Shown here piece by piece: positions 1 through 64,000 of a DNA stretch of 64,000 nt. A program made the translations under genes and the position numbers. Numbering within the stretch: the first letter of the stretch is position 1; each line of letters opens with the position of its first letter. The stretch comes from Anniella stebbinsi. Its lineage: Eukaryota; Chordata; Lepidosauria; Squamata; Anniellidae. The notes under the pieces were generated by a model. That model made no database searches and was not told where the DNA came from. It saw nothing but the letters and a program-made list of their open reading frames with translations. Location of the stretch: assembly GCA_029215795.1 (NCBI GenBank), contig JARDYH010000005.1:160295814-160359813 (forward strand), written 5' to 3'.

Positions 1-31
1 TTGATACCCTGGTTTGAAGTCAGCGATTAAG

Positions 32-328
32 TAGGGTGACCATATAGAAAAGACAGTAATATAGAAAAGAGAATTTCAGCAGGTGTTATTTGTATGCATG
101 CAGCACCTGGTGAAATTCCCTCTTCATCACAACAGTTAAAGCTGTACAAGCCCTGCCCCCTTGACCAAATACAAAAGAGGGCCGGGCTCCTGCAATTTTA
201 GCTGTTGTGATGAAGAGGGAATTTCACCAGGTGCTGCATGCATACAAATGACACCTGCTGAAATCCCCTTTTCTATGCAATTGTTAAAGATACAGGAGCC
301 CTATCCTCCTTTCCACATGGTCACCCTA
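32..328. mobile_element. Palindromic hAT MITE, family A, diverged
   Basis: TAGGGTGACCATATAGAAAA to CACATGGTCACCCTA, both arms carrying the GTGATGAAGAGGGAATTTCA core. A clear target duplication is not seen. Confidence 0.75.
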
Positions 329-639
329 ATTAGTAACAGCAAACTATGGTTTAGCAAACCCTTGACATTTTGCATTATAGCATGTAAGAAGAGGAGGGAG
401 GAAAGGGGGAATGCTTTTTCTCCAACCATGGTTTATTGGGCTGACATGCTTATATTTGGCCAAAGATAGCAATCTCTGCCAAGTCTGAGTGTGGATAGGG
501 ACGGGCAGGCATTTGTATAGAGCAACCGTCCCCTACCTGGTGCCCGCCAGCTGTTTGGGACTTCAACTCCCATTAGTCCCTGCCAACAAATGCAATGGCC
601 AGGAACTCTCCAGTGGTTCATGCAAAGATCTTCTTTCCT

Positions 640-745
640 AGCTCTATCTGGACATGACAGCGGGGATTGAACCAGGAACCTTTTGCATGCAAAGCAGGTG
701 CTTCACAGGTAGCGAGTCTTTCCCTGAAATGTAAGGTGTACATGC
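640..745 (-). repeat. tRNA-derived SINE fragment, minus strand
   Basis: GGGGATTGAACCAGGAACC followed by GCATGCAAAGCAGGTGCTTC is the inverse B-box region; the rest is lost. Confidence 0.55.
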
Positions 746-986
746 ACACTGACATGTGTACTGAGTGGAAATGCTGCAGTAAGGAAGCAAGCTCCATAAC
801 TTTTGAAGCCAGGTCCCACCATTAACTCCAACCTCCAAGATGGGACTCATTTCTGTTTTGATTGACCGTGTACGTCTGTCTTTCTCTGTCTTTGTAGGAG
901 CTAAGAGAACCTTCCCTGACCTGGTGCCCTCCAGATGTTTCAGCCCCAGTCAGGAATGCTATAAGTTGTAGTCCAAAACATCTGGC

Positions 987-1414
987 GAGTGTCTATACAG
1001 CCTGTTTACTCCATCATGGTTGTGCAGTGACGCTGCATTGTTTATATGACGCAGCCCCCAACTCTTAGCCACACGGGCTTCTGCCCCTGAAACTGAGCTT
1101 TTTCGTGGTGTGGTTTTATCATGATTTTTGTTGTTGCTCCAAAGTTACCATGTTGTTCCTCTGTCTGTCAATGATGGCCTTGGTTCAGGCTCAGTCGGTG
1201 GGCATTGCTGGGGGTAGATGCAAGTCCAGGGTAAGCATGGAAAGACAGAGGGCAGTGGGCTAGTTTGATGAGCCGAATGGCTGCTGGCACGGCGGTTATT
1301 GGGCTGGATAGCCCGCATTCCCTCCTGCCATCTATATTTATGGTTCTTGCCCTGCAACAGCGCTGCTGCAGGGTTTTGAGGGAATCAGCTGCAAAGTGAC
1401 ATCATATATACATC
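987..1414 (+). repeat. DNA-transposon-like repeat C (TGTCTATA ends)
   Basis: GAGTGTCTATACAGCC to TATACATCTCCC, sharing GTGACGCTGCATTGTTTATA, GTGGGCATTGCTGGGGG and TTGAGGGAATC with 35.5-36.0 kb. Confidence 0.65.
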
Positions 1415-2156
1415 TCCCTGGAGGAAAGGACCAAGCTGAGGAAGGCTGGAGCTGGGAAGCAATGAGAGGCGACTGCCAGTGAATTAAATGCAGGAAATGT
1501 TATCAGGAATGCTTGGTTCCTTAGGACAGCTTCCTGCAACTGTGTGTCCTCTGTATCTGTTTGGGTTCAACTCCCACCCTGGCTGGGGCATGCTGGCAGT
1601 TGTAATCAAACACATATGGAGGGCATAAATTTGGGAAAAGCTGCTTTAGGGAGGCTTTTTCATTTTCTCCATGTGGCAGATGATCACAACCTTCCAAATA
1701 CCCACCCACCCCATCCCATTTAAATTGTGTGGAGTGCAAACGGAGAGTCAGGACTCCTGACTCCCGTCCCTGGTCCAAGTCACGGAAGGCGGAGTGTGAA
1801 GCATTGGCTATGAGACAGTGGCCGCTCTATGTACGTGACTAACGGGATCTCCGACTACTCAGAAAGCTATCCTTGCTGATGTCAGGGTCCGCTGGCGTCT
1901 GAGCTATGATCCCAGTGTCTGATCTTTTATTACAGTTGGGTTTTAGAGACATGCCAAGGGAGGGTGTAGTTACACAATTACAGGGCTGGTCAGAACCAGT
2001 CAGTGTGAATCGTGTTTCTAATCCCGCCTTTCCCCTTCTCTCCCTTCAGGCCCCTAGAATTATACAGTAATTATTGCACTGCGGGAAGTGGGAATTATGG
2101 GACTCTGGAAGGGTTATACCACACATTTCCTGGAGTAATGGGCAGGAAAAAAAACT

Positions 2157-2214
2157 CTTCCTAGCTAATACGTGCTCTGTTTGAAGCTCCGTAGAGCACG
2201 TATTAGCTAGGAAG
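2157..2214. repeat. Perfect 22-bp hairpin
   Basis: Stem 2157-2178 (CTTCCTAGCTAATACGTGCT plus CT) is the exact reverse complement of 2193-2214; loop is 14 nt. Could be a transposon remnant or an RNA hairpin; nothing around it decides. Confidence 0.7.
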
Positions 2215-2354
2215 GATTTCTTTTTTAAAAAAACACCCAAAAAGCAGGAGTTGGGTTAGCAGTCTGGAAATGTGTGTGATCACATCTGTTACTGTTACGG
2301 TTGTTTTGCTTTATCTTGGCGAAGAGCTTTTTTGATTCTCAAAATCTGGTCACC

Positions 2355-2715
2355 CTAACAATCCTGTCTCTGCAGAGATTCAGGCGTTGTATGATTTTAA
2401 AAACCACTTTCAAACCTGGGATGCAAGGTTTGGCTTTTATATTGAGGCTTGGAGCCCACTGCTGGGAGAGATCGGTTTTCCCTGCCAGGACCTGATGCAA
2501 TTCATTCAAGCCCCCAGTTCCTTTAAAACTACACGGAGGCTTAAAGGCATATTAAATGCACTTAGGGAAAATAATCCAGACTTTTAGAGTTCTAGGAAAG
2601 GCTGAGGAAGAGGCGGGGTGTCAGCAGGACAGGCACGGCGTCATGTGAGTACCATGCTGCAAATCTGCACACCAGGCTTGGCGAGAGTGCACTAAATCGC
2701 TGGTGAGATGGAGCT
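2355..2715 (+). repeat. Dispersed repeat I, plus copy
   Basis: CTCTGCAGAGATTCAGGCGT to TGGCGAGAGTGCACTAAATC. Same sequence in inverse orientation at 54,270-54,615. Short open frames in it are not conserved between the two copies. Confidence 0.6.
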
Positions 2716-3189
2716 CTATGTGCTATGTGAAGAAGTCCTTCCTTTTAATTGTCACAAATCTTGGCCTTGAGTTGAAAGATATTCTGCAAGCCCTGCTCTA
2801 GGCACTTTCGCACTGCCCCCCCCCCCCCATGTCTGGAGTCATACATGTGGGGTGGGGGAGGGGGACTTGCGTGTCTCAAACGTGCCCATTTCCTTTTCCC
2901 ATGGAAGAGGACAAAGAAGTCACCACCATTTGCTCATGGTTCCTCATGTGATACTCTCCCCCTCCCCCCCCCCCCCGCTTTGGCAACTCTTTCTGCTTTC
3001 TGGAGAAGCTGCTCCCTTTCTCTTCCCTAACCATCATCTGTCTGCCAGACTGCTGCTAACACCGAAACTACTTCCTACTGGTGGCCTTTTGGCAGGAAGT
3101 TCTGGGCCCCAGAGAAGCTCTTTGTAGGCATTTAAAAAAAAACAAAAAACTCAGAGTGATCTTAAAAGCCTGGGAAAGGCAGGCACCAG

Positions 3190-3400
3190 TAGGGCCTGGT
3201 GACTCTGATTTCGGTGGGTCTGTGAATCCATTCTGTGTTTCTGTCAGAGAACTTTAAATGAGCTATTCAAGATGCTGAGCCCTCTCCCCAACATGGTTTC
3301 AGCACCTTGGATAGTACCTTTAGAGCTCCGGCTGGTTCTGACTGAAACCCAGGATGGATTCACAGTCCCACTGAAATCGGAGCCACCAGCCTCCACTTGA
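3190..3400. repeat. MITE family G, diverged, joined to another repeat
   Basis: GGTGACTCTGATTTCGGTGG to GAGCCACCAGCCTCCACTTG. The following 3,400-3,720 belongs to repeat H. Confidence 0.5.
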
Positions 3401-3725
3401 AATTGCTTTGCCTCCTGCTCCTGTCCCACAATAGGGACAAACAGCTTCTGCTTTCTTCACAAGGGGAAGAAAGAGGAAGCAGCAACAACCACATGGCCCA
3501 TTCAGTGGACATTTTTATTGCACTGATTCTCCTGCACAGAGCTGGAAATGGTGGCAAGTTTCGTCAAAGCCAAAAGAATAGGATTTTCTGAGTCTTTTGT
3601 TGTGATGGAAAAATGAGCAGAAGGAGTGGGAGGTGGACAGCATCATGAAAAGGACCCATGAAAATCCGTGAGTGACCAGTAACAAGGATGCTATAAATGC
3701 TCATCTGATGATGCTCTAAGGGAGA
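3400..3725 (+). repeat. Dispersed repeat H
   Basis: Shares ACATGGCCCATTCAGTGG, CTCCTGCACA and ATGAAAATCCGTGAGTGACC with 32,380-32,615. Class unknown. Confidence 0.5.
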
Positions 3726-3751
3726 ACAAGAATAAGAATTAATACAGGAAA

Positions 3752-3755
3752 ATAG

Positions 3756-3808
<53 letters not shown>
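3752..3808. repeat. (CT)n microsatellite
   Basis: About 28 uninterrupted CT units. Confidence 0.95.
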
Positions 3809-3811
<3 letters not shown>

Positions 3812-4486
3812 GCACTAACACCTCCTTGCTCATGTTCCCCCGCAACTAGTATACGGAGAGGCATCCTGCCTCTGATACACAGCTATCATGACCAGTAATC
3901 ATTGTGGGTGTTTTTCATTTAAAAGGCCAGGGAAAAGATTTACAATGCAATCCTATGCATGTCTACTCAGAAATCAGTCTCAACTAGTTCAGTGGGATTT
4001 ACATCCAGGTTTTACTGAAATACACAAGAGCAGAGGGCCCCTAATCCTGCAACCTTTTTGTTGAGAGTGGCCCTGGAGTCATCTCAGGAATATCTCAGAA
4101 ACCTAATTGGATCAATGTCCGAAACTCTCCAGGAGCCTCTTCCCTGGAGAAACACGTCCCCCTCTGGCCTTCCTCCTTGTGCAAACTGGATGATCACGGG
4201 CTGTGTTTTTCTGTTCAGATTGGCTAATGTGTTAGGAATGTCTTTGGGTATATGCAATCGTAGGTCTCTCCTCTCTTGTTTACACATTGCATGCTTTCCA
4301 GATTGAGGTTTGAAATTTGTCACCTTGTTTGGCAGTGTGATTTGCCCATATCTGGTTTCAAGATCACCTTCATTCTCTTTTCTTTTCTTATCATTTGCTT
4401 GACAGTCATGAGGTTTGCCCAACCCCTGTGACTTCCTACTTCCTCACTTGCCACAAAATTTGGGTGAGTTGCTTTGTTTTTTAAAA

Positions 4487-4787
4487 CAGGACAGAAAAAA
4501 GGGGAGAAACAGGTTCTCGGGATGCTAAAATACTTTATTTCAAAGCCCAATGCGTTTCCACCTGTGTTGCTTGAAGGCCTTCTTCAGGGGGTTGATAAGA
4601 GACGTCTGCAGAAATATGGCCATTAATTATTGTGGGAGACGATAATCTTGTTAGGAGTATTTCTGCAGACAACTCTTATCAACCTCCTGAAGAAGGCCTT
4701 AAGACAAGACAGGCTGAAACATGTTGGGCTTTGAAATAAAGTATTTTAGCATCCTGAGAACCTGTTTCTCCCCTTTTTTCTGTCCTG
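4487..4787. repeat. Long inverted repeat, arms ~130 bp
   Basis: Left arm (4487-4617) has AAAATACTTTATTTCAAAGC and GGCCTTCTTCAGGGGG; the right arm (4656-4787) is its reverse complement with ~85-90% identity by eye. The CCTGAAGAAGGCC ... GAAAC.TGTTGGGCTTTGAAA phrase is typical of a widespread vertebrate repeat. Spacer ~40 bp. Confidence 0.75.
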
Positions 4788-4845
4788 ATTTGGATGCTCT
4801 CCTCCTTTTGTTTTTTGTTTTTGTTTTTGTTTTTTAAAACAACAA

Positions 4846-4880
4846 CGAGAGAGGGAGAGAGAGAGAGAGAGAGAGAGAGA
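4846..4880. repeat. (GA)n microsatellite
   Basis: GAGA run next to the inverted repeat at 4.5-4.8 kb. Confidence 0.85.
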
Positions 4881-5055
4881 CTGGGAGTTGTACGACTTCT
4901 TTTCTGTCTAAACATGGATAGGATTGTACCCTAAACTTATTGGGCTGGATCCAGATTAAGGCATCTGCAACTGCCTAAAATTCTGCTTCACTCACAGGAG
5001 GTGCCTCGATCTGATTGGATGGGATTTTCACTTCTTCTTCCACCACAGTCTAGCT

Positions 5056-5180
5056 CAGCTTTCCCCAACCTGATGCCCTCAAGATCTGTTGGACTACAGT
5101 TCCCAGAATCCCTGTCCATTGACTATACTGGATGGGAGTTGACCTCCACAACATCTGGTGCATACAAGGTTGGAGGAGTC
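5056..5180. repeat. Palindromic MITE family F
   Basis: TTTCCCCAACCTGATGCCCT and CAACATCTGGTGCATACAAG, mirrored arms. Confidence 0.65.
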
Positions 5181-5529
5181 TGGTCTAACCCATCCAGCAG
5201 GGTCTCCTTCTGTGTAGCATTTTCAGAGGGTGGGGGTGGAGAAGCTGCCACAAGGAAGAGGGGGCAGGGAAGCCTGCTTCTGCCAGCCCCTGTGAACCCA
5301 TATGCCTAACTCTCGATCCAAACCATTAGGAACAAAGTAAAACATTTACAAATACACTAGAAATGACTGGTTTGGCACGACAACAGGCAGCTTATTAACC
5401 ACCAACCCCAGTGCATATGCTGAATGTATCCCACCATCACTGGACAAAGCTTGTTGTTATGTGCGAACCCAGTGAGTGTGGCTGGCTGGAGTGGTTATCA
5501 AATTATTTAACCACTGGGTGTCCAAATTT

Positions 5530-5735
5530 ATGGCAGCCATCTAAACAGGTCTAGTATTCTATTGAAATTGTTTTTAGCTGTCTATATTGTTTAAAATTTT
5601 GTATATTTAAATTTTATGCTATATTTTATGCTGTATCTTATTATCTTTTGAATTGTTGTAAACCGCCCAGAGAGCTTTGGCTATTAGATGGTATAGAAAT
5701 GAAAATGATTAATAATAATAATAATAATAATAACC
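5530..5735 (+). repeat. L2-like 3' tail with (AAT)n
   Basis: TTGTAAACCGCCCAGAGAGC then (AAT)n at about 5,708-5,733. Confidence 0.6.
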
Positions 5736-6452
5736 ACCCTTATCTCATGTGAATAAGGGCAATGTCTCTCCTCACCTTCTAAAAGTAGCTCCAGAGAAGA
5801 AGCTGTCCAAAACACATACATATACACAGAGAGGGGGAGAGACTGCATTCAAGAAGTGGAGGAGCACTCCCCATCCTGAACATGGTTTCTGATTTGGGAT
5901 TTGTGCATCCTTTACAGAAACTATTTGGTTCAGGAAGAACAAGGCCAACTTTAGAAAACAGGTCTTGCCCTTCCCCTTGCTTGTCCCACAGTGGTGTCCT
6001 CAGTGATGGTAAGTTGGAGTAGCAAATAATTGGAATACTCCATCTTTACCCACACTCCTGCAATCTTTTCCATTGAACTTGATGAGCCTTTGGTTCATAG
6101 AACAATTGAGTTGGCAAACAGAATGTTCATGAACATTCCACAACATCACTTAATGTCTTCTTCTGTAAGGGCCAACGAATTTCACACTGGACGTACATCC
6201 CTGGATCTTTCTACATTCATTGACAGACAGCTGAGCACTGAAATTTATGTGCAGTGCTGATGTGTATCCAGATATGCTTCCATATCCAGTTCTGGAGAAC
6301 AATTTTGGATCCAGTGAGGAAATCCACATGAGAAAGTTACTTCCATCACATGTATTTTCATTGCTGGATTGCCTTGGTTAATACAACCCACGAACCTCAT
6401 TTTGATTACCCCTATTTAAATGTTGTGATTCCTTATAACTCATTTGGGGAAG

Positions 6453-6638
6453 GGCTGTAACTCAGTGGTAGAGCACAAGCTTTGCCTGCAGAAAGTCCTA
6501 GGTCCATTTGCTAGCATCTCCAGGCCATCCAGTGAACCCTAGTGGGCCAGGCCTGAGGTTCAATACCCCTGATATACATAGACAACAGTGAGCTAGTTGG
6601 ACTGACTTGTCTTAAGGCTGCTTCCTATGACTTCTGTG
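6453..6638 (+). repeat. tRNA-derived SINE
   Basis: GGGCTGTAACTCAGTGGTAG and AAGTCCTAGGTCCATTTG mark the tRNA-like head; the tail AAGGCTGCTTCCTATGAC matches the 50.2-kb SINE. Confidence 0.75.
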
Positions 6639-6643
6639 ACCCT

Positions 6644-6988
6644 GGTCCCCTCTAGAAGAATTTGGTTTGGCGCCTGGTTGCCCGATTATGCGCATCTTCA
6701 CAGAAGCACATTTACATCTAATAACTATACACAAGAGGCGGTGAAGCGCATTACGGGCTATATGAAACGCGCTTTAAAGTTGTTTACATGTGGAGAATCG
6801 TATGTTTACATGGCCAAAATGTGCTTCAACGCCCGCGGTAAATTAAAACTCGCTATTTAATGCGCATTCAAAAATGCAACTAATCGGAGATAAAAAGCGC
6901 CTTGACCCCTGATTTGCACTCCGCTCTTGTAGAGGTAAAAAATTTAATGCGCCTTGAAAGAGCTTTAAATCACTCTTGTAGAGGCACC
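6644..6988 (-). mobile_element. MITE family B
   Basis: GGTCCCCTCTAGAAGAATT to CACTCTTGTAGAGGCACC, with internal TTATGCGCATC and AATGCGCATTC words. Diverged from the 53-kb copies. Confidence 0.7.
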
Positions 6989-7496
6989 CCCTGATTGTCT
7001 TCAGGATATCTTCCTCCATTGTCTCCGTCCTTCAGGGGCATGCATGGAATTCTCGCCTGTGGGCAACTGTGCCCAAATATAGACCTTCTCTCTTGTCCTC
7101 ATTCCTTTGCTATAAGATTCCTAGGTAGTCACCTAGTGGCCAGGCAATGAATCATCAAGCTATATGTTCAGAGAGTCTCCATACAGGGAGACTGTTTAAA
7201 AAAAAGCACACACCCAGGGAAGTCTAGCACAGTCATCTGTCTTCTGACCAGGGCAGCCAAAGTTTTTCTCCAGCCAACCACAGGATTTGAAGATGACTCA
7301 GGAGGACACAAAGACAGGTCTTCCACCAGGGTCATGGTAGTGGAGGAGTCCTTCAGAAGTTCCACTGTAATAAAAACTCAGCTATTTGCTATTGTGTGTC
7401 AGAAGTGAAGAACAGGGTAGCCCTTTTCATCTATGGATTTCATCCCCCACTGCCCAAACAACACCAAGTTCAAAGCCTCAGACTTCCAGGCACTAC

Positions 7497-7565
7497 CCCA
7501 TTTAATTAATTAATTGCATTTCAACACCGCCCAATAGCCAAAGCTTTGTGGGTGTTCCACAACAA
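7497..7565 (-). repeat. L2 3' tail fragment
   Basis: AATTGCATTTCAACACCGCC and CAATAGCCAAAGCTTTG. Confidence 0.4.
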
Positions 7566-8004
7566 CACAGCTGGCCTCCTTCACTTAGGTGGGGCTTCAA
7601 AGAGTTGAATGGAAAATCTGTGATGTCTTCAAAGCCAGCATCGACTTTTCTAACCCGATTGTCAAAGCCAGGCCATCTATCTCATTCTAGCATCCCTGTG
7701 AGTCATTTGCTTTAGAAATGTTCAAGCTACGTAACAGCAGTTATTATTAGGTCCTCCACTGCTTGCAAGGAAGACCTCCCTTAAATAAAAAATAACTTCC
7801 TTTTAAGCACCCTGCCATGCTCACAATCATAACGGCAAAGGTCAGAGGGATTCTTGGCAAGAGTGGTAGTGATTTTAGAAAATCCATTCTGAGTTGGGGG
7901 AATCTCAAGTGAGAAGGGATGGATGTGGCTCAGGCAATTTGAGTCGGGTTCTGCCACTTGGGGGGGGCACCCGACGGAGCATCTCTCCTGGTATGAATCT
8001 CCCT

Positions 8005-8165
8005 TGTATGCTACGATCAACATCTGAGGCCCTCTGCCAAGGGCATCCTCCGAGAGAAATTTGGAGGATGGCAAAAAGGGAGAGGTCTTGTGAGGGCTTC
8101 TGCTCCGAAAGGTGGCCTAGAAATGTATGAAAATAATAATAAAATAATTGTATAAGAATAATAGT
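8005..8165 (+). repeat. L2-like 3' fragment
   Basis: GAGGCCCTCTGCCAAGGGC, GAAATTTGGAGGATGGC, ending in (AAT)-like repeats at about 8,130. Confidence 0.45.
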
Positions 8166-8257
8166 AATTAAAAAAGGAGAGGGTCTTCTCAATAGTGCCC
8201 CCCCCCAATTGTGAAACTCTCTCCTCAGTAGAACAATAGTGGAACACTCCCTCTGGT

Positions 8258-8605
8258 GAGGTTCAGGACAGATAAAAGGAAGAACCTCTTCACACAGCGA
8301 ATAGTTAAACTGTGGAATTCATTACCACAAGATGTGGCGATGGCCACCAATTTGGATGGCTTTAAAAGGGGCTTGGGTAAATTCCTAGAGGAGAAGGCTG
8401 TTAATTGTTACTAGTCCTGATGGCTATGTGTGACTTCTAGTATCAGAGGCAGTAAGCCTTTGTACACCAGTTGCTGGGGAAAATGGGTGGGAGGGTGCTG
8501 TTGCACCGTGCCCTGCTTGTGGGTGCCCGGTCAATAGTTGATTGGCCACTGTGTGAACAGAGTGCTGGAGCAGATGGACTCTTGGTCATAGAAGAAGAGG
8601 CGGGG
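8258..8605 (+). repeat. CR1 LINE 3' end
   Basis: Reads GACAGATAAAAGGAAGAACC, the translated CR1 C-terminus (RKEE..., NKLCGI), then the conserved 3' block with TGGGTGGGAGGGTGCTGTTG and the GATTGGCCACTGTGTGAACA segment. Recurs at 11.64-12.5 kb and 30.2 kb. Confidence 0.75.
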
Positions 8606-8689
8606 ATCTATTGGTCAAGTAGTCTAACCCCCTACTTATTGCAGGAAATTTAGAGTTAGAGCATCTAAATGCGTGGAGGGCATCAGACG

Positions 8690-8846
8690 GTGGAGGCTAG
8701 TGGCTCATATGTCAGTAGGTCAGTGAATCCACTCTGGGTTTTGCAACTTGGATAGCTCCTTTAGAGCTCTGACTGGTTCTGACTGAAACCTGGAGCAGAT
8801 TCACCAAGCCTCTGACATCAGAGCCACCAGCCTCCATTGGTACCAG
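8690..8846. repeat. MITE family G (GGAGGCTGGTGGCTC ends)
   Basis: GGTGGAGGCTAGTGGCTC mirrored by GAGCCACCAGCCTCCATTG. The interior GGTTCTGACTGAAACC recurs at 3.3, 28.8 and 35.0 kb. Confidence 0.65.
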
Positions 8847-8857
8847 ACTGGAGAAAG

Positions 8858-9065
8858 CTGATCTCGGTAATTGGTTCCATCTTCGAACTGCTCTTCCCAT
8901 CAGGAAGTTTCTCTTGTAACTTAAGCCCATTACGTAGCCCTGTCTTCTGGGACCACAGAGAACACGTTTTTTGCCCTCTTCTGTGAGAAGGCCTTTCAAG
9001 TATTTGAGGAGTACTGCCATGTCGTTCACCTCCCCTGGCTAAACATACCCGGTTCCTTCAGTCTT
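8858..9065 (-). repeat. CR1 LINE C-terminal fragment
   Basis: Minus strand encodes DMAVLLKYLKGLLTEEGKKR and SYKRNFLMGRAVRRWNQLP, a CR1 C-terminus; same segment as in the larger CR1 at 55 kb. Confidence 0.7.
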
Positions 9066-10114
9066 ATTCTTCCGATGGAAACTGACACGTTACAAGCTTT
9101 TAAAAGCCAGTTTTGGCTGTCTTTTCAAAAAATGCCTCAGTAGAGAAAACTTGCTCCAGCTGGGCTGGTCCATCCACTGGAACCAACCTGGCTATTTGCA
9201 GCACAGTTGTCAGACAGCGGCAATGGGCAGCAAATACCAAGTGACTGAAAACCACTAAAACCATTCCCCCCCCCTCCCCGGCAACTCTGCGCAACATTGT
9301 AACTTTGAAAATCTGCAGCTGTGCAGCTGCACTGCTACAATTTATTGAATTTATGCATTATACATAATAACTATCCTTATTTTCGTTCCAGAATGAGACT
9401 TTAATGTTGCCATAGTGGCCATTACTAAACACTCACCTGGAGCCTGCCCCCTGCCTTGTATTCCCGTACCTACCCTGCACTGGGATCCGCCCTAAGTATG
9501 CCCACTCTCTGAATTTGAACTGAAGGCACCACTGACACACACACAAACAACTGTGTTGACATCGGAGCAAAGCAAAAATGACACATCGAAAATGCGCAGC
9601 TTTGCGGGGAACAGCACGATGTGGCTGTGAGTTGGCAGCTGCTTCATATAAACAACGGAGTGCAACTGCGCAGCTATGTCCGAATATATACAGCGTATAG
9701 ACAAGCCCCAAGGTGGTTTTGTCACTGTCCATCCCTACAGCCAGTCTGACAGTATGGGGTTGCCATGTTTTCAACCAGCTGCTGTAGGCTGTGCCATTTA
9801 TGATGTGCAGACATCAGAGCATCTATGGGTTGAAAAGTGTCAACTGTTGATTTCTTCATGTCAAGCTCCTGTTAAAGCTGTAAGAGGAAAGCCGCACTGC
9901 TTGGACCAGAAAGAAGCAGATTAAAATCCCCACTCCATCATGGATTGCACAATGTGATTTAGGGCCTCCAAACTCCAGGGACGAACAGGATAAACATTTA
10001 AAGGCATGCCAAGTATGACAAGCGATAGCCAGGGCCTGCGGCCCAATAACAGGGTGGTTAGTTTGACTCAGAATGTAAAATTCACGTGTCCTCATTTCTC
10101 AGCTGCAGTATAGA

Positions 10115-10478
10115 CAGGGCAGGTGTCAAGGGTAGTCATGGTTGAGCACCTGCTAAGGGCCCAAACCCCAGTAGGGGTCATTGACAAAGACCCCCTGGAT
10201 GTGTTCTTCCTCTTCACCATTGCAGCCCGCTTGTTCATCTGCCTCTTGCTCTGGTCCAGACAACAGGGGTGGGGAAGAGCAGGAGCAGGAGCAGCAGATG
10301 CCCCTGCCTATTTGCTCACTGGCTTTCTGCCTGCCAAGCAAGTAAGTTGTAGCAATGAGGAGAAAGAGGAGAAGCAATAGCAGCTGGTGAGAATGTGGTG
10401 AGAAGGTAGACTCTCTGAAGGAGGGAGCCCTTGAAGGTACCTTGCCCAAGGGCCCTCAAAAACCTGGAGCCAGCACTG
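10115..10478 (+). repeat. Dispersed repeat X, uninterrupted copy
   Basis: From GGTGTCAAGGGTAGTCATGG to AACCTGGAGCCAGCACTG. The same sequence occurs at 50.02-51.71 kb, where three other repeats have been inserted into it. Class unknown; contains AGCAGGAGCAG runs. Confidence 0.6.
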
Positions 10479-11639
10479 AGTATAGAGCTCCTCCTGCCTC
10501 TTTGAATCCTGAGGCTGCAACCCTCCTGTCTCCAAAGCCCCAACTTTTCTTCATCTCCAACGTTTTCCTGTAGCCAGCAGTTCTGTGTCCCGTCTGCAGT
10601 GAGGGTTTCTCTACCCAATTAAACCAAGCGGAACTGACCAACTGTGCTGCGTGCCAATTTCCCATTGCAAGCAGAGAATGGAAGTGAACTATCTGTGACA
10701 TCACAGCAGCTCAGCCAATGGCTAAGGGGGAATCACAGCAAGATTGCAACCAGTTTAATGTACTCCGCCAATCCCTTCCCATCACGTCACAGATGTATAT
10801 GTAAGCTGGATATTAATAACAGTCGGATGTTCAGAACAAGAGGAACTGCCACAATGCTTATGACCCCCCAGCTAGATCTGACTTTCCTCCATTTTTCCTT
10901 CTTCTTGCTTCTCCTTCCACTGCTTACCATCATGTATGGGTCAGTCATACCCCATTAGTCTGCAAAGAGGAGTTTGAATCGAGTTACTTATTATTGGTCT
11001 CAGGGTTCCAATTTCCTTTTCCACTCTGGGGGGTGGGTGGGTCCGGGCATTACGTCTCCTGAGGCTATTGCTAATGGTGAGTTCCACCTGAACCCAGAGG
11101 GAGGTAGACAGCAGCCGTTTAACACCAGTAATATCCTCCATGATGACGCATTCTTTTGATGACTTAGCTACCCACACCCACCCCTAGAGAAAAGCAGTGC
11201 CCATGGTGGGGAAACACTTAATGAGTCTACTTTTATTCTGCTATAGCAACTCAAAGTGAAAAGTAGCGGAAGCAAAACATTCTTATGTGGGACCCCCACG
11301 ACCAGATGCCTTCATGCCTGCATCTTGGAGGGATTTTTCAGGAAGCACCTTTGACCCTCATCACCATGCAAGTGACGTGCTTACTGCTAAGTCCTGCCTT
11401 TGTATTTGTGTGAAGACTGGATTGTTCTGGCCACCTGTAAAATAAAAATCTGGAGAGCAGAATAGCCCCTGAGAATTAGAAGCATATCTGTTTATCACAT
11501 TTTAATTTCTTCTTCTTCCAGGGAGTTCAGAGCAGTATCACACACACTTTTGTCCCCACAACAACCTGGTGAAGTAGGCTAATCTCATGATACTTAGAAC
11601 TCAGGGTCATCCCGTTAATCTGATTGGTGGGAGCTTCAG

Positions 11640-11805
11640 GACAGTATGCCTATATACACCTGTTGCTGGGGAACATGGGAGGCAGGGTGCTGTTGCTCTC
11701 ATGTCCTGCATGTGGGTTCCTGGTCAACAGCTGATTGGCCACTGTGTGAACAGAATGCGGGACTAGATGGACCCTTGGTCTGATCCAACAGAGCTCTTCT
11801 TATGT
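11640..11805 (+). repeat. CR1 LINE 3' end fragment
   Basis: Carries the CACCTGTTGCTGGGGAACAT block and the GATTGGCCACTGTGTGAACA segment, ending in TCTTATGTTTTTC. Directly followed by another CR1 copy. Confidence 0.65.
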
Positions 11806-11809
11806 TTTT

Positions 11810-12515
11810 CGGACAGATAAAGGAAGGACTTCCTCACACACTAAATCCCATAGTTAAACTACAGAATTTGCTACCCGAAGATGTAGTGATGGCCACTAAT
11901 TTGGATCACCTTAAAAGTGAATTGGACAAATTCCTGGAGGAGAAGGCTATCATTGGCTACTAGTCCTGGGCCCCCTCCACAAGGATGCGCTTTTGCGCCC
12001 GGTTCCGGGATTATGCGCATTATCGCGGAGGCGCATTTACGCCTAATCCCTCTGCACGGGAGGCGGCGAGAGGCGGCGAAGCGCATTAATTCATGTCCAA
12101 AAAGCGCTTTGGAAGACGTTAATGCGCATAATCGCTTGTTCACACGGCGAAAATGCGCTTTAACGGCCGGAGCAAAATAAAAGTCGCTATGTAACGCGCA
12201 TTCGAAAATGCGCATTATCGGGGAGATAACGCGCCTGTACGCCCGTTTTGCGCTCCGCTGGTGTGGAGGTAAAATTTATAATGAGCCTTTAAGGCTCATT
12301 AAACGTCTCGTGTGGAGGAGGCCCCGATGGCTCTATGCTACCTCATGTCTTAGAGGCAATGTGCCTATGTACACCAATTGCTGGGGAACATGGGTGGGAG
12401 GTACTGTTGCACCATGTCCTGCTTGTGGGTTAGCTGGTTAGCCACTGTGTGACCAGAATGCTGGTCTAGATGGATTCTTGTCTGATCCAGCACGGCTCTT
12501 CATATGTTCTTAGAC
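11810..12515 (+). repeat. CR1 LINE 3' end interrupted by a MITE
   Basis: CR1 sequence from GGACAGATAAAGGAAGGACT runs to CTACTAGTCCTG at 11968, is broken by a 355-bp MITE (11969-12323), then resumes with GATGGCTCTATGCTACCTC and continues to TTCATATGTTCTTA. The two halves match the uninterrupted CR1 at 8.26 kb. Confidence 0.75.
11969..12323 (-). mobile_element. MITE family B inserted in CR1
   Basis: GGCCCCCTCCACAAGGATG to CGTGTGGAGGAGGCC. Comparison with intact CR1 places the insertion after CCTG; flanks CTG and CCG would be a 3-bp duplication with one change. Confidence 0.75.
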
Positions 12516-12690
12516 TGGTTAAGGGTGAGTTTCATAGCTGATGGGGGTTTGAGGCCAGATCTCTTCAGTCTTAGTCCAGCATCTAACAGCTGGACAACAC
12601 TGATTGGTCATCTCTGATCCAGAGCAAATCATTTAAACAACGGAGGCAGCACCCTCCCCCCCACCAGCAAAGCTATTCTATGAAGACATT

Positions 12691-12803
12691 CGCCAACCTG
12701 TTGCCCTCCAGATGAGTTGGACTGCAATGCCCATTACTCATAGCCAGCTGTGTGGTGGTAATGGGAGTCATAATCCAACACATCTGGAGGGCACCAGGTT
12801 GGA
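12691..12803. repeat. Palindromic MITE family F
   Basis: CCAACCTGTTGCCCTCCAG ... ACATCTGGAGGGCACCAGG: two mirrored arms around an ACTCATAGCCAGC centre. One of the most frequent repeats here; full or half copies also at 5056-5180, 30355-30470 and 44877-44990. Confidence 0.75.
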
Positions 12804-13223
12804 GTACGCTGTAGTGACTCTTTCCATGTGCAATACAGAATATTAAATACATTCTGTATTTGTAAGATATTGCCCCCTGGTGGTAGAAATCTAAATGTAA
12901 TATATTAGGATGATGGCATTTCACATAGGAGTGACTTTACCACAGCAATTTCTCACAAGAATCTTCAGATTTTCACTGTGGTCTTTACTGGCCCTTCTGG
13001 TATTAAACCGAACTGGTTTCTAATTTCTGTGCTAGGTAAAAAGGCCTTTCACCCTAGAGATATTGTTATAGAGGGAATGATATTATGTGCAATAATTTCT
13101 GCTTGGGTATTGTAGATTTATTGTGCAATAAATTATTGCACACCATTCTTAAAAGCACAGCTCATTAAAGATTCAAGGGGTTATTTTAAAGTTTTAATTA
13201 AAATTCTTTTAATTAATAATATA

Positions 13224-13281
13224 TTCTCTCTCTCTCTCTCTCTCTCCCTCTCCCTCTCCCTCTCCCTCTCCCTCTCCCTCA
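13224..13281. repeat. (CT)n / (CCCTCT)n compound microsatellite
   Basis: CT units grading into CCCTCT units just upstream of the R4 element. Confidence 0.9.
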
Positions 13282-13379
13282 CACACATGTTTCCAGGGCA
13301 GATTAAATATATAAATGCATTAATACTTGATATGCAATAGGATTGGCAACTTTTCCCAGTAGCCATTAAGAGCAAACAG

Positions 13380-13967
13380 GAGCCAACAACAATGGACTAT
13401 ACAGACAGATACAATACAGCGGCAAAAATAATTCACCAACAACTGGCCATCAAATTCAACCACATCAAACATTCTACACCATACTACACATACTTAACTG
13501 AAACAATCTTGGAAAATGAAGATTGTAAAATATACTGGAATAGAACAATTCATACAGAAAAAACAATACCCTGCAACCGACCAGACGTAATGGTTATAGA
13601 CAAAAAAGAAAAACACTTATACCTCATTGACATAGCGATACCTAATGACAAAAATGTTGCAGAAAAGGAAGAGGAAAAGAGAGAAAACTATACACCACTG
13701 GCTAACAAAGTTAAAGAACTAAGGCAACAGGAAAAAGTCACAAGTATTCTGTTAGTCACATCAGTCACCAGCATCACATCAAAAAACTACACAGAAAACC
13801 TTCAGAACTGGGCCTACCAAAATACATCCACACCAACATCCAGAAAGCAGTCATACTTAAAACATGCTCAATAGTCAATAAATCCCCAAATCAGTAAAAG
13901 ACAGCATGACTTGGCATAGCCCATATGACTGTCTAGATAAGCCGCCACAAGAGAGAAAAGAGAGATG

Positions 13968-14012
<45 letters not shown>
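13380..14012 (+). pseudogene. R4/Dong-type LINE 3' end with restriction-like endonuclease
   Basis: A 160-codon frame (13392-13874) contains CNRPDVMVIDKK, then LIDIAIPNDKNV: the RPD...D of the restriction-like (PD-D/EXK) endonuclease used by R2/R4 class LINEs, which lies at the C-terminus of a single ORF as here. It ends in a natural stop, a short 3' UTR and (AAT)n at 13966-14010. 5' truncated, preceded by a (CT)/(CCCTCT) repeat. Confidence 0.75.
13966..14010. repeat. (AAT)n microsatellite, R4 tail
   Basis: About 15 AAT units at the R4 3' end. Confidence 0.9.
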
Positions 14013-14571
14013 GCAATAAGAAGAGCAATAACCAAGTTTGCTTCTTAGACTGTGAACTGTGCTTTCTTTTAAGTACATCTTTTATTTTACACGATAATGG
14101 TAAATACCACATAACTTTGGTACCATGTTTGTTTGTTTATTTTCTCCATTAATAATTTCATATCCTCCGGCATTTTACAGATGAACACAGGAAAGAACAC
14201 ATTTGTAACAGACCTGTTCTCATAGGAAGCTGAAGGTTGTGCGGTTGTATTCATTTACCCCCAAAGCATTCTATCTTGCACTGATCTAAAAACCAAGAGG
14301 ATGTTTGTTCTTCAGCTTAAAGAGATACAAGAAAAACATAAGTGTTCAGTGACATATTATTTACAGAGCAATCCTGCCGGTGGATAGCTGGGTGAGATAA
14401 AAAAGTGGAGGCACTCCCAGGCTTGTGCCAGCGGGGCAAGATAGAAAAAAGAGTGGTGTTTCTCTGCCCACCCCCTTTAAAAAACAACATTACACTTGCC
14501 AGCTTCAGGACTCACACACATTTCCTCCAATTCCAGCAGTGTGTCTGGGGAATGGGAAGTCTATGCATCCT

Positions 14572-14891
14572 TAGGCTGACCATCTGAAAAGGAGGACAGG
14601 GCTCCTGTAACTTTAACAATTGTAGAGAAAAGGGAATTTCAGCCAGTGTCATTTGTATGCAATTAGTTCCTGGTGATATTCCCTCTTCATCACAACAGTG
14701 AAAGTTGCAGGGGCCCTGCCTTCTTTTGTATATGGTCACTCTAGTATAGTGCCTGCACCTTTAACTGTTGTGATGAAGAGGGAATTTCACCAGGAACTAA
14801 TTGCATACAAATGACACTGGCTGAAATTCCCTTTTCTCTGCAACTGTTAAAGTTACAGGAGCCCTGACCTGGATTTTATCTGATCACCCTA
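14572..14891. mobile_element. Palindromic hAT MITE, family A, hybrid ends
   Basis: Left end is the GACCATCTGAAAAGGAGG subtype, right end the CCTGGATTTTATCTGATCAC subtype. No 8-bp duplication was seen (left flank TGCATCCT, right flank CTCTACAG). Confidence 0.85.
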
Positions 14892-15483
14892 CTCTACAGA
14901 AGACATCCAGGGTGAGACCCAGAGGGGATTCACCACCCCACTGCCATCGGAGCCACCAGCTTCCACTGGACCCACGCTTTCCCTTCTCCTGCATCTCCCC
15001 GGAGCTGCGGTCCACCACTGTCATGTACCTGTTACTGGAACAATACAGATGTGATTCATATTTGCATCAGGATAAAATAACAGGAAAAGTAGCAACCCCG
15101 CTTGACCATGTTTCAGTTGAAATCGCCCTGTATTTTAAAACCTTGCTGCCGATGCTTTTAGCACGGATTTTCTTAAAAGTAATTTCAAATGCGACCCAAG
15201 CCAAGCCGAACCAATTCAAAGAGCTTCACTGTCAGTAGACACTGCCACATGGTGACCAGATGCGTTTCTTGCAGCTAATCACATGGTACTTTTCTGCTCA
15301 TTCCAATTACACCTGGCCTTTTCTACAAGAGGCTGTTAATCTGCTGGCCAAGAACTGGGGTGGGTGGCTTGAATGCCATCTCAGATACAGTCCTCATAGA
15401 TCATTTGGTGGTTTCTTGCCTTTTGAACATACCCCCCCGCCCCATTCTAAAGGGTTGAAATGCCTCTCCTAAGCCTTAGTTAG

Positions 15484-15828
15484 GGTGCCTCTACAAGAGC
15501 AATTTAAAGCTCTTTCAAGGCGCATTAAAAAATTTTACCTCTACAAGAGTGGAGCGCAAATCGGGGGTCCAGGCGCTTTTTCTGTCCGATTATGCGCATT
15601 GTCGAATGCGCGTTAAATAGCGAGTTTTAATTTTCCGCGGGAGTTAAAGCGCCTTATGACCATGTAAACAAGCAATTCTCCGCATTCAACCACTTTAAAG
15701 CGCGTTTCATACTGCCGGTAATGCGCTTCACCGCCTGTCGTTTATAGGAATTAGGCGTAAAAGCGATGGTGAGAAGATACGCATAATCGGGCAACTGGGC
15801 ATCAAGCCGAATTCTTGTAGAGGGGCCC
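15484..15828 (+). mobile_element. MITE family B
   Basis: GGTGCCTCTACAAGAGC to ATTCTTGTAGAGGGGCCC with the usual CpG-rich interior. No clear target duplication. Confidence 0.7.
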
Positions 15829-16539
15829 CAACAGAGCTTTAAAGTGAAATATGCTGGCATATTGGTATTTTTGGCCTCACTCCCTTTTGCCCCCAGTTCT
15901 GCCTGCCACTGTAATGTGGGCCCCGAGACCTTCTCCAAAATTGATTTCAGCCCTCGGGTTGAAAGAGGTTCAACACCCATCAGTGATCAACCTGGTGCCC
16001 TGCAGATGTTTTGGACTTCTCCACCCCTGCTCTAACTACCTGGCAAAGCTCCACACAAATACAAAGGCAGCAGAGAAGCATGACTTCTTCATCCCACCAA
16101 GTAGGCCTTCAAATGGAAGTGATTTGTAGCCTAGAGTAACCTGTGTCCATTCAGACATGCTCAACACGTTGTCCCTCCTGTTTCATTTCCCACAATTTTC
16201 TGGAATGTCACTGGGAGGAACAGGCACTTACATGTCGGAGAAGATGGATGGCCACTATTGTGTCAATGTTTTGAGTCAGTCTCCTCTTCGAAAGATCAAT
16301 TAACACAGGGCTTCAGATGGACAGCTAGTAGAATTGGACAAAAAGCTCCCCCAAAGTCATCTGGAAACCATTCGGATCCATCAATCCCTGTGGACGGATG
16401 AATCATGCTGCTTGGTCCACCATTTCTTCAGAAGTGAAAAACCGACCATGAGAACCACCTTTCCCAGGCAGTGAACTGGGAAAGGTCACCTTGCCTTGCC
16501 TGTTCCAGAGCTGAGCTCTGGCCCTTCTCACCTGCCCAT

Positions 16540-16845
16540 CGCCAAGGGTGATTAGGCTGGTGAGTACAAGGCAGAGGACCTTTTCAGTGGTGGCCCCAAT
16601 CCTCTGAAATCAGCTTCCATCAGGGGTTCATTAGGCTCCTTCGGTGCAGGTCTTCTGGAAGGCGAAAGACCTGCTTAGTTTTGCTGATCTTTTCATAATC
16701 TGCGGGCTGTGGGTTTTATTGATGTAATCTGCTTTTATAGGATTTTAATAGTACTTTATTGCATACTTATTTATTGCTTTTCTGTGTGTTTTAACATATT
16801 TTTGTGTTGATTTTATCTTGTACACCGCCTTTTACATGCTGGCCC
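16540..16845 (+). repeat. L2-like 3' tail
   Basis: AGGACCTTTTCAGTGGTGGC to TTGTACACCGCCTTTTACAT; an older L2 tail just before the long L2 copy. Confidence 0.5.
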
Positions 16846-16852
16846 CAAGGAC

Positions 16853-18782
16853 ATGGTAGAACCATCTAAGGCCCGCTGTAATACATTTGCTGGGCACTTC
16901 CAGAATAAAATCTCTGGCATCCATCAGGACTTAGACTCCAGTGTTATAGCAGATGAATCTAGTGAGGTATCCAGAGCACAGGCTTGTCCTGTTTTCTTGG
17001 ATGAATTTCAGTTGGTGCAGCTCGAGGATGTTGACAAGGTGCTTGGACAGGTTCGTGCAACCACTTCCATATTGGATCCTTGCCCCTCTTGGCTAATAAA
17101 AACTAGCAGGGATGGAACAACTGGCTGGGCCAGGGAAGTGATTAATGCCTCTTTGCAAGAGGGAGTGGTCCCAGGCCTCCTGAAAGAGGCGGCAGTGAGA
17201 CCACTCCTAAAGAAATCTTCCCTGGACCCTGAAAATCTTAATAACTACAGGCCAGTAGCAAATGTTCCATTCCTGGGCAAGGTCCTGGAGCGGGTGGTTG
17301 CGAGCCAGCTCCAGGCACTCTTGGATGAGACTGATTATCTGGATCCATTTCAGTCGGGTTTCAGGCCTGGTTTTGGTACGGAAACAGCCTTGGTCGCCCT
17401 GTATGATGACCTATGTCGGGAGAAAGACAGGGGGAGTGTGACTCTGTTGATTCTCCTTGATCTCTCAGCGGCTTTCGATACCATCGACCATGGTATCCTT
17501 CTGGCACGACTGGCTGAGTTGGGAGTGGGAGGCACTGCATTGCAGTGGTTCCGCTCCTACTTGGTGGGTCGGCTCCAGAAGGTGGTGCTTGGGGAACATT
17601 GCTCGGCCCCGTGGATTCTCCAGTATGGGGTTCCGCAGGGGTCAGTTTTGTCCCCCATGCTGTTCAATATCTACATGAAACCGTTGAGTGCAGTCATCCG
17701 GAGTTTTGGAGTGCGTTGTCATCAGTATGCTGATGACACGCAGCTCTATTTCTCCTTTTCATCTTCATCAGGCGAGGCTGTGGATGTGCTGAACCAGTGC
17801 CTGGCTGCGACAATGGACTGGATGAGGGCTAATAAACTGAAACTCAATCCAGACAAGACTGAGACGCTGTTGGTGGGTGGTTCCGCTGACCGGATGGAGG
17901 GTGTTCAACCTGTTCTGGATGGGGTTGCACTCCCCTTGAAGGAGCGGGTTCGTAGCTTGGGGGTTCTCCTAGAACCATCTCTGTCACTTGAGGCGCAGGT
18001 GGCCTCAGTGGCACGGAGTGCCTTCTACCAACTTCGGTTGGTGGCCCAGCTACGTCCCTATCTGGACAGGGATAACCTGGCTTCAGTTGTCCATGCTCTG
18101 GTAACCTCCAAATTAGATTACTGCAATGCACTCTACGTGGGGCTGCCTTTGAAGGTGGTTCGGAAGCTGCAGCTTGTGCAAAATGCAGCGGCCGGATTGA
18201 TAACTGGAACCAGTAGGTTCGAACATATAAGACCTACTCTGGCCCGCTTGCATTGGCTGCCTGTATGTTTCCGAGCCCGGTTCAAGGTGCTGGTTTTAAC
18301 CTATAAAGCCTTACGCGGCTTGGGACCACAATACCTGATGGAACGCCTTTCCCGACATGAACCTACCCGAACACTACGTTCAACATCTAAGGCTCTCCTC
18401 CGAGTGCCTCCTCCGAGGGAAGCTCGGAGGTCGGCAACAAGAGAGAGGGCCTTCTCTGTGGTGGCTCCCTAATTGTGGAACGATCTCCCCGACGAGGCCC
18501 GCCTGGCGCCAACATTGTTATCTTTTCGGCGCCAGATCAAGACTTTCCTCTTCTCTCAGGCATTTGGCAATATCTGAGGAGCCTGGGTTTGTTTTGTTTT
18601 GTTTTTGTAGTTTTTTGAAGTGTTGAAGTGGTTTTTAAATGTACAGATTGTGTGTATGTTGTATGTTTTTGCTGTTTTAATTTTTGTATATTGTTTTTAA
18701 TTGTTTTTAATCCTATGTAAACCGCCCAGAGAGCTTCGGCTATGGGGCGGTATACAAATGTAATAAATAAATAAATAAATAA
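16853..18782 (+). pseudogene. L2-clade LINE, reverse transcriptase and 3' end
   Basis: A 539-codon frame runs from 16853 to a TAA at 18470-18472. It holds the RT domain: NYRPVANVPFLGKVLERVV (motif 1/2), FQSGFRPGFGTETAL, LDLSAAFDTIDH (catalytic Asp), GVPQGSVLSPMLFNIYM and YADDTQLYF (catalytic pair), then the L2-type C-terminus LARLHWLPV. There is no endonuclease domain upstream, so the element is 5' truncated. The frame should continue: the minus-strand sister copy has CAA (Gln) where this copy has TAA. The 3' end carries the squamate L2 tail, with AAACCGCCCAGAGAGCTTCG followed by (AAAT)n at about 18,760-18,782. Confidence 0.9.
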
Positions 18783-18789
18783 TTGAGAG

Positions 18790-20303
18790 ACCTCTACCTT
18801 TAAAGGCGGCCCAAAACAGTTTTACATAAAATGAAGTGATGAGAAACCAAGGGGAGAGCCCAGGGTTTCTTGTGCTTTTTGTTAGTTATGTAGAAGAAGG
18901 AATGTCAGCAACTGAAGGAATGTTAGCAACTCATCCTTGAAGGACAAGCTGACCCTGCCAAAGTTCCCTCGTCTAGCCAGTGGTGAAAAAGAACTGGGGA
19001 TGGATGGCTCCTCCCTTACATCTGGCTGCCTTACTTTGAAATCCTTTATAGGCAGCCCACCCAACCATGTGCAAGCACACACAGACATCCACACATCTGC
19101 ATGCACAGCGGGAGGTCTGGTGCATGCATTTGTCAATGCTGCATTTATTTGCTCTCCCTGGTGGAGTCTGCAAACTGCTCCACAGTGCTGCGTTTTACGT
19201 TAGGCTGAGTAACTAATACATACTGCATCTATGCCAAGTACTGCAGCTATGCCCACATGCTTCAATATGATATGGGGACACCATCCGCCAGCTTGGCTCT
19301 TGAAGGCCTTGCTTCTCAGAAGCGTTCCATCTACTGGGCTAAAGGTTATGAAGTAATAAAACCCTCACCAAAGTATGCCCCTGGTTGTCCCACATTTACT
19401 GACTGCAGATTGCCTCTATTTTTATACTCCTACAATAGATCACATTGACTTTCTTTCCAACAGGGATATCAATGTCTTAGTTTTGGGGGCTAAATAGTTT
19501 CCGAATCAGCATTTCTTTATGGGAGAGAGGGCAGAAACATTACACTTACACACACACACACACCCCGCCCTTTGGGAAACCTTAACTATACCACATTTTG
19601 TCTCTTGACAAATTCCTATATACTATTATTTCTAACTTAATCACCCAGCAACTGAGTACCGAGACTCCAATATCATGAGACGGACCTTAGAAATGTAGTT
19701 TTAGAACTGATGGAGCTTGACGCTCGTGGCTGTGATTTTGTGCCTTTCAGCTACTCAAAGTCAGGCTGTGTCCTGTGGCATTTCTTTCATAATCCTGAGG
19801 ACTAGGAACTTGCAATGTTTTCATCTAAAAAGAAAACTGAGACAGCTAACTTCATCACAGGTCACCCTCAATCCAACTCGAGAGAGTCTGCACTAAAACA
19901 TGCACTAGCAGCGGAATCCTATGCACAGTTACTCAGAGGTAAATCCCATTGAAAATGCAGCTTACTTCCAAGTAAGTGTGTTTAGGGCTGCAAGCTATCA
20001 TAACAAAAAGGCTAAAAAAGAAATGTTAGAATATTTTCCAATGTTACCTAAACTATGGTTTTCAGGCTACAGGCTTCTTGTAGTCCTACCTTGAGAAAGC
20101 TTTTATCTCAGGCTCAGAGGCTAAGGAAACTCAAATTCCCAATCTCCATGAAAGGGACGCTACCATAAAAGATGTGAGATTGGTCACTTGGGTTGGTGAC
20201 TTATTGGCATTTATCACTGCATGCACACACACACACGGAGTGGCAGCTAGTAACATGGGAAAGCACCCAAAGTTCCTTCAATACACATTCAGCACTCGAC
20301 ATT
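18790..20303. other. No gene recognised; 3' flank of the CLEC2-like gene
   Basis: Downstream of the stop at 20,304 (minus strand). Contains a short CA run at about 19,550 and a possible minus-strand AATAAA at 19,149-19,144. No other coding signal seen. Confidence 0.5.
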
Positions 20304-20448
20304 TCACGTCGTTCTGCATCCAGCATGGTTCCTGTCTCTTCTTTTCACTCTGCGGCTGCACAGCCATTTCTTCTTGACTGAACAGTCGGCGCTGCTCACA
20401 ACCCCATTGCTCAGGTAAGCGCAGCGTTCGTCTCCTTCCACTTCAAAG
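20304..20448 (-). CDS. C-type lectin-like domain, exon 3 of 3, with stop codon
   Basis: Starts after CCTTTGCAG, phase 2 in. Encodes GDERCAYLSNGVVSSADC and then KKKWLCS, supplying cysteines 4-6 of the CTLD; the C-terminus is a basic tail of about 15 residues ending in TGA at 20306-20304. CLEC2 proteins usually end soon after the last cysteine, so the tail RRVKRRDRN... is slightly long. The carbohydrate/Ca2+ WND motif is missing. A possible poly(A) signal in this orientation lies at 19149-19144. Confidence 0.85.
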
Positions 20449-22680
20449 CTGCAAAGGAAGGTGGGCCACATGGGAATGAACAACTTTGTCTATCACATGT
20501 CTCCTTCACATTCCTAACAGAAGTGCTCAAGGAGATATACACAGAACCTTAAAGAGCAAAAGAACAGTAATACAACCCAATAAGCCACAATTATAAATAT
20601 ATTTTTAAAACAACACTAAAAAAAAGGGGGAGTACAGAATCTCCACCAATCATAATTCTCAATGAAGTCCAGCTAATGAGAGCAAACGTGGTACGATGTA
20701 TACATGAAAGGGACCAAATTAAACTCTCCCTCAGGAGGGAATTCTTCCAGTTCGTGGGTGACACAACTTAGAAGGCCCCGCTGGATGTTACTTTTGCAAT
20801 GGATGAGATGTATGGCAGTACCTCGATCTGAAGCCTAAGGACATGGGAAAGTAAATATGGAAAAAGTGCTCCCAAAGGCATGACTGCAACATCATTGATT
20901 TGTATGCATGAATGGAGCATTCCAGCTATACCACCTTAGATGGAACTTCCATATCACCTCAAATGAGGTGGAAGGAAGTATTCCTGAAGACTAGGAGCAT
21001 TTTCCATCTAAAAGGAATGCCGAGACAGTTGACACAATTCAATTGTCAGAGGATGTTTTTAACTAATTAATTAATTAAAATGTGTGCCTTTGTCCAGAAA
21101 CGTTGACTAAAATAATGAAAAAGTGTACATGCCAACGGAAATGGTTTCAGGATGCGTTTCCTGCACTATGTTATGAACGATTTTCCAGTTACTGACTTCT
21201 GGTAGTGGTAGTAACCACAAGAGGGCTTTTTATGTCATTCTTGGATATTAAGGATACCCAAATCCCCAGTCTCTCTAGTGAGTGGGTGCTGTGCGTGTTC
21301 ATGCAATCAATAGCCAGTAATCAAGAGTACAATATAACCAAATGCAGAAAAATGAGGTGACGCCCACACAAATGTGAACAGGCCAGAGTGCGGTAGTCAC
21401 TCTAAAAAGAAGTTCACCTCAAAGGCTAATCTTTGTTCCATCGTTTCTGTTGGCTTTTAGAATAAGTAGGTTCCCATCCTGTGGCGGTGGTGGAGCATTT
21501 TACAGGACAGTAAAAAGGAAACCTGAACTTCCCCTACACTGGTGCACCATACATTCACAATGGCATATATAACAGACATTATTACCCACAGGAGAGAGTT
21601 CAAATGCACAGTAGAACCAACATGGAATTTTTATACTTGAATTAGGAATTGATCTAAATCAGGGGTGTGGCCCCAGATATTGTTGGTAGGGATGTTGGAA
21701 AAATTTGAGATAGACCAAAATGGATTTGGATTTCCAAGAATCGGACCTGTGGATCGGCCTCTCCAGGTCACGTAGAATCCATGGACTTCCAGATTTATTT
21801 ATTTTTTACTTCTCCTGAAATTTACACAAATTCATTTGCACGAAAATATGCAAGTTTCTGCAGAGACATATGCCACGCTGGAAAATATAAGCTGGGAAAA
21901 CTCAGATGGAATGGAAGACAGTACTCTAAATGTTACGTACTAACATAAATTATGTAAATTGTTGCAAACATCCTTATGGAATTTTTTGCATATTTTACCG
22001 GATAACGAGGGGGGGGGGAGAATTCAAATCTCTCTGTGAACGAATGCCAGATGAACAATGCTACATAATCCACAAAACACACGCAGAGTGTATTTTTAAA
22101 AATCTGGACATTCCCTAGATATTCGGCTCTGCTTCACATCAGCCCTGGCCAGCATGACCAATGGTGAGGGATGATGGGAACTGCAGTCCAACAACATCTG
22201 GAAGACCACTGGTTCCCAAGTTCTGATCTAAAGCAAACTTCACCTAAACTTCACATATAGAAACATCCTTGAAAGAGAGGAAAGTAAGAATCTGCAATGA
22301 ATCAGACCATTGGTCCATCTAGTCTAGTGTTGCCAGCTCTGGCTGGCAGTGGCTCTTCAGAGGCCTTTGCCCATCACCCTCTACCAGATCCTTCAAGCTG
22401 GAGATATGGGAATTGGATATGGAACCGTTTGCATGCAGAGAATGACCTCTACCAATTGAAGGTACAGTCTCTTCCTTTGGATTTCGATCTTTTCCATAAA
22501 ACAGAAACAAGTCAAACTTGAGTTGAGGAAATCAGAACTCACAGCTTGTTGAAGATGGTCCCATCAGGCCATTTCCAGCTCTCCTTTGTTTCTCTGAGGA
22601 GGCCAATCCAGTGGTTCAGGGGGCCTTTGTCATGCACTGCAACGTTCTGACGATTTAAAAAAGAAAGAGAAACTGGGTGG

Positions 22681-22749
<69 letters not shown>

Positions 22750-25700
22750 CTGGATTTTCCACATTTAGGGTTGCCAACTGACCTGACCAAAAATGGCATG
22801 ATTGTTTGTTTATTTTACCTCTGGGCTAGATGCCATGTGTGTTTGCATGCAAAATCAGAACTTGGAGCTGGTTCCCATGAGGTTTTGAGTAAAGCTGGAA
22901 AATCAGCAGCATAATATCCACATAGAACACAGAAAGCTGCCTGATATCAGACTTTGTTCCTGTAGTCCCATTTATTCTGCTCTGGCTGGCAGCCACTCCC
23001 AAGTATCTCAGATGGACGAACATCCCAATTACACCTGCTACCTGATCCTTTTCACTGGAGATGCCAGGCCTCAAACCTGGAACCTTCTGCATGCAAAGCA
23101 TCCCCTCTCTCACCACTGAGCTATGGCCCCTTCTCTACATCATTGAATGCACACACTCTAAGGATCTTGGTTCTTGTTGAGTTCAGACCCAGTGCATCAT
23201 TCCGCATGCTGCTGCATGAGAGGCTGCAGTGTGTGCGAGTGCTTCCTCGGTAGCCACCCCTCTCAATTTCTGAAGCCAAGATTGGCACTGGTAGAGCAAC
23301 CTGGCAGTGGCAGCTATGTGGCACAGCACTTCCAGCCCCATGCAGTGATTTTAACGGGGCTGCGTGGTATCATCCAAACACCACACTGGGGTGGATAGGT
23401 GGGTGGGTGATCTAAAACCTGGCCAAATGAACTGAAACTTGGTATGCAAGTTCCCATATAACTGTGAAGAACCCATGAAAAGAACCCATGGTTTGTTGTT
23501 GGGTTGTGAGCTGTGGGATGTTTGTGCCTAACAAGCCATGGTCTGTTAGCATGGCTGGGTTCGGATAACATGACAACCCATGTTTCAACAGCAACCCAAT
23601 GGTCCAATGATAACCCTGAATCAACTCATACTCAATCATTGAGTGTGGGTTATCTTACTGTGTCAACCCAGTCATTCTGTCTTGTGTGCACTTCCACACC
23701 CTATCCCTACACACACACACCATTTATCAGCCACTTACTCACCTTACACTCTGAGTTGCACATCCATCCAATTCTCTCCCTCCGCCCCACTCCAAAGCCT
23801 GATTGCCATGCAGGGAGTGATTGGAATGGGTGGGGGAATGCAGCATGCAGAGAGAGGAGGGTTAGCCCTTTCCTCCTCAACAATGACTCTCTGAACATCA
23901 CCTCCACGTCACAATTGACATAAATTAAAAGGGGGGCAAAGGTGATCCAAAGGTGCCAGAGGCTGGATGTTCCTAAGGCTGGCTTACAGCTTGAGTTTGA
24001 GAACCTTCTGGTAGATGTTGCCAGTTGTCTAAGCGCCTCTTCGCTTGTTGCTAAAATGGTGGAGGGTGGTGTTCCTTAAAGCAAGGAATAGTTTTATGAT
24101 GTACCAACTTCCGCACTAAAAACACTGGAGACGGAGCACCAACTGGAACAGGGCAGGCTGTGCAAGCTGCTTGCAGCACACAAACGACATGCAAAAGAGC
24201 TAAAGGACATTTAGCAGCCCAGAGGGGAACAGTTGACAAACGACACCTGGCCTTTATTTGAGGCAAATCATAAATCAGGGCCAGATCTACACTTTGTGTC
24301 AAATCCTTACAATCCCATCATGGTAACGCTATATCCCTCTTGCGCGTTTATACCTCGGAGGACACCACCTGGGTTATGTGGAATAAAAAACAGGAAATAG
24401 CATGATGAAAGCCGTATATGGAATGCGTCATGTGCCCCCAAAGTGTATCAGTGCACTTCAATACCGCTATGAAGCAGGAGTGTAGATCTGCAAACACGCC
24501 AGTTTGGGTACAATACCAGGTTAGTGAGTTCCTTCTCTTACCAGTTTCTCTAAGTTTTCAATCACAGCCAGGGAGGCACCAAGCGAGGAACAGTGGTGCT
24601 GGCCGGCAACCCAGTCCCCTTCCAGTTCCACGACTTGATAGCAGTTCCCTTGGCTCATGATCCAGCCTGGTGCGCAACAGTGGGTGGCAGCGGACGCTGG
24701 CAGTTCAGGCTTCGCCCCTGATAATGAGAACCAATGCTTTTGTTGTTGTTACGGTTGTATTCCATCTATTTTTGAGGAGCTCGGGGGGCAAACAGGAGCA
24801 ATTCTCCTTTTGGATTCTCTCCTCCTCCTCCCCAAAGAAACGTCTAGCTGATCACAATGCATGCTATGTTGTCACGAGGCCCACTCCCATCAGCCGATGA
24901 CAGAAGAATGCTCAGCATGATGACATCACAAGTTAACGGATTGTATTACTCTATATGCTGAGGCGACACAGTGAGGCTCCTTCTGTTGGCCCAGCTGGGA
25001 CCACCTGGCTCCTTCCTTCCTTCCTTCCTTCCTTCCTTCCTTCCTTCCTTCCTTCCAGGACGGTCTTCTGCTATGGCCATTCCACCTGGTCATTATATAA
25101 CTTCATCATGTAACAGTAGGAAAGACTTGAATAGGAATATGTAACAAATTATCACCTACAAATGAAATACCATTACATAGTCATTGCAGGGGACAGTTCT
25201 AGGAAGGAAAGATCGTAGACTTAGGTTCCAGGATAATCATTTTCATTTTATTTATTGTTGTTTTTATATTCTTGTCCCAAAATGAGCTCATGCTACTTTC
25301 AGATAAAAGTGAAGCAATCATTGTTTGTTCCTCAGTGGTTTATTTGGATACCACAATTACTTTCACCATCATACATGAGTGGCCTGAATGAACTCAGACG
25401 GGTATGTAGGATGTTTCTGTTGCAAAACCATTCAAGAATTTTCATTTGACACTGACATCAATTCACATTTGGATATTTTAGGATGTGCAGCTAATGTTTA
25501 CCAAAGTTATCATATTGCATGGGTGGGAAGGGGACAACATTGAAAGAATTTATTCACTAAGCATTAAACTTCATATTTTTCTCCCATGCTCACAGCCTGC
25601 AAAATTCTACAACATTATTTTTTGCAATTACTTCAAATTGTCAAATGATGTATTGGCTTTGTGAGAGGAGAGAACTAAAAATCTTTTGTTTCTTTAATTG

Positions 25701-28700
25701 TTCACTGCTCCGGAATCTGTCTAGATGTGGAACGGTATACAAATGTAAACAAAATAATAAATAAACAAAAACTCAGCTGTCCTAAGTTGGGTGAATGGTA
25801 CATGCTGTTCTTCCTGTGTGGCTTTACAGGACTGTAAGGAACACCCATGATCTCTTCAAAAAGCACACATGTTAGAAAGGGTGGTTCCACAAATGTAAAC
25901 TCATAACAAAATATACACACTTGCCATTTTCATAGGCATGTGTGAAGCTGTGCTAAATATTTGGTTAAACAAAGCAACTGTAGGGAATGGATATTGACCT
26001 TTTTAATGGGAATTCCTACAGTCCTGTAAACTGGATTTGTTGAACTGCACAGTTGTTCTCTACTCACTAGTAAAAACGAAGATGGTCGTGGCCAAGCCCG
26101 CAATCTGGATGATGAACAGTACCAGAACGATCCATGTGGTTCGGCCCCTGGAGTTTGACAGCCTGCCTGCAAATAGGGAACATAGTATGCAATTTAAATA
26201 AAGTTATCCTAATTACTTGGTCGGTTGTTCTGGGGACCAACGCCACAACCCAGAACCCCAGAGGGCCCAGAGGAACAATCAGAACTCTGTAGATAAGCTT
26301 TTTGGTCCCAGTCACTTTCGTGATATGGCAAATTCTGCGCATGTGGAGCATCATGTGGTGAACCAGCACCAAAGGCTGCAACTCAAAGTTGTCCAAGCAC
26401 ACCGTAAGTCCATCGCTGGCTATGATAAGAGGGAGCTCTGCAGCACTGGTGCCTTTCTCCTGTTTTTGCCAACAATTACCGGAGAGCCTAAGGAGGGTTT
26501 TTTCTTACCTACAGTGGCTAGATCTGGCTCAGTGCAGAGGTCCCTAAGATGGCACCGGTGGGATCCATTGTACCTGTAGGGACCTCCAACGGCACCTGTG
26601 AAGCCCTCCACTCTGTGTCCTTCTCAAAAAAAATCTTCAACAAAATTCTTGAAAAACTTTGGGCGCCAAATTCTCCTTCCTGTTCCTGAACCTGCTGCTA
26701 ATCAGCTGTTCAGTGGGCAGACAGAGAAAGGAGGTCTTTCTGATCCAGCTGATTCTTCTTCTACCTCCTCCTCCTCCTCCTCTTCCTCCTCTTCCTCCAT
26801 GTCAGTCTTGGATGCTGCTCAGGGTTGGAATCAAGACAGTTGAACCCAGACTGCACCACAAATCCAATTCCACTATAGCTGGTACCCCTTGGGGCTGGTG
26901 GGGCAGAGGGTAGGTGGATATCACTGGAGGTGGACAGGAGCAAACGTACTTAGTTGTGGTGCGGATCTCTCTACCACAAGCAACTGGGAGACAGGCCTCA
27001 TTTACCCCAAATATAGAGCCGCCTCTGTTGTAGAGTTACATACAGTATTTCTCCATCTACACCAAGAAACCACAAAAGTAATAATAAAGGAGACAGGAGA
27101 ACTGATGAAAAGTAACAATTTGGTCTTCCATATATGCAGCTTTGAGGAGAGAGACAGCATCAGTCGGTGCAGTGAAGAGGCCTTAAGCTTCTAATTTAGG
27201 CTGACCATATGAAACGGAGGACAGGGCTCCTGTAACTTTAACAGTTGTTGAGAAAAGGGAATTTCAGCCAGTATCATTTGTATGCAATTAGTTCCTGGTG
27301 AAATTCCCTCTTCATCACAGCAGTTAAAGTTGCAGGGGCCCTGCCTTCTTTTGTATATGGTCACTCTAGTATAGTGCCTGCACCTTTAACTGTTGTGATG
27401 AAGAGGGAATTTCACCAGGAACTAATTGCATACAAATGACACCGGCTGAAATTCCCTTTTCTCTACAACTGTTAAAGTTACAGGAGCCCTGTCCTCCTTT
27501 TCATATGGTCAGCCTATTCTAATTGCCAAATGCTGGTGACAAACTGTTCGTTCATTCGTTCGTTCTTTATTTTCAGCCAACAGGCCAAACATCTGGTGAC
27601 AAACTGGTGTTCCGAAGCTCATCCAGCCGTGCATTACATTGCAAAGCATCTTACCTTCTTCCTTGTTTTCTGCCACATTTTCGTCCCACTGCTCAAATGG
27701 TACAAGCTTATCTGTATCGTCCTCATTCCCATCAAGGGTCTCTATTTTGAAGAACAGACAGAAACAGACAGTGAACTCGCTGAACCAGTCATAGCCCTAG
27801 AAAACCCTTTCTCCGGATGGATTTCCTAATCCAGATGCCTTTCCCTCACCTGCCTCCCTTCAGTCATGTTGAACTACAACTCCCATCATTCACAGTCTCC
27901 ATTGCCAATGGCTGTTCTGGCTAGGGGTGTTGTTCAACACACCTGGAAGGTGGCAGGGGTTGGAGGGGAAAGACTGTTCTAATCAGCTCTAACAGGTCTC
28001 AGACGGAAAGTACTAAGCAGTGGGGGATCATATATGAGCTAGGGCCAAACTCCAATCTGGAAAAGGTCTTGGGGCCCCCATTCCATCTGTGGGCAGGGCC
28101 AAATGGAGAAGTAGGCAGGGCCAAAGCATTTCTTGCCAAGTTAAAGCCTATTCCGAAGTAAGCCGTCAAGGCCTCTGCATATGTACTCAGGACTGAATCA
28201 CTCAGCAGAAGTTTCAAATTGCATCCCAATCTCTGCATGTCTACTCAGAAGTAAGCATGAGCAGCATGACTACTCAGAAGTAAGCAGAACCAGCTTCTCC
28301 TTATCTACTCAGTAGTAAGTGGGATAAGTAGGACTGCACTTCCAAATAGCTACACTTTCGAATACCATCCATATACCAAGCCCCTGTGTGTCTACTCAGA
28401 AGCAAGCAGTATAGTAGTAAGCTCTATTAAACTCAGCAGCGCTCTTGTCTGAGTAAGCGTGCATAGCATTGCACTGTGAGAAAACTTTGAAAGCATGCTT
28501 CGGAATTAGCATTGTTTGCCTAAATCTGCTCGCTTGCTACTTGTTCAGCTGTACCTTTAGAAAAAACAGATATTACAAAACATGCTCACTCCACTACAGT
28601 CCGGGACCATTAGTGCAAGGAAAAAGGCTCCTGTGCATGGATCCTTAGCTGGTTGTGGGGCTTTGGGTACAAACAGGTGTTGCATGTGAGATTTCCTAGC

Positions 28701-31700
28701 CTGATCTGACAGCCAGGAACGTACATGGATCAGTGGAGGCTGGTGGCTCTGATATCAGTTGGGTGGTGAATCCTCTATGGGTTTTAGACCTTTATCACAC
28801 GGGCGGTTTGATCCACACCCGTCGCAACTTTGATCCAAAGCCAGAGCCAGTCAGAATTCTAAAGGAGCTACTCAAGGTGATGAAGTCTATTCCCAAAATG
28901 GGTTCAGCAGATTCACCACCCCACTGACATTGCAGCGACCAGCCTTCAGTGACATGTATAGTCCTTTGTTAAAAGCTGAAATCACACTGGTCAAATATGT
29001 GTACATGTGTGTGTGTGTGTGTGTGTGCATATGTATTCTGTCCCCCCCCCCCTTCCCCAAACAGCCAATGGGTGCAATTTTATCTCCCTTATGAAGGGCT
29101 ATGCGTGCATATGATTGGATCGGGATCACTAAGTCTGGATTTTTCTTGTACTTGATGGAGTGTGAAACCATAAAATAGATAAGCTACCCTCTTATTTCCA
29201 AGCTTTTATGTAATATTGGCCAGACATTTTGCTGCAAGGTATCACCAGTTATGCATTTTGGATCAAAATAATATGTTGATCTTGCAAACCTGGTCGAGGC
29301 CACACTTCCTTACCTTTCCCTTTGAAGGCAGTCTCCGTGTTCGAGTAGCCTACAATGCCAGGATTGGTTGGCATTGATTTTGGAAAACCGTCCTCACACC
29401 TGCAAAGAAAAAAAAAAAACCTCCAAAATTTACGCTACAAAATCAGAGTCTGAGTTTTAAACAATACCTCACTGAAGAATGTTAAAACAATGACATTTTG
29501 AAATGGCACAGTAATATGATCCAATTTATTATTTGTAGGCTGCTTCTCCTCAAGGAACTCGTGCTTCCAAAAACAACTCCCAAAAGATAACACCAGTAAT
29601 ATCATTTGTAAAAATTGCAGATAAATAATTATTCAGTCAATACACAGTCTCAATGAATTATCCCCATAGCAATGTAACAACATCAAAATGTAAGAATATG
29701 CTAATAAATGATTAAATAATAAAAAAAATTAAGAATTCAGAAGCAGTCACAATATTTTTATTTCTTGTCTATGCAGAACTATACGATGAGTGTCTGCTTG
29801 ACTAGCTGTCACAACTTGATGGATTTGACCTATTTTCCTTCCAGGAAAATGCCAGAGCAAGAAGAAGATCAGCCTGGCCCTGGCTACCAGCCGGAGAAGC
29901 AGCAGCTGCCGGGAGTTGACTTCTCACCTCTCTCCCTGATAGAAAGAACATGATGCTCTGACAGCCAGTTTCCCTGGGATTGCAGGAATGAGAGGAATGA
30001 CTCCCTGGAGGCTGACACCAGCCAGAGGAACGAGGGCTATTGGGCTGGTTTTCTCCTGCTACCACAGCAAGGAGAGGACCAGCTTGGCCCCAGCCATCAG
30101 CCAAAGAACGAAGAGTCGAGGGGAGTTTCTTTCCCTTCTCTCTACCAGAAAAAAAAACTCAGGTCCAGCTGCTAGTTGGGGAAGGAAACTCTGGCTGCAG
30201 CTGCCGGCCAGAACCGCCAGCATGGAGGGTGCTATTGCACTCAGGTCCTGCTTGTGGGTTTCCCATGGGCAGCTGGTTGGCCACTGTGTGAACAAAATGC
30301 TGGACTAGATGGACCCTTGTTCTGATCCAGCAGGGCTCTTCTTATGTTCTTGCAGCCTTCCCAAGCCTGGGGCCTCCAGATGTGTAGGACTAATTCTACA
30401 GCCAGCATTATGGGAATACTAGTCCAACACATCTGGAAGGCCCCAGATTGGGAAGTCTGGGGCAGCAGAACAAGGGCTGATGGGAAGAGAGGTTCTTTTG
30501 GAGGGTATTGTGATATGGAAAGCCAGCGTGACATAGTGGGATTTGGGAGATCTGGGTTCTAGTTCCCACTGGGTGATTTTGGGCCAGTCACTGACTCTCA
30601 GCCCAACCTACTTCACAAGGTTGTTGTGAGGATAAAATGGAGGAGGGGAAAGACTCCATAAGCTGCCTTGGGTTCCTTGTCAGAGGAAAATAGCTAGGAT
30701 ATAAATGTAATAACAAAAAAAATATGTTGTAAACTGCTTTGCAGATCATTCAATTGAAAGGTGAGGTTTAAATCTCCAAAATAAGCAATAAATAATCTCT
30801 CCCCATCATGATGGTGCTTTAGAGGAGGTACTTACCCACTCAATGGGCTTCCAGTCCCCTAGACAGTGTGGAATAAGAGAGAGAAAACACACATTTCATT
30901 AATTTATTCCAAAAAACGACCAAATAAGAATCAACAGCTTAGTTTATATACAGTAGGTCTGTTCACAAAATAAAAGGGATCTGACTTGATTCGCCAATGA
31001 ATGAAAAATGATTGTCAAGCGGGGGGGGGGGAGTATTGCTTACAAATGATGTCACAAGAAGGTCCAACTCTGCAGCTGATCAGATGATTCAATGAACACA
31101 TGAGGAGGGAGCAGGACTTCACTCCCAAGCCCCGCCCCCAATGTTGATGTACCCATTGACCACGCCCCTTTGATGGCTGTGCAAAAGCTTTAGTTTGAAA
31201 AGACCCTGTGCCTGTAGGTCTTTCCCAATGAAGGCTTCTTTCTCATAGTGACGAACTGTGCTTGGCTGTACACCGGGCTTCTTTAGATTAAAGGGAAACC
31301 GTGTTTGCTTACTGTCTTCCTCTGCCACTATTGTAATGAGCTGAATTACATAGGAGAGGGATGACCATGTAGTCTGTAATTGAAAACTTCCCTGCGGATA
31401 TACTTGAATGGGACAGCACCCTCTAGTGGGTGTTTTGTAGCGCAACTTCCCCTGCACACAGTAGGAAACCCCAAGATATGTCAGAAGAATCGGGACATCC
31501 AGGATTCTTTTAGAACAGAATAACCAGGGGAAGGTGCGGGAGATGTGCAGGAGGCTCACAATGTTGTCAAAATGACTCGCAAACTTCCGTAAGTGGCCAG
31601 TCACGAGCGTGCTATAGATTGCTCGTTGAAAGAAGCCCACTCTTACAGCCCTTTCAGACTAATGCTGTAGAGAGGGGTGCCAGAAATGGAGGTCCAACAG

Positions 31701-34343
31701 GCATGTTAGCATCAGGACAGGGCTCCCCCTCCATTCCCCCTACCCTCACAAGTTCACTGATCATGTAGGGACATTTTGTCTGAAAGTTTCATTAGAAGAG
31801 ACACTCTCTTTTGTGTGAAAAAAAGGAGAATGCCCTTTCCTCATTTTTTTTTTTTACTTGCTGGTTATAGCCTTTTTTTCCTGATGTTTTATTTGCTGTT
31901 TGACCTTGCTAATTTGTTTTATTGTAGTTTAATGTTTTATATTGTAAGCTATCTTGAAGCCGTCTTGAAGGAGGAGCAGAAATTCAACAAATAAATCATA
32001 TATATATATAACCCACACCACTCCTTAGTTCTTCCCTGAGTGACCCTTTGCAGTCCATTATCAGAGTACTATGGAATACTGTCTTGGATTAGGGAATAAT
32101 AAAAGATTGCTACGGAGAAAGAAGAACAAAGACAAATATCTGGAGGAAAAGAACTCCTTATTGTGGGGTTTTACTTGCTGGCTCTGCTCTTTTTCCTGCT
32201 GTTTTATTTGCCATTTTACCTTGCTTGTTACTTTTATTGCCCCACCCCACTTCCCTGGTTCTTTCCTGAGTGACCCTTTGCAGTCCATTATAACCATCAT
32301 CACATGGGGGGAAATTGCATTTGCTTCCCATCGCTTCTCTGCCTGCATGTTTGTCCCTCTTTTGAAAGAGGAAATAAACAACGTGCATGTGGCCCATTCA
32401 GTGGGCCATTTTGATCCCGCTGCTCCTCCTGCACACAGCAGGAGATAGAGGCAACTTCCGTCTTTAAAAATAAGTCAGACTTACTGGGGTGGATTTTTTG
32501 TGGCACGAAGAAGGCTAAAAGGGGCAGGAGGCGCACGGGAGGCAGACAACGTGAGAGGGACCCGCAAAAATCCGTACGTGCCCAGTAATGAGCGTCTGAT
32601 GGAGCTCAAGCAAACCTGGGATGGGCCACCTGCAATTACTCAGAATACTATGGGATACTGACTTGGATCAGGGAATAAAAAAAGATTGTTGCGAAGAAGG
32701 ACGAACAAAGACAAATATCTGGAGGAAAACAACTCCACATTGTGGGAATTTCAGTGGAACGATAGTGTAGGGAAAATGTTTAACCCCCTCCACTCCATGT
32801 CACACTTTCAACAGGGATCTTCTGTGGCTCAGGGCTGCGCCCACCATGAAGCAGAATGGGGCTGCTGCCTCAGGTGGCAGATGCTGGGGGCAAGAGGAAG
32901 GCAGAGAGTGGTGACCAGGGCCAGATCTACACCAAGCAGGATATAACACTTTGAAAACGTTCTGGAAACGATATATGGAGTGTGTCCTGAATGTGAACTG
33001 TTGTCAAAACCGTTATAAACTGTATTAAAGCGGTAATGTAGCTCCTGCCCAGGTGTTGGCGAATGGAGCTGTTTGTGCCATGCAGCCTGCTCTAAACCAC
33101 CCAAGTCAGGTTGCTGCCCTCAAGTACAGCGGGGGATACTGTCTCATTGCTGGTGGAAGTTAGATTTAACTACCAGTCTGGTGAGCTTCTGTACAGTCTT
33201 TTCCTTTGCCTCAGGCAGCAAAATGTCTTGGGCCAGCCCTGCTGTTAGTTTGAATTTGTTTTGTTTCCAAGGTGAGGTGGAAGTCACAGCTAGACAGTTC
33301 ATGATTCTTCTTCAGAAATGATTTCATCCATATGGATTCCAGCTGATGCCTTTTACAGTTTTATAGGCAACAGGTAACATAACATATGTTTGAGCATTTA
33401 TCTATTTATTTTGACAATGCTTTGTGCTGTTTATGGTACTTTGTTCTAAACATTTACTCTAATTCATTTGCTTTGGCTCATGGCTGAAAGACATGCTCCA
33501 AATTAAATGCTGCATGCAGGAAATTCTGCTTTTTTGAGTGAGGAGAGCAGTCCAGCCTCTCCCAACCTGGTGCTCTCCAAATATGTTGGACTGCAACTCC
33601 CATAATTCCCAGCCAGCATGGGCCTTTTGGGCAGTAGCACATTTCTTTCCAATATGGTGCCAGTGAGGAAGCAGGGGCTAAAGGGTTGGTCGAATTCTGA
33701 TGCTACAGCTGCGCATTGTCGGCATTATTGATGCCTAGGCAGCCTAGCCTCACAGCTGGACTACTATATTGTGCCTCTCGGGGAGCTGCCCTTGAAGACT
33801 GTTCAGAAGTTTCATTTAATACAGATACTGGCAGCTCACCAAATGAAAGGATGTTATACCAGTGCTTGTGCATTTGCACTGGGTTGACTTCTGGGCACCA
33901 TTCTGGTGAAGATTTTGACCTACCTGATTTTCTGTCATTGCTGCCTGGTTTCTGGGAACCACAGTGTGTGACACATGATCCCAGGATTTTCGGCAGACTG
34001 AACAAAGGGGTGTTTGATCCTCCACGCAGAAGAGATTTAAGGCTTCCTTGTGTATCTTACACACACATTCAGCTGGCTGTTTAGTTTCATCTACAGTCAT
34101 CAATCTGGTAGTATCTGCCATTTTCTCAAGAGGTTCTTTAGAGCCAGGTTTACTTTTCAGAAAAATGTCTCTGCAGCTGGAGCAGGTTATTTTCTCCTTT
34201 AGTTCTTCTCCCCAGGATCGGCTGGAACAGGCGTGACAAAACTTGTGCCCGCAGGGATGAGTGGTTGGGTTTTGACAAGGCTCCCAACAGATCGAACACA
34301 GCGTTTCTCCCTTGGGATAGTTTGGCGAGTCTACATCTGCCAT
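20304..34343 (-). CDS. Candidate seven-exon RING/B-box - TM - C-type lectin locus (TRIM-like plus CLEC2-like)
   Basis: Exons in transcript order: 34343-33924, 30858-30836, 29399-29314, 26166-26068, 24717-24542, 22646-22543, 20448-20304. Every exon has an AG acceptor and a GT donor, and junction phases agree throughout (0/0, 2/2, 1/1, 1/1, 0/0, 2/2), so all seven read as one frame of about 350 residues. Order of domains: RING, B-box, short linker, one membrane span, CTLD with six conserved cysteines and a stop. The last four exons are a standard CLEC2/LLT1-type type II receptor; the first two or three look like TRIM exons. Known: TRIM genes normally have 96-bp and 231-bp coiled-coil exons between the B-box and the 23-bp exon, and often a PRY/SPRY exon at the end; none was found here. 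Because both missing exons are multiples of three, their loss would keep frame. Alternative: two separate genes, a remnant TRIM and a CLEC2-like gene whose first exon is 29399-29314 or undetected. Single-transcript status is inference. Confidence 0.45.
20449..22142. other. Last intron of the CLEC2-like gene, no recognised element
   Basis: Unique-looking sequence with a poly-G at about 22,010-22,018 and a minor (TTAA)n at 21,062. No exon with usable splice sites was noticed. Confidence 0.45.
22290..22480 (-). repeat. tRNA-derived SINE fragment, minus strand
   Basis: Shares the inverse of the 50-kb SINE body (GACCATTGGTCCATCTAGTC and CTGGAGATATGGGAATTGG) and the CTGCATGC spacer near the B box. 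The head is degraded. Confidence 0.6.
22543..22646 (-). CDS. C-type lectin-like domain, exon 2 of 3 (WIGL exon)
   Basis: 104 bp, phase 0 in and phase 2 out, with AATCGTCAG acceptor and CT|GTGAGT donor. Encodes KGPLNHWIGLLRE then SWKWPDGTIFN. The HWIGL core and W.W.DG motif are diagnostic of the CTLD fold, and KGP.(D/N)HWIGL is close to human CLEC2D/LLT1. The calcium-binding EPN/QPD loop is absent, as in NK-complex lectin-like receptors that bind proteins rather than sugar. Confidence 0.85.
22683..22746. repeat. (AT)n(CAT)n compound microsatellite
   Basis: AT run followed by about 10 CAT units, 40 bp from the CTLD exon 2 acceptor. Confidence 0.9.
22940..23137 (-). repeat. tRNA-derived SINE, minus strand
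   Basis: Inverse B box (CTCAAACCTGGAACCTTCTG) and inverse A box (CCACTGAGCTATGGCCCCTT) are both present. In the intron between CTLD exons 1 and 2. Confidence 0.7.
23440..23690. repeat. Repeat J (AACCCATGG-type)
   Basis: Words AAGAACCCATGGTTTGTTG, GTTGGGTTGTGAGCTGTGGG and GGATAACATGACAACCCATG. Similar text at 34,565-34,710. In the intron between CTLD exons 1 and 2; probably a hAT-type MITE. Confidence 0.5.
24277..24492. repeat. MITE family E (GGGCCAGATCTACAC ends)
   Basis: Begins GGGCCAGATCTACACTTTG and ends GGAGTGTAGATCTGC. In the intron between CTLD exons 1 and 2, just beyond CTLD exon 1 donor. Related to copies at 32.9 and 41.2 kb. Confidence 0.6.
24542..24717 (-). CDS. C-type lectin-like domain, exon 1 of 3 (CLEC2-like)
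   Basis: 176 bp, phase 1 in and phase 0 out, bordered by ATTATCAG and CTG|GTAAGA. Encodes a short stalk, then CCAPGWIMSQGNCYQ, the classic first strand of a CTLD, then GDWVAGQHHC and GASLAVIENLEKL, matching the helix where most CTLDs read C...GA.LA.I. Cysteines 1-3 of the fold are present, with one extra cysteine next to the first that could make an interchain bond (inference). No stop or frameshift. Confidence 0.85.
25014..25058. repeat. (CTTC)n microsatellite
   Basis: About 11 units of CTTC in the intron between TM and CTLD exons. Confidence 0.9.
26068..26166 (-). CDS. Transmembrane exon of CLEC2-like receptor
   Basis: 99 bp between a TATTTGCAG acceptor and an A|GTGAGT donor, phase 1 in and phase 1 out. 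Encodes a basic juxtamembrane stretch (RLSNSRGRTT) then about 21 hydrophobic residues (from WIVLVLF to TTIFVF), typical of a type II membrane anchor with positive charges on the cytosolic side. Phase 1-1 is the usual phase of this exon in NK-complex lectin genes. Joined to the next exon it completes an arginine codon. No charged residue lies inside the span, so no sign of adaptor pairing through it. Confidence 0.8.
26755..26800. repeat. (TCC)n-like microsatellite
   Basis: Imperfect TCC/TCT run within an intron. Confidence 0.75.
27197..27516. mobile_element. Palindromic hAT MITE, family A
   Basis: Terminal TAGGCTGACCATATGAAA and matching inverse end. Exact 8-bp target duplication TTCTAATT at 27189-27196 and 27517-27524. 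Sits in the intron between the transmembrane exon and the 86-bp exon. Confidence 0.9.
28730..28955. repeat. MITE family G
   Basis: TCAGTGGAGGCTGGTGGCTC mirrored by GCGACCAGCCTTCAGTGA; in the intron upstream of the transmembrane exon. Confidence 0.6.
29314..29399 (-). CDS. 86-bp linker exon (TRIM exon 5 or CLEC2 cytoplasmic exon)
   Basis: Flanked by a pyrimidine-rich run ending in TTTGCAG and by an AAAG|GTAAGG donor. Enters in phase 2 and leaves in phase 1, encoding about 28 residues beginning CEDGFPKS. It can be read as the exon following the 23-bp exon in TRIM genes (usually nearer 115 bp) or as the cytoplasmic tail of a CLEC2-like receptor: the MPTNPG stretch resembles the PANPG of human LLT1 tails. 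An internal methionine (residue 9) could start a 194-residue receptor, but its context is weak. Open in one frame with good splice sites. Confidence 0.6.
30222..30350 (+). repeat. CR1 LINE 3' end fragment
   Basis: GAGGGTGCTATTGCACTCAG through GGCTCTTCTTATGTTCTTG; same 3' block as the other CR1 ends. Lies in the intron between the 86-bp and 23-bp exons. Confidence 0.65.
30355..30470. repeat. Palindromic MITE family F
   Basis: CTTCCCAAGCCTGGGGCCTC and its mirror ACATCTGGAAGGCCCCAGAT; in the intron between the 23-bp and 86-bp exons. Confidence 0.65.
30518..30718 (+). repeat. MIR/CORE-like SINE
   Basis: Head GAAAGCCAGCGTGACATAG, then GGTGATTTTGGGCCAGTCAC and CAAGGTTGTTGTGAGGATAA, ending GATATAAATGTAATAAC. 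Resembles the vertebrate MIR-type core and a widespread squamate SINE. Confidence 0.7.
30836..30858 (-). CDS. 23-bp microexon, TRIM exon-4-like
   Basis: A 23-base segment lies between a CTGTCTAG acceptor and a near-perfect G|GTAAGT donor. Read in phase 0 it gives GTGSPLS plus two bases of the next codon; joined to the next exon the text runs ...PLSGCEDG. Established knowledge: TRIM genes of the RING-Bbox-coiled-coil-SPRY class carry a 23-bp exon encoding a similar LSRCE-like stretch with phases 0 and 2, exactly as here. The segment is very short, so chance is possible; length, phases and residues together favour a real exon. Confidence 0.5.
31110..31700. repeat. Possible repeat with a 173-codon open frame
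   Basis: The minus-strand frame (31640-31119) has no recognisable domain and lacks coding-like composition. Its 31,575-31,630 part (GTAAGTGGCCAGTCACGAGC) resembles repeat H, so I read it as transposon sequence rather than a gene. Low certainty. Confidence 0.35.
32055..32745 (+). repeat. Repeat H cluster with 105-bp direct repeats
   Basis: Two copies of ...AAGAACAAAGACAAATATCT... (32,055-32,165 and 32,635-32,745) bracket a repeat-H copy (32,380-32,615). Lies in the intron upstream of the 23-bp exon. Arrangement suggests a tandem or nested element. Confidence 0.55.
32922..33052. repeat. MITE family E, copy
   Basis: GGGCCAGATCTACACCAAGC, AGGATATAACACTTTGAAAA and AATGTAGCTCCTGCCC. Confidence 0.6.
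33548..33625. repeat. MITE family F, half copy
   Basis: TCTCCCAACCTGGTGCTCTC to CCAGCCAGCATGGGCC. Similar half copies lie at about 910-985, 1525-1625, 15985-16040, 22143-22214 and 27845-27965. Confidence 0.6.
33924..34343 (-). CDS. TRIM-type RING finger and B-box exon
   Basis: 140 codons from an ATG with a strong start context (G at -3, G at +4) to a CAG|GTAGGT donor, ending in phase 0. RING at about residues 15-60: CSIC, then CGHKFCHAC, then CSSC, giving the C3HC4 zinc-ligand pattern of E3 ubiquitin ligases. B-box type 2 at about residues 94-130: CKIH, FC, CSVC and the paired histidines HVSH. Five bases upstream of the ATG is an AG acceptor after a pyrimidine-rich run (34349-34380), so the 5' UTR is split, as in many TRIM genes. 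No coiled-coil or SPRY exon was found downstream on this strand. Zinc ligands are all present and there is no stop, so the exon is not visibly decayed. Confidence 0.85.
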
Positions 34344-34564
34344 GCCTGCTGCTCAAGGGAGAAGAGGAAAGAAGAACTTCAGTGTCAAGCAGGGGTTGTA
34401 ACAGATGCACACGCTATAAGTAGGTTTTGTTAGGTGAGCCTTTCCAGGGGAGGGTGGGGGAGAAAGGAACCAGTATTTTTTCCCTGTGGAGCTAATAACA
34501 GCTGGGGGGAATTTAGATCAGGGAAATGGTGCACGTGGAAGAAGCTAAATACCATTTTCTTGAC

Positions 34565-34710
34565 TCTGGTTGGGTTCAGACAACATGATAGCCTACACTC
34601 AAGGGTTGAGTATAGGTTGAGTATGTGTTGTTGTTGTTGTCTGATCCTAGCCACAATAACAAACCATAGTTTATTAACCATGAACAACCCACAGCTCATA
34701 ACCCAAACCA
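34565..34710. repeat. Repeat J, copy
   Basis: GGTTGGGTTCAGACAACATG and CATGAACAACCCACAGCTC mirror parts of 23.44-23.69 kb. Upstream of the RING exon. Confidence 0.5.
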
Positions 34711-34912
34711 TGGATTCTCTTCTCTGTTGAAGAACAACAGAGAGGACTTTCTTCAGTTTTTTGGGGCAGGGAGAAGTATGTCACCTTACATCAGCCTCCT
34801 TCATTCAAAACAAGAGAGTTTTCAGCTGTTTCCTGTTCATTAGCACCTTGTGACGTAAACCTGGACCAATAGCTATCTCCCTAACAAACTGAAATGGCTG
34901 ACTAGTGGCCAT

Positions 34913-35050
34913 CAGTGGAGGCTATCCAATTCATTTGTTTTATTTTTATTTATCCACAAAATAGGTCCAGCACGTTGGATAGCTCCTTTAGAGTTCTGGC
35001 TGGTTCTGACTGACACCCCACCGAAATCAGAGCCACCAGCCTCCATTGGC
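34913..35050. repeat. MITE family G
   Basis: ATCAGTGGAGGCTATCC and GAGCCACCAGCCTCCATTGG are the ends; the left arm is partly replaced. Confidence 0.55.
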
Positions 35051-35540
35051 AGTCCTAACACTGCCCCCCTTTCTCAAACAAACTTCTGAATGGGTGAAGA
35101 AAGGGTGAAGAAATCCACAGGTTAACAACGTAACTGAGAACATAGCTAGAAACGTATCACAAGCCGTTTCTCCATCACTGATGCAAGTTCTCTTTCTAGA
35201 TTAAAACTACGGTCCCCACTTTGTTTGCTGTTCTCATTCGGATCATCACCTTTGGCAAAACAAAACAAAAATGGTACAAGCATCACGATCCTCTAGGCTT
35301 CCAGCTTCGTTCTTCTGTTTAACAAGGGGGAAACTTCCCACAAAACCAAACAGATCCTCCAGTTCCCACACTTGGCAAGTCTCCAAGATAATGAATCAGC
35401 AGCAAGGTCAAGGTATGAAAAAATCCACTTTGTGACATCAGAGCTGCATTGCAAAAGGATCGGTGACAATTCACCATGGATACCTCAAACACATTTTTAA
35501 ATTGTCAGCACAGCCAGTGATCAACCATTTTTCCCCTTGC

Positions 35541-35960
35541 GGGTGTCTATATGCTCCATTAACCCCGTACTGGCTGCGCAGTGACACTGCGTTGTTTATA
35601 TGATGCAGCTGCCACCTCGCAGCCACATTGGGGTGTGATTTGAACATGACTGTTTTGGCTGTTCTGAGGTCACCACATTGTTTCTGTTTGACGGTGGTGG
35701 CCTCAGTTCAGGTTAAGCCCAGTGGGCATTGCTGGGGGCGGATCCAAGCCCAATTGTGATTCCCCCCCCCACTCCATCCAATGTAAGTGCAGGAATGCAG
35801 GGCAGGGGGAGGGGCGGGCTTGATGAGCTGAATGGCCGCTGGTGCTGCAGACAGCCCACGCTCCCTCCTGCCATCTAAATTTATCAACTCTGCTTCACAG
35901 CAGTGATGCTGCAGCATTTTGAGGGAATCGGCTACAGACCCGAGTCATATATAGACACCC
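35541..35960 (+). repeat. DNA-transposon-like repeat C
   Basis: Inverse ends GGGTGTCTATAT and ATATAGACACCC. Body matches 987-1414. Non-coding; probably a non-autonomous DNA transposon. Confidence 0.7.
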
Positions 35961-36734
35961 CTCTTGCCATCCCAAACACATACACACACAAACACACACA
36001 CCAACAACAACAACAACAGTCCTTTGCAAAGTCACATTCCTAGTGAATCTAAGCATCGAAAACACCTATTATACCAGAGTCCTCAAACAATTTCCCAAAT
36101 CAATTGAAATGCACCCAGAAAGCACACATTTTGTTTAGTGGCTCTGGCTTCTCTTTGCCCTGGGGTTCAGCCCAGTTCCATGTCTGCAGCAATCCATACT
36201 GCCGGGCAAAGGATCTCCACGCAGGTTTCCATCATGACCAAATGAAATGTCCAGTCACATGGCTTTGTGCTTCCCTCTGGCTACTCCTCCCTTGATCCAA
36301 ACTGTGCTCGTAAGTCTTACCGCAAGGCTTTGGTACCATTCACACGAGCACGGAGGGTGGATGGGTAAGGGAACTACAGAGAGGGGACAGGTAATGGAAC
36401 CATAACAAGCAGGCTTGTCACACAAACAGGAACCTTGTGGTTCCTCTACACACACACTTTCATAGTTATATTACTTATCATTGCACGGTTTAACCATGCA
36501 TGACACCATCCTCTGCACTCCAAACAGGTGCCTGGCACCAGCTCTGTTGAATGAATGACGGTCAACCATAGAAAAAGTCCACGTCACCACTCTTGCCAGG
36601 GCTTTGGCCAAGGGTTAATCCGGCCCTGGTGGCCAGCTCTAGGTCTAGCTGAGAGAGGAGGACTGTGGGTGTTTTGGGGGAGGGGAGCACAGCACTTGCA
36701 GGAGAGCACTCACTCTGCATACAGAAGGTGCCAG

Positions 36735-37054
36735 TGGGGTGACCAGATAAAATCCAGGTCAGGGCTCATGTAACTTTAACAGTTGTAGAGAAAAGGCAAT
36801 TGCAGCCAGCATCATTTGTATGCAATTAGTTCCTGGTGAAATTCCCTCTTCATTACAACAGTTAAAGCTGCAGGGGCCCTGCTTTCTTTTGTATATGGTC
36901 ACTCTAGTATAGTGCCTGCAACATTAACCGTTGTGATGAAGAGGGAATTTCACCAGGAACTAATTGCATACAAATGACACTGGCTGAAATTCTCTTTGCT
37001 CTACAACTGTTAAAGTTACATGAGCCCTGACCTGGATTTTATCTGGTCAGCCTA
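36735..37054. mobile_element. Palindromic hAT MITE, family A (alternate terminal sequence)
   Basis: Same core as the other copies, but both ends carry a different outer stretch: GTGACCAGATAAAATCCAGG and its inverse. Exact 8-bp duplication GGTGCCAG at 36727-36734 and 37055-37062. Shows that a second terminal subtype of the family was itself mobile. Confidence 0.85.
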
Positions 37055-37059
37055 GGTGC

Positions 37060-37180
37060 CAGTGTCACTCACTGACCTCTCCAGTTCAAAGGATCAAGAA
37101 GCCAGCACTATGAAAGACCTAGACTCAAGACCCTGGACAGCAGCTGCCAGTCCAGGCAGACAATACTGGACTAGATGGAT
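37060..37180 (+). repeat. tRNA-derived SINE 3' fragment
   Basis: TCCAGTTCAAAGGATCAAG to ACAATACTGGACTAGATGG corresponds to the body of the 50-kb SINE, without the tRNA head. Confidence 0.5.
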
Positions 37181-37185
37181 ATATG

Positions 37186-38474
37186 GGGTCTTGCTGATGA
37201 CACCCAAATATATTTCTCTATGCCTTCGATAACAGCGTCACCTAAGGATAGCGTGTCTCCTCTGAATGAATGCCTGGAGGCGGTAATGGGCTGGATGAGG
37301 AAAAACAAACTGAAACTGAATCCAGACAAGATGGAGGTGCTTACTGTCAAAGGCCCCAACCTGGGTTTGGAGGTGTGTCAACCAGTTCTGGATGGGGTTA
37401 CACTCCCCCTGAAAGGTTGTTTGCAGCTTGGGGGTGCTCCTGGATCCGTCGCTCCAACAGCTCAGATAGACGCGGCGGCCAGGAGTGCCTACTATCAGCT
37501 TCGGCTGATACTAGGCTGACCATCTGAAAAGGAGGACAGGGCTCATGTAGCTTTAACAGTTGTAGAGAAAATGGAATTTCAGCCAGTGTCATTTGTATGC
37601 AATTAGTTCCTGGTGCAATTCCCTCTTCATCACAACAGTTACAGGTGCAGGCACTATACTAGAGTGACCATATACAAAAGAAGGCAGGGGCCCTGCACCT
37701 TTAACTGTTGTGATGAAGAGGGAATTTCACCAGGAACTAATTGCATACAAATGACACTGGCTGAAATTCCCTTTTCTCTACAACTGTTAAAGTTACATGA
37801 GCCCTGTCCTCTTTTTCAGATGGTCAGCCTAGCTGATACGCCAGCTGCACCCCTTCCTAGTTGGAAGACCTAAAGATGGTAGTGCACACGCTGAAAACTT
37901 TGAGGCTCAACTTCTGCAATGTGCTATACATAGGGCTACCTCTGTGCCTAATCCAGAACTTCAACTAGTTCAAAATATGGCAGTCAGGTTGGTCACTGGT
38001 ACACCTAGGAGTAACCATATTACACCAGCTTTAAAATCACTCCACTGGCTGCCAATTAGTTTCCGGGCAAAGTATAAAGTGTTGGTTATTACCTTTAAAT
38101 CCCTACATGGTTTGGGTCCAAGTTACCTGCGGGATCGCCTTCTCCCATACAATCTGCCCCTCACGCTCAAGTCCTCTGGGAAGAATTTATTACAGCCGGC
38201 CAAGACTAGGCTGTCAACTGTTCCCCAGAGGGCCTTCTCTTCTGCTGCTCCCAGACTGTGGAACGATCTGCCGGGAGAGATCCACCAACTTACAAGTCTT
38301 CAAGAATTTGAAAGACTGATCTCTTCTGGCAGGCCTACCCAGTCGAATTTTAACACTTTGTTGATTTTAATAATGTCTTAATTTTATATGTTTTTAATCA
38401 GTTTCTGTATTTTATATTATTGGTATTGATGCTGTTCCTCGCCTCGATCCGGAGGGAGAGGCGGGTAAGAAATG

Positions 38475-38515
<41 letters not shown>
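37186..38515 (+). pseudogene. L2 LINE 3' half, split by a hAT MITE
   Basis: Begins at the ADDTQIYFSM part of the RT and continues NECLEAVMGWMRKNKLKLNPDKMEVL, then is interrupted at 37512-37831 by a palindromic MITE and resumes (ADTPAAPLP...). The C-terminal L2 block LKSLHWLPISFRAKYKVLVITFKSLHGLGP is at about 38,020-38,130. Ends in (ATA)n at 38473-38515. It belongs to a different, older L2 subfamily than the two long copies, judged by protein differences and the trinucleotide tail. Confidence 0.85.
37512..37831. mobile_element. Palindromic hAT MITE, family A, inserted in L2
   Basis: Ends TAGGCTGACCATCTGAAAAG / its reverse complement, with the two halves forming a ~320-bp imperfect palindrome. 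Flanked by an exact 8-bp duplication GCTGATAC (37504-37511 and 37832-37839); removing element and one copy restores the L2 sequence. 8-bp duplications and terminal TAGG fit the hAT superfamily. No coding capacity. Confidence 0.9.
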
Positions 38516-38516
<1 letters not shown>

Positions 38517-38517
38517 T
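38473..38517. repeat. (ATA)n microsatellite, L2 tail
   Basis: About 14 ATA units ending the L2 at 37.19-38.52 kb. Confidence 0.9.
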
Positions 38518-38539
38518 TTCTACACAAAGCTTTTAATAT

Positions 38540-40355
38540 TTATTTATTTATTTATTTATTACATTTGTATACCGCCCCATAGCCGAAGCTCTCTGGGCGG
38601 TTTACATAGGATTAAAAACAATTAAAAACAATATACAAAAATTAAAACAGCAAAAACATACAACATACACACAATCTGTACATTTAAAAACCACTTCAAC
38701 ACTTCAAAAAAACAAAAACAAAAAAAAAACAAAAAAAAAACAAAAAAAAACCTACAAAAACAAAACAAAACAGACCCAGGCTCCTCAGATATTGCCAAAT
38801 GCCTGAGAGAAGAGGAAAGTCTTGACCTGGCGCCGAAAAGATAACAATGTTGGCGCCAGGCGGGCCTCGACAGGGAGATCGTTCCACAATTGGGGAGCCA
38901 CCACAGAGAAGGCCCTCTCTCTTGTTGCCGACCTCCGAGCTTCCCTCGGAGGAGGCACTCGGAGGAGGGCCTTAGATGTTGAACGTAGTGTTCGGGTAGG
39001 TTCATGTCGGGAAAGGCGTTCCATCAGGTATTGTGGTCCCAAGCCGTGTAAGGCTTTATAGGTTAAAACCAGCACCTTGAACCGGGCTCGGAAACATACA
39101 GGCAGCCAATGCAAGCGGGCCAGAGTAGGTCTTATATGTTCGAACCTACTGGTTCCAGTTATCAATCTGGCCGCTGCATTTTGCACAAGCTGCAGCTTCC
39201 GAACCACCTTCAAAGGCAGCCCCACGTAGAGTGCATTGCAGTAATCTAACTTGGAGGTTACCAGAGCATGGACAACTGAAGCCAGGTTATCCCTGTCCAG
39301 ATAGGGACGTAGCTGGGCCACCAACCGAAGTTGGTAGAAGGCACTCCGTGCCACTGAGGCCACCTGCGCCTCAAGTGACAGAGATGGTTCTAGGAGAACC
39401 CCCAAGCTACGAACCCGCTCCTTCAAGGGGAGTGCAACCCCATCCAGAACAGGTTGAACACCCTCCATCCGGTCAGCGGAACCACCCACCAACAGCGTCT
39501 CAGTCTTGTCTGGATTGAGTTTCAGTTTATTAGCCCTCATCCAGTCCATTGTCGCAGCCAGGCACTGGTTCAGCACATCCACAGCCTCGCCTGATGAAGA
39601 TGAAAAGGAGAAATAGAGCTGCGTGTCATCAGCATACTGATGACAACGCACTCCAAAACTCCGGATGACTGCACTCAACGGTTTCATGTAGATATTGAAC
39701 AGCATGGGGGACAAAACTGACCCCTGCGGAACCCCATACTGGAGAATCCACGGGGCCGAGCAATGTTCCCCAAGCACCACCTTCTGGAGCCGACCCACCA
39801 AGTAGGAGCGGAACCACTGCAATGCAGTGCCTCCCACTCCCAACTCAGCCAGTCGTGCCAGAAGGATACCATGGTCGATGGTATCGAAAGCCGCTGAGAG
39901 ATCAAGGAGAATCAACAGAGTCACACTCCCCCTGTCTTTCTCCCGACATAGGTCATCATACAGGGCGACCAAGGCTGTTTCCGTACCAAAACCAGGCCTG
40001 AAACCCGACTGAAATGGATCCAGATAATCAGTCTCATCCAAGAGTGCCTGGAGCTGGCTCGCAACCACCCGCTCCAGGACCTTGCCCAGGAATGGAACAT
40101 TTGCTACTGGCCTGTAGTTATTCAGATTTTCAGGGTCCAGGGAAGATTTCTTTAGGAGTGGTCTCACTGCCGCCTCTTTCAGGAGGCCTGGGACCACTCC
40201 CTCTTGCAAAGAGGCATTAATCACTTCCCTGGCCCAGCCAGTTGTTCCATCCCTGCTAGCTTTTATTAGCCAAGAGGGGCAAGGATCCAATATGGAAGTG
40301 GTTGCACGAACCTGTCCAAGCACCTTGTCAACATCCTCGAGCTGCACCAACTGAA
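38540..40355 (-). pseudogene. L2-clade LINE, second copy in inverted orientation
   Basis: Near-identical to the copy at 16.85-18.78 kb. RT frame at 40350-38785 runs without interruption through YADDTQLYF and LARLHWLPV to the natural C-terminus ending QAFGNI. It is 5' truncated further downstream than its sister: homology ends at about 40355, matching base ~17010 of the other copy. Only a few amino-acid differences were seen between the two translations (for example R/G and A/T changes). The 3' tail has an expanded A/T-homopolymer run at 38706-38770, then the usual AAAT repeat. Cannot transpose on its own, lacking the 5' part. Confidence 0.9.
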
Positions 40356-40514
40356 ACCTGTGCCTTTACAGGGGCTTTTGCTTCCAGATTCTTTGCAGGA
40401 TTGTGGCCAGCTTCTTTACATGTGTTATATTCCTTAGGGGTTGTCTTTCTGTGCTTTTCTATGCGTTCCATTACACAAGCACTAGGTGGCACTGCAGAAT
40501 AGCAGAATTGCCCT

Positions 40515-40687
40515 ACCCTCTTTTGTATCTGGTCACTCTAGTATAGCTCCTGCAGCTGGAACTGTTGTGATGAAGAGAGAATTTCACAGATGCTGCATGC
40601 ATACGACTGACACCTGCTGAAATTCCCTTTTCTATACAACTGCTAAAGATACAGGAGCCCTGTCCTCCTTTTCATATGGTCACCCTA
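40515..40687. mobile_element. hAT MITE family A, half copy
   Basis: Only the right half of the palindrome is present, from about CTCTTTTGTATCTGGTCAC to TTCATATGGTCACCCTA. Confidence 0.7.
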
Positions 40688-41151
40688 CCCAATATGATGT
40701 TCAGTTCCTGGGTGGCAAATATAACCCTCCATTCAACACTTCTGGTTGTATTTATATACTGTAGTCTTAAGCATTTATATTTCATACTGCTTTTATGCTG
40801 TACTTTATGATTTTGATTTCTTTCTGTCTAAACATATGTAGGATTGTGCCCTTCATCTCTTAACTATAATTATCTGTTTATATATCTCAGTTCATAACTC
40901 ATTTTATAACTATCGCTTAACTAGACCTATCTCAGTAAATTGATGGTTTGGAATGAAACTAACTAGTATATTTTGTAAAACTGCTGTTCCATTAGAGGAA
41001 TGATTAAAACATAGGAACAAAAATCACAGCGAAGCTCTCTGCTTCCTAAATTATTGTAGGGGAGGATATCCCAATACTTTACGTTTCTACGGCTGCAATC
41101 CTATTCCCACACATTCCTGGTAGTAATCCCCTTTGAACACAGGGAGACAAG

Positions 41152-41353
41152 GGCCAGATCTAATCAAGCAGGATATAACACTTTGACAGCGTTTGAAAAC
41201 AGTATATGAAATGTGTCCTGGACAGGATCTACACTACTGCTTTATAATGGTTTATAATGGTTTTGACAACTGTTCGGGCCCAGGATACATTCCATATACC
41301 ATTTTCAAACCATTTTCAAAGTGTCATATCCTGCTTGGGGTAGACCTGCCCCT
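41152..41353. repeat. MITE family E, full palindrome
   Basis: GGGCCAGATCTAATCAAGC + GGATATAACACTTTGACA mirrored by TTTTCAAAGTGTCATATCCT + GCTTGGGGTAGACCTGCCC. About 200 bp, no coding. Confidence 0.7.
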
Positions 41354-41359
41354 GGTCGC

Positions 41360-42900
41360 CACAGGCAACCTGGAGTTCCATGCAGGCAAGTGGACTATCA
41401 AGGGAGGGAGGGAGCATTCTGTTCCACCTTGGTCAGTCTGCTTTGGTTTCAGCTCTATCCTTCTTGCACATTTGATAGAAGGTAGTTTCTTTTTTGTTCG
41501 TTTCTATTTTTTTTTTACTATCCTGCTAAGAGGCTGCTATCTTATATTTTCACATTGGCCATGGAGGTGGGGACTTCCCCTCCCATGGCCAGCATGGAAA
41601 TGCAGGATACCAGCCTCTTAGGCTGGCTGCCGGGCTAGTAAGTAAGTAATTAAGTAAGTAAATGCAGACTAGTAATTTTATGGTCTTATTGACAGAGCTC
41701 CACTATATCATATCATCTCTTATAGGATGTTTCTGTGAACAGGAACATTCTGCTGAATTTGTAGATCACATGTATCAAGAATTGGAGTATTTTTAAAGTT
41801 TCTTTCCCTCCCCCAAGTAGTTACAAATTCTTGGCGACGTACCTTGACTTTTACCTTATAGCCTCGTCTCCTCAGATCCTCTCAAACCAGTTTATGGAAA
41901 ACTTGGACTCATAGTTGAATGTAATTTCCCCCCCGATCTCAGTCCTTTTTCTGATTTTAGCTCGCCCATCCAATGAGATTTTGTCAATTTCGACTCTTCC
42001 CAAGAAAATCAGCTGCTAACTGACATGGGAGCTGTAAAACGAATTATGGGAGGGAGCTTGGGGTAAGATGGTTTATGACAAAACAGAAAGGGCTAAATCG
42101 GTCCGGCTTAGTTTTGCCAAGGCCAGCAGACATTAAATAACAGAGATGTCAACACAGAGGGGGCCGAGGGGCTGTTTGGAGCGACAGGAACAAGTGTGAC
42201 CCAAAGTGACCTATGGGTGTGGATGAAGGGGACATTTTAAGGGAACAACTTCAAGTCCCAGGCTGCAAAAGGGCAGATCAGCCAACTTCAAAAGTTCTGA
42301 AATTACAAACCTGGATGCTTGGGTGAGTGAGATTGAGTTCGTCAAAATAATGACAATATGAAAAACAGGAGTACATCACAGGTTTTTATTAATCAGCATT
42401 CTTGGGTTAAATAGGTTAAAAGAGGATGTAGCCTTTTGGCAGGTATGTGCTCCAGTTCCATTCTAGGCTGTAGGTGCCTCAGAATCTGAGTTCATAGACA
42501 AATGTTTATCCCACGTCTCATAGAGCTCCAAAGACCGATGAGGTTATCAAGTTTAGCTTCCTGGGCAGGATTATCCAGTGTTGTTTGTTGGAATTACACA
42601 CACACACACAATCTCCAGGTTCTCAAAATCAGTTTTTGATAAATATTAACTCATTGTTGCAATAATTATAGGCTAATAAGAGCACCTCATAAAATGTCAG
42701 AGGCAAGGCTTACAAATATTCATGTCAGCCTCATTGAATGCCCCCAGAGTTGCTGCCAAATCAGCATACACAGGATTAGGCTACACAAAGTCTTAAATGT
42801 GTTAGCCAGAGCCTTTCTACACGCTGTGATTCCTCACTCATGGTAGCTTGGGGGTCCTTTAAATCACATTATAGTGGTCTCATGGAATTGCACAATACAA
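41360..42900. other. No gene recognised
   Basis: Minus-strand words near 41,810-41,910 (EDLRRRGYKVKV in a broken frame) faintly recall L1 ORF1, but no continuous frame supports it. Confidence 0.35.
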
Positions 42901-42906
42901 TATATC

Positions 42907-43226
42907 TAGGCTGATTATATGAAAAGGAGGTCAGGGCTCATGTAACTTTAACAGTTGTAGAGAAAAGGGAATTTCAGCCAGTGTCATTTGTATGCAATTA
43001 GTTCCTGGTGAAATTCCCTTTTCATCACAACAGTTAAAGTTGCAGGAGCTATACTAGAGTGATCATATACAAAAGAAGGCAGGGCCCCTGCAACTTTAAC
43101 TGTTGTGATGAAGAGGGAATTTCACCAGGAACTAATTGCATACAAATGACACTGGCTGAAATTCCCTTTTCTCTACAACTGTTAAAGTTACATGAGCCCT
43201 GACCTGGATTTTATCTGGTCAGCCTA
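42907..43226. mobile_element. Palindromic hAT MITE, family A, hybrid ends
   Basis: Left end GATTATATGAAAAGGAGG, right end CCTGGATTTTATCTGGTCAG: the same mixture as at 14.6 kb, again without a visible 8-bp duplication (AATATATC versus CTGTGGAA). Confidence 0.85.
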
Positions 43227-43229
43227 CTG

Positions 43230-44525
43230 TGGAAAGTTTGTAAGGATTGCACATACTTAAATTAACTTTATGAGGTAAGGTGGCTGAGGGCTTTTTCTTG
43301 TTTTCTTTAAAACTCTGAAGCCTATTTAAAAGCCACAGCACTTCCTTGATCCTGAGTTTACATAGTTCTAACTCTCCTTTTGGAATAATCGGGGGCCTGC
43401 AGCTACTTAGGAGAAATTGAAGTGGAGAGGGAGAAATAAGTTTGTGGAGGCTGATTCTTTGCTGTGCTGAAGCTACTAAACTTTCCAGTTTGGGGCAGTA
43501 AAATCAGAAGCTGTGTGAAATACCAGTATTTCACAAGGAGAACTTCCTGCCCTTCCCTCTCTCTCTCTGTTCAAAATGTCATTGCAAGCAAGCTCCCAGC
43601 AGTGGGCATGTAAGAGCAGAAAAGTAGGGGGAATAGAGGGGGGGGGGGGAAACAATGAGCAGACTGTGGAAGGAAAGGTGGCAGTTACCCTCTAGTTTAA
43701 AAAGCTGCTGCATACACACTACACTCGCCATTGGTCTGCTAAGGGAGTGAGTCCTAAAACCCCCTTAGTAACTGCAAGACTACTGAGCTTAGAGGGAAGA
43801 AATAGGCTTGTATTAAGGCTGATGATGGCAATTGAGACAGATCTGTGCCCCGTGCCCAGGTAGGCCCTCCATGACAACACCCCTGGTGCTAGTATAGTGG
43901 CTAAGGGGCAAATTAGGGCTGAATGCATCTTTAGCAGTTGTGTCAGGGGATCTGAGCTGGCAGTGACGGACCAAGAAAGGGATCTTGGGGTTGTGGTGGA
44001 CAGCTCAATGAGAATGTCAACCCTGTGAGCAGCTGCTGTAAAGAAGGTGAACTCCATGTTAGCATTTCAACTCCCTCTTGAGAATAAGAGCAGAGTACAA
44101 TGTTCTTTCGACAGTGCAGAATCTCCCCTATATATTAAAAAAGAGATTACTGTTCTAGCCTTAGAACTCCCTTAAGAACTCTTTTAATCATGATTGTGCA
44201 TCCTGTTCCTGATTTTGGTGGCCCACATTCTTGTAAAGGTAGCTGGATGCTTTACGTATACTGATACCAGCCATGCTTGGAACTACCAAAATGGAAATCA
44301 GAAGTTGCTTGCCTGACCTGATGCTTGACTAAATCTCATCTTTCAAAAATGCACTTCTGGATCTCTAAAACTGCAGTAACTTAAGATGTTAGTATGAAAT
44401 GCATTGTTGTTGTTTCTACCTAAATGACTGAAACCACATGTTCTGTGTATTTTAAATAAAAGCTTCTTAAAGTGTACCTTTTTTCCATTTCTGCTTTTAC
44501 AGTAGATAAGTTTGAATTGCCTCTC
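43230..44525. other. No gene or recognised repeat
   Basis: Contains a poly-G run at about 43,641-43,650 and short open frames without domain features. Confidence 0.4.
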
Positions 44526-44526
44526 T

Positions 44527-44833
44527 AAATCATTAATCTTCACAATATCATATCTAACTGAGCTGGAGTCTAGATCCACATTGTATATTCTATATAGTTC
44601 CTCAATTAATTCTCAAAAACCATGTCAAAGGTGCTAAATGCTGTAAAAGATCAGTATCTGGTTGAAGTAGCAGTTCAGGGAGTCAAAGTACAAAAGTGGT
44701 TTCGGTATCCAGCTCATTAACAGTCCGACATGGGTTTTGAGAATTAATTGAGGAAATATATAGAAGATACAATATACTATATGGATCTAGACTCCAACTC
44801 AGCTAGATATGATCTTGTGAAGATTAATAAACT
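44527..44833. repeat. Long inverted repeat, arms ~100 bp
   Basis: Left arm 44,527-44,627 (CATTAATCTTCACAATATC ... AAAAACCATGTC) pairs with right arm 44,729-44,833 (GACATGGGTTTTGAGAATTA ... GTGAAGATTAATAAAC). Spacer ~100 bp. Probably a foldback transposon remnant. Confidence 0.75.
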
Positions 44834-44876
44834 GAGGAATATGACTTTAAAAAAAATCTTAGAACTCTATGTATTT

Positions 44877-44990
44877 CAGCCTTCCCCAACCTGATCCTCT
44901 CCAAATGTCTTTGACTATGACCCCATCTAGTCATGCTGACTGGGCATTGTGAGTTGTATCCAAAACATCTGGAGAGAACCAGCTTGGGGG
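44877..44990. repeat. Palindromic MITE family F
   Basis: CAGCCTTCCCCAACCTGATC and AAACATCTGGAGAGAACCAG are the two arms. Confidence 0.65.
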
Positions 44991-45169
44991 AGGATACTAT
45001 ATTTAACAAGAATCAACTGTTTCTGTACAATTACTTAAAAGAACAAATGCCAGCACTAGTAAAAAATCACATAAATGAGGTAAAAACAGTATGGCCAGTA
45101 ATAATCATCCTTCAATACAGACGGATAATAACTTATCATGATGTTTAAAACACCCATTGAAATTGCATC

Positions 45170-48100
45170 CATTTACTTTGCCTTTCACATAGCCATGAGC
45201 TGCCATACCATGAGTGTCAAAAAGGGCTGTCACAAATTCTGCTGCATGTATCCTTGACTTGTAAATAATATAAAGTCATACCATACACTGTGGAAATCAG
45301 GAGTCTTAACTTTGCCCTTAGCTAAATTAAGTTGATGTGTCAACTTTGCTGCCATAGCTATTTGCCACAGTTCCATATACCAAAATTCTAAATTTAACAA
45401 TTTCTCGGTTTTCCAGTTTCTGGTAATTATCCTTCGAGCAGCCATCAACATAAATACTATTCATTCTTTAGACTTAACATTTACATTTTGTTCCTTCCGA
45501 ATTGTTAGTAATGCTAATGCTGGTTCAAGTTTTATAATTTGATGTGTGATCTTTTCCATTTCTATGAGTATCATATTCCAAAACTGTAATGCTATAGGAC
45601 AGGACCACCACACATGAAAATATGAACCTTACTGATTACATTTTCTCCAGCATTTTGTATTACTTATATTTATTATTCTTGCTAGTCGTATTGGTGTCAT
45701 ATACCATCGATGTAACAGTTTTAAAGAATTCTCCTTAAGTAGTGTCGATATAGTTTTCTTTGACTGAGTTATCCAAATTTTATTCCATACATTTTGTTCT
45801 ATTGATATACCAAGATCATCTTCCCATATTATTTTCAATTCATTTAACACATTTGCATCTATTTCAATAAGATATGAATAGATTTTAGAGACTAATCCCT
45901 TTGTATTGACCATATGCTGTGATAATATCCATTCAATTTTTGTCATATTTCTAGTCATGCTTTGTCTTACTATGGGATTCATAATAAAATAATGTATTTG
46001 ATGAAAGAAGATCCAATTCATTTGTATTCCTTTTAGCATTTCCTTAATTTTTACTACTGTGAGAGGCATATTAATTTTGTAAAAAATATATTATTCTATA
46101 AAGTCCTTTTTGTTTCCATTCTGCGTAATAATCTTCTTTATTCTCATAATGAAACTTTGGGTGTAGCAGGAATGGAAGCAACGGGGATATTTCCAGAATT
46201 AAATTGTTTTTTCCATTTCTTCCAAATTTTTAATGTACTGTGCAAAAAGGGGTTGTCTACCCATTTCAAATCACCTATTTCCCCCCTCCAAATGCTGCTT
46301 GTTCAATTAACTGTACATGTTTCCTCATTGCCTCCATATCTACCCACGGCCTCTCTGAAGTTCCCTCCATATATGATACTATAGATCTCAACTGATTTGC
46401 TTCATAATATTTATGAACACTTGGCTCTCCCCAGCCACCTTGATCCAATCGTTTTTGCCTCAGAGTCTTAGCTAGCCTTGGTCTTTTCTCATGATAAATA
46501 AAATTTGTAAATATTTTTTGCCACTGTGCCAAATCTTTTGAGTCGATTATTATGGGTGGTGTTTAAAAAATAATAATTTAATTTTGGTAATGCTACCATT
46601 TTGATAGTGCTTATTCTACCCATTATTGTTAAATGTAATTGTGACCATCCTTTAATATCTTTCTTTACTTGGGTGAGCGCTGGATGCAAGTTCAATTGCT
46701 GAAGTTTTTATTTAAAAAATGGGATAATTACTTCTAAATATTTAAAGAACTTATAGAATATTGGAATGTCTGTACAACTTCAAATTTCAAGTTACTCTTT
46801 AGGTTTTATATTTATATATAATGTTCCGGATTTGTTGTAATTAATATGCAGCCCTGCCACTTCTCCATTTTCCTTAATCTCTTTCATTAATTCAGGCAAA
46901 GGTTTCCTAGGATTTATAGTTAATATTGCGAAGTCATCAGCAAACATGCTGAGCTGATGTGTTTGGCCATTTATTTCTAAGCCTCTAATATTTTCATTAT
47001 TCCTTATGGCATTTGCTAAAGGTTCTAAGGAAAGAGCAAAAAGTAAGGGTGACAAAGGGCACCCTTGCTTGGTACCCCTACTCAAGAGAAACTTTCTTGA
47101 GTCAAATCTGTTTACCCTCACTATAGCATTTGATATTTGGTAAAACTGTTGTATCGCTGTTATAAAACTTTGTCCCTTATTTAATTTATTCATAAGTGCA
47201 AATATAAAATTCCATTCCAAATGGTCAAATGCTTTCTGTGCATCAAGGGATGCAATTGCCAATGGCATCTTTGTCTTTTTACTAATATGAATAGCATTTA
47301 AAATTCTACGTATCAGGTCAGCTATTTGCCTTTGGGGTATAAATCCTGCTTGATCAGGGGAGATATATTCTTTTATTATGGTACTTAATCGAGATGCAAG
47401 GACCACAGTGAACAATTTTGCATCCTGATTAATAATGTTATTGGACAATAGGAATCTAATTGATCAGTTTGCTTTCCTGGTTTTAAAATCACTGTGATCC
47501 ATGAGTATGGTGGTTGCTCCCCTTTCATAATCTGGTTACATAATTTTGTCATATGTGGTAATAATAAATCTTTAAATTGCTTATAGAATTCTGGTCCATA
47601 ACCATCTATACCAGGGGATTTACCATTTTTAAAATTTCTTTATCCTGTCTTCTATTTCTTTACTTTCAATAGGTCTATTTAAGATATATTTGTGTTCATT
47701 CTTAAACTCTGTACTAATTAATTTTTGTAGATAATCTTCCATTTTCCCCCCTGGTGGCTTATCTAAAGAGTATAATTTTTCAAAATATTTAGCAAACTGC
47801 TCTGCTATTTGCTCTGTACTGTGTACATAGGTATTATTATACTCTATAACGTTTCAAAGTATGTGCTAGCAATTTTGGACCCTTATTGCCAAATTCATAA
47901 TGATTTTGTTTTACATATAATATCTTTGTTGCCACAGAGTCTAATTCAATAGTCTCTAGCGGGGCCGGATTAAGGCCAGCTGATGTCCTAAGCACAACCC
48001 AATAATGGTGCCCCCTTGGCCCTTCCATTGCTTAGCCGGTAAGACATTAAGACTCAATAAGTGCTGAAGGTGAAATAAGACATTAAAAACTCAGTTTTCT

Positions 48101-48345
48101 TCAAGGCCATCATCCCCCACGCCAGAACACACAACTATATCAAATATAACTGTTTTTTATATATTTATATATTCCTTAAATTAGGTGGCTACAGCTATGG
48201 TACCGGTATTCTGTGGTGCCCCCCTTTCCTTGGTGCCCTAAACACGTGCTTATATTGCTTATTGGTTAATCCAGGGATGGTCTCTAGCTGTTTCCTTTTG
48301 CTTGTTAGATCTCTATATATCCTTTTGGATCCTGTTATTTTATGT
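45170..48345 (-). pseudogene. Decayed L1-clade LINE (ORF2 fragments)
   Basis: The largest open piece (47448-46792, 218 residues) has QAGFIPQRQIADLIRRILNAI, SLDAQKAFDHLEW, GTKQGCPLSPLLFALSLEPLA and FADDFAIL: an L1-type reverse transcriptase. Downstream pieces at 46695-46489 (IKGWSQLHLTIMGRISTIKM), 46532-46275 (GGWGEPSVHKYY), 46069-45629 and 45451-45230 match successive parts of L1 ORF2 C-terminus. Many frameshifts; upstream of 47,450 only short conserved pieces. A hAT element sits inside it at 47,960-48,279. Confidence 0.8.
47960..48279. mobile_element. hAT-like element inserted in the L1
   Basis: Starts CGGGGCCGGATTAAGG and ends TTGGTTAATCCAGGGATG, imperfect inverse ends. Flanked by an exact 8-bp duplication GTCTCTAG (47952-47959 and 48280-48287). 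Interior is non-coding. Confidence 0.75.
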
Positions 48346-48409
48346 TTCCCTTTTCTATACAACTCTTAAAGATACGGAGCTCTGTCGTCCTTTCTGTATG
48401 GTCACCCTA
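48346..48409. mobile_element. hAT MITE family A, end fragment
   Basis: TCCCTTTTCTATACAACTC through GTATGGTCACCCTA matches the last ~65 bp of the family. Confidence 0.6.
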
Positions 48410-49492
48410 ACAGTGGGCCATTTTCTCCCTTGCCCCCTTGGGTACTTCTTTTCTTTACGTAATAATGTATTTCTTTTATTAATTGTTAAATGAATACATA
48501 GCTCACAGTTCCAAACAAAATTTCAAAATACACCCTTTTATGGTCTGTGATTAATTCTAGATGGGAAATTCCAGTAAAGTGATTTTAGATTACTTATTAA
48601 CCTATCTCATTCAGTATTTATGTTGAACAAACATGTTGGTCTTGCTTTCATTTTAATTCTGAGATGTCGATGTCAGGATTTCAGTAACCTTCAATAAGCC
48701 ATTTTTTGTAAGAGCCTGAGTTATCTCAGGGCCAAACAAGCTATATTGGCAACAGACCCTTGACTCAGAATGTAGGCCATCATGGGGAAGAGAGATTTCA
48801 AAAAGAGAAGTGGTGAGGAATGTAGAATAATTCCACCATCCACTGCTTCCCCCATCTCCTTCAGCCCGTCGAACAGGGTCACTCCAAAAGACTGACATTT
48901 CCAATCTGGAAGCTCAACCATGAGATGAGATGAAGCTGGTAGAAGGCACTCCGAGTTGCCAAGCCCACATGGATCCCAACGGCAGAGATTAATGCACGTG
49001 TACCCCCAGACTACAAACCAAGAGTGAGTGCAACCCCATCCAGAACAATCAATAAGCCTGTGTCCTGCATTCCAGATGCACTCACCCACAGCTGTCAAAC
49101 TAGAAGCAATTACTGCGTTTGGAAAGAGAAATGGGGTGGCATGCCAGGAACTGAGAAAAACAGTTGCTGGCGACTCAGGCCAGTGGGGATTCTTAGCAGG
49201 GCACTTACAAGGCTCTTGGCAATCCTTTGAACCCTGGGGATAACCTTACTAAGGGGGTGATCTATACCCATATTTCCCACCTGTGAACTGTCAAAGGCTG
49301 CCAAACCAGCCTCTATACAGTCCAGCGCTGCCTGTTACCTTGTATGTTTGACAGCTTAAACATACAAGAGTCCAGCCAAGGCAAGCCTCTATATTTTGGA
49401 TTGTTGTAGTTGCGCAAGTGCACAATTCTGAATAACTGATAAAAAAAAATGGAGGGACATCACTGCACATTCCACAAGGTTGGGAAAATGCA

Positions 49493-49525
<33 letters not shown>

Positions 49526-50022
49526 AACCCTTGGCCCGGTTTTCCCCCCACAAAAAGGAAACAGAAATATTTTTGAAAGGGCTCTAACTGTGATTGGGAT
49601 TGCAATCAAAGCTAGGACAGGGGACTTGGTGGCAGTCAAGATGGGCTCTGCCACAAAGTCCACCGGGATGTTGGGAAGAGTCGGCTGGAGGACCAAAGGG
49701 TTAGGAGGGGGGGGGGGGAACAATCCTTGAAAACCCCTATTGCTTGTTGGGTGCACAAACCACACCACCCAGAGTGCGTAGCTTGTTACCCATGATGGAG
49801 TGTCATGTTGTGTTAATGCATCCACTGTGTCCTAGTCAATTTCACTGCTAAGGCTACATTTAATGCTTGCATTAGCAGCTTCAGTCTTTGGCTTAGCTCT
49901 TTGACTTGAGGCTTCAGTCCTAGACTTGGAAAAAGCTGCATTCATCTCCGGTGCATCTCAGTTCATGATAGAAAGGATCCTGATTCCTCCATTCTAATCT
50001 AGAAATCAAAGCCACCGACAAG
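48410..50022. other. No gene recognised
   Basis: Includes an L2-like scrap near 48,930-49,045 (GGTAGAAGGCACTCCGAGTT, AACCCCATCCAGAACAATC), the (CAA)n, and poly-G at 49,708-49,719. Confidence 0.4.
49494..49526. repeat. (CAA)n microsatellite
   Basis: About 10 CAA units. Confidence 0.9.
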
Positions 50023-50155
50023 GGTAGGCATGGTCAGGCACCTGACGAGGGTCCACAGTGGCCCTCTGACGAAAGCCCCGTGGAGTTGCTTCTCCTCTTC
50101 AGCCTTGCAACCTGCTTGTTTACCTGCCTCTTGCTTTGTCCCAGACAACAAAGAG

Positions 50156-50352
50156 GGAGGGGCCATAGCTCAGTGTGATAGAGCACATGCTTTGATGCAG
50201 AAAGTCCCAGGTTCCATCCCCGGCTTCTCCAGGTAAGACAAGGAAGGAATCCTGCCTGAAACCCTGGAGAGCCACTGCCAGTCAGTGTCGACAATACTGG
50301 GGTAGAGGGACCCAGGGTATGATTCAGTGGAAGGCAGCTTCCGATGTTCCTA
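50156..50352 (+). repeat. tRNA-derived SINE
   Basis: Pol III A-box-like GGCCATAGCTCAGTGTGATA and B-box-like GTCCCAGGTTCCATCCC, then a non-tRNA body ending GAAGGCAGCTTCCGATGTTC. Common squamate SINE layout; family name not assigned. Confidence 0.75.
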
Positions 50353-50404
50353 ATTGTGGTGGAGAGAAAGAGGAGCAGCAGATGACACTGTTACTTGTTC
50401 TCTG

Positions 50405-50492
50405 CCTGTTTATTTATTTATTACATTTGTATACTGCCCCATAGCCGAAGCTCTCTGGGCGGTTTACATAGGATTAAAAACAATTAAAAACA
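50405..50492 (-). repeat. L2 3' tail
   Basis: TTATTTATTACATTTGTATA ... GCTCTCTGGGCGGTTTACAT is the inverse of the L2 tail; inserted in repeat X. Confidence 0.75.
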
Positions 50493-50554
50493 AGCACTTG
50501 GTAGCAGTGCTGAGAAAGAGGATGAGGGGCAATAGCAGCCGGTGACAATGGTGG

Positions 50555-51642
50555 GGAGCCCTCTACATGAGCGATTTAAGGCTCTTTCAAGGTGCATTAC
50601 TGATTTTACCTCTACAAGAGTGAGGCACATAGCAGGGGTACAGCTGATTTTTCTCTCCTTTTATTCGCATTTTCGCATTCGCTTTAAATAGCGACTTTTA
50701 TTTGTTCTGCGCACTTACGGCGCCTTGCCTTCGTGTAATCAACTTCTGAGCATTCACATTACTGATAATAGTGGGCGGACTGTGCTGGTGATGTCATGTG
50801 AACTGCCCCTTCGCTCCCCCCATTCCCTGGAATCCTTCAACCCACTCACCAATTTTCCTGCTCTGCCTGCTCCGGGGTCCCTATCAAGGCTTGCGCCCGG
50901 GGAGTTTGGGGAGTTTGGGGAGCCAGCCAACAGAGCTCGGCGGAGGGAGGGGGACAGGCAGGCAGGCAGCTGCATACTCAGGGAGGAAGGAAGCCGCAGA
51001 AGCTAGCCCTAGAGGTGGGCTGGCTGGCTGCTGCCTCTGGTGGAAGGGAGGAAGGGAGGAAGGAAGAAGGGGGTGGGGAGGAACAACAGAGCAGCCGGAG
51101 CGAGAGAGCTGCTCGCCTTGGTCTTATCTGGGTCAAGAGGGTTACCGCACCAAGGAGCGCCTGGTCAGTAGTGAGAGCTAAAAGCCAGCCGATCACCTAC
51201 AGTTTCTCTGTTTACAAAACCATAAATCAAATCTTTTACACGTTGCCTCAGAAGGAAGCCTCATTGGGTTCCATGAGACTTGTTCTCAAGTAAGCAAGCA
51301 TGCGGGGGGGGGGGGGGGAGAATGCAGATCGGGCATAAAGAAACAGGAGAAACAAGGTGATTACCGGCAGGTAACCCAGGTAACCAAAGGCAGGAGATTC
51401 TGGTGGGCGGGGTGAACATAGGGCGGGAACCTGAAGGGGTAGATCCTCCAGGAAACAGCACGGTACTTTCTGCAACATTTGCATGCACTTCTTCGCATGT
51501 AAACAACTTTAAATCGCTTTGCAGAGAGCCCGTCATGCTCTTCCACACCTCTCGTGTATAGGTATGAGGCATAAACTCGAGTGTAAGGTAATGCACATAT
51601 TCTGAGAATTGGGCGTAAAAGCGACCTCTTGTAGAGGGGACC
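50555..51642 (+). mobile_element. Long family-B element, inverted relative to 52.6-54.2 kb
   Basis: Left end GGAGCCCTCTACATGAG, right end CTCTTGTAGAGGGGACC. Shares terminal ~200 bp with the short MITEs and interior blocks (AGTGGGCGGACTGTG; GATTACCGGCAGGTAACC) with the other long copy. The middle is GGGAG-rich and contains 51,302-51,320 poly-G. Non-coding as far as can be seen. Confidence 0.7.
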
Positions 51643-51796
51643 TCAGTGAGCGAAGGAGGCCCCTTGCCTTGCCCAAGGACCCTCAAAAACCTGGAATCAG
51701 CACTGCTAGAAATGTCTGCCTTTTGCTATGTATTGGGGGGGGGGGGGGAGTCAGACTTTCAACAAACCTATATTGTTAAGATGTTGACTCATAGAC

Positions 51797-51985
51797 CCTG
51801 TTCAGATGACATGCTGAGGCACAGTGGTTAAGCCCTTTGAGCTAAATATTATGGCTTAGTGCATTGTGTGAACCGTTCCTAACCATGCTGGCTACAGAAT
51901 CACAGTTTAAACATACTCACAACCATTTGCTCCAGAAGGGTTAGCAGCCTAACCTTGGCTTAGCGTGTTGTCTGATCAGGCCCAT
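51797..51985. repeat. MITE with CCTGTTCAGATGACATGC ends
   Basis: ACCCTGTTCAGATGACATGC mirrored by GCGTGTTGTCTGATCAGGCC, interior GGTTAAG/CTTAACC-like words. hAT-like ends; target duplication not clear. Confidence 0.55.
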
Positions 51986-52617
51986 GATGTTGAAAGGAAT
52001 AATCAAGGAAGCAAGCAAACAAAATAGCCAGAGCCCACTGCAGTTTATTTCACAATGTCCACATAGTGATACCAGGTTGTATGTGTCCTCTCACACACCT
52101 TCTAAAGGGCACATTGGGGAAAATTATACTGTTCCTGCAGAGTAAAATATCCGTTTAATGGTTAATCTCTGCAATGGAAAGTGAAAGTTCTTCGTTCGTC
52201 AAGAGTAGATAAAAGAGATTTGCCCGTACTGGATCTATACATTCAACCTGATGCTTCATAGTGGCTTGTGCTCACGTTGAAGAAGCTGTGAATTCTGAAC
52301 TTTAGAGACCAGATACTGCTACGTGAGTATTACATTTTTATTACCCTCCATCTTTTACAACATTTATTCCCATCACTCACTCTATTGGCCAACTCAGCCG
52401 GTGAGTGTTGACACCATTGTAGCCAAAACTAGAGAACTGGGGTAGGTGGATGGGGGTTGGAATATCTTGGAAAAGGGCTTGGCTGGCTGGCTAGGAGATT
52501 GAACAGAAGCACTCCATGCTGCAACAATTTGTTGTCATTCCTATTTATTCCTCCAAATATTCAAGCTACTATGTTTGCCTCTCCCTCTCTTCCCCGTGCA
52601 TTATGCATGCTATGACA

Positions 52618-54150
52618 GGTGCCCTCTACAAGAGTTCGCTTTGACGCCCGATTCTCCTATTATGTGCATCTCCTGACAATTGCGTTTACGCCTAATACCT
52701 ACACATGAGAGCTGTTGAAGCACAGGACGGGCTCTATGTAAGGCGATTTAAAAGTTGTTTACATGTGGAGAATCGCATGCAAATGTTGCTGAAAGTAATG
52801 CACTTTGTCCCGGAGGAATTGCCAAAACAGGTTCCCTCCCTTTATTATCCCCGCCCACCAGAATCTCCCGCCTTTGGTTACCTGCCGGTAATTACCTGGT
52901 TAACTTGTTCAGCTACCTCTCTCTCCTCCCATTTCGCCTGATCACCAGCTGAAGTTGTCCCCACTCCCAGAACTGCTCAGGAGTAAATGGGAATATGCCT
53001 CATAAGTTTCCCCCTCCAGCACCCTTTGAAAACTTATTTTTAGTCAGGGCTGCCTCTCTCCCCCCTCCCTCTTTGCCCAATTGCAATTTCAAGTGACCTG
53101 CTCAGGAGTAAATGGGAATGTGCCTCGCACACACGCACACCAAAACAGACAGGGGGATGCTGCTTTGTTCCTTCCCCCTCCTCTTCCCAGCAAGCTCAAT
53201 CGTTGTAAAACATACACACGCATGCACACACACAGCTCATGTCAGGAACCCAGCAAGAAGCAAGGGGACTATATGTCTAAGCTGATCACTAATTATGCGC
53301 ACATGCGCACATCCTTCCTATCCCCTTTGCTTCTTGTGAAACCACCTCCATCTGGCCCCGTGTCTCCATGTAAAAAATATTCCATCAGGGTACTTAAAAG
53401 AAACTTTATTTTCAGTTCACATTGAGGCTGCCTCTACAAGAGAGGTTTAAAGCTCTTTCAAGGCGCTTAAATTTTTTTACCTCTACAAGAACGGAGCGCA
53501 AATCGGGCGTAGAGGCGCGTTATCTCTCCGATTATGCGCATTATCGAATGCATGTTAAATCGCGAGTTTTATTTTGCTCCGGCCGTTAAAGCGCATTTTG
53601 ACTATGTGAACAAGCGCTTATGCGCATTAACTACTTGGAAAGCGCATTTTGGTCATCCATTAATGTGCTTCGCCGCCTCTTGCCGCCTCTCGTGCAGAGG
53701 TATTAGGTGTAAATGTGCTTCAGCGGTTATGCGCATAATCGCCTAACCGGGCGCAAAAGCGAATCCTTGTAGAGGGGACCTGAGTTTCCTCTTCCTGGAG
53801 CTTCTATCCAGAGAGACGGAGAACAAGGAGAAAGTTGCCAGGAGGAGACAGGAAATAAAACTAAATGAAAAAGTGGGAAGTTTTCCCAGTGAAGGGGCAG
53901 TTCTATGCATGACATCACGACCACAGTCCGCCCACTCTGATCGTTAATGCGCTTGAACAGCAATTGTTTACACGGACATAATGCGCTCTTACTCCCACGG
54001 TAAATAAAACTCGCTATTTAATGCAAATTCGAAAATGCGTATATTAGGAGATAAAAAGCGCCTGTACTCCTCATTTGCGCTCCGCTCTTGTAGAGGGAAA
54101 ATCAGTAATGCGCCTTGAAAGAGCTTTAAATCGCTCTTGTAGAGGCAGCC
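52618..54150 (-). mobile_element. Long family-B element with a nested short copy
   Basis: Ends GGTGCCCTCTACAAGAG and CTCTTGTAGAGGCAGCC, flanked by ACA (52615-52617, 54151-54153). Interior is unrelated to the short MITE and shared, in opposite orientation, with 50,555-51,642: for example CAGTCCGCCCACTCTGATCG and CCCGCCCACCAGAATCTCCC. A 355-bp short copy sits inside. No transposase frame recognised. Confidence 0.75.
53426..53780. mobile_element. MITE family B (CTACAAGAG ends), 355 bp
   Basis: Terminal GGCTGCCTCTACAAGAG and CCTTGTAGAGGGGACC. Rich in TGCGCAT/AATGCGC words. Flanked by TGA on both sides (53423-53425, 53781-53783), a possible 3-bp duplication. Nested inside a longer member of the same family (52618-54150). 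The open frame across it is repeat sequence and not a gene. Confidence 0.8.
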
Positions 54151-54269
54151 ACAATTAGAGCTGAAGCTAAATCTACACAGGCATCACAAATGAATTTTCT
54201 TTCAAATTTGTACAGATTAGTTCTGTATCTTGGGCTGCCACCCCAACCCCCATTATCTCTTTGAGCTCC

Positions 54270-54615
54270 ATCGTACCAATGATTTAGTGCACTCTCGCTG
54301 TGCTTGGTGTGCAGATTTGCAGCACGGTACTCACATGACACCGTGCCTGTCCTGCTGACACCCTGCCTCTTCCCCAGCCTTTCCTAGAACGCTAAAAGTC
54401 TGGATTATTTTCCTTAAGTGCATTTAATGTGCCCTAAATCTCTGTGTAGATTTAAAGGAACTGGGGGGTTGAATGGATTGCATCAGGTCCTGGCAGGGAA
54501 AAGCAATCTCTCCCAGCAGCCAGTTCCAAGCCTCAATATAAAACCCAAACCTTGCATCCCACGCTCAAAAGCCTTTTTAAAAGTCATACAATGCCTAAAT
54601 CTCTGCAGAGACAGA
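54270..54615 (-). repeat. Dispersed repeat I, minus copy
   Basis: Inverse of 2355-2715, for example ATTTAGTGCACTCTCGCTG and GTCATACAATGCCTAAATC. Adjacent to the long family-B element. Confidence 0.6.
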
Positions 54616-55011
54616 GTTGTACTCCCTCGATGCCCCCAAAGAGCCAGACTAAAGGGTTGTTCCATTTTTGCCTGGGATAAAGGCGGTCTGGTTGAAGTGC
54701 TCATCTGATAGGACCTGACTGAAGGGAGAAAGAGAAGGGGAGGGGGGAGTGGACCAGAAGAGCTAACGAACAAAGGAGCGAAAGAGCAGCTCTTCAGGTG
54801 AAGGGGATCATAAGCTTGACACGTTTTTGCCTCAGAGGTAAAAAAAAAAGCAGAGACAGACTGGGGAGTGGGGAGATTAGGTGTGATGGAGGTCTCTGTT
54901 TCTCCCATTGTTGCAACAGAAATTTGGGTGAAGGAGGGATCAAGAGAAAGAGCAGGAATATTTTGAGTGAGGAAAATGCTTTCTGGTTTTTTCCTCTTAG
55001 GTTAGTGATTA

Positions 55012-55072
55012 GTGTGACCATACGAAAAGGGGAAGAGGGCTCCTGCGACTTTAACAGTTGTATAGAAAAGGC
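55012..55072. mobile_element. hAT MITE family A, end fragment
   Basis: GTGTGACCATACGAAAAGGG to TTGTATAGAAAAG is the left terminus; the rest is replaced by CR1 sequence starting at 55,073. Confidence 0.6.
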
Positions 55073-56105
55073 CTCTAGTGTGGGAGAGCCCACGACCTCC
55101 CTATGTCATTGGTTCCATTGTCGTACTGCTCTAACAGTCAGGAAGATTTTCCTGATGTCCAGCCGGAATCTGGCTTCCTGTAACTTGAGCCCATTGTTCC
55201 GTTTCCTGCACTCTGGGATGATCGAGAAGAGATCCTGGCCCTCCTCTGTGTGACAACCTTTCAAGTATTTGAAGAGTGCTGTCATATCTCCCCTCAATCT
55301 TCTCTTCTCCAAGCTAAACATGCCCAGTTCTTTCAGTCTCTCTTCATAGGGCTTCATTTCCAGACCCCTGATCATCCTTGTTGCCCTCCTCTGAACACGC
55401 TCCAGCTTGTCTGCATCCTTCTTGGTGGTGCCCAGAACTGATGCAATACTCAAGATGAGGCCTAACCAGTACTGAATAGAGGGGAATCAGTACCTCACGC
55501 AATTTAGAAGCTATACTTCTATAAATGCAGCCCAAAATAGCGTTTGCATTTTTTGCAGCCACATCACACTGTTGCCTCATATTCAGCTTGTGAGCAACAA
55601 TTCCAATAACTTTCTCGTTTGTAGTATTGCTGAACCAAGTATCCCCCATCTTGTAACTGTGCATTTGGTTTCTTTTTCCTAGGTGTAGAACTTGGCCTTT
55701 ATCCCTTTTAAATTTCATCCTGTTGTTTTCAGCCTAGCGCTCCAGCCTATCAAGATCACTTTGAAGTTTGTTTTTGTCTTCCAGGGTATTAGCTATCCCA
55801 CCCAATTTTGTGTCACCTGCAAATTTGATAAGCATTCCCTGCAACTCCTCATCCAAATCATTAATAAAAATGTTGAAGAGCACCGGGCCAAGGACTGAGC
55901 CCTGCGGTACCCCGCTTGTTACCTCCCCCCGGTTTGAGAAGGTACCATTGATAAGCACTCTTTAAGTCCGATTCTGTAGCCAACTTGGATCCACCTAATA
56001 GTTGTTCCATCTAGCCCACTTTTAGCTAGTTTGTTAATCAGAATGTCGTGGGGCACTTTGTCAAAGCTTTGCTGAAGTCAAGATATAGTGAGTAAACTTT
56101 TCTGA
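55073..56105 (-). pseudogene. CR1-clade LINE, RT C-terminal part and 3' region
   Basis: Minus strand from about 56,105: LDFSKAFDKVPHDILINKL, then GEVTSGVPQGSVLGPVLFNIFINDLD, FAGDTKLGG, later [24 protein letters not shown] and LKYLKG-type text of CR1 elements. The catalytic FADD has become FAGD, and stops interrupt the frame, so it is dead. It abuts a fragment of the hAT MITE family A at 55,012-55,072. Confidence 0.85.
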
Positions 56106-56184
56106 TGGTGGTGATGCCATGGGCCACTGACAGGGGATAAGCCCCTGAATAAGCAAGTGCCAAGTGTTAGTAGGCACTAGAGGG

Positions 56185-57070
56185 GCTGTCTTGACGTCTT
56201 TGCCCTGGGGTGGCTCTGAATCTATGTGGCACTGGCCAGATAATGCAGCTGCAGAGTTGAAGCCACCCTGGGGCAAAGAGCTGAAAATGCACAGCTGAAA
56301 AGTCGGAGACTTACCCCAACTTGTTCAGCCAGAGTGAGGGCAGCCCGGCTCTTCTCCCAGGCTGCCTCTACAAGAGAGGTTTAAAGCTCTTTCAAGGCGC
56401 TTAATTTTTTTTACCTCTACAAGAACGGAGCGCAAATTGGGCGTAGAGGCGCGTTATCTCTCCGATTATGCGCATTATCGAATGCGCGTTAAATCGCGAG
56501 TTTTATTTTGCTCCAGCCGTTAAAGCGCATTTTGACTATGTGAACAAGCGCTTATGCGCATTAACTACTTGGAAAGCGCATTTTGGACATCCGTTAATGC
56601 GCTTCGCCGCCTCTCGTGCAGAGGTATTAGGTGTAAATGCGCTTCAGCGATGATGCGCATAATCGCCTAACCGGGCGCAAAAGCGAATCCTTGTGGAGGG
56701 GACCCCAGTCTGTCCTCTCTCAGGGGTTGCTCCAGGGGTGTTCCCAGCAAATGGTGACCCCTAATTGGTCGCTGTCCGCCTGGGCAGAGGGCGGGGAGGC
56801 AGGTTGGCGAGCGCAATGGACTCTGGAATGCCCCACACTGCCTTACCTGGGGAGAAGAGTATTTTCTTCCCCTGAGCTGCTGCTGCTGTCACCACTGCTG
56901 CTGCCTCCTCCTCTCCCTAGTCTCAGTCATGAAACCCACGCCTGCTCCTTGGCGTGGGAATTATCTGGCGCAACCCTGCAAAAGCAAAAGTGCAGGGTTT
57001 TCGAGGAATGTGGCGCCAACTCAACACTATGAAGACACCGCCTAGGAGGGGAGTTGGCACTGGGCGACAT
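56185..57070 (+). repeat. DNA-transposon remnant D, split by family-B MITE
   Basis: CTGGGGTGGCTCTGAATC... ACTTACCCCAACTTGTTCAG, then the MITE, then TTGCTCCAGGGGTGTTCC... ATGAAGACACCGCC. Similar order of blocks at 63.5-63.9 kb. Ends ~270 bp before the coiled-coil gene acceptor. Confidence 0.55.
56360..56704. mobile_element. MITE family B, 345 bp
   Basis: Nearly identical to the copy at 53.4 kb. Flanked by CCA on both sides (56357-56359, 56705-56707). Interrupts another DNA-transposon remnant (56,185-57,070). Confidence 0.8.
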
Positions 57071-57340
57071 TAGGAGCACCTTGCCCAGGGCTGGAAATGA
57101 GTCTGAAACCTCATGCCAAGTGGTTATATGCACACTATAGTAGGTTATTATTACTTTTATCATTGTACGATATGACACGGGCCCACTGGATGCAAAGATG
57201 GGGAGAGTGGTTAGAAAAAGATATACTTTGCACATAGCTGACTCCATAAGGCAGCCATTTAGAGTCCCGTCCCCCCGCGCCAAGTAGCAAAAGGCCTAGC
57301 GCCCTCACAAAGCCTTAATTCTTTCTCTCTCTCTTTACAG

Positions 57341-57948
57341 AGCAGGCAAGAAGGCTGCAGGCTGCATAAGAGGATTCTCTATTTTGTGCTCGCACTCTGG
57401 CAGGTTAAGGGGAACCATTGCAGTCCACGGAAATTTGTATGTTCCCGTGAAGTTAATCATGGCACTTTCAGCCATGACTGCAAGAGACAAAAGGGTTGAA
57501 GAAAGTGTCAAGCTGCACTTTAGAAGAGGAATATGGGAGTTAGCCACTATAGCCAGATGTCTGGTCAGAACCAAAAAGGACCACACAGTTTATGCGGAGA
57601 TAAGGGAGCATATTGAGAGAGCATCTGTAGAGCTTGCCACCGCAGAAGTCTTGGCTCAACGAGAACTGGAGGGAGTGGATTCAGAGGGCTTGAAGATGAT
57701 GGCCTTGAAGAAGGAGCTCACAGATGCACAGAAGAGAAGACAGGAGGAACTAGCCACGTTACAAACTGCTCTGAAGGGCTTGGAAAAAAAGCTAGGGGAA
57801 AGCTGGGAGAATATTAAGTGTCAGAGAGCCATGAAGGAGGAGACTGAAGAGAAGCAAAAGATTGCTGAAGCTGAAGCTGGAAAACAACAGAGTGTGAAAA
57901 CTGGTGCTCTGTGGTCAATGCTGATCCCAGTCGTGGGAACTATCATTG
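57341..57948 (+). CDS. Coiled-coil gene, exon A
   Basis: Acceptor TTTCTCTCTCTCTTTACAG ends at 57340. ATG at 57459 gives 163 codons plus one base. The protein is rich in K, E, A and L, with heptad-like spacing from about residue 65, and ends in the hydrophobic WSMLIPVVGTIIG segment just at the donor. Without splicing the frame reads on to a stop near 58,028, but the perfect donor makes that unlikely. Confidence 0.7.
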
Positions 57949-60175
57949 GTGAGTGTGTGTTCGGTGGCAACAAAGTGTTAGTGAGTAACCTGGTCCTAAT
58001 ATTTATGAAAATTAAAGGGATATATTGAAATTATATTTGGAGCAACTTATTACTCATAAATAAAATATTTTGTTATGAAAACCCCCATGGTCCTCCCCCT
58101 CACAAACCGAGATCCTCTAAACGAGCAATTTATTGCACACTCGTGATTGGCTAGTCACGGAGGTTTTTAGGTCTATTACATGATGTTGTGAATGACTGTG
58201 GTATACCCTGGGAATCCTAATATGAAAAGAACCACTTTTAATGTGGTAATAGCCGGGGAAAAGCTGAATCTTCCACCACTTAGATGGCACTGTCTCAATT
58301 AGGAATGTGCATGGCCAGAAATTTCGGAATTGGATCAGAATTTCCGATATTAAAAATATCGAATCCGATCATATCAGAAGTACCCGGATTTGATCACCTC
58401 CGATATCCGATAAATATCAGAAGTTCCGATCCGATTACGGACCGCCATTTCAGGTGTTTTCCCCATAGGCTTGCATTGGGGGAAACTTTCCCCCAATGCA
58501 AGTCTATGGGGGAAAACACTGGGCCAGCACTCCCTCCCTCCCTCCCCCCACTCGCGCTCCTTACCTGTAGCCTTCCCCGCTGCCGCTGCTGGTCCATAGT
58601 ACTGAGAGACAGGCTTTCTGGCCTGTTCCTCAGTACAGCGACACGCTGAGTGTTGACGCCATCACTCGGTGCGTCCCTGTACTGAGGAACAGACCTGAAA
58701 GCCTGTTTCTCAGTACTACAGACCAGCGGCAGTGGCGGCAGCAGGTAAGGAGCGCAAGTGGAGGGAGGGAGTGCCGGCCCAGTGTTTTTTCCCATAGACT
58801 TGCATTGGGGGAAAGCTTTCTTTCCCCCAGTGCAAGTCTATGGCGAAAATACCTAAACTGGCAGTCTGAAAATCTGATATGTCCGATAGTTATCGAACAT
58901 ATGGATATTGAATCCAATCAGATAGGGCATCCTTAGGGAATAATCGTTATTGGTCATCAGATGTCCGATAACATCCTTATCGGTTCGTTATCGGACATCG
59001 GACCCTATACGATACACATCCCTAGTCTTAATAGAAGTGAAAGAAGGGGAAACATTCAATTTAAACATGTGGTCGCTCCTCTCCACCCATGTAATGCAGC
59101 CCATAACAACTGCGGCAAAGAATGAGGAAACAACAGGTAAACAACATGATTTTCTTGAATGTAGGCACGCTCAGAGTAAATGAGTCAAAATAATTTCCCC
59201 AACTGCGTAGCTCTTAAATGTCTTGTTAAACTGAGTGGGAATTGTTGCATTGGATTTTTGCTATTGGCCTGACACTTGTGCATATCTCTTTACATTGACA
59301 GCAGCACCATATCTCATTCCATAATAATAATAATAATAACAATAATATTTCTTTCTTATCCGCCTCTCCCTCTGGATCTAGGCATGGAACAACATTAAAA
59401 GCAAATGATATAAAATACATAAAACTGATTCAAAACATATAAAAACTAATACATTATTAAAATACCAATAAAACTCTTAAAATTCGACCAGGTGGGCCTG
59501 CCGGAAGAGATCAGTCTTTATAGCTTTCTTAAACTCCAGAAGACTGTTAAGTTGGCGAATCTCTCCCGGCAGACCATTCCACAGTCTCGGAGCGGCAGAA
59601 GAGCAGGTCCTCTGGGTAACGGCTGTCAGCCTAGATTTGGCTGACTGTAGTAAATTTTTCCCAGAGGACCTGAGCGTGTGGACTGGATTGTATGGGAAAA
59701 AGTGATCCCGCAGGTAGCCTGGATCCAAACCATGTAGGGATTTAAAGGTAATAACCAACACTTTGTACTTTGCCCGGAAAGTAATTGGTAGCCAGTGGAG
59801 TGATTTTAAAGCTTGTGTAGTATGGTCACCTGGCTGCCATATTTTGAACTCATTGAAGTTTCCAGACTAGACACAGAGGTAGCCCTTTGTACAGCACATT
59901 GCAAAAGTTGAGCCTCGAAGTTATCAGCGCATGCACTACCATCTTAGGTCTTCCAAGTCTAGGAAGGGGTGCAGCTGGTGTATCAGCCAAAGCTGATAGT
60001 AGGCACCCCTGGCTGTCGCATCTATCTGAGCTGTCAAAGCAATGGATGAGGGAGGAGGATAGTTTTCCTGCTGCTGGGGGTTGGGGATATATGTTTGTTA
60101 GATCCAGGAAGATATGCACACATGGATATTAAAAAGATGTGTCATTCTAAAAATTAAAAACAGGTGATCGCTTTA

Positions 60176-60214
<39 letters not shown>

Positions 60215-62091
60215 CTCTCTTTATTTTTATTTATTTATTTCATCTTTATACTGCCCATCATCCAAAGCTCTCTGGGCAGTGCACAGTTAAAAACCATAAG
60301 AACAACAATATAAATTTAAACACCAAAAAGTTAAAAAGGCTTTTCTTGTTCGTGGATTTTCTAAATGAATATGACAGCCTTTGCCAAGTCATGCTGTCTT
60401 TTACTAATTCAGAAATTTCCTGACTATTGAACATGTTTTAAGTATGACTGCTTTCTGGATGTTAAAAAAATTGATGTGATGCTGGTGGCTGCTGTGACTA
60501 ATGGAATAATCATAACTTTTTCCTGTGGCCATAGTTCTTTAACTTCCATAGCCAGTGGTGTATATTTTTCTCTCGTTTCCTCTCCCTTTTCTGTAACATT
60601 TTTGTCATTAGGTATTGCTAAGTCAATGAGGTAAGTGTGTTTTTCTTTTTTGTTTATGACTGTTATGTCTGGTCGGTTGCAAAGTATTGTCTTGTCACAG
60701 AATTGTTCTGTCCCAGCAAGATAATACGTATATGAGTGCATAGTGTGGCTTGGTTTGACTTGTTTGTGTGTGTCTGGATCTCCTAGGCTCTGAAAGCATC
60801 TTTCTGGAGAGCACCTGCTGGTTGCATGATTCACAAGGCCATGTTCTGGCGAGTGCATAGTTGTCCTTGACAGGAGGGCCTTGCACTTGCTAGAGTAAGA
60901 TGAACAGATGTGAAGAGGCTGCAATCCTATATTCATTTATATTCATTTAAGCTTTATTGAAATCAACAAGACTTATTTCTGAGGTTTCTTTGGGCAGTTT
61001 TCTTTGGATGCCTGATTGGGATTTCTGTTCTCTGCTCACAAAGGCAGTGTAAATTCAGGAAATATTTGGATAAAAGGAGGGAAAGATCCTTGTCTAGCAT
61101 TGTGATAATGGGCATCTGTTCTGGCCATTCTTTGTATTGCTATTGACCATGGTCTTGTTTACATGGCTAATTACAAATGTTTAGATTAGTTTCTCATTGA
61201 TAAACCAGAAGTTGAAACAAACTAAGAGGTGCTAGTGAGAAGTGACTGCAAGAAGCCTTTAGTCAATTTTGTTCCATGGCTAATTCTTGCAGGGTAATAA
61301 TATTTTATACTCTTTCTGAATGCTAGGTTGCTTGTTTGTTGTACTAGAGTTTCTGCACTTGTCAAGTGCTTCATTTGTTCAGTGGTAGCAGTATGCTGAA
61401 TCTGTGAGTATGGCTATGAGAAAGCTGATGGGGAAAGAGTGTTGAATGTTAGGAAAGTTGAGACTATGGTCATCCAGTGAAGAATTTGCAGTCAGAAAAG
61501 ATATTTGAGGGAAGGGGAGACTGTATCACACATAGTATAGCACATAGTATAGCACAAGCTTCAAAGTACAGCAAAAGCTACAAAAGTAGGAGTAAGTGAA
61601 GTTAATTTCAGATACATTGAATATCTCACTTGTTCTTTATTTCAGTGATTTTAATGTTAAGATGTTGTGTAAGATCACAAGTGTTACTGCTGTTTTGTTT
61701 TTAGGGGGTGCCCATGCAGCTTTGAAGACGGCTGAAGAAAATGTGGCTTCTGCCCAGGAACTGATTGGTCAGTTAAGGGAAAAGGAGCAAAAATATTATA
61801 AAGAAGCTGAAGAGTACATGCAGAAGATAAATGAACAGGAGAAGAGTATCCTGGAAAACCAGAGGAAGATTGAAGTAACTGAAAAAGAGAAACACATGCT
61901 AGCCGAAGTTCATGAGGAGATTCTGGCTCTTCAAGAGTTATTGAGGCACTGCTCTCATTTTGTGGGCACCCTGGCTTCCAAGGCAGACGTGGTGGATATG
62001 ACAAGTCAGTATGTTTGTATTGATGAATCTCTGAATTATCATCTGAATGATATGAGCAAGTATTTGCTTTCATTATGGTGTGCTGTAAAGG
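57341..62091 (+). CDS. Two-exon coiled-coil gene with central hydrophobic segment, unrecognised family
   Basis: Exon 57341-57948 follows a strong pyrimidine tract plus TTTACAG; coding probably begins at ATG 57459 (A at -3, G at +4), although the frame is open back to the acceptor. It ends at G|GTGAGT in phase 1. Exon 61705-62091 follows TTTTTAG, continues in phase 1, and ends at G|GTGAGC in phase 1. Together they give about 292 residues: an N-terminal helical part, a charged coiled coil at about 65-145, a short nonpolar stretch LIPVVGTIIGG at about 154-165, a second coiled coil at about 170-230, then a less charged C-terminal part with cysteines. No motif of a named family was recognised. The helix - hydrophobic hinge - helix layout resembles alpha-helical membrane-inserting proteins, but that is only a shape comparison. 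Possible last-exon acceptors are at 62305 (stop at 62324) and about 62690, or further exons lie beyond the window. Confidence 0.7.
58300..59024. mobile_element. Foldback hAT-like element, 725 bp
   Basis: Ends TAGGAATGTGCATGG / CGATACACATCCCTA. The whole element is a long imperfect palindrome centred near 58,650: arms include CCTTACCTGTAGCC... against its inverse, and each arm also contains its own smaller palindrome (CTTGCATTGGGGGAAA and inverse). Flanks GTCTCAAT (58292-58299) and GTCTTAAT (59025-59032) are an 8-bp duplication with one mismatch. Located in the intron of the coiled-coil gene. Confidence 0.85.
59330..60060 (-). pseudogene. L2 LINE 3' end
   Basis: Minus-strand reading gives FKSLHGLDPGYLRDHFFPYN, then SSAAPRLWNGLPGEIRQLNSL: the L2 C-terminus of the same subfamily as 37.19-38.52 kb. 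The tail is an (ATA)-type microsatellite at about 59,322-59,346. Heavily 5' truncated, with a broken frame near the upstream end. Confidence 0.8.
60176..60213. repeat. (TTA)n microsatellite
   Basis: About 12 TTA units between R4 and L2 remnants. Confidence 0.9.
60215..60345 (-). repeat. L2 3' tail
   Basis: TTTATACTGCCCATCATCCA and GCTCTCTGGGCAGTGCACAG, inverse of the L2 tail, preceded by (TTA)n. Confidence 0.55.
60362..60955 (-). pseudogene. R4/Dong-type LINE 3' end, second copy
   Basis: Minus strand reads CNRPDITVINKKEKHTYLIDL, then AIPNDKNVTEKGEE and PLAMEVKELWPQEKV, homologous to the copy at 13.4 kb but more diverged and with an internal deletion before SRKQSYLKHVQ. Upstream (60,955-60,700) it keeps more of the ORF. 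The endonuclease RPD and LID residues remain. Confidence 0.75.
60956..61704. other. Distal part of the coiled-coil gene intron, no recognised element
   Basis: Unique-looking AT-rich sequence leading to the T-rich tract and AG acceptor at 61,704. Confidence 0.45.
61705..62091 (+). CDS. Coiled-coil gene, exon B
   Basis: The acceptor at 61703-61704 follows a T-rich run. Phase-1 entry completes the glycine split at 57948. Encodes a second heptad-rich helix (AEEYMQKINEQEKSI and following), then LLRHCSHFVGTLASKADVV and a mixed C-terminal part. Phase-1 exit at GGTGAGC. Read-through instead of splicing would stop after about 15 low-complexity residues at about 62,135. Confidence 0.7.
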
Positions 62092-62756
62092 GTGAGCATG
62101 GGGGGCAGGCAATGCTCAACACCCCCCCCCCATAAAAAGAGCTATCCAAAAGTTGAAGCGCTCCTTTGAGCCCCAATATATTTTGCCCAATATTTTCTAC
62201 GACATACAAGACGATCTGCTAGATGAAAAGGGAAGCCATTGGCGTTTTCTCCTTTATTTCATGATATTTTTTTCTTTTTCATGGCAATTTTCTTTTCTGC
62301 CATTAGGTTTTCCTGGATTTACTTGATTTGCTTAATCATTCTTTTTATTTTCACAAAAACTCCCAACAGAAAAAGCCATACAAACATAAAAGCACAGAAA
62401 AATGTAATTACCTAGGAATGGATTATATCCCTTTTCAGATCCATCTATTTGGGATGTGATGGGATATTTAGGTTTCCCCCCTTTGTTTCTTTAAAAGCTA
62501 GTATAGTGGAGTGCAGTGGATAAGAACTGAACTAAAAGTAACACTTTTAACTACCACATCAATCTTTAAAAAACAAAACAAACAACCCCCCCCAAAAAAA
62601 CTTAATAATCACAAATTGTGCGGAAGGGGGATTCATTGGTAATGTAGTGAGTAGGGAGGGGAGTCTTAATACATTCCTTTTCCATTGTAGTCTCCATACC
62701 CCACCCATAGCTCCTTTTCATGCCTTAACATACCACTTTCATGCTTTAGGATGCAT

Positions 62757-63110
62757 TAATACATCTATTATTAGTGCCTACTCCAAGGGAAGCTTGGAGG
62801 ATGGCAACAAGGGAGCGGGCCTTTTCAATGGTGGCCCTCCAACTGTGGAATGATCTCCCCCACAAGGCTCGCCTGGCGCCAGCACTGTCATCTTTTCGGG
62901 GCCAGGTGAAGACTTTTCTCTTCTCCCAGGCATTTAACAGCATATGTTGGACAGTTTAAAATGATATATAGTTTGTTTTTAGGCTTTTATGGTTTAAAAT
63001 TGTGTATATTGGTTTTTAAATGTTCAATGTTTTCCATTTTTGTAAACTGCCCAGAGAGCTTCGGCTATGGGACGGTATATAAATGTAATATATAAATAAA
63101 TCTATAAGAA
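62757..63110 (+). repeat. L2 LINE 3' end
   Basis: GAAGCTTGGAGGATGGCAAC, then CAACTGTGGAATGATCTCCC and the tail AACTGCCCAGAGAGCTTCGG with AAATAAAT. C-terminal L2 codons are readable. Confidence 0.75.
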
Positions 63111-63504
63111 CTTCTATTCATCTCTTAAACAGAATGATTTTTTTATCCTAAAACCTAGCTCAAGCATGGGCATCTGCAAGAGAATTGAGGCCTGCATTGG
63201 ATTCCCCCCCAAACCCTTTGGGGACAGACTCCTCCCTTGCCGCAGCCACAATTAGAAGTGGCTCATTGCCTGCATTTCCAGCGATTCTGCTGGGAAGCGA
63301 GGCACGTGGGGATTGTATGTCTTGTTCCCATGCAAAATTATGCTCTCCCAGCCTACAAAACAGCTGTTTGGTATGCAGAAGGGTGATTCTGCAGAGAAAC
63401 AGGGCACATGAGGATCATGCACTCCAGTTCTCTGCAGAACCACCATTTCTGTTGGAAGCACGATGTGCAGGACACCTTGCTTTCTAACAGAAACACACTA
63501 GGAC

Positions 63505-63930
63505 TGTCTATACACGGGGAAAGCCCATGGTGGCTGTGAATCTGTGATGTGTCTGTTATATGATGCAGGCACAGATTTGCAGCCACTGCTGGTCTTCTCC
63601 GCAAAGCTGTACTTTGAAAACGTTGGGGACCTACCCTGACTTTTTCAGTGGGAGTGAGGTCAGTACGACTCTTCCACCATCTGACCTCGCTCCAGGGTCA
63701 ATCCAGGGGCCAGTCATGGTGCAAGGCAACTGGTGATTGGCCACTTTCCACCAGGAAGAGGGCAGGGGGGCTGTGGTACCCGGATGACCACCAGAAACCC
63801 TGTGTTCCCTCCTAATCCTGATGCCACACAGTTAAATAAAACCGTGGGGTTTTAAGGGGGCGGTGCCAACTTGGCACCATGAAGACAGGGCGGGGAGAGA
63901 TATTGGGCTGTTCCAGGGCCTGGGACTAGG
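63505..63930 (+). repeat. DNA-transposon remnant D, second copy
   Basis: GGACTGTCTATACACGGGG start; blocks CCTACCCTGACTTTTTCAG, GATTGGCCACTTTCCACC and CCATGAAGACAGGGCGG parallel those at 56.2-57.1 kb. Confidence 0.5.
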
Positions 63931-64000
63931 TCAGGCTCATTTTTAGTTAGTGTACCCGAATAAGACCCACACAGCTTGCAGATCTCACATTCTTTATCAT

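Follow-up and report, generated by a model that had tools for sequence, protein, structure and literature searches.

A candidate RING/B-box membrane lectin gene in Anniella stebbinsi, probably derived from an old fusion of a TRIM gene and a CLEC2-type receptor gene

The 64-kb stretch of Anniella stebbinsi DNA analyzed here (the window), which is part of the chromosome-size contig C5 of a 1.89-Gb genome, very probably contains one real gene whose predicted product combines a RING, a B-box, a transmembrane helix and a C-type lectin domain. For the explanation favoured here, an old fusion of a TRIM gene with a CLEC2-type receptor gene, we estimate a probability of about 0.75; the ligand-gated ligase mechanism proposed below is rated considerably lower. 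An earlier sequence-only reading had suggested that a single transcript encodes such a type II receptor. This suggestion is supported by predicted proteins with the same domain order in squamates, turtles and, without the RING, in the alligator, and it is further backed by hydropathy and flanking charges fitting an N-inside orientation as well as by an intronless contig of 1,835 bp.

The gene comprises eight coding exons on the minus strand, and all seven introns show GT...AG borders. After splicing, the frame remains open from the ATG at position 34343 to the TGA ending at 20304, yielding a product of 379 residues. Exon A (33924..34343, 420 bp) contains the ATG, the RING (C16..C57) and the B-box (C95..H126) and exits in phase 0, while the short exon B (30836..30858, 23 bp) leads from phase 0 to 2. 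Exon C (29314..29399, 86 bp, phase 2 to 1) has a TRIM-linker-like start and continues as a cytosolic linker with a YxN motif. It is followed by exon D (27655..27741, 87 bp, phase 1 to 1), which encodes an acidic cytosolic segment, and by exon E (26068..26166, 99 bp, phase 1 to 1) with the single transmembrane helix. Exons F (24542..24717, 176 bp), G (22543..22646, 104 bp) and H (20304..20448, 145 bp, ending with the TGA) are CLEC exons. From A to H, the joins have the phases 0, 2, 1, 1, 1, 0 and 2, which match at all seven joins. The seven same-strand exons of the sequence-only reading were all found in place, on one strand and with AG/GT borders, but exon D (27741-27655) had been missed, so that the exons number eight. 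Likewise, the phases agree throughout as had been claimed, but over seven joins instead of six, and the transmembrane exon, although its phases had been read correctly, does not directly follow the phase-1-leaving exon C, as exon D intervenes between C and E.

Phase agreement alone is weak evidence, since a single join of a TRIM-type to a CLEC-type part would agree by chance in about one of three cases; it is the comparative evidence, i.e. relatives covering the full chimera and the co-occurrence of B-box and Lectin_C, that lifts the chimera above chance. Because exon D has 87 bp and the phases 1-1, the frame survives with or without it. Gecko models either contain the exon D stretch (P0014, 306 aa) or lack it (P0020, 274 aa; P0018), and, judged from such models, exon D is probably a cassette exon. 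The YxN motif of exon C, which we take to be of the SH2-binding type, is present in the window, Rhineura, Sceloporus, Anolis, Podarcis, Zootoca, Pogona and Varanus; in the respective column, the snake rows show F, and the gecko and skink-like rows have no Tyr. In a search of the own genome, exon A proved to be single-copy, with a 100% match here and, among the matches listed, at most 39% identity for other near-whole-exon matches and at most 51% for short partial ones. The lectin exons are single-copy as well; 11 other matches showed 34-57% identity, and ten of these lie at C5:158.8-159.7 Mb.

Domain annotation of the 379-residue protein revealed RING-type Pfam matches within residues 13-59, where PF00097 alone exceeded its cut-off (21.3 vs 21.0 bits), a B-box (PF00643) at 94-130 with 33.3 bits (cut-off 24.1) and a Lectin_C domain (PF00059) at 274-363 with 44.3 bits (cut-off 22.6). 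A SPRY domain was not detected in this protein by Pfam. Based on a motif check, the RING is complete with all eight zinc ligands, and the B-box has its complete ligand set. By sequence, the N-terminal 140 residues are similar to solved modules of TRIM21, TRIM72 and TRIM39, and LLT1/CLEC2D and CD69 are the best PDB matches to the remainder of the protein. Neither the EPN, QPD or WND motifs, which are the classic calcium/sugar motifs, nor an N-glycosylation sequon occur in the window protein. Comparing the individual segments, mean pairwise identity was highest in the helix (78.6%; 21 rows), followed by the B-box (65.4%), the lectin domain (62.4%), the RING where present (54.5%) and residues 131-177 (41.7%).

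Hydropathy peaks with 2.65 at residues 218-236 and does not exceed 0.94 elsewhere. The helix is flanked by four Lys/Arg on its N-terminal side and by two after it (including Arg239 at the helix edge); about 210 residues, including RING and B-box, precede it, and no signal-like N-terminus was found in the 379 residues. Hydropathy and flanking charges fit a predicted N-inside, type II orientation, which would place RING and B-box in the cytosol. Structure predictions were made for the Rhineura relative (P0001), not for the window protein. Based on a 52-row alignment, the P0001 model reached a mean pLDDT of 65.8 and a pTM of 0.35 and showed disordered linkers; block by block, pLDDT was 73-88 in the RING, 73-93 in the B-box, 56-87 in the lectin domain and 64-93 in the helix. 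The modelled helix covers residues 214-244, with central blocks at 91-93. As a prediction, this model is usable for the domains and unreliable for the inter-domain arrangement. The best Foldseek matches of P0001 were CD69 (E 6.1e-8) and LLT1 (E 6.5e-8), with target-normalised TM-scores of 0.59 and 0.60. A model of P0001 from a 27-row alignment was poor (mean pLDDT 41.1) and was set aside.

A search with the whole chimera across 5.8 billion proteins yielded 36 relatives. Six of them align over 98-100% of the chimeric sequence, with identities of 52-66%; they stem from Rhineura (P0001), Sceloporus (P0002), Anolis sagrei (P0003), Podarcis (P0004), Zootoca (P0005) and Crotalus (P0009). In a profile search, turtle proteins comprising RING, B-box, helix and lectin domain were also recovered (Gopherus P0037, Eretmochelys P0038). 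According to precomputed domains, B-box PF00643 and Lectin_C PF00059 occur together in 29 of 95 proteins when three protein searches are pooled. This comparison with relatives was the decisive test of the chimera. Models from Pogona, Phrynocephalus, Varanus, Liasis, Candoia, Notechis, Pantherophis, geckos, Emydura and Alligator start from the internal Met75 or later; they keep the linker, the helix and the lectin domain and, geckos partly excepted, also the B-box. The alligator form shows the same domain order without the RING. Throughout the set, the exon B-C linkers align; the models of Podarcis and Zootoca are without exon B, and one Phrynocephalus model is without most of exons B and C. 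Database names of the relatives include "tripartite motif-containing protein 5-like", "C-type lectin domain family 2 member D-like" and "uncharacterized", and nearly all of them are automated gene models, which are able to copy each other's errors. The bird matches of the chimera search (P0026, P0030-P0036) are without a B-box, which is not proof of its absence in birds. A protein search using words from residues 1-178 only gave five matches, of which four are full-length and one is from Varanus, without revealing the TRIM donor.

The contig P0011 (1,835 bp) carries the source tag "lgn", which was taken to denote assemblies of public reads. It is intronless, and its reading frame of 314 residues begins at the internal Met and ends with the C-terminus, spanning B-box to lectin end. 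Since the same span takes 13.8 kb in the window, this contig most likely represents a spliced mRNA, the alternative being a retrocopy. A turtle-like contig of 1,236 bp (P0041) begins close to the junction of exons A and B and runs through the lectin domain to its end, and a third one of 1,173 bp (P0060) runs from exon A into unmatched sequence and provides no splice evidence. Other transcripts may exist, because P0019, P0021, P0022 and P0023 carry different N-termini joined to exon B or later.

Exons A, B and probably C appear to be of TRIM origin and exons E-H of CLEC origin, given that exon 1 is kept, the coiled-coil exons are missing, a 23-bp exon of fitting phase is present and the exon B-C peptide scores as TRIM-like. 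In length and phase, exon B equals the 23-bp exon that follows the coiled-coil exons in TRIM genes. The sequence-only reading had pointed to such an exon followed by one leaving in phase 1, and both are indeed found as exons B and C. The score of the window exon B-C peptide against five TRIM junctions was reached by 2 of 2000 shuffles, and for ten family rows this number ranged from 0 (three rows) to 109/2000 (Alligator); in this test, the five TRIMs were chosen by pattern, P0065 among them looks mis-modelled, and the register of the ten family peptides was set by hand. As the DNA letters of exon B show no convincing homology to TRIM by eye, homology of this exon is argued from length, phase and position together with the exon B-C peptide. 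Tblastn with five TRIMs (P0061, P0063, P0065, P0074, P0086) and two turtle long forms detected neither a coiled-coil nor a SPRY exon in the window. In a control with an ordinary TRIM of the same genome, tblastn clearly finds the 231-bp exon and detects the 96-bp exon only at E 0.3-0.5, so that a lone 96-bp coiled-coil exon in the window could be missed. An ordinary TRIM at C5:156.86 Mb consists of a RING/B-box exon 1 and subsequent coiled-coil stretches of 96 and 231 bp; its candidate 23-bp exon (reading DVENALI) was chosen from 11 pattern matches, and a SPRY was not reached within 17 kb.

The relationship of the identified forms was analyzed using trees of both ends of the protein. When 39 lectin domains were placed in an unrooted tree, the 18 short-form rows included (squamates, turtles and alligator; a selection of those at hand, with Alligator P0025 and Carettochelys P0040 flagged as long branches) all split off together at 97/97. 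All 14 short-form rows of an unrooted RING/B-box tree (35 rows, six of them B-box only) also fall together at 100/99, as do all eight short forms with complete RING in an unrooted intact-RING tree at 99/97. Since the trees of both ends agree, there was probably one fusion before the squamate, turtle and alligator lineages split. In addition, turtles harbor long forms (P0043-P0048, P0050) of 533-578 residues with RING, B-box, a coiled-coil-like stretch, a hydrophobic stretch and a lectin domain, and several of these are found per species in Terrapene, Mauremys and Chrysemys. Based on their sequences, these long forms are possibly the product of an independent TRIM-CLEC fusion.

RING motifs were checked in 17 rows, comprising ten short and seven long forms. 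The set of eight ligands is complete in eight of the ten RING-spanning short forms (window, P0001-P0005, P0037, P0038), and Crotalus P0009 and Carettochelys P0040 have a broken RING; the long forms have a complete RING in all seven cases. Across the six RING-bearing squamates including the window, identity is 100% in the eight ligand columns compared with an average of 52% in the remaining 34 columns of the RING, a contrast that is partly built in because rows with a broken RING were excluded. Counting against the favoured explanation, Rhineura has Asn instead of Ile at the E2-facing position of the RING, and Sceloporus and Anolis carry Gln instead of the Arg that follows the last ligand. The B-box motif is complete in 22 of 31 rows. 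The nine misses comprise four models without the exon A stretch (P0019, P0021, P0022, P0023), the geckos P0012, P0013 and P0014 with the isoform P0020, and Carettochelys P0040. Overall, the motif fails in three of the four gecko species with spanning models, and it is complete in Paroedura (P0018).

An alternative explanation would be that a broken TRIM fragment neighbours a separate CLEC2 gene, which starts in or just before exon C, and that both were chained by gene predictors. Contig C5 carries both TRIM and CLEC genes, and PMC8813856 describes adjoining TRIM and CLEC genes in the chicken MHC. An in-frame ATG of exon C (29374-29372) would yield a type II lectin of 223 residues, and four models (P0019, P0021, P0022, P0023) begin past exon A or with a different N-terminus. 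However, the context of this ATG is poor by eye, the corresponding Met occurs in none of the 20 other aligned rows, and in 11 of the 21 rows the stretch from exon A to the helix contains no Met. The exon C ATG was rejected as a general start, as its Met is unique to the window among the 21 aligned rows. Moreover, the identical chain recurs in squamates, turtles and the alligator, contig P0011 reads through from B-box to lectin domain without introns, and a separate coiled-coil/SPRY end for the RING exon, which the sequence-only reading had named as the refuting alternative, was not found within the 64-kb window. With relatives, start codons and alternative TRIM ends examined, two separate genes are highly unlikely, and one continuous gene is clearly the preferred reading.

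Two further alternatives concern the history and the present state of this one gene. Instead of two fusions there might have been only one, with the turtle long form being ancestral and the lizard form representing the same gene minus the coiled-coil exons. Forcing short and long forms into one clade was not rejected for the lectin domain (p-AU 0.248) or for RING/B-box (p-AU 0.416), nor was a lectin clade of the long forms with the turtle/alligator short forms only (p-AU 0.133), and the lizard gene has retained the 23-bp exon. In the unconstrained trees, however, the long forms group with other CLECs and other TRIMs, away from the short forms, and we regard an ancestral long form as a serious option that falls somewhat short of even odds. 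It is also conceivable that the working protein is a B-box/membrane/lectin receptor, whose RING (in geckos also the B-box) is decaying and often skipped via Met75. This would be in line with the broken RINGs of Crotalus P0009 and Carettochelys P0040, with the fact that 14 of the 21 aligned rows begin no earlier than an internal Met located past the RING, and with the weak RING scores, PF00097 passing the cut-off in the window by just 0.3 bits. Nevertheless, the starts of the short models may be annotation choices, Met75 is absent in Anolis and Zootoca, and the window, five other lizards and two turtles have kept all eight ligands while the remaining RING diverges. A decaying RING therefore appears to be the less probable state, at roughly one chance in three. 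The protein of Anniella stebbinsi comes close to an even chance of being an active ubiquitin ligase, with a slight lean against it.

Clusters of TRIM, CLEC and MHC class I genes occur on contig C5. Of the 100 exon A matches listed, C5 harbors 94, and 92 fall in the interval C5:156.8-167.7 Mb, a count that includes the window. A cluster of CLEC-like exons is found at C5:158.8-159.7 Mb, 0.6-1.5 Mb from the window. Up to 175 kb beyond one window end, a RING/B-box exon and a PRY-SPRY exon lie 14 kb apart on the same strand and probably form one TRIM; an FHA gene and a tubulin gene are located on the same side and within the same distance, and Pfam confirms tubulin, FHA, RING/B-box and PRY-SPRY. 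We read this FHA gene as MDC1 and the frames 8 and 28 kb past the other window end as presumably CCHCR1 and TCF19. In the TCF19-like frame, FHA remains just below the Pfam cut-off, and the CCHCR1-like frame shows nothing over the cut-off. Class I matches are concentrated on C5 (39/44), the nearest one at a distance of about 15.9 Mb; the window is thus on the class I chromosome, yet not beside class I genes. TUBB is listed as one of five one-to-one orthologues across five amniotes in an Anolis MHC paper (PMC9679377), and PMC8813856 places TRIM and Blec-type lectin genes close together in the chicken MHC.

Within the window, two open frames at 57300-58025 (+) and 61596-62132 (+) encode 242 and 179 residues, respectively; both are coiled-coil-rich by eye and show no Pfam family above cut-off. 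Two long and very similar reverse-transcriptase frames lie in opposite orientation at 16811-18472 (+) and 38785-40365 (-), and another similar frame is located at C5:160109446-160110498. Recognised by eye, these frames are presumably parts of a non-LTR retrotransposon.

CLEC2 proteins are dimers, which present their lectin-like head to NKR-P1 receptors, and lectin-like NK receptors and ligands normally act via short tails or adaptors. TRIM RINGs generally must be brought together, normally via the coiled coil, and TRIM ligases are as a rule either soluble or attached by nothing more than a terminal membrane anchor. In the mechanism we propose, an old fusion would have joined a TRIM gene (A, B, probably C) to a CLEC2-type receptor gene (E-H). 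The protein would be a type II dimer in the plasma membrane with its N-terminus inside the cell, and its lectin domain may, like CLEC2D/Clr, recognise a protein on another cell, for which an NKR-P1-like receptor is the likeliest candidate. With the coiled coil gone, the receptor dimer could take over bringing the RINGs together, so that dimerisation or clustering on the outside would gather the cytosolic RING/B-box modules. Once gathered, these modules might ubiquitinate their own tail or a membrane neighbour and thereby set surface level or signal. Lineages with a broken RING could still use the B-box as an oligomerisation module. A ligand-gated ligase as described here is a tentative proposal, which we consider rather unlikely in this exact form.

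Comparing the window protein to known systems, its modules are familiar. In CLEC2 proteins, the cytosolic tail is short and devoid of domains. Like the members of this family (CLEC2D/LLT1, Clr, CD69; chicken Blec), the window protein carries a lectin-like domain after one helix and no calcium/sugar motifs, whereas its N-terminal part holds RING and B-box. Blec itself is located in the chicken MHC according to PMC8813856. With the MHC-linked, TRIM39/TRIM7-like TRIMs of subfamily C-IV, it shares RING and B-box in one first exon, the 23-bp exon and the TRIM-like linker start; in contrast to them, it has no detected coiled coil or PRY-SPRY, but a helix and a lectin domain instead. As far as its predicted sequence goes, the window protein is TRIM-derived and not a canonical TRIM. 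RNF43/ZNRF3 and GRAIL combine an ectodomain, one helix and a cytosolic RING. These are type I proteins with a C-terminal RING and a PA-type ectodomain, so that they would represent an analogue in function, unrelated and of opposite topology. TRIM13 and TRIM59 (subfamily C-XI) retain the coiled coil and are without a lectin ectodomain. Here, the likeness consists of RING and B-box on a membrane-anchored protein, and the difference is that no coiled coil was found in the window and that the helix is internal and followed by the lectin domain. Membrane-anchored C-XI proteins with RING, B-box and a C-terminal helix are described as a class in PMC10445537.

The sequence-only reading had called the architecture unfamiliar. 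In line with this, a full-text literature search, judged by titles and abstract starts, retrieved no description of a RING/B-box C-type lectin protein; the modules themselves are known. By its sequence relatives, the protein looks like an old, undescribed kind of cell-surface protein. More broadly, it might stand for a reptile-wide receptor class, in which an NKR-P1-ligand-type lectin outside gates a TRIM-derived ligase inside and dimerisation replaces the coiled coil, turtles having perhaps made this step twice, with the coiled coil retained; this wider view is speculative and, in our estimation, improbable as a whole. The finding matters as known modules are found in a conserved old architecture for which no description was found. 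A conserved protein with both modules would couple cell-cell recognition to ubiquitination in one molecule, and the chimera would give a tangible example of what the proximity of TRIM and CLEC genes around the MHC has produced. The complete RING in some lineages and the broken RING in others provide a natural experiment. Finally, reptile models currently called CLEC2-like, KLRB1-like or TRIM5-like include members of one unrecognised family.
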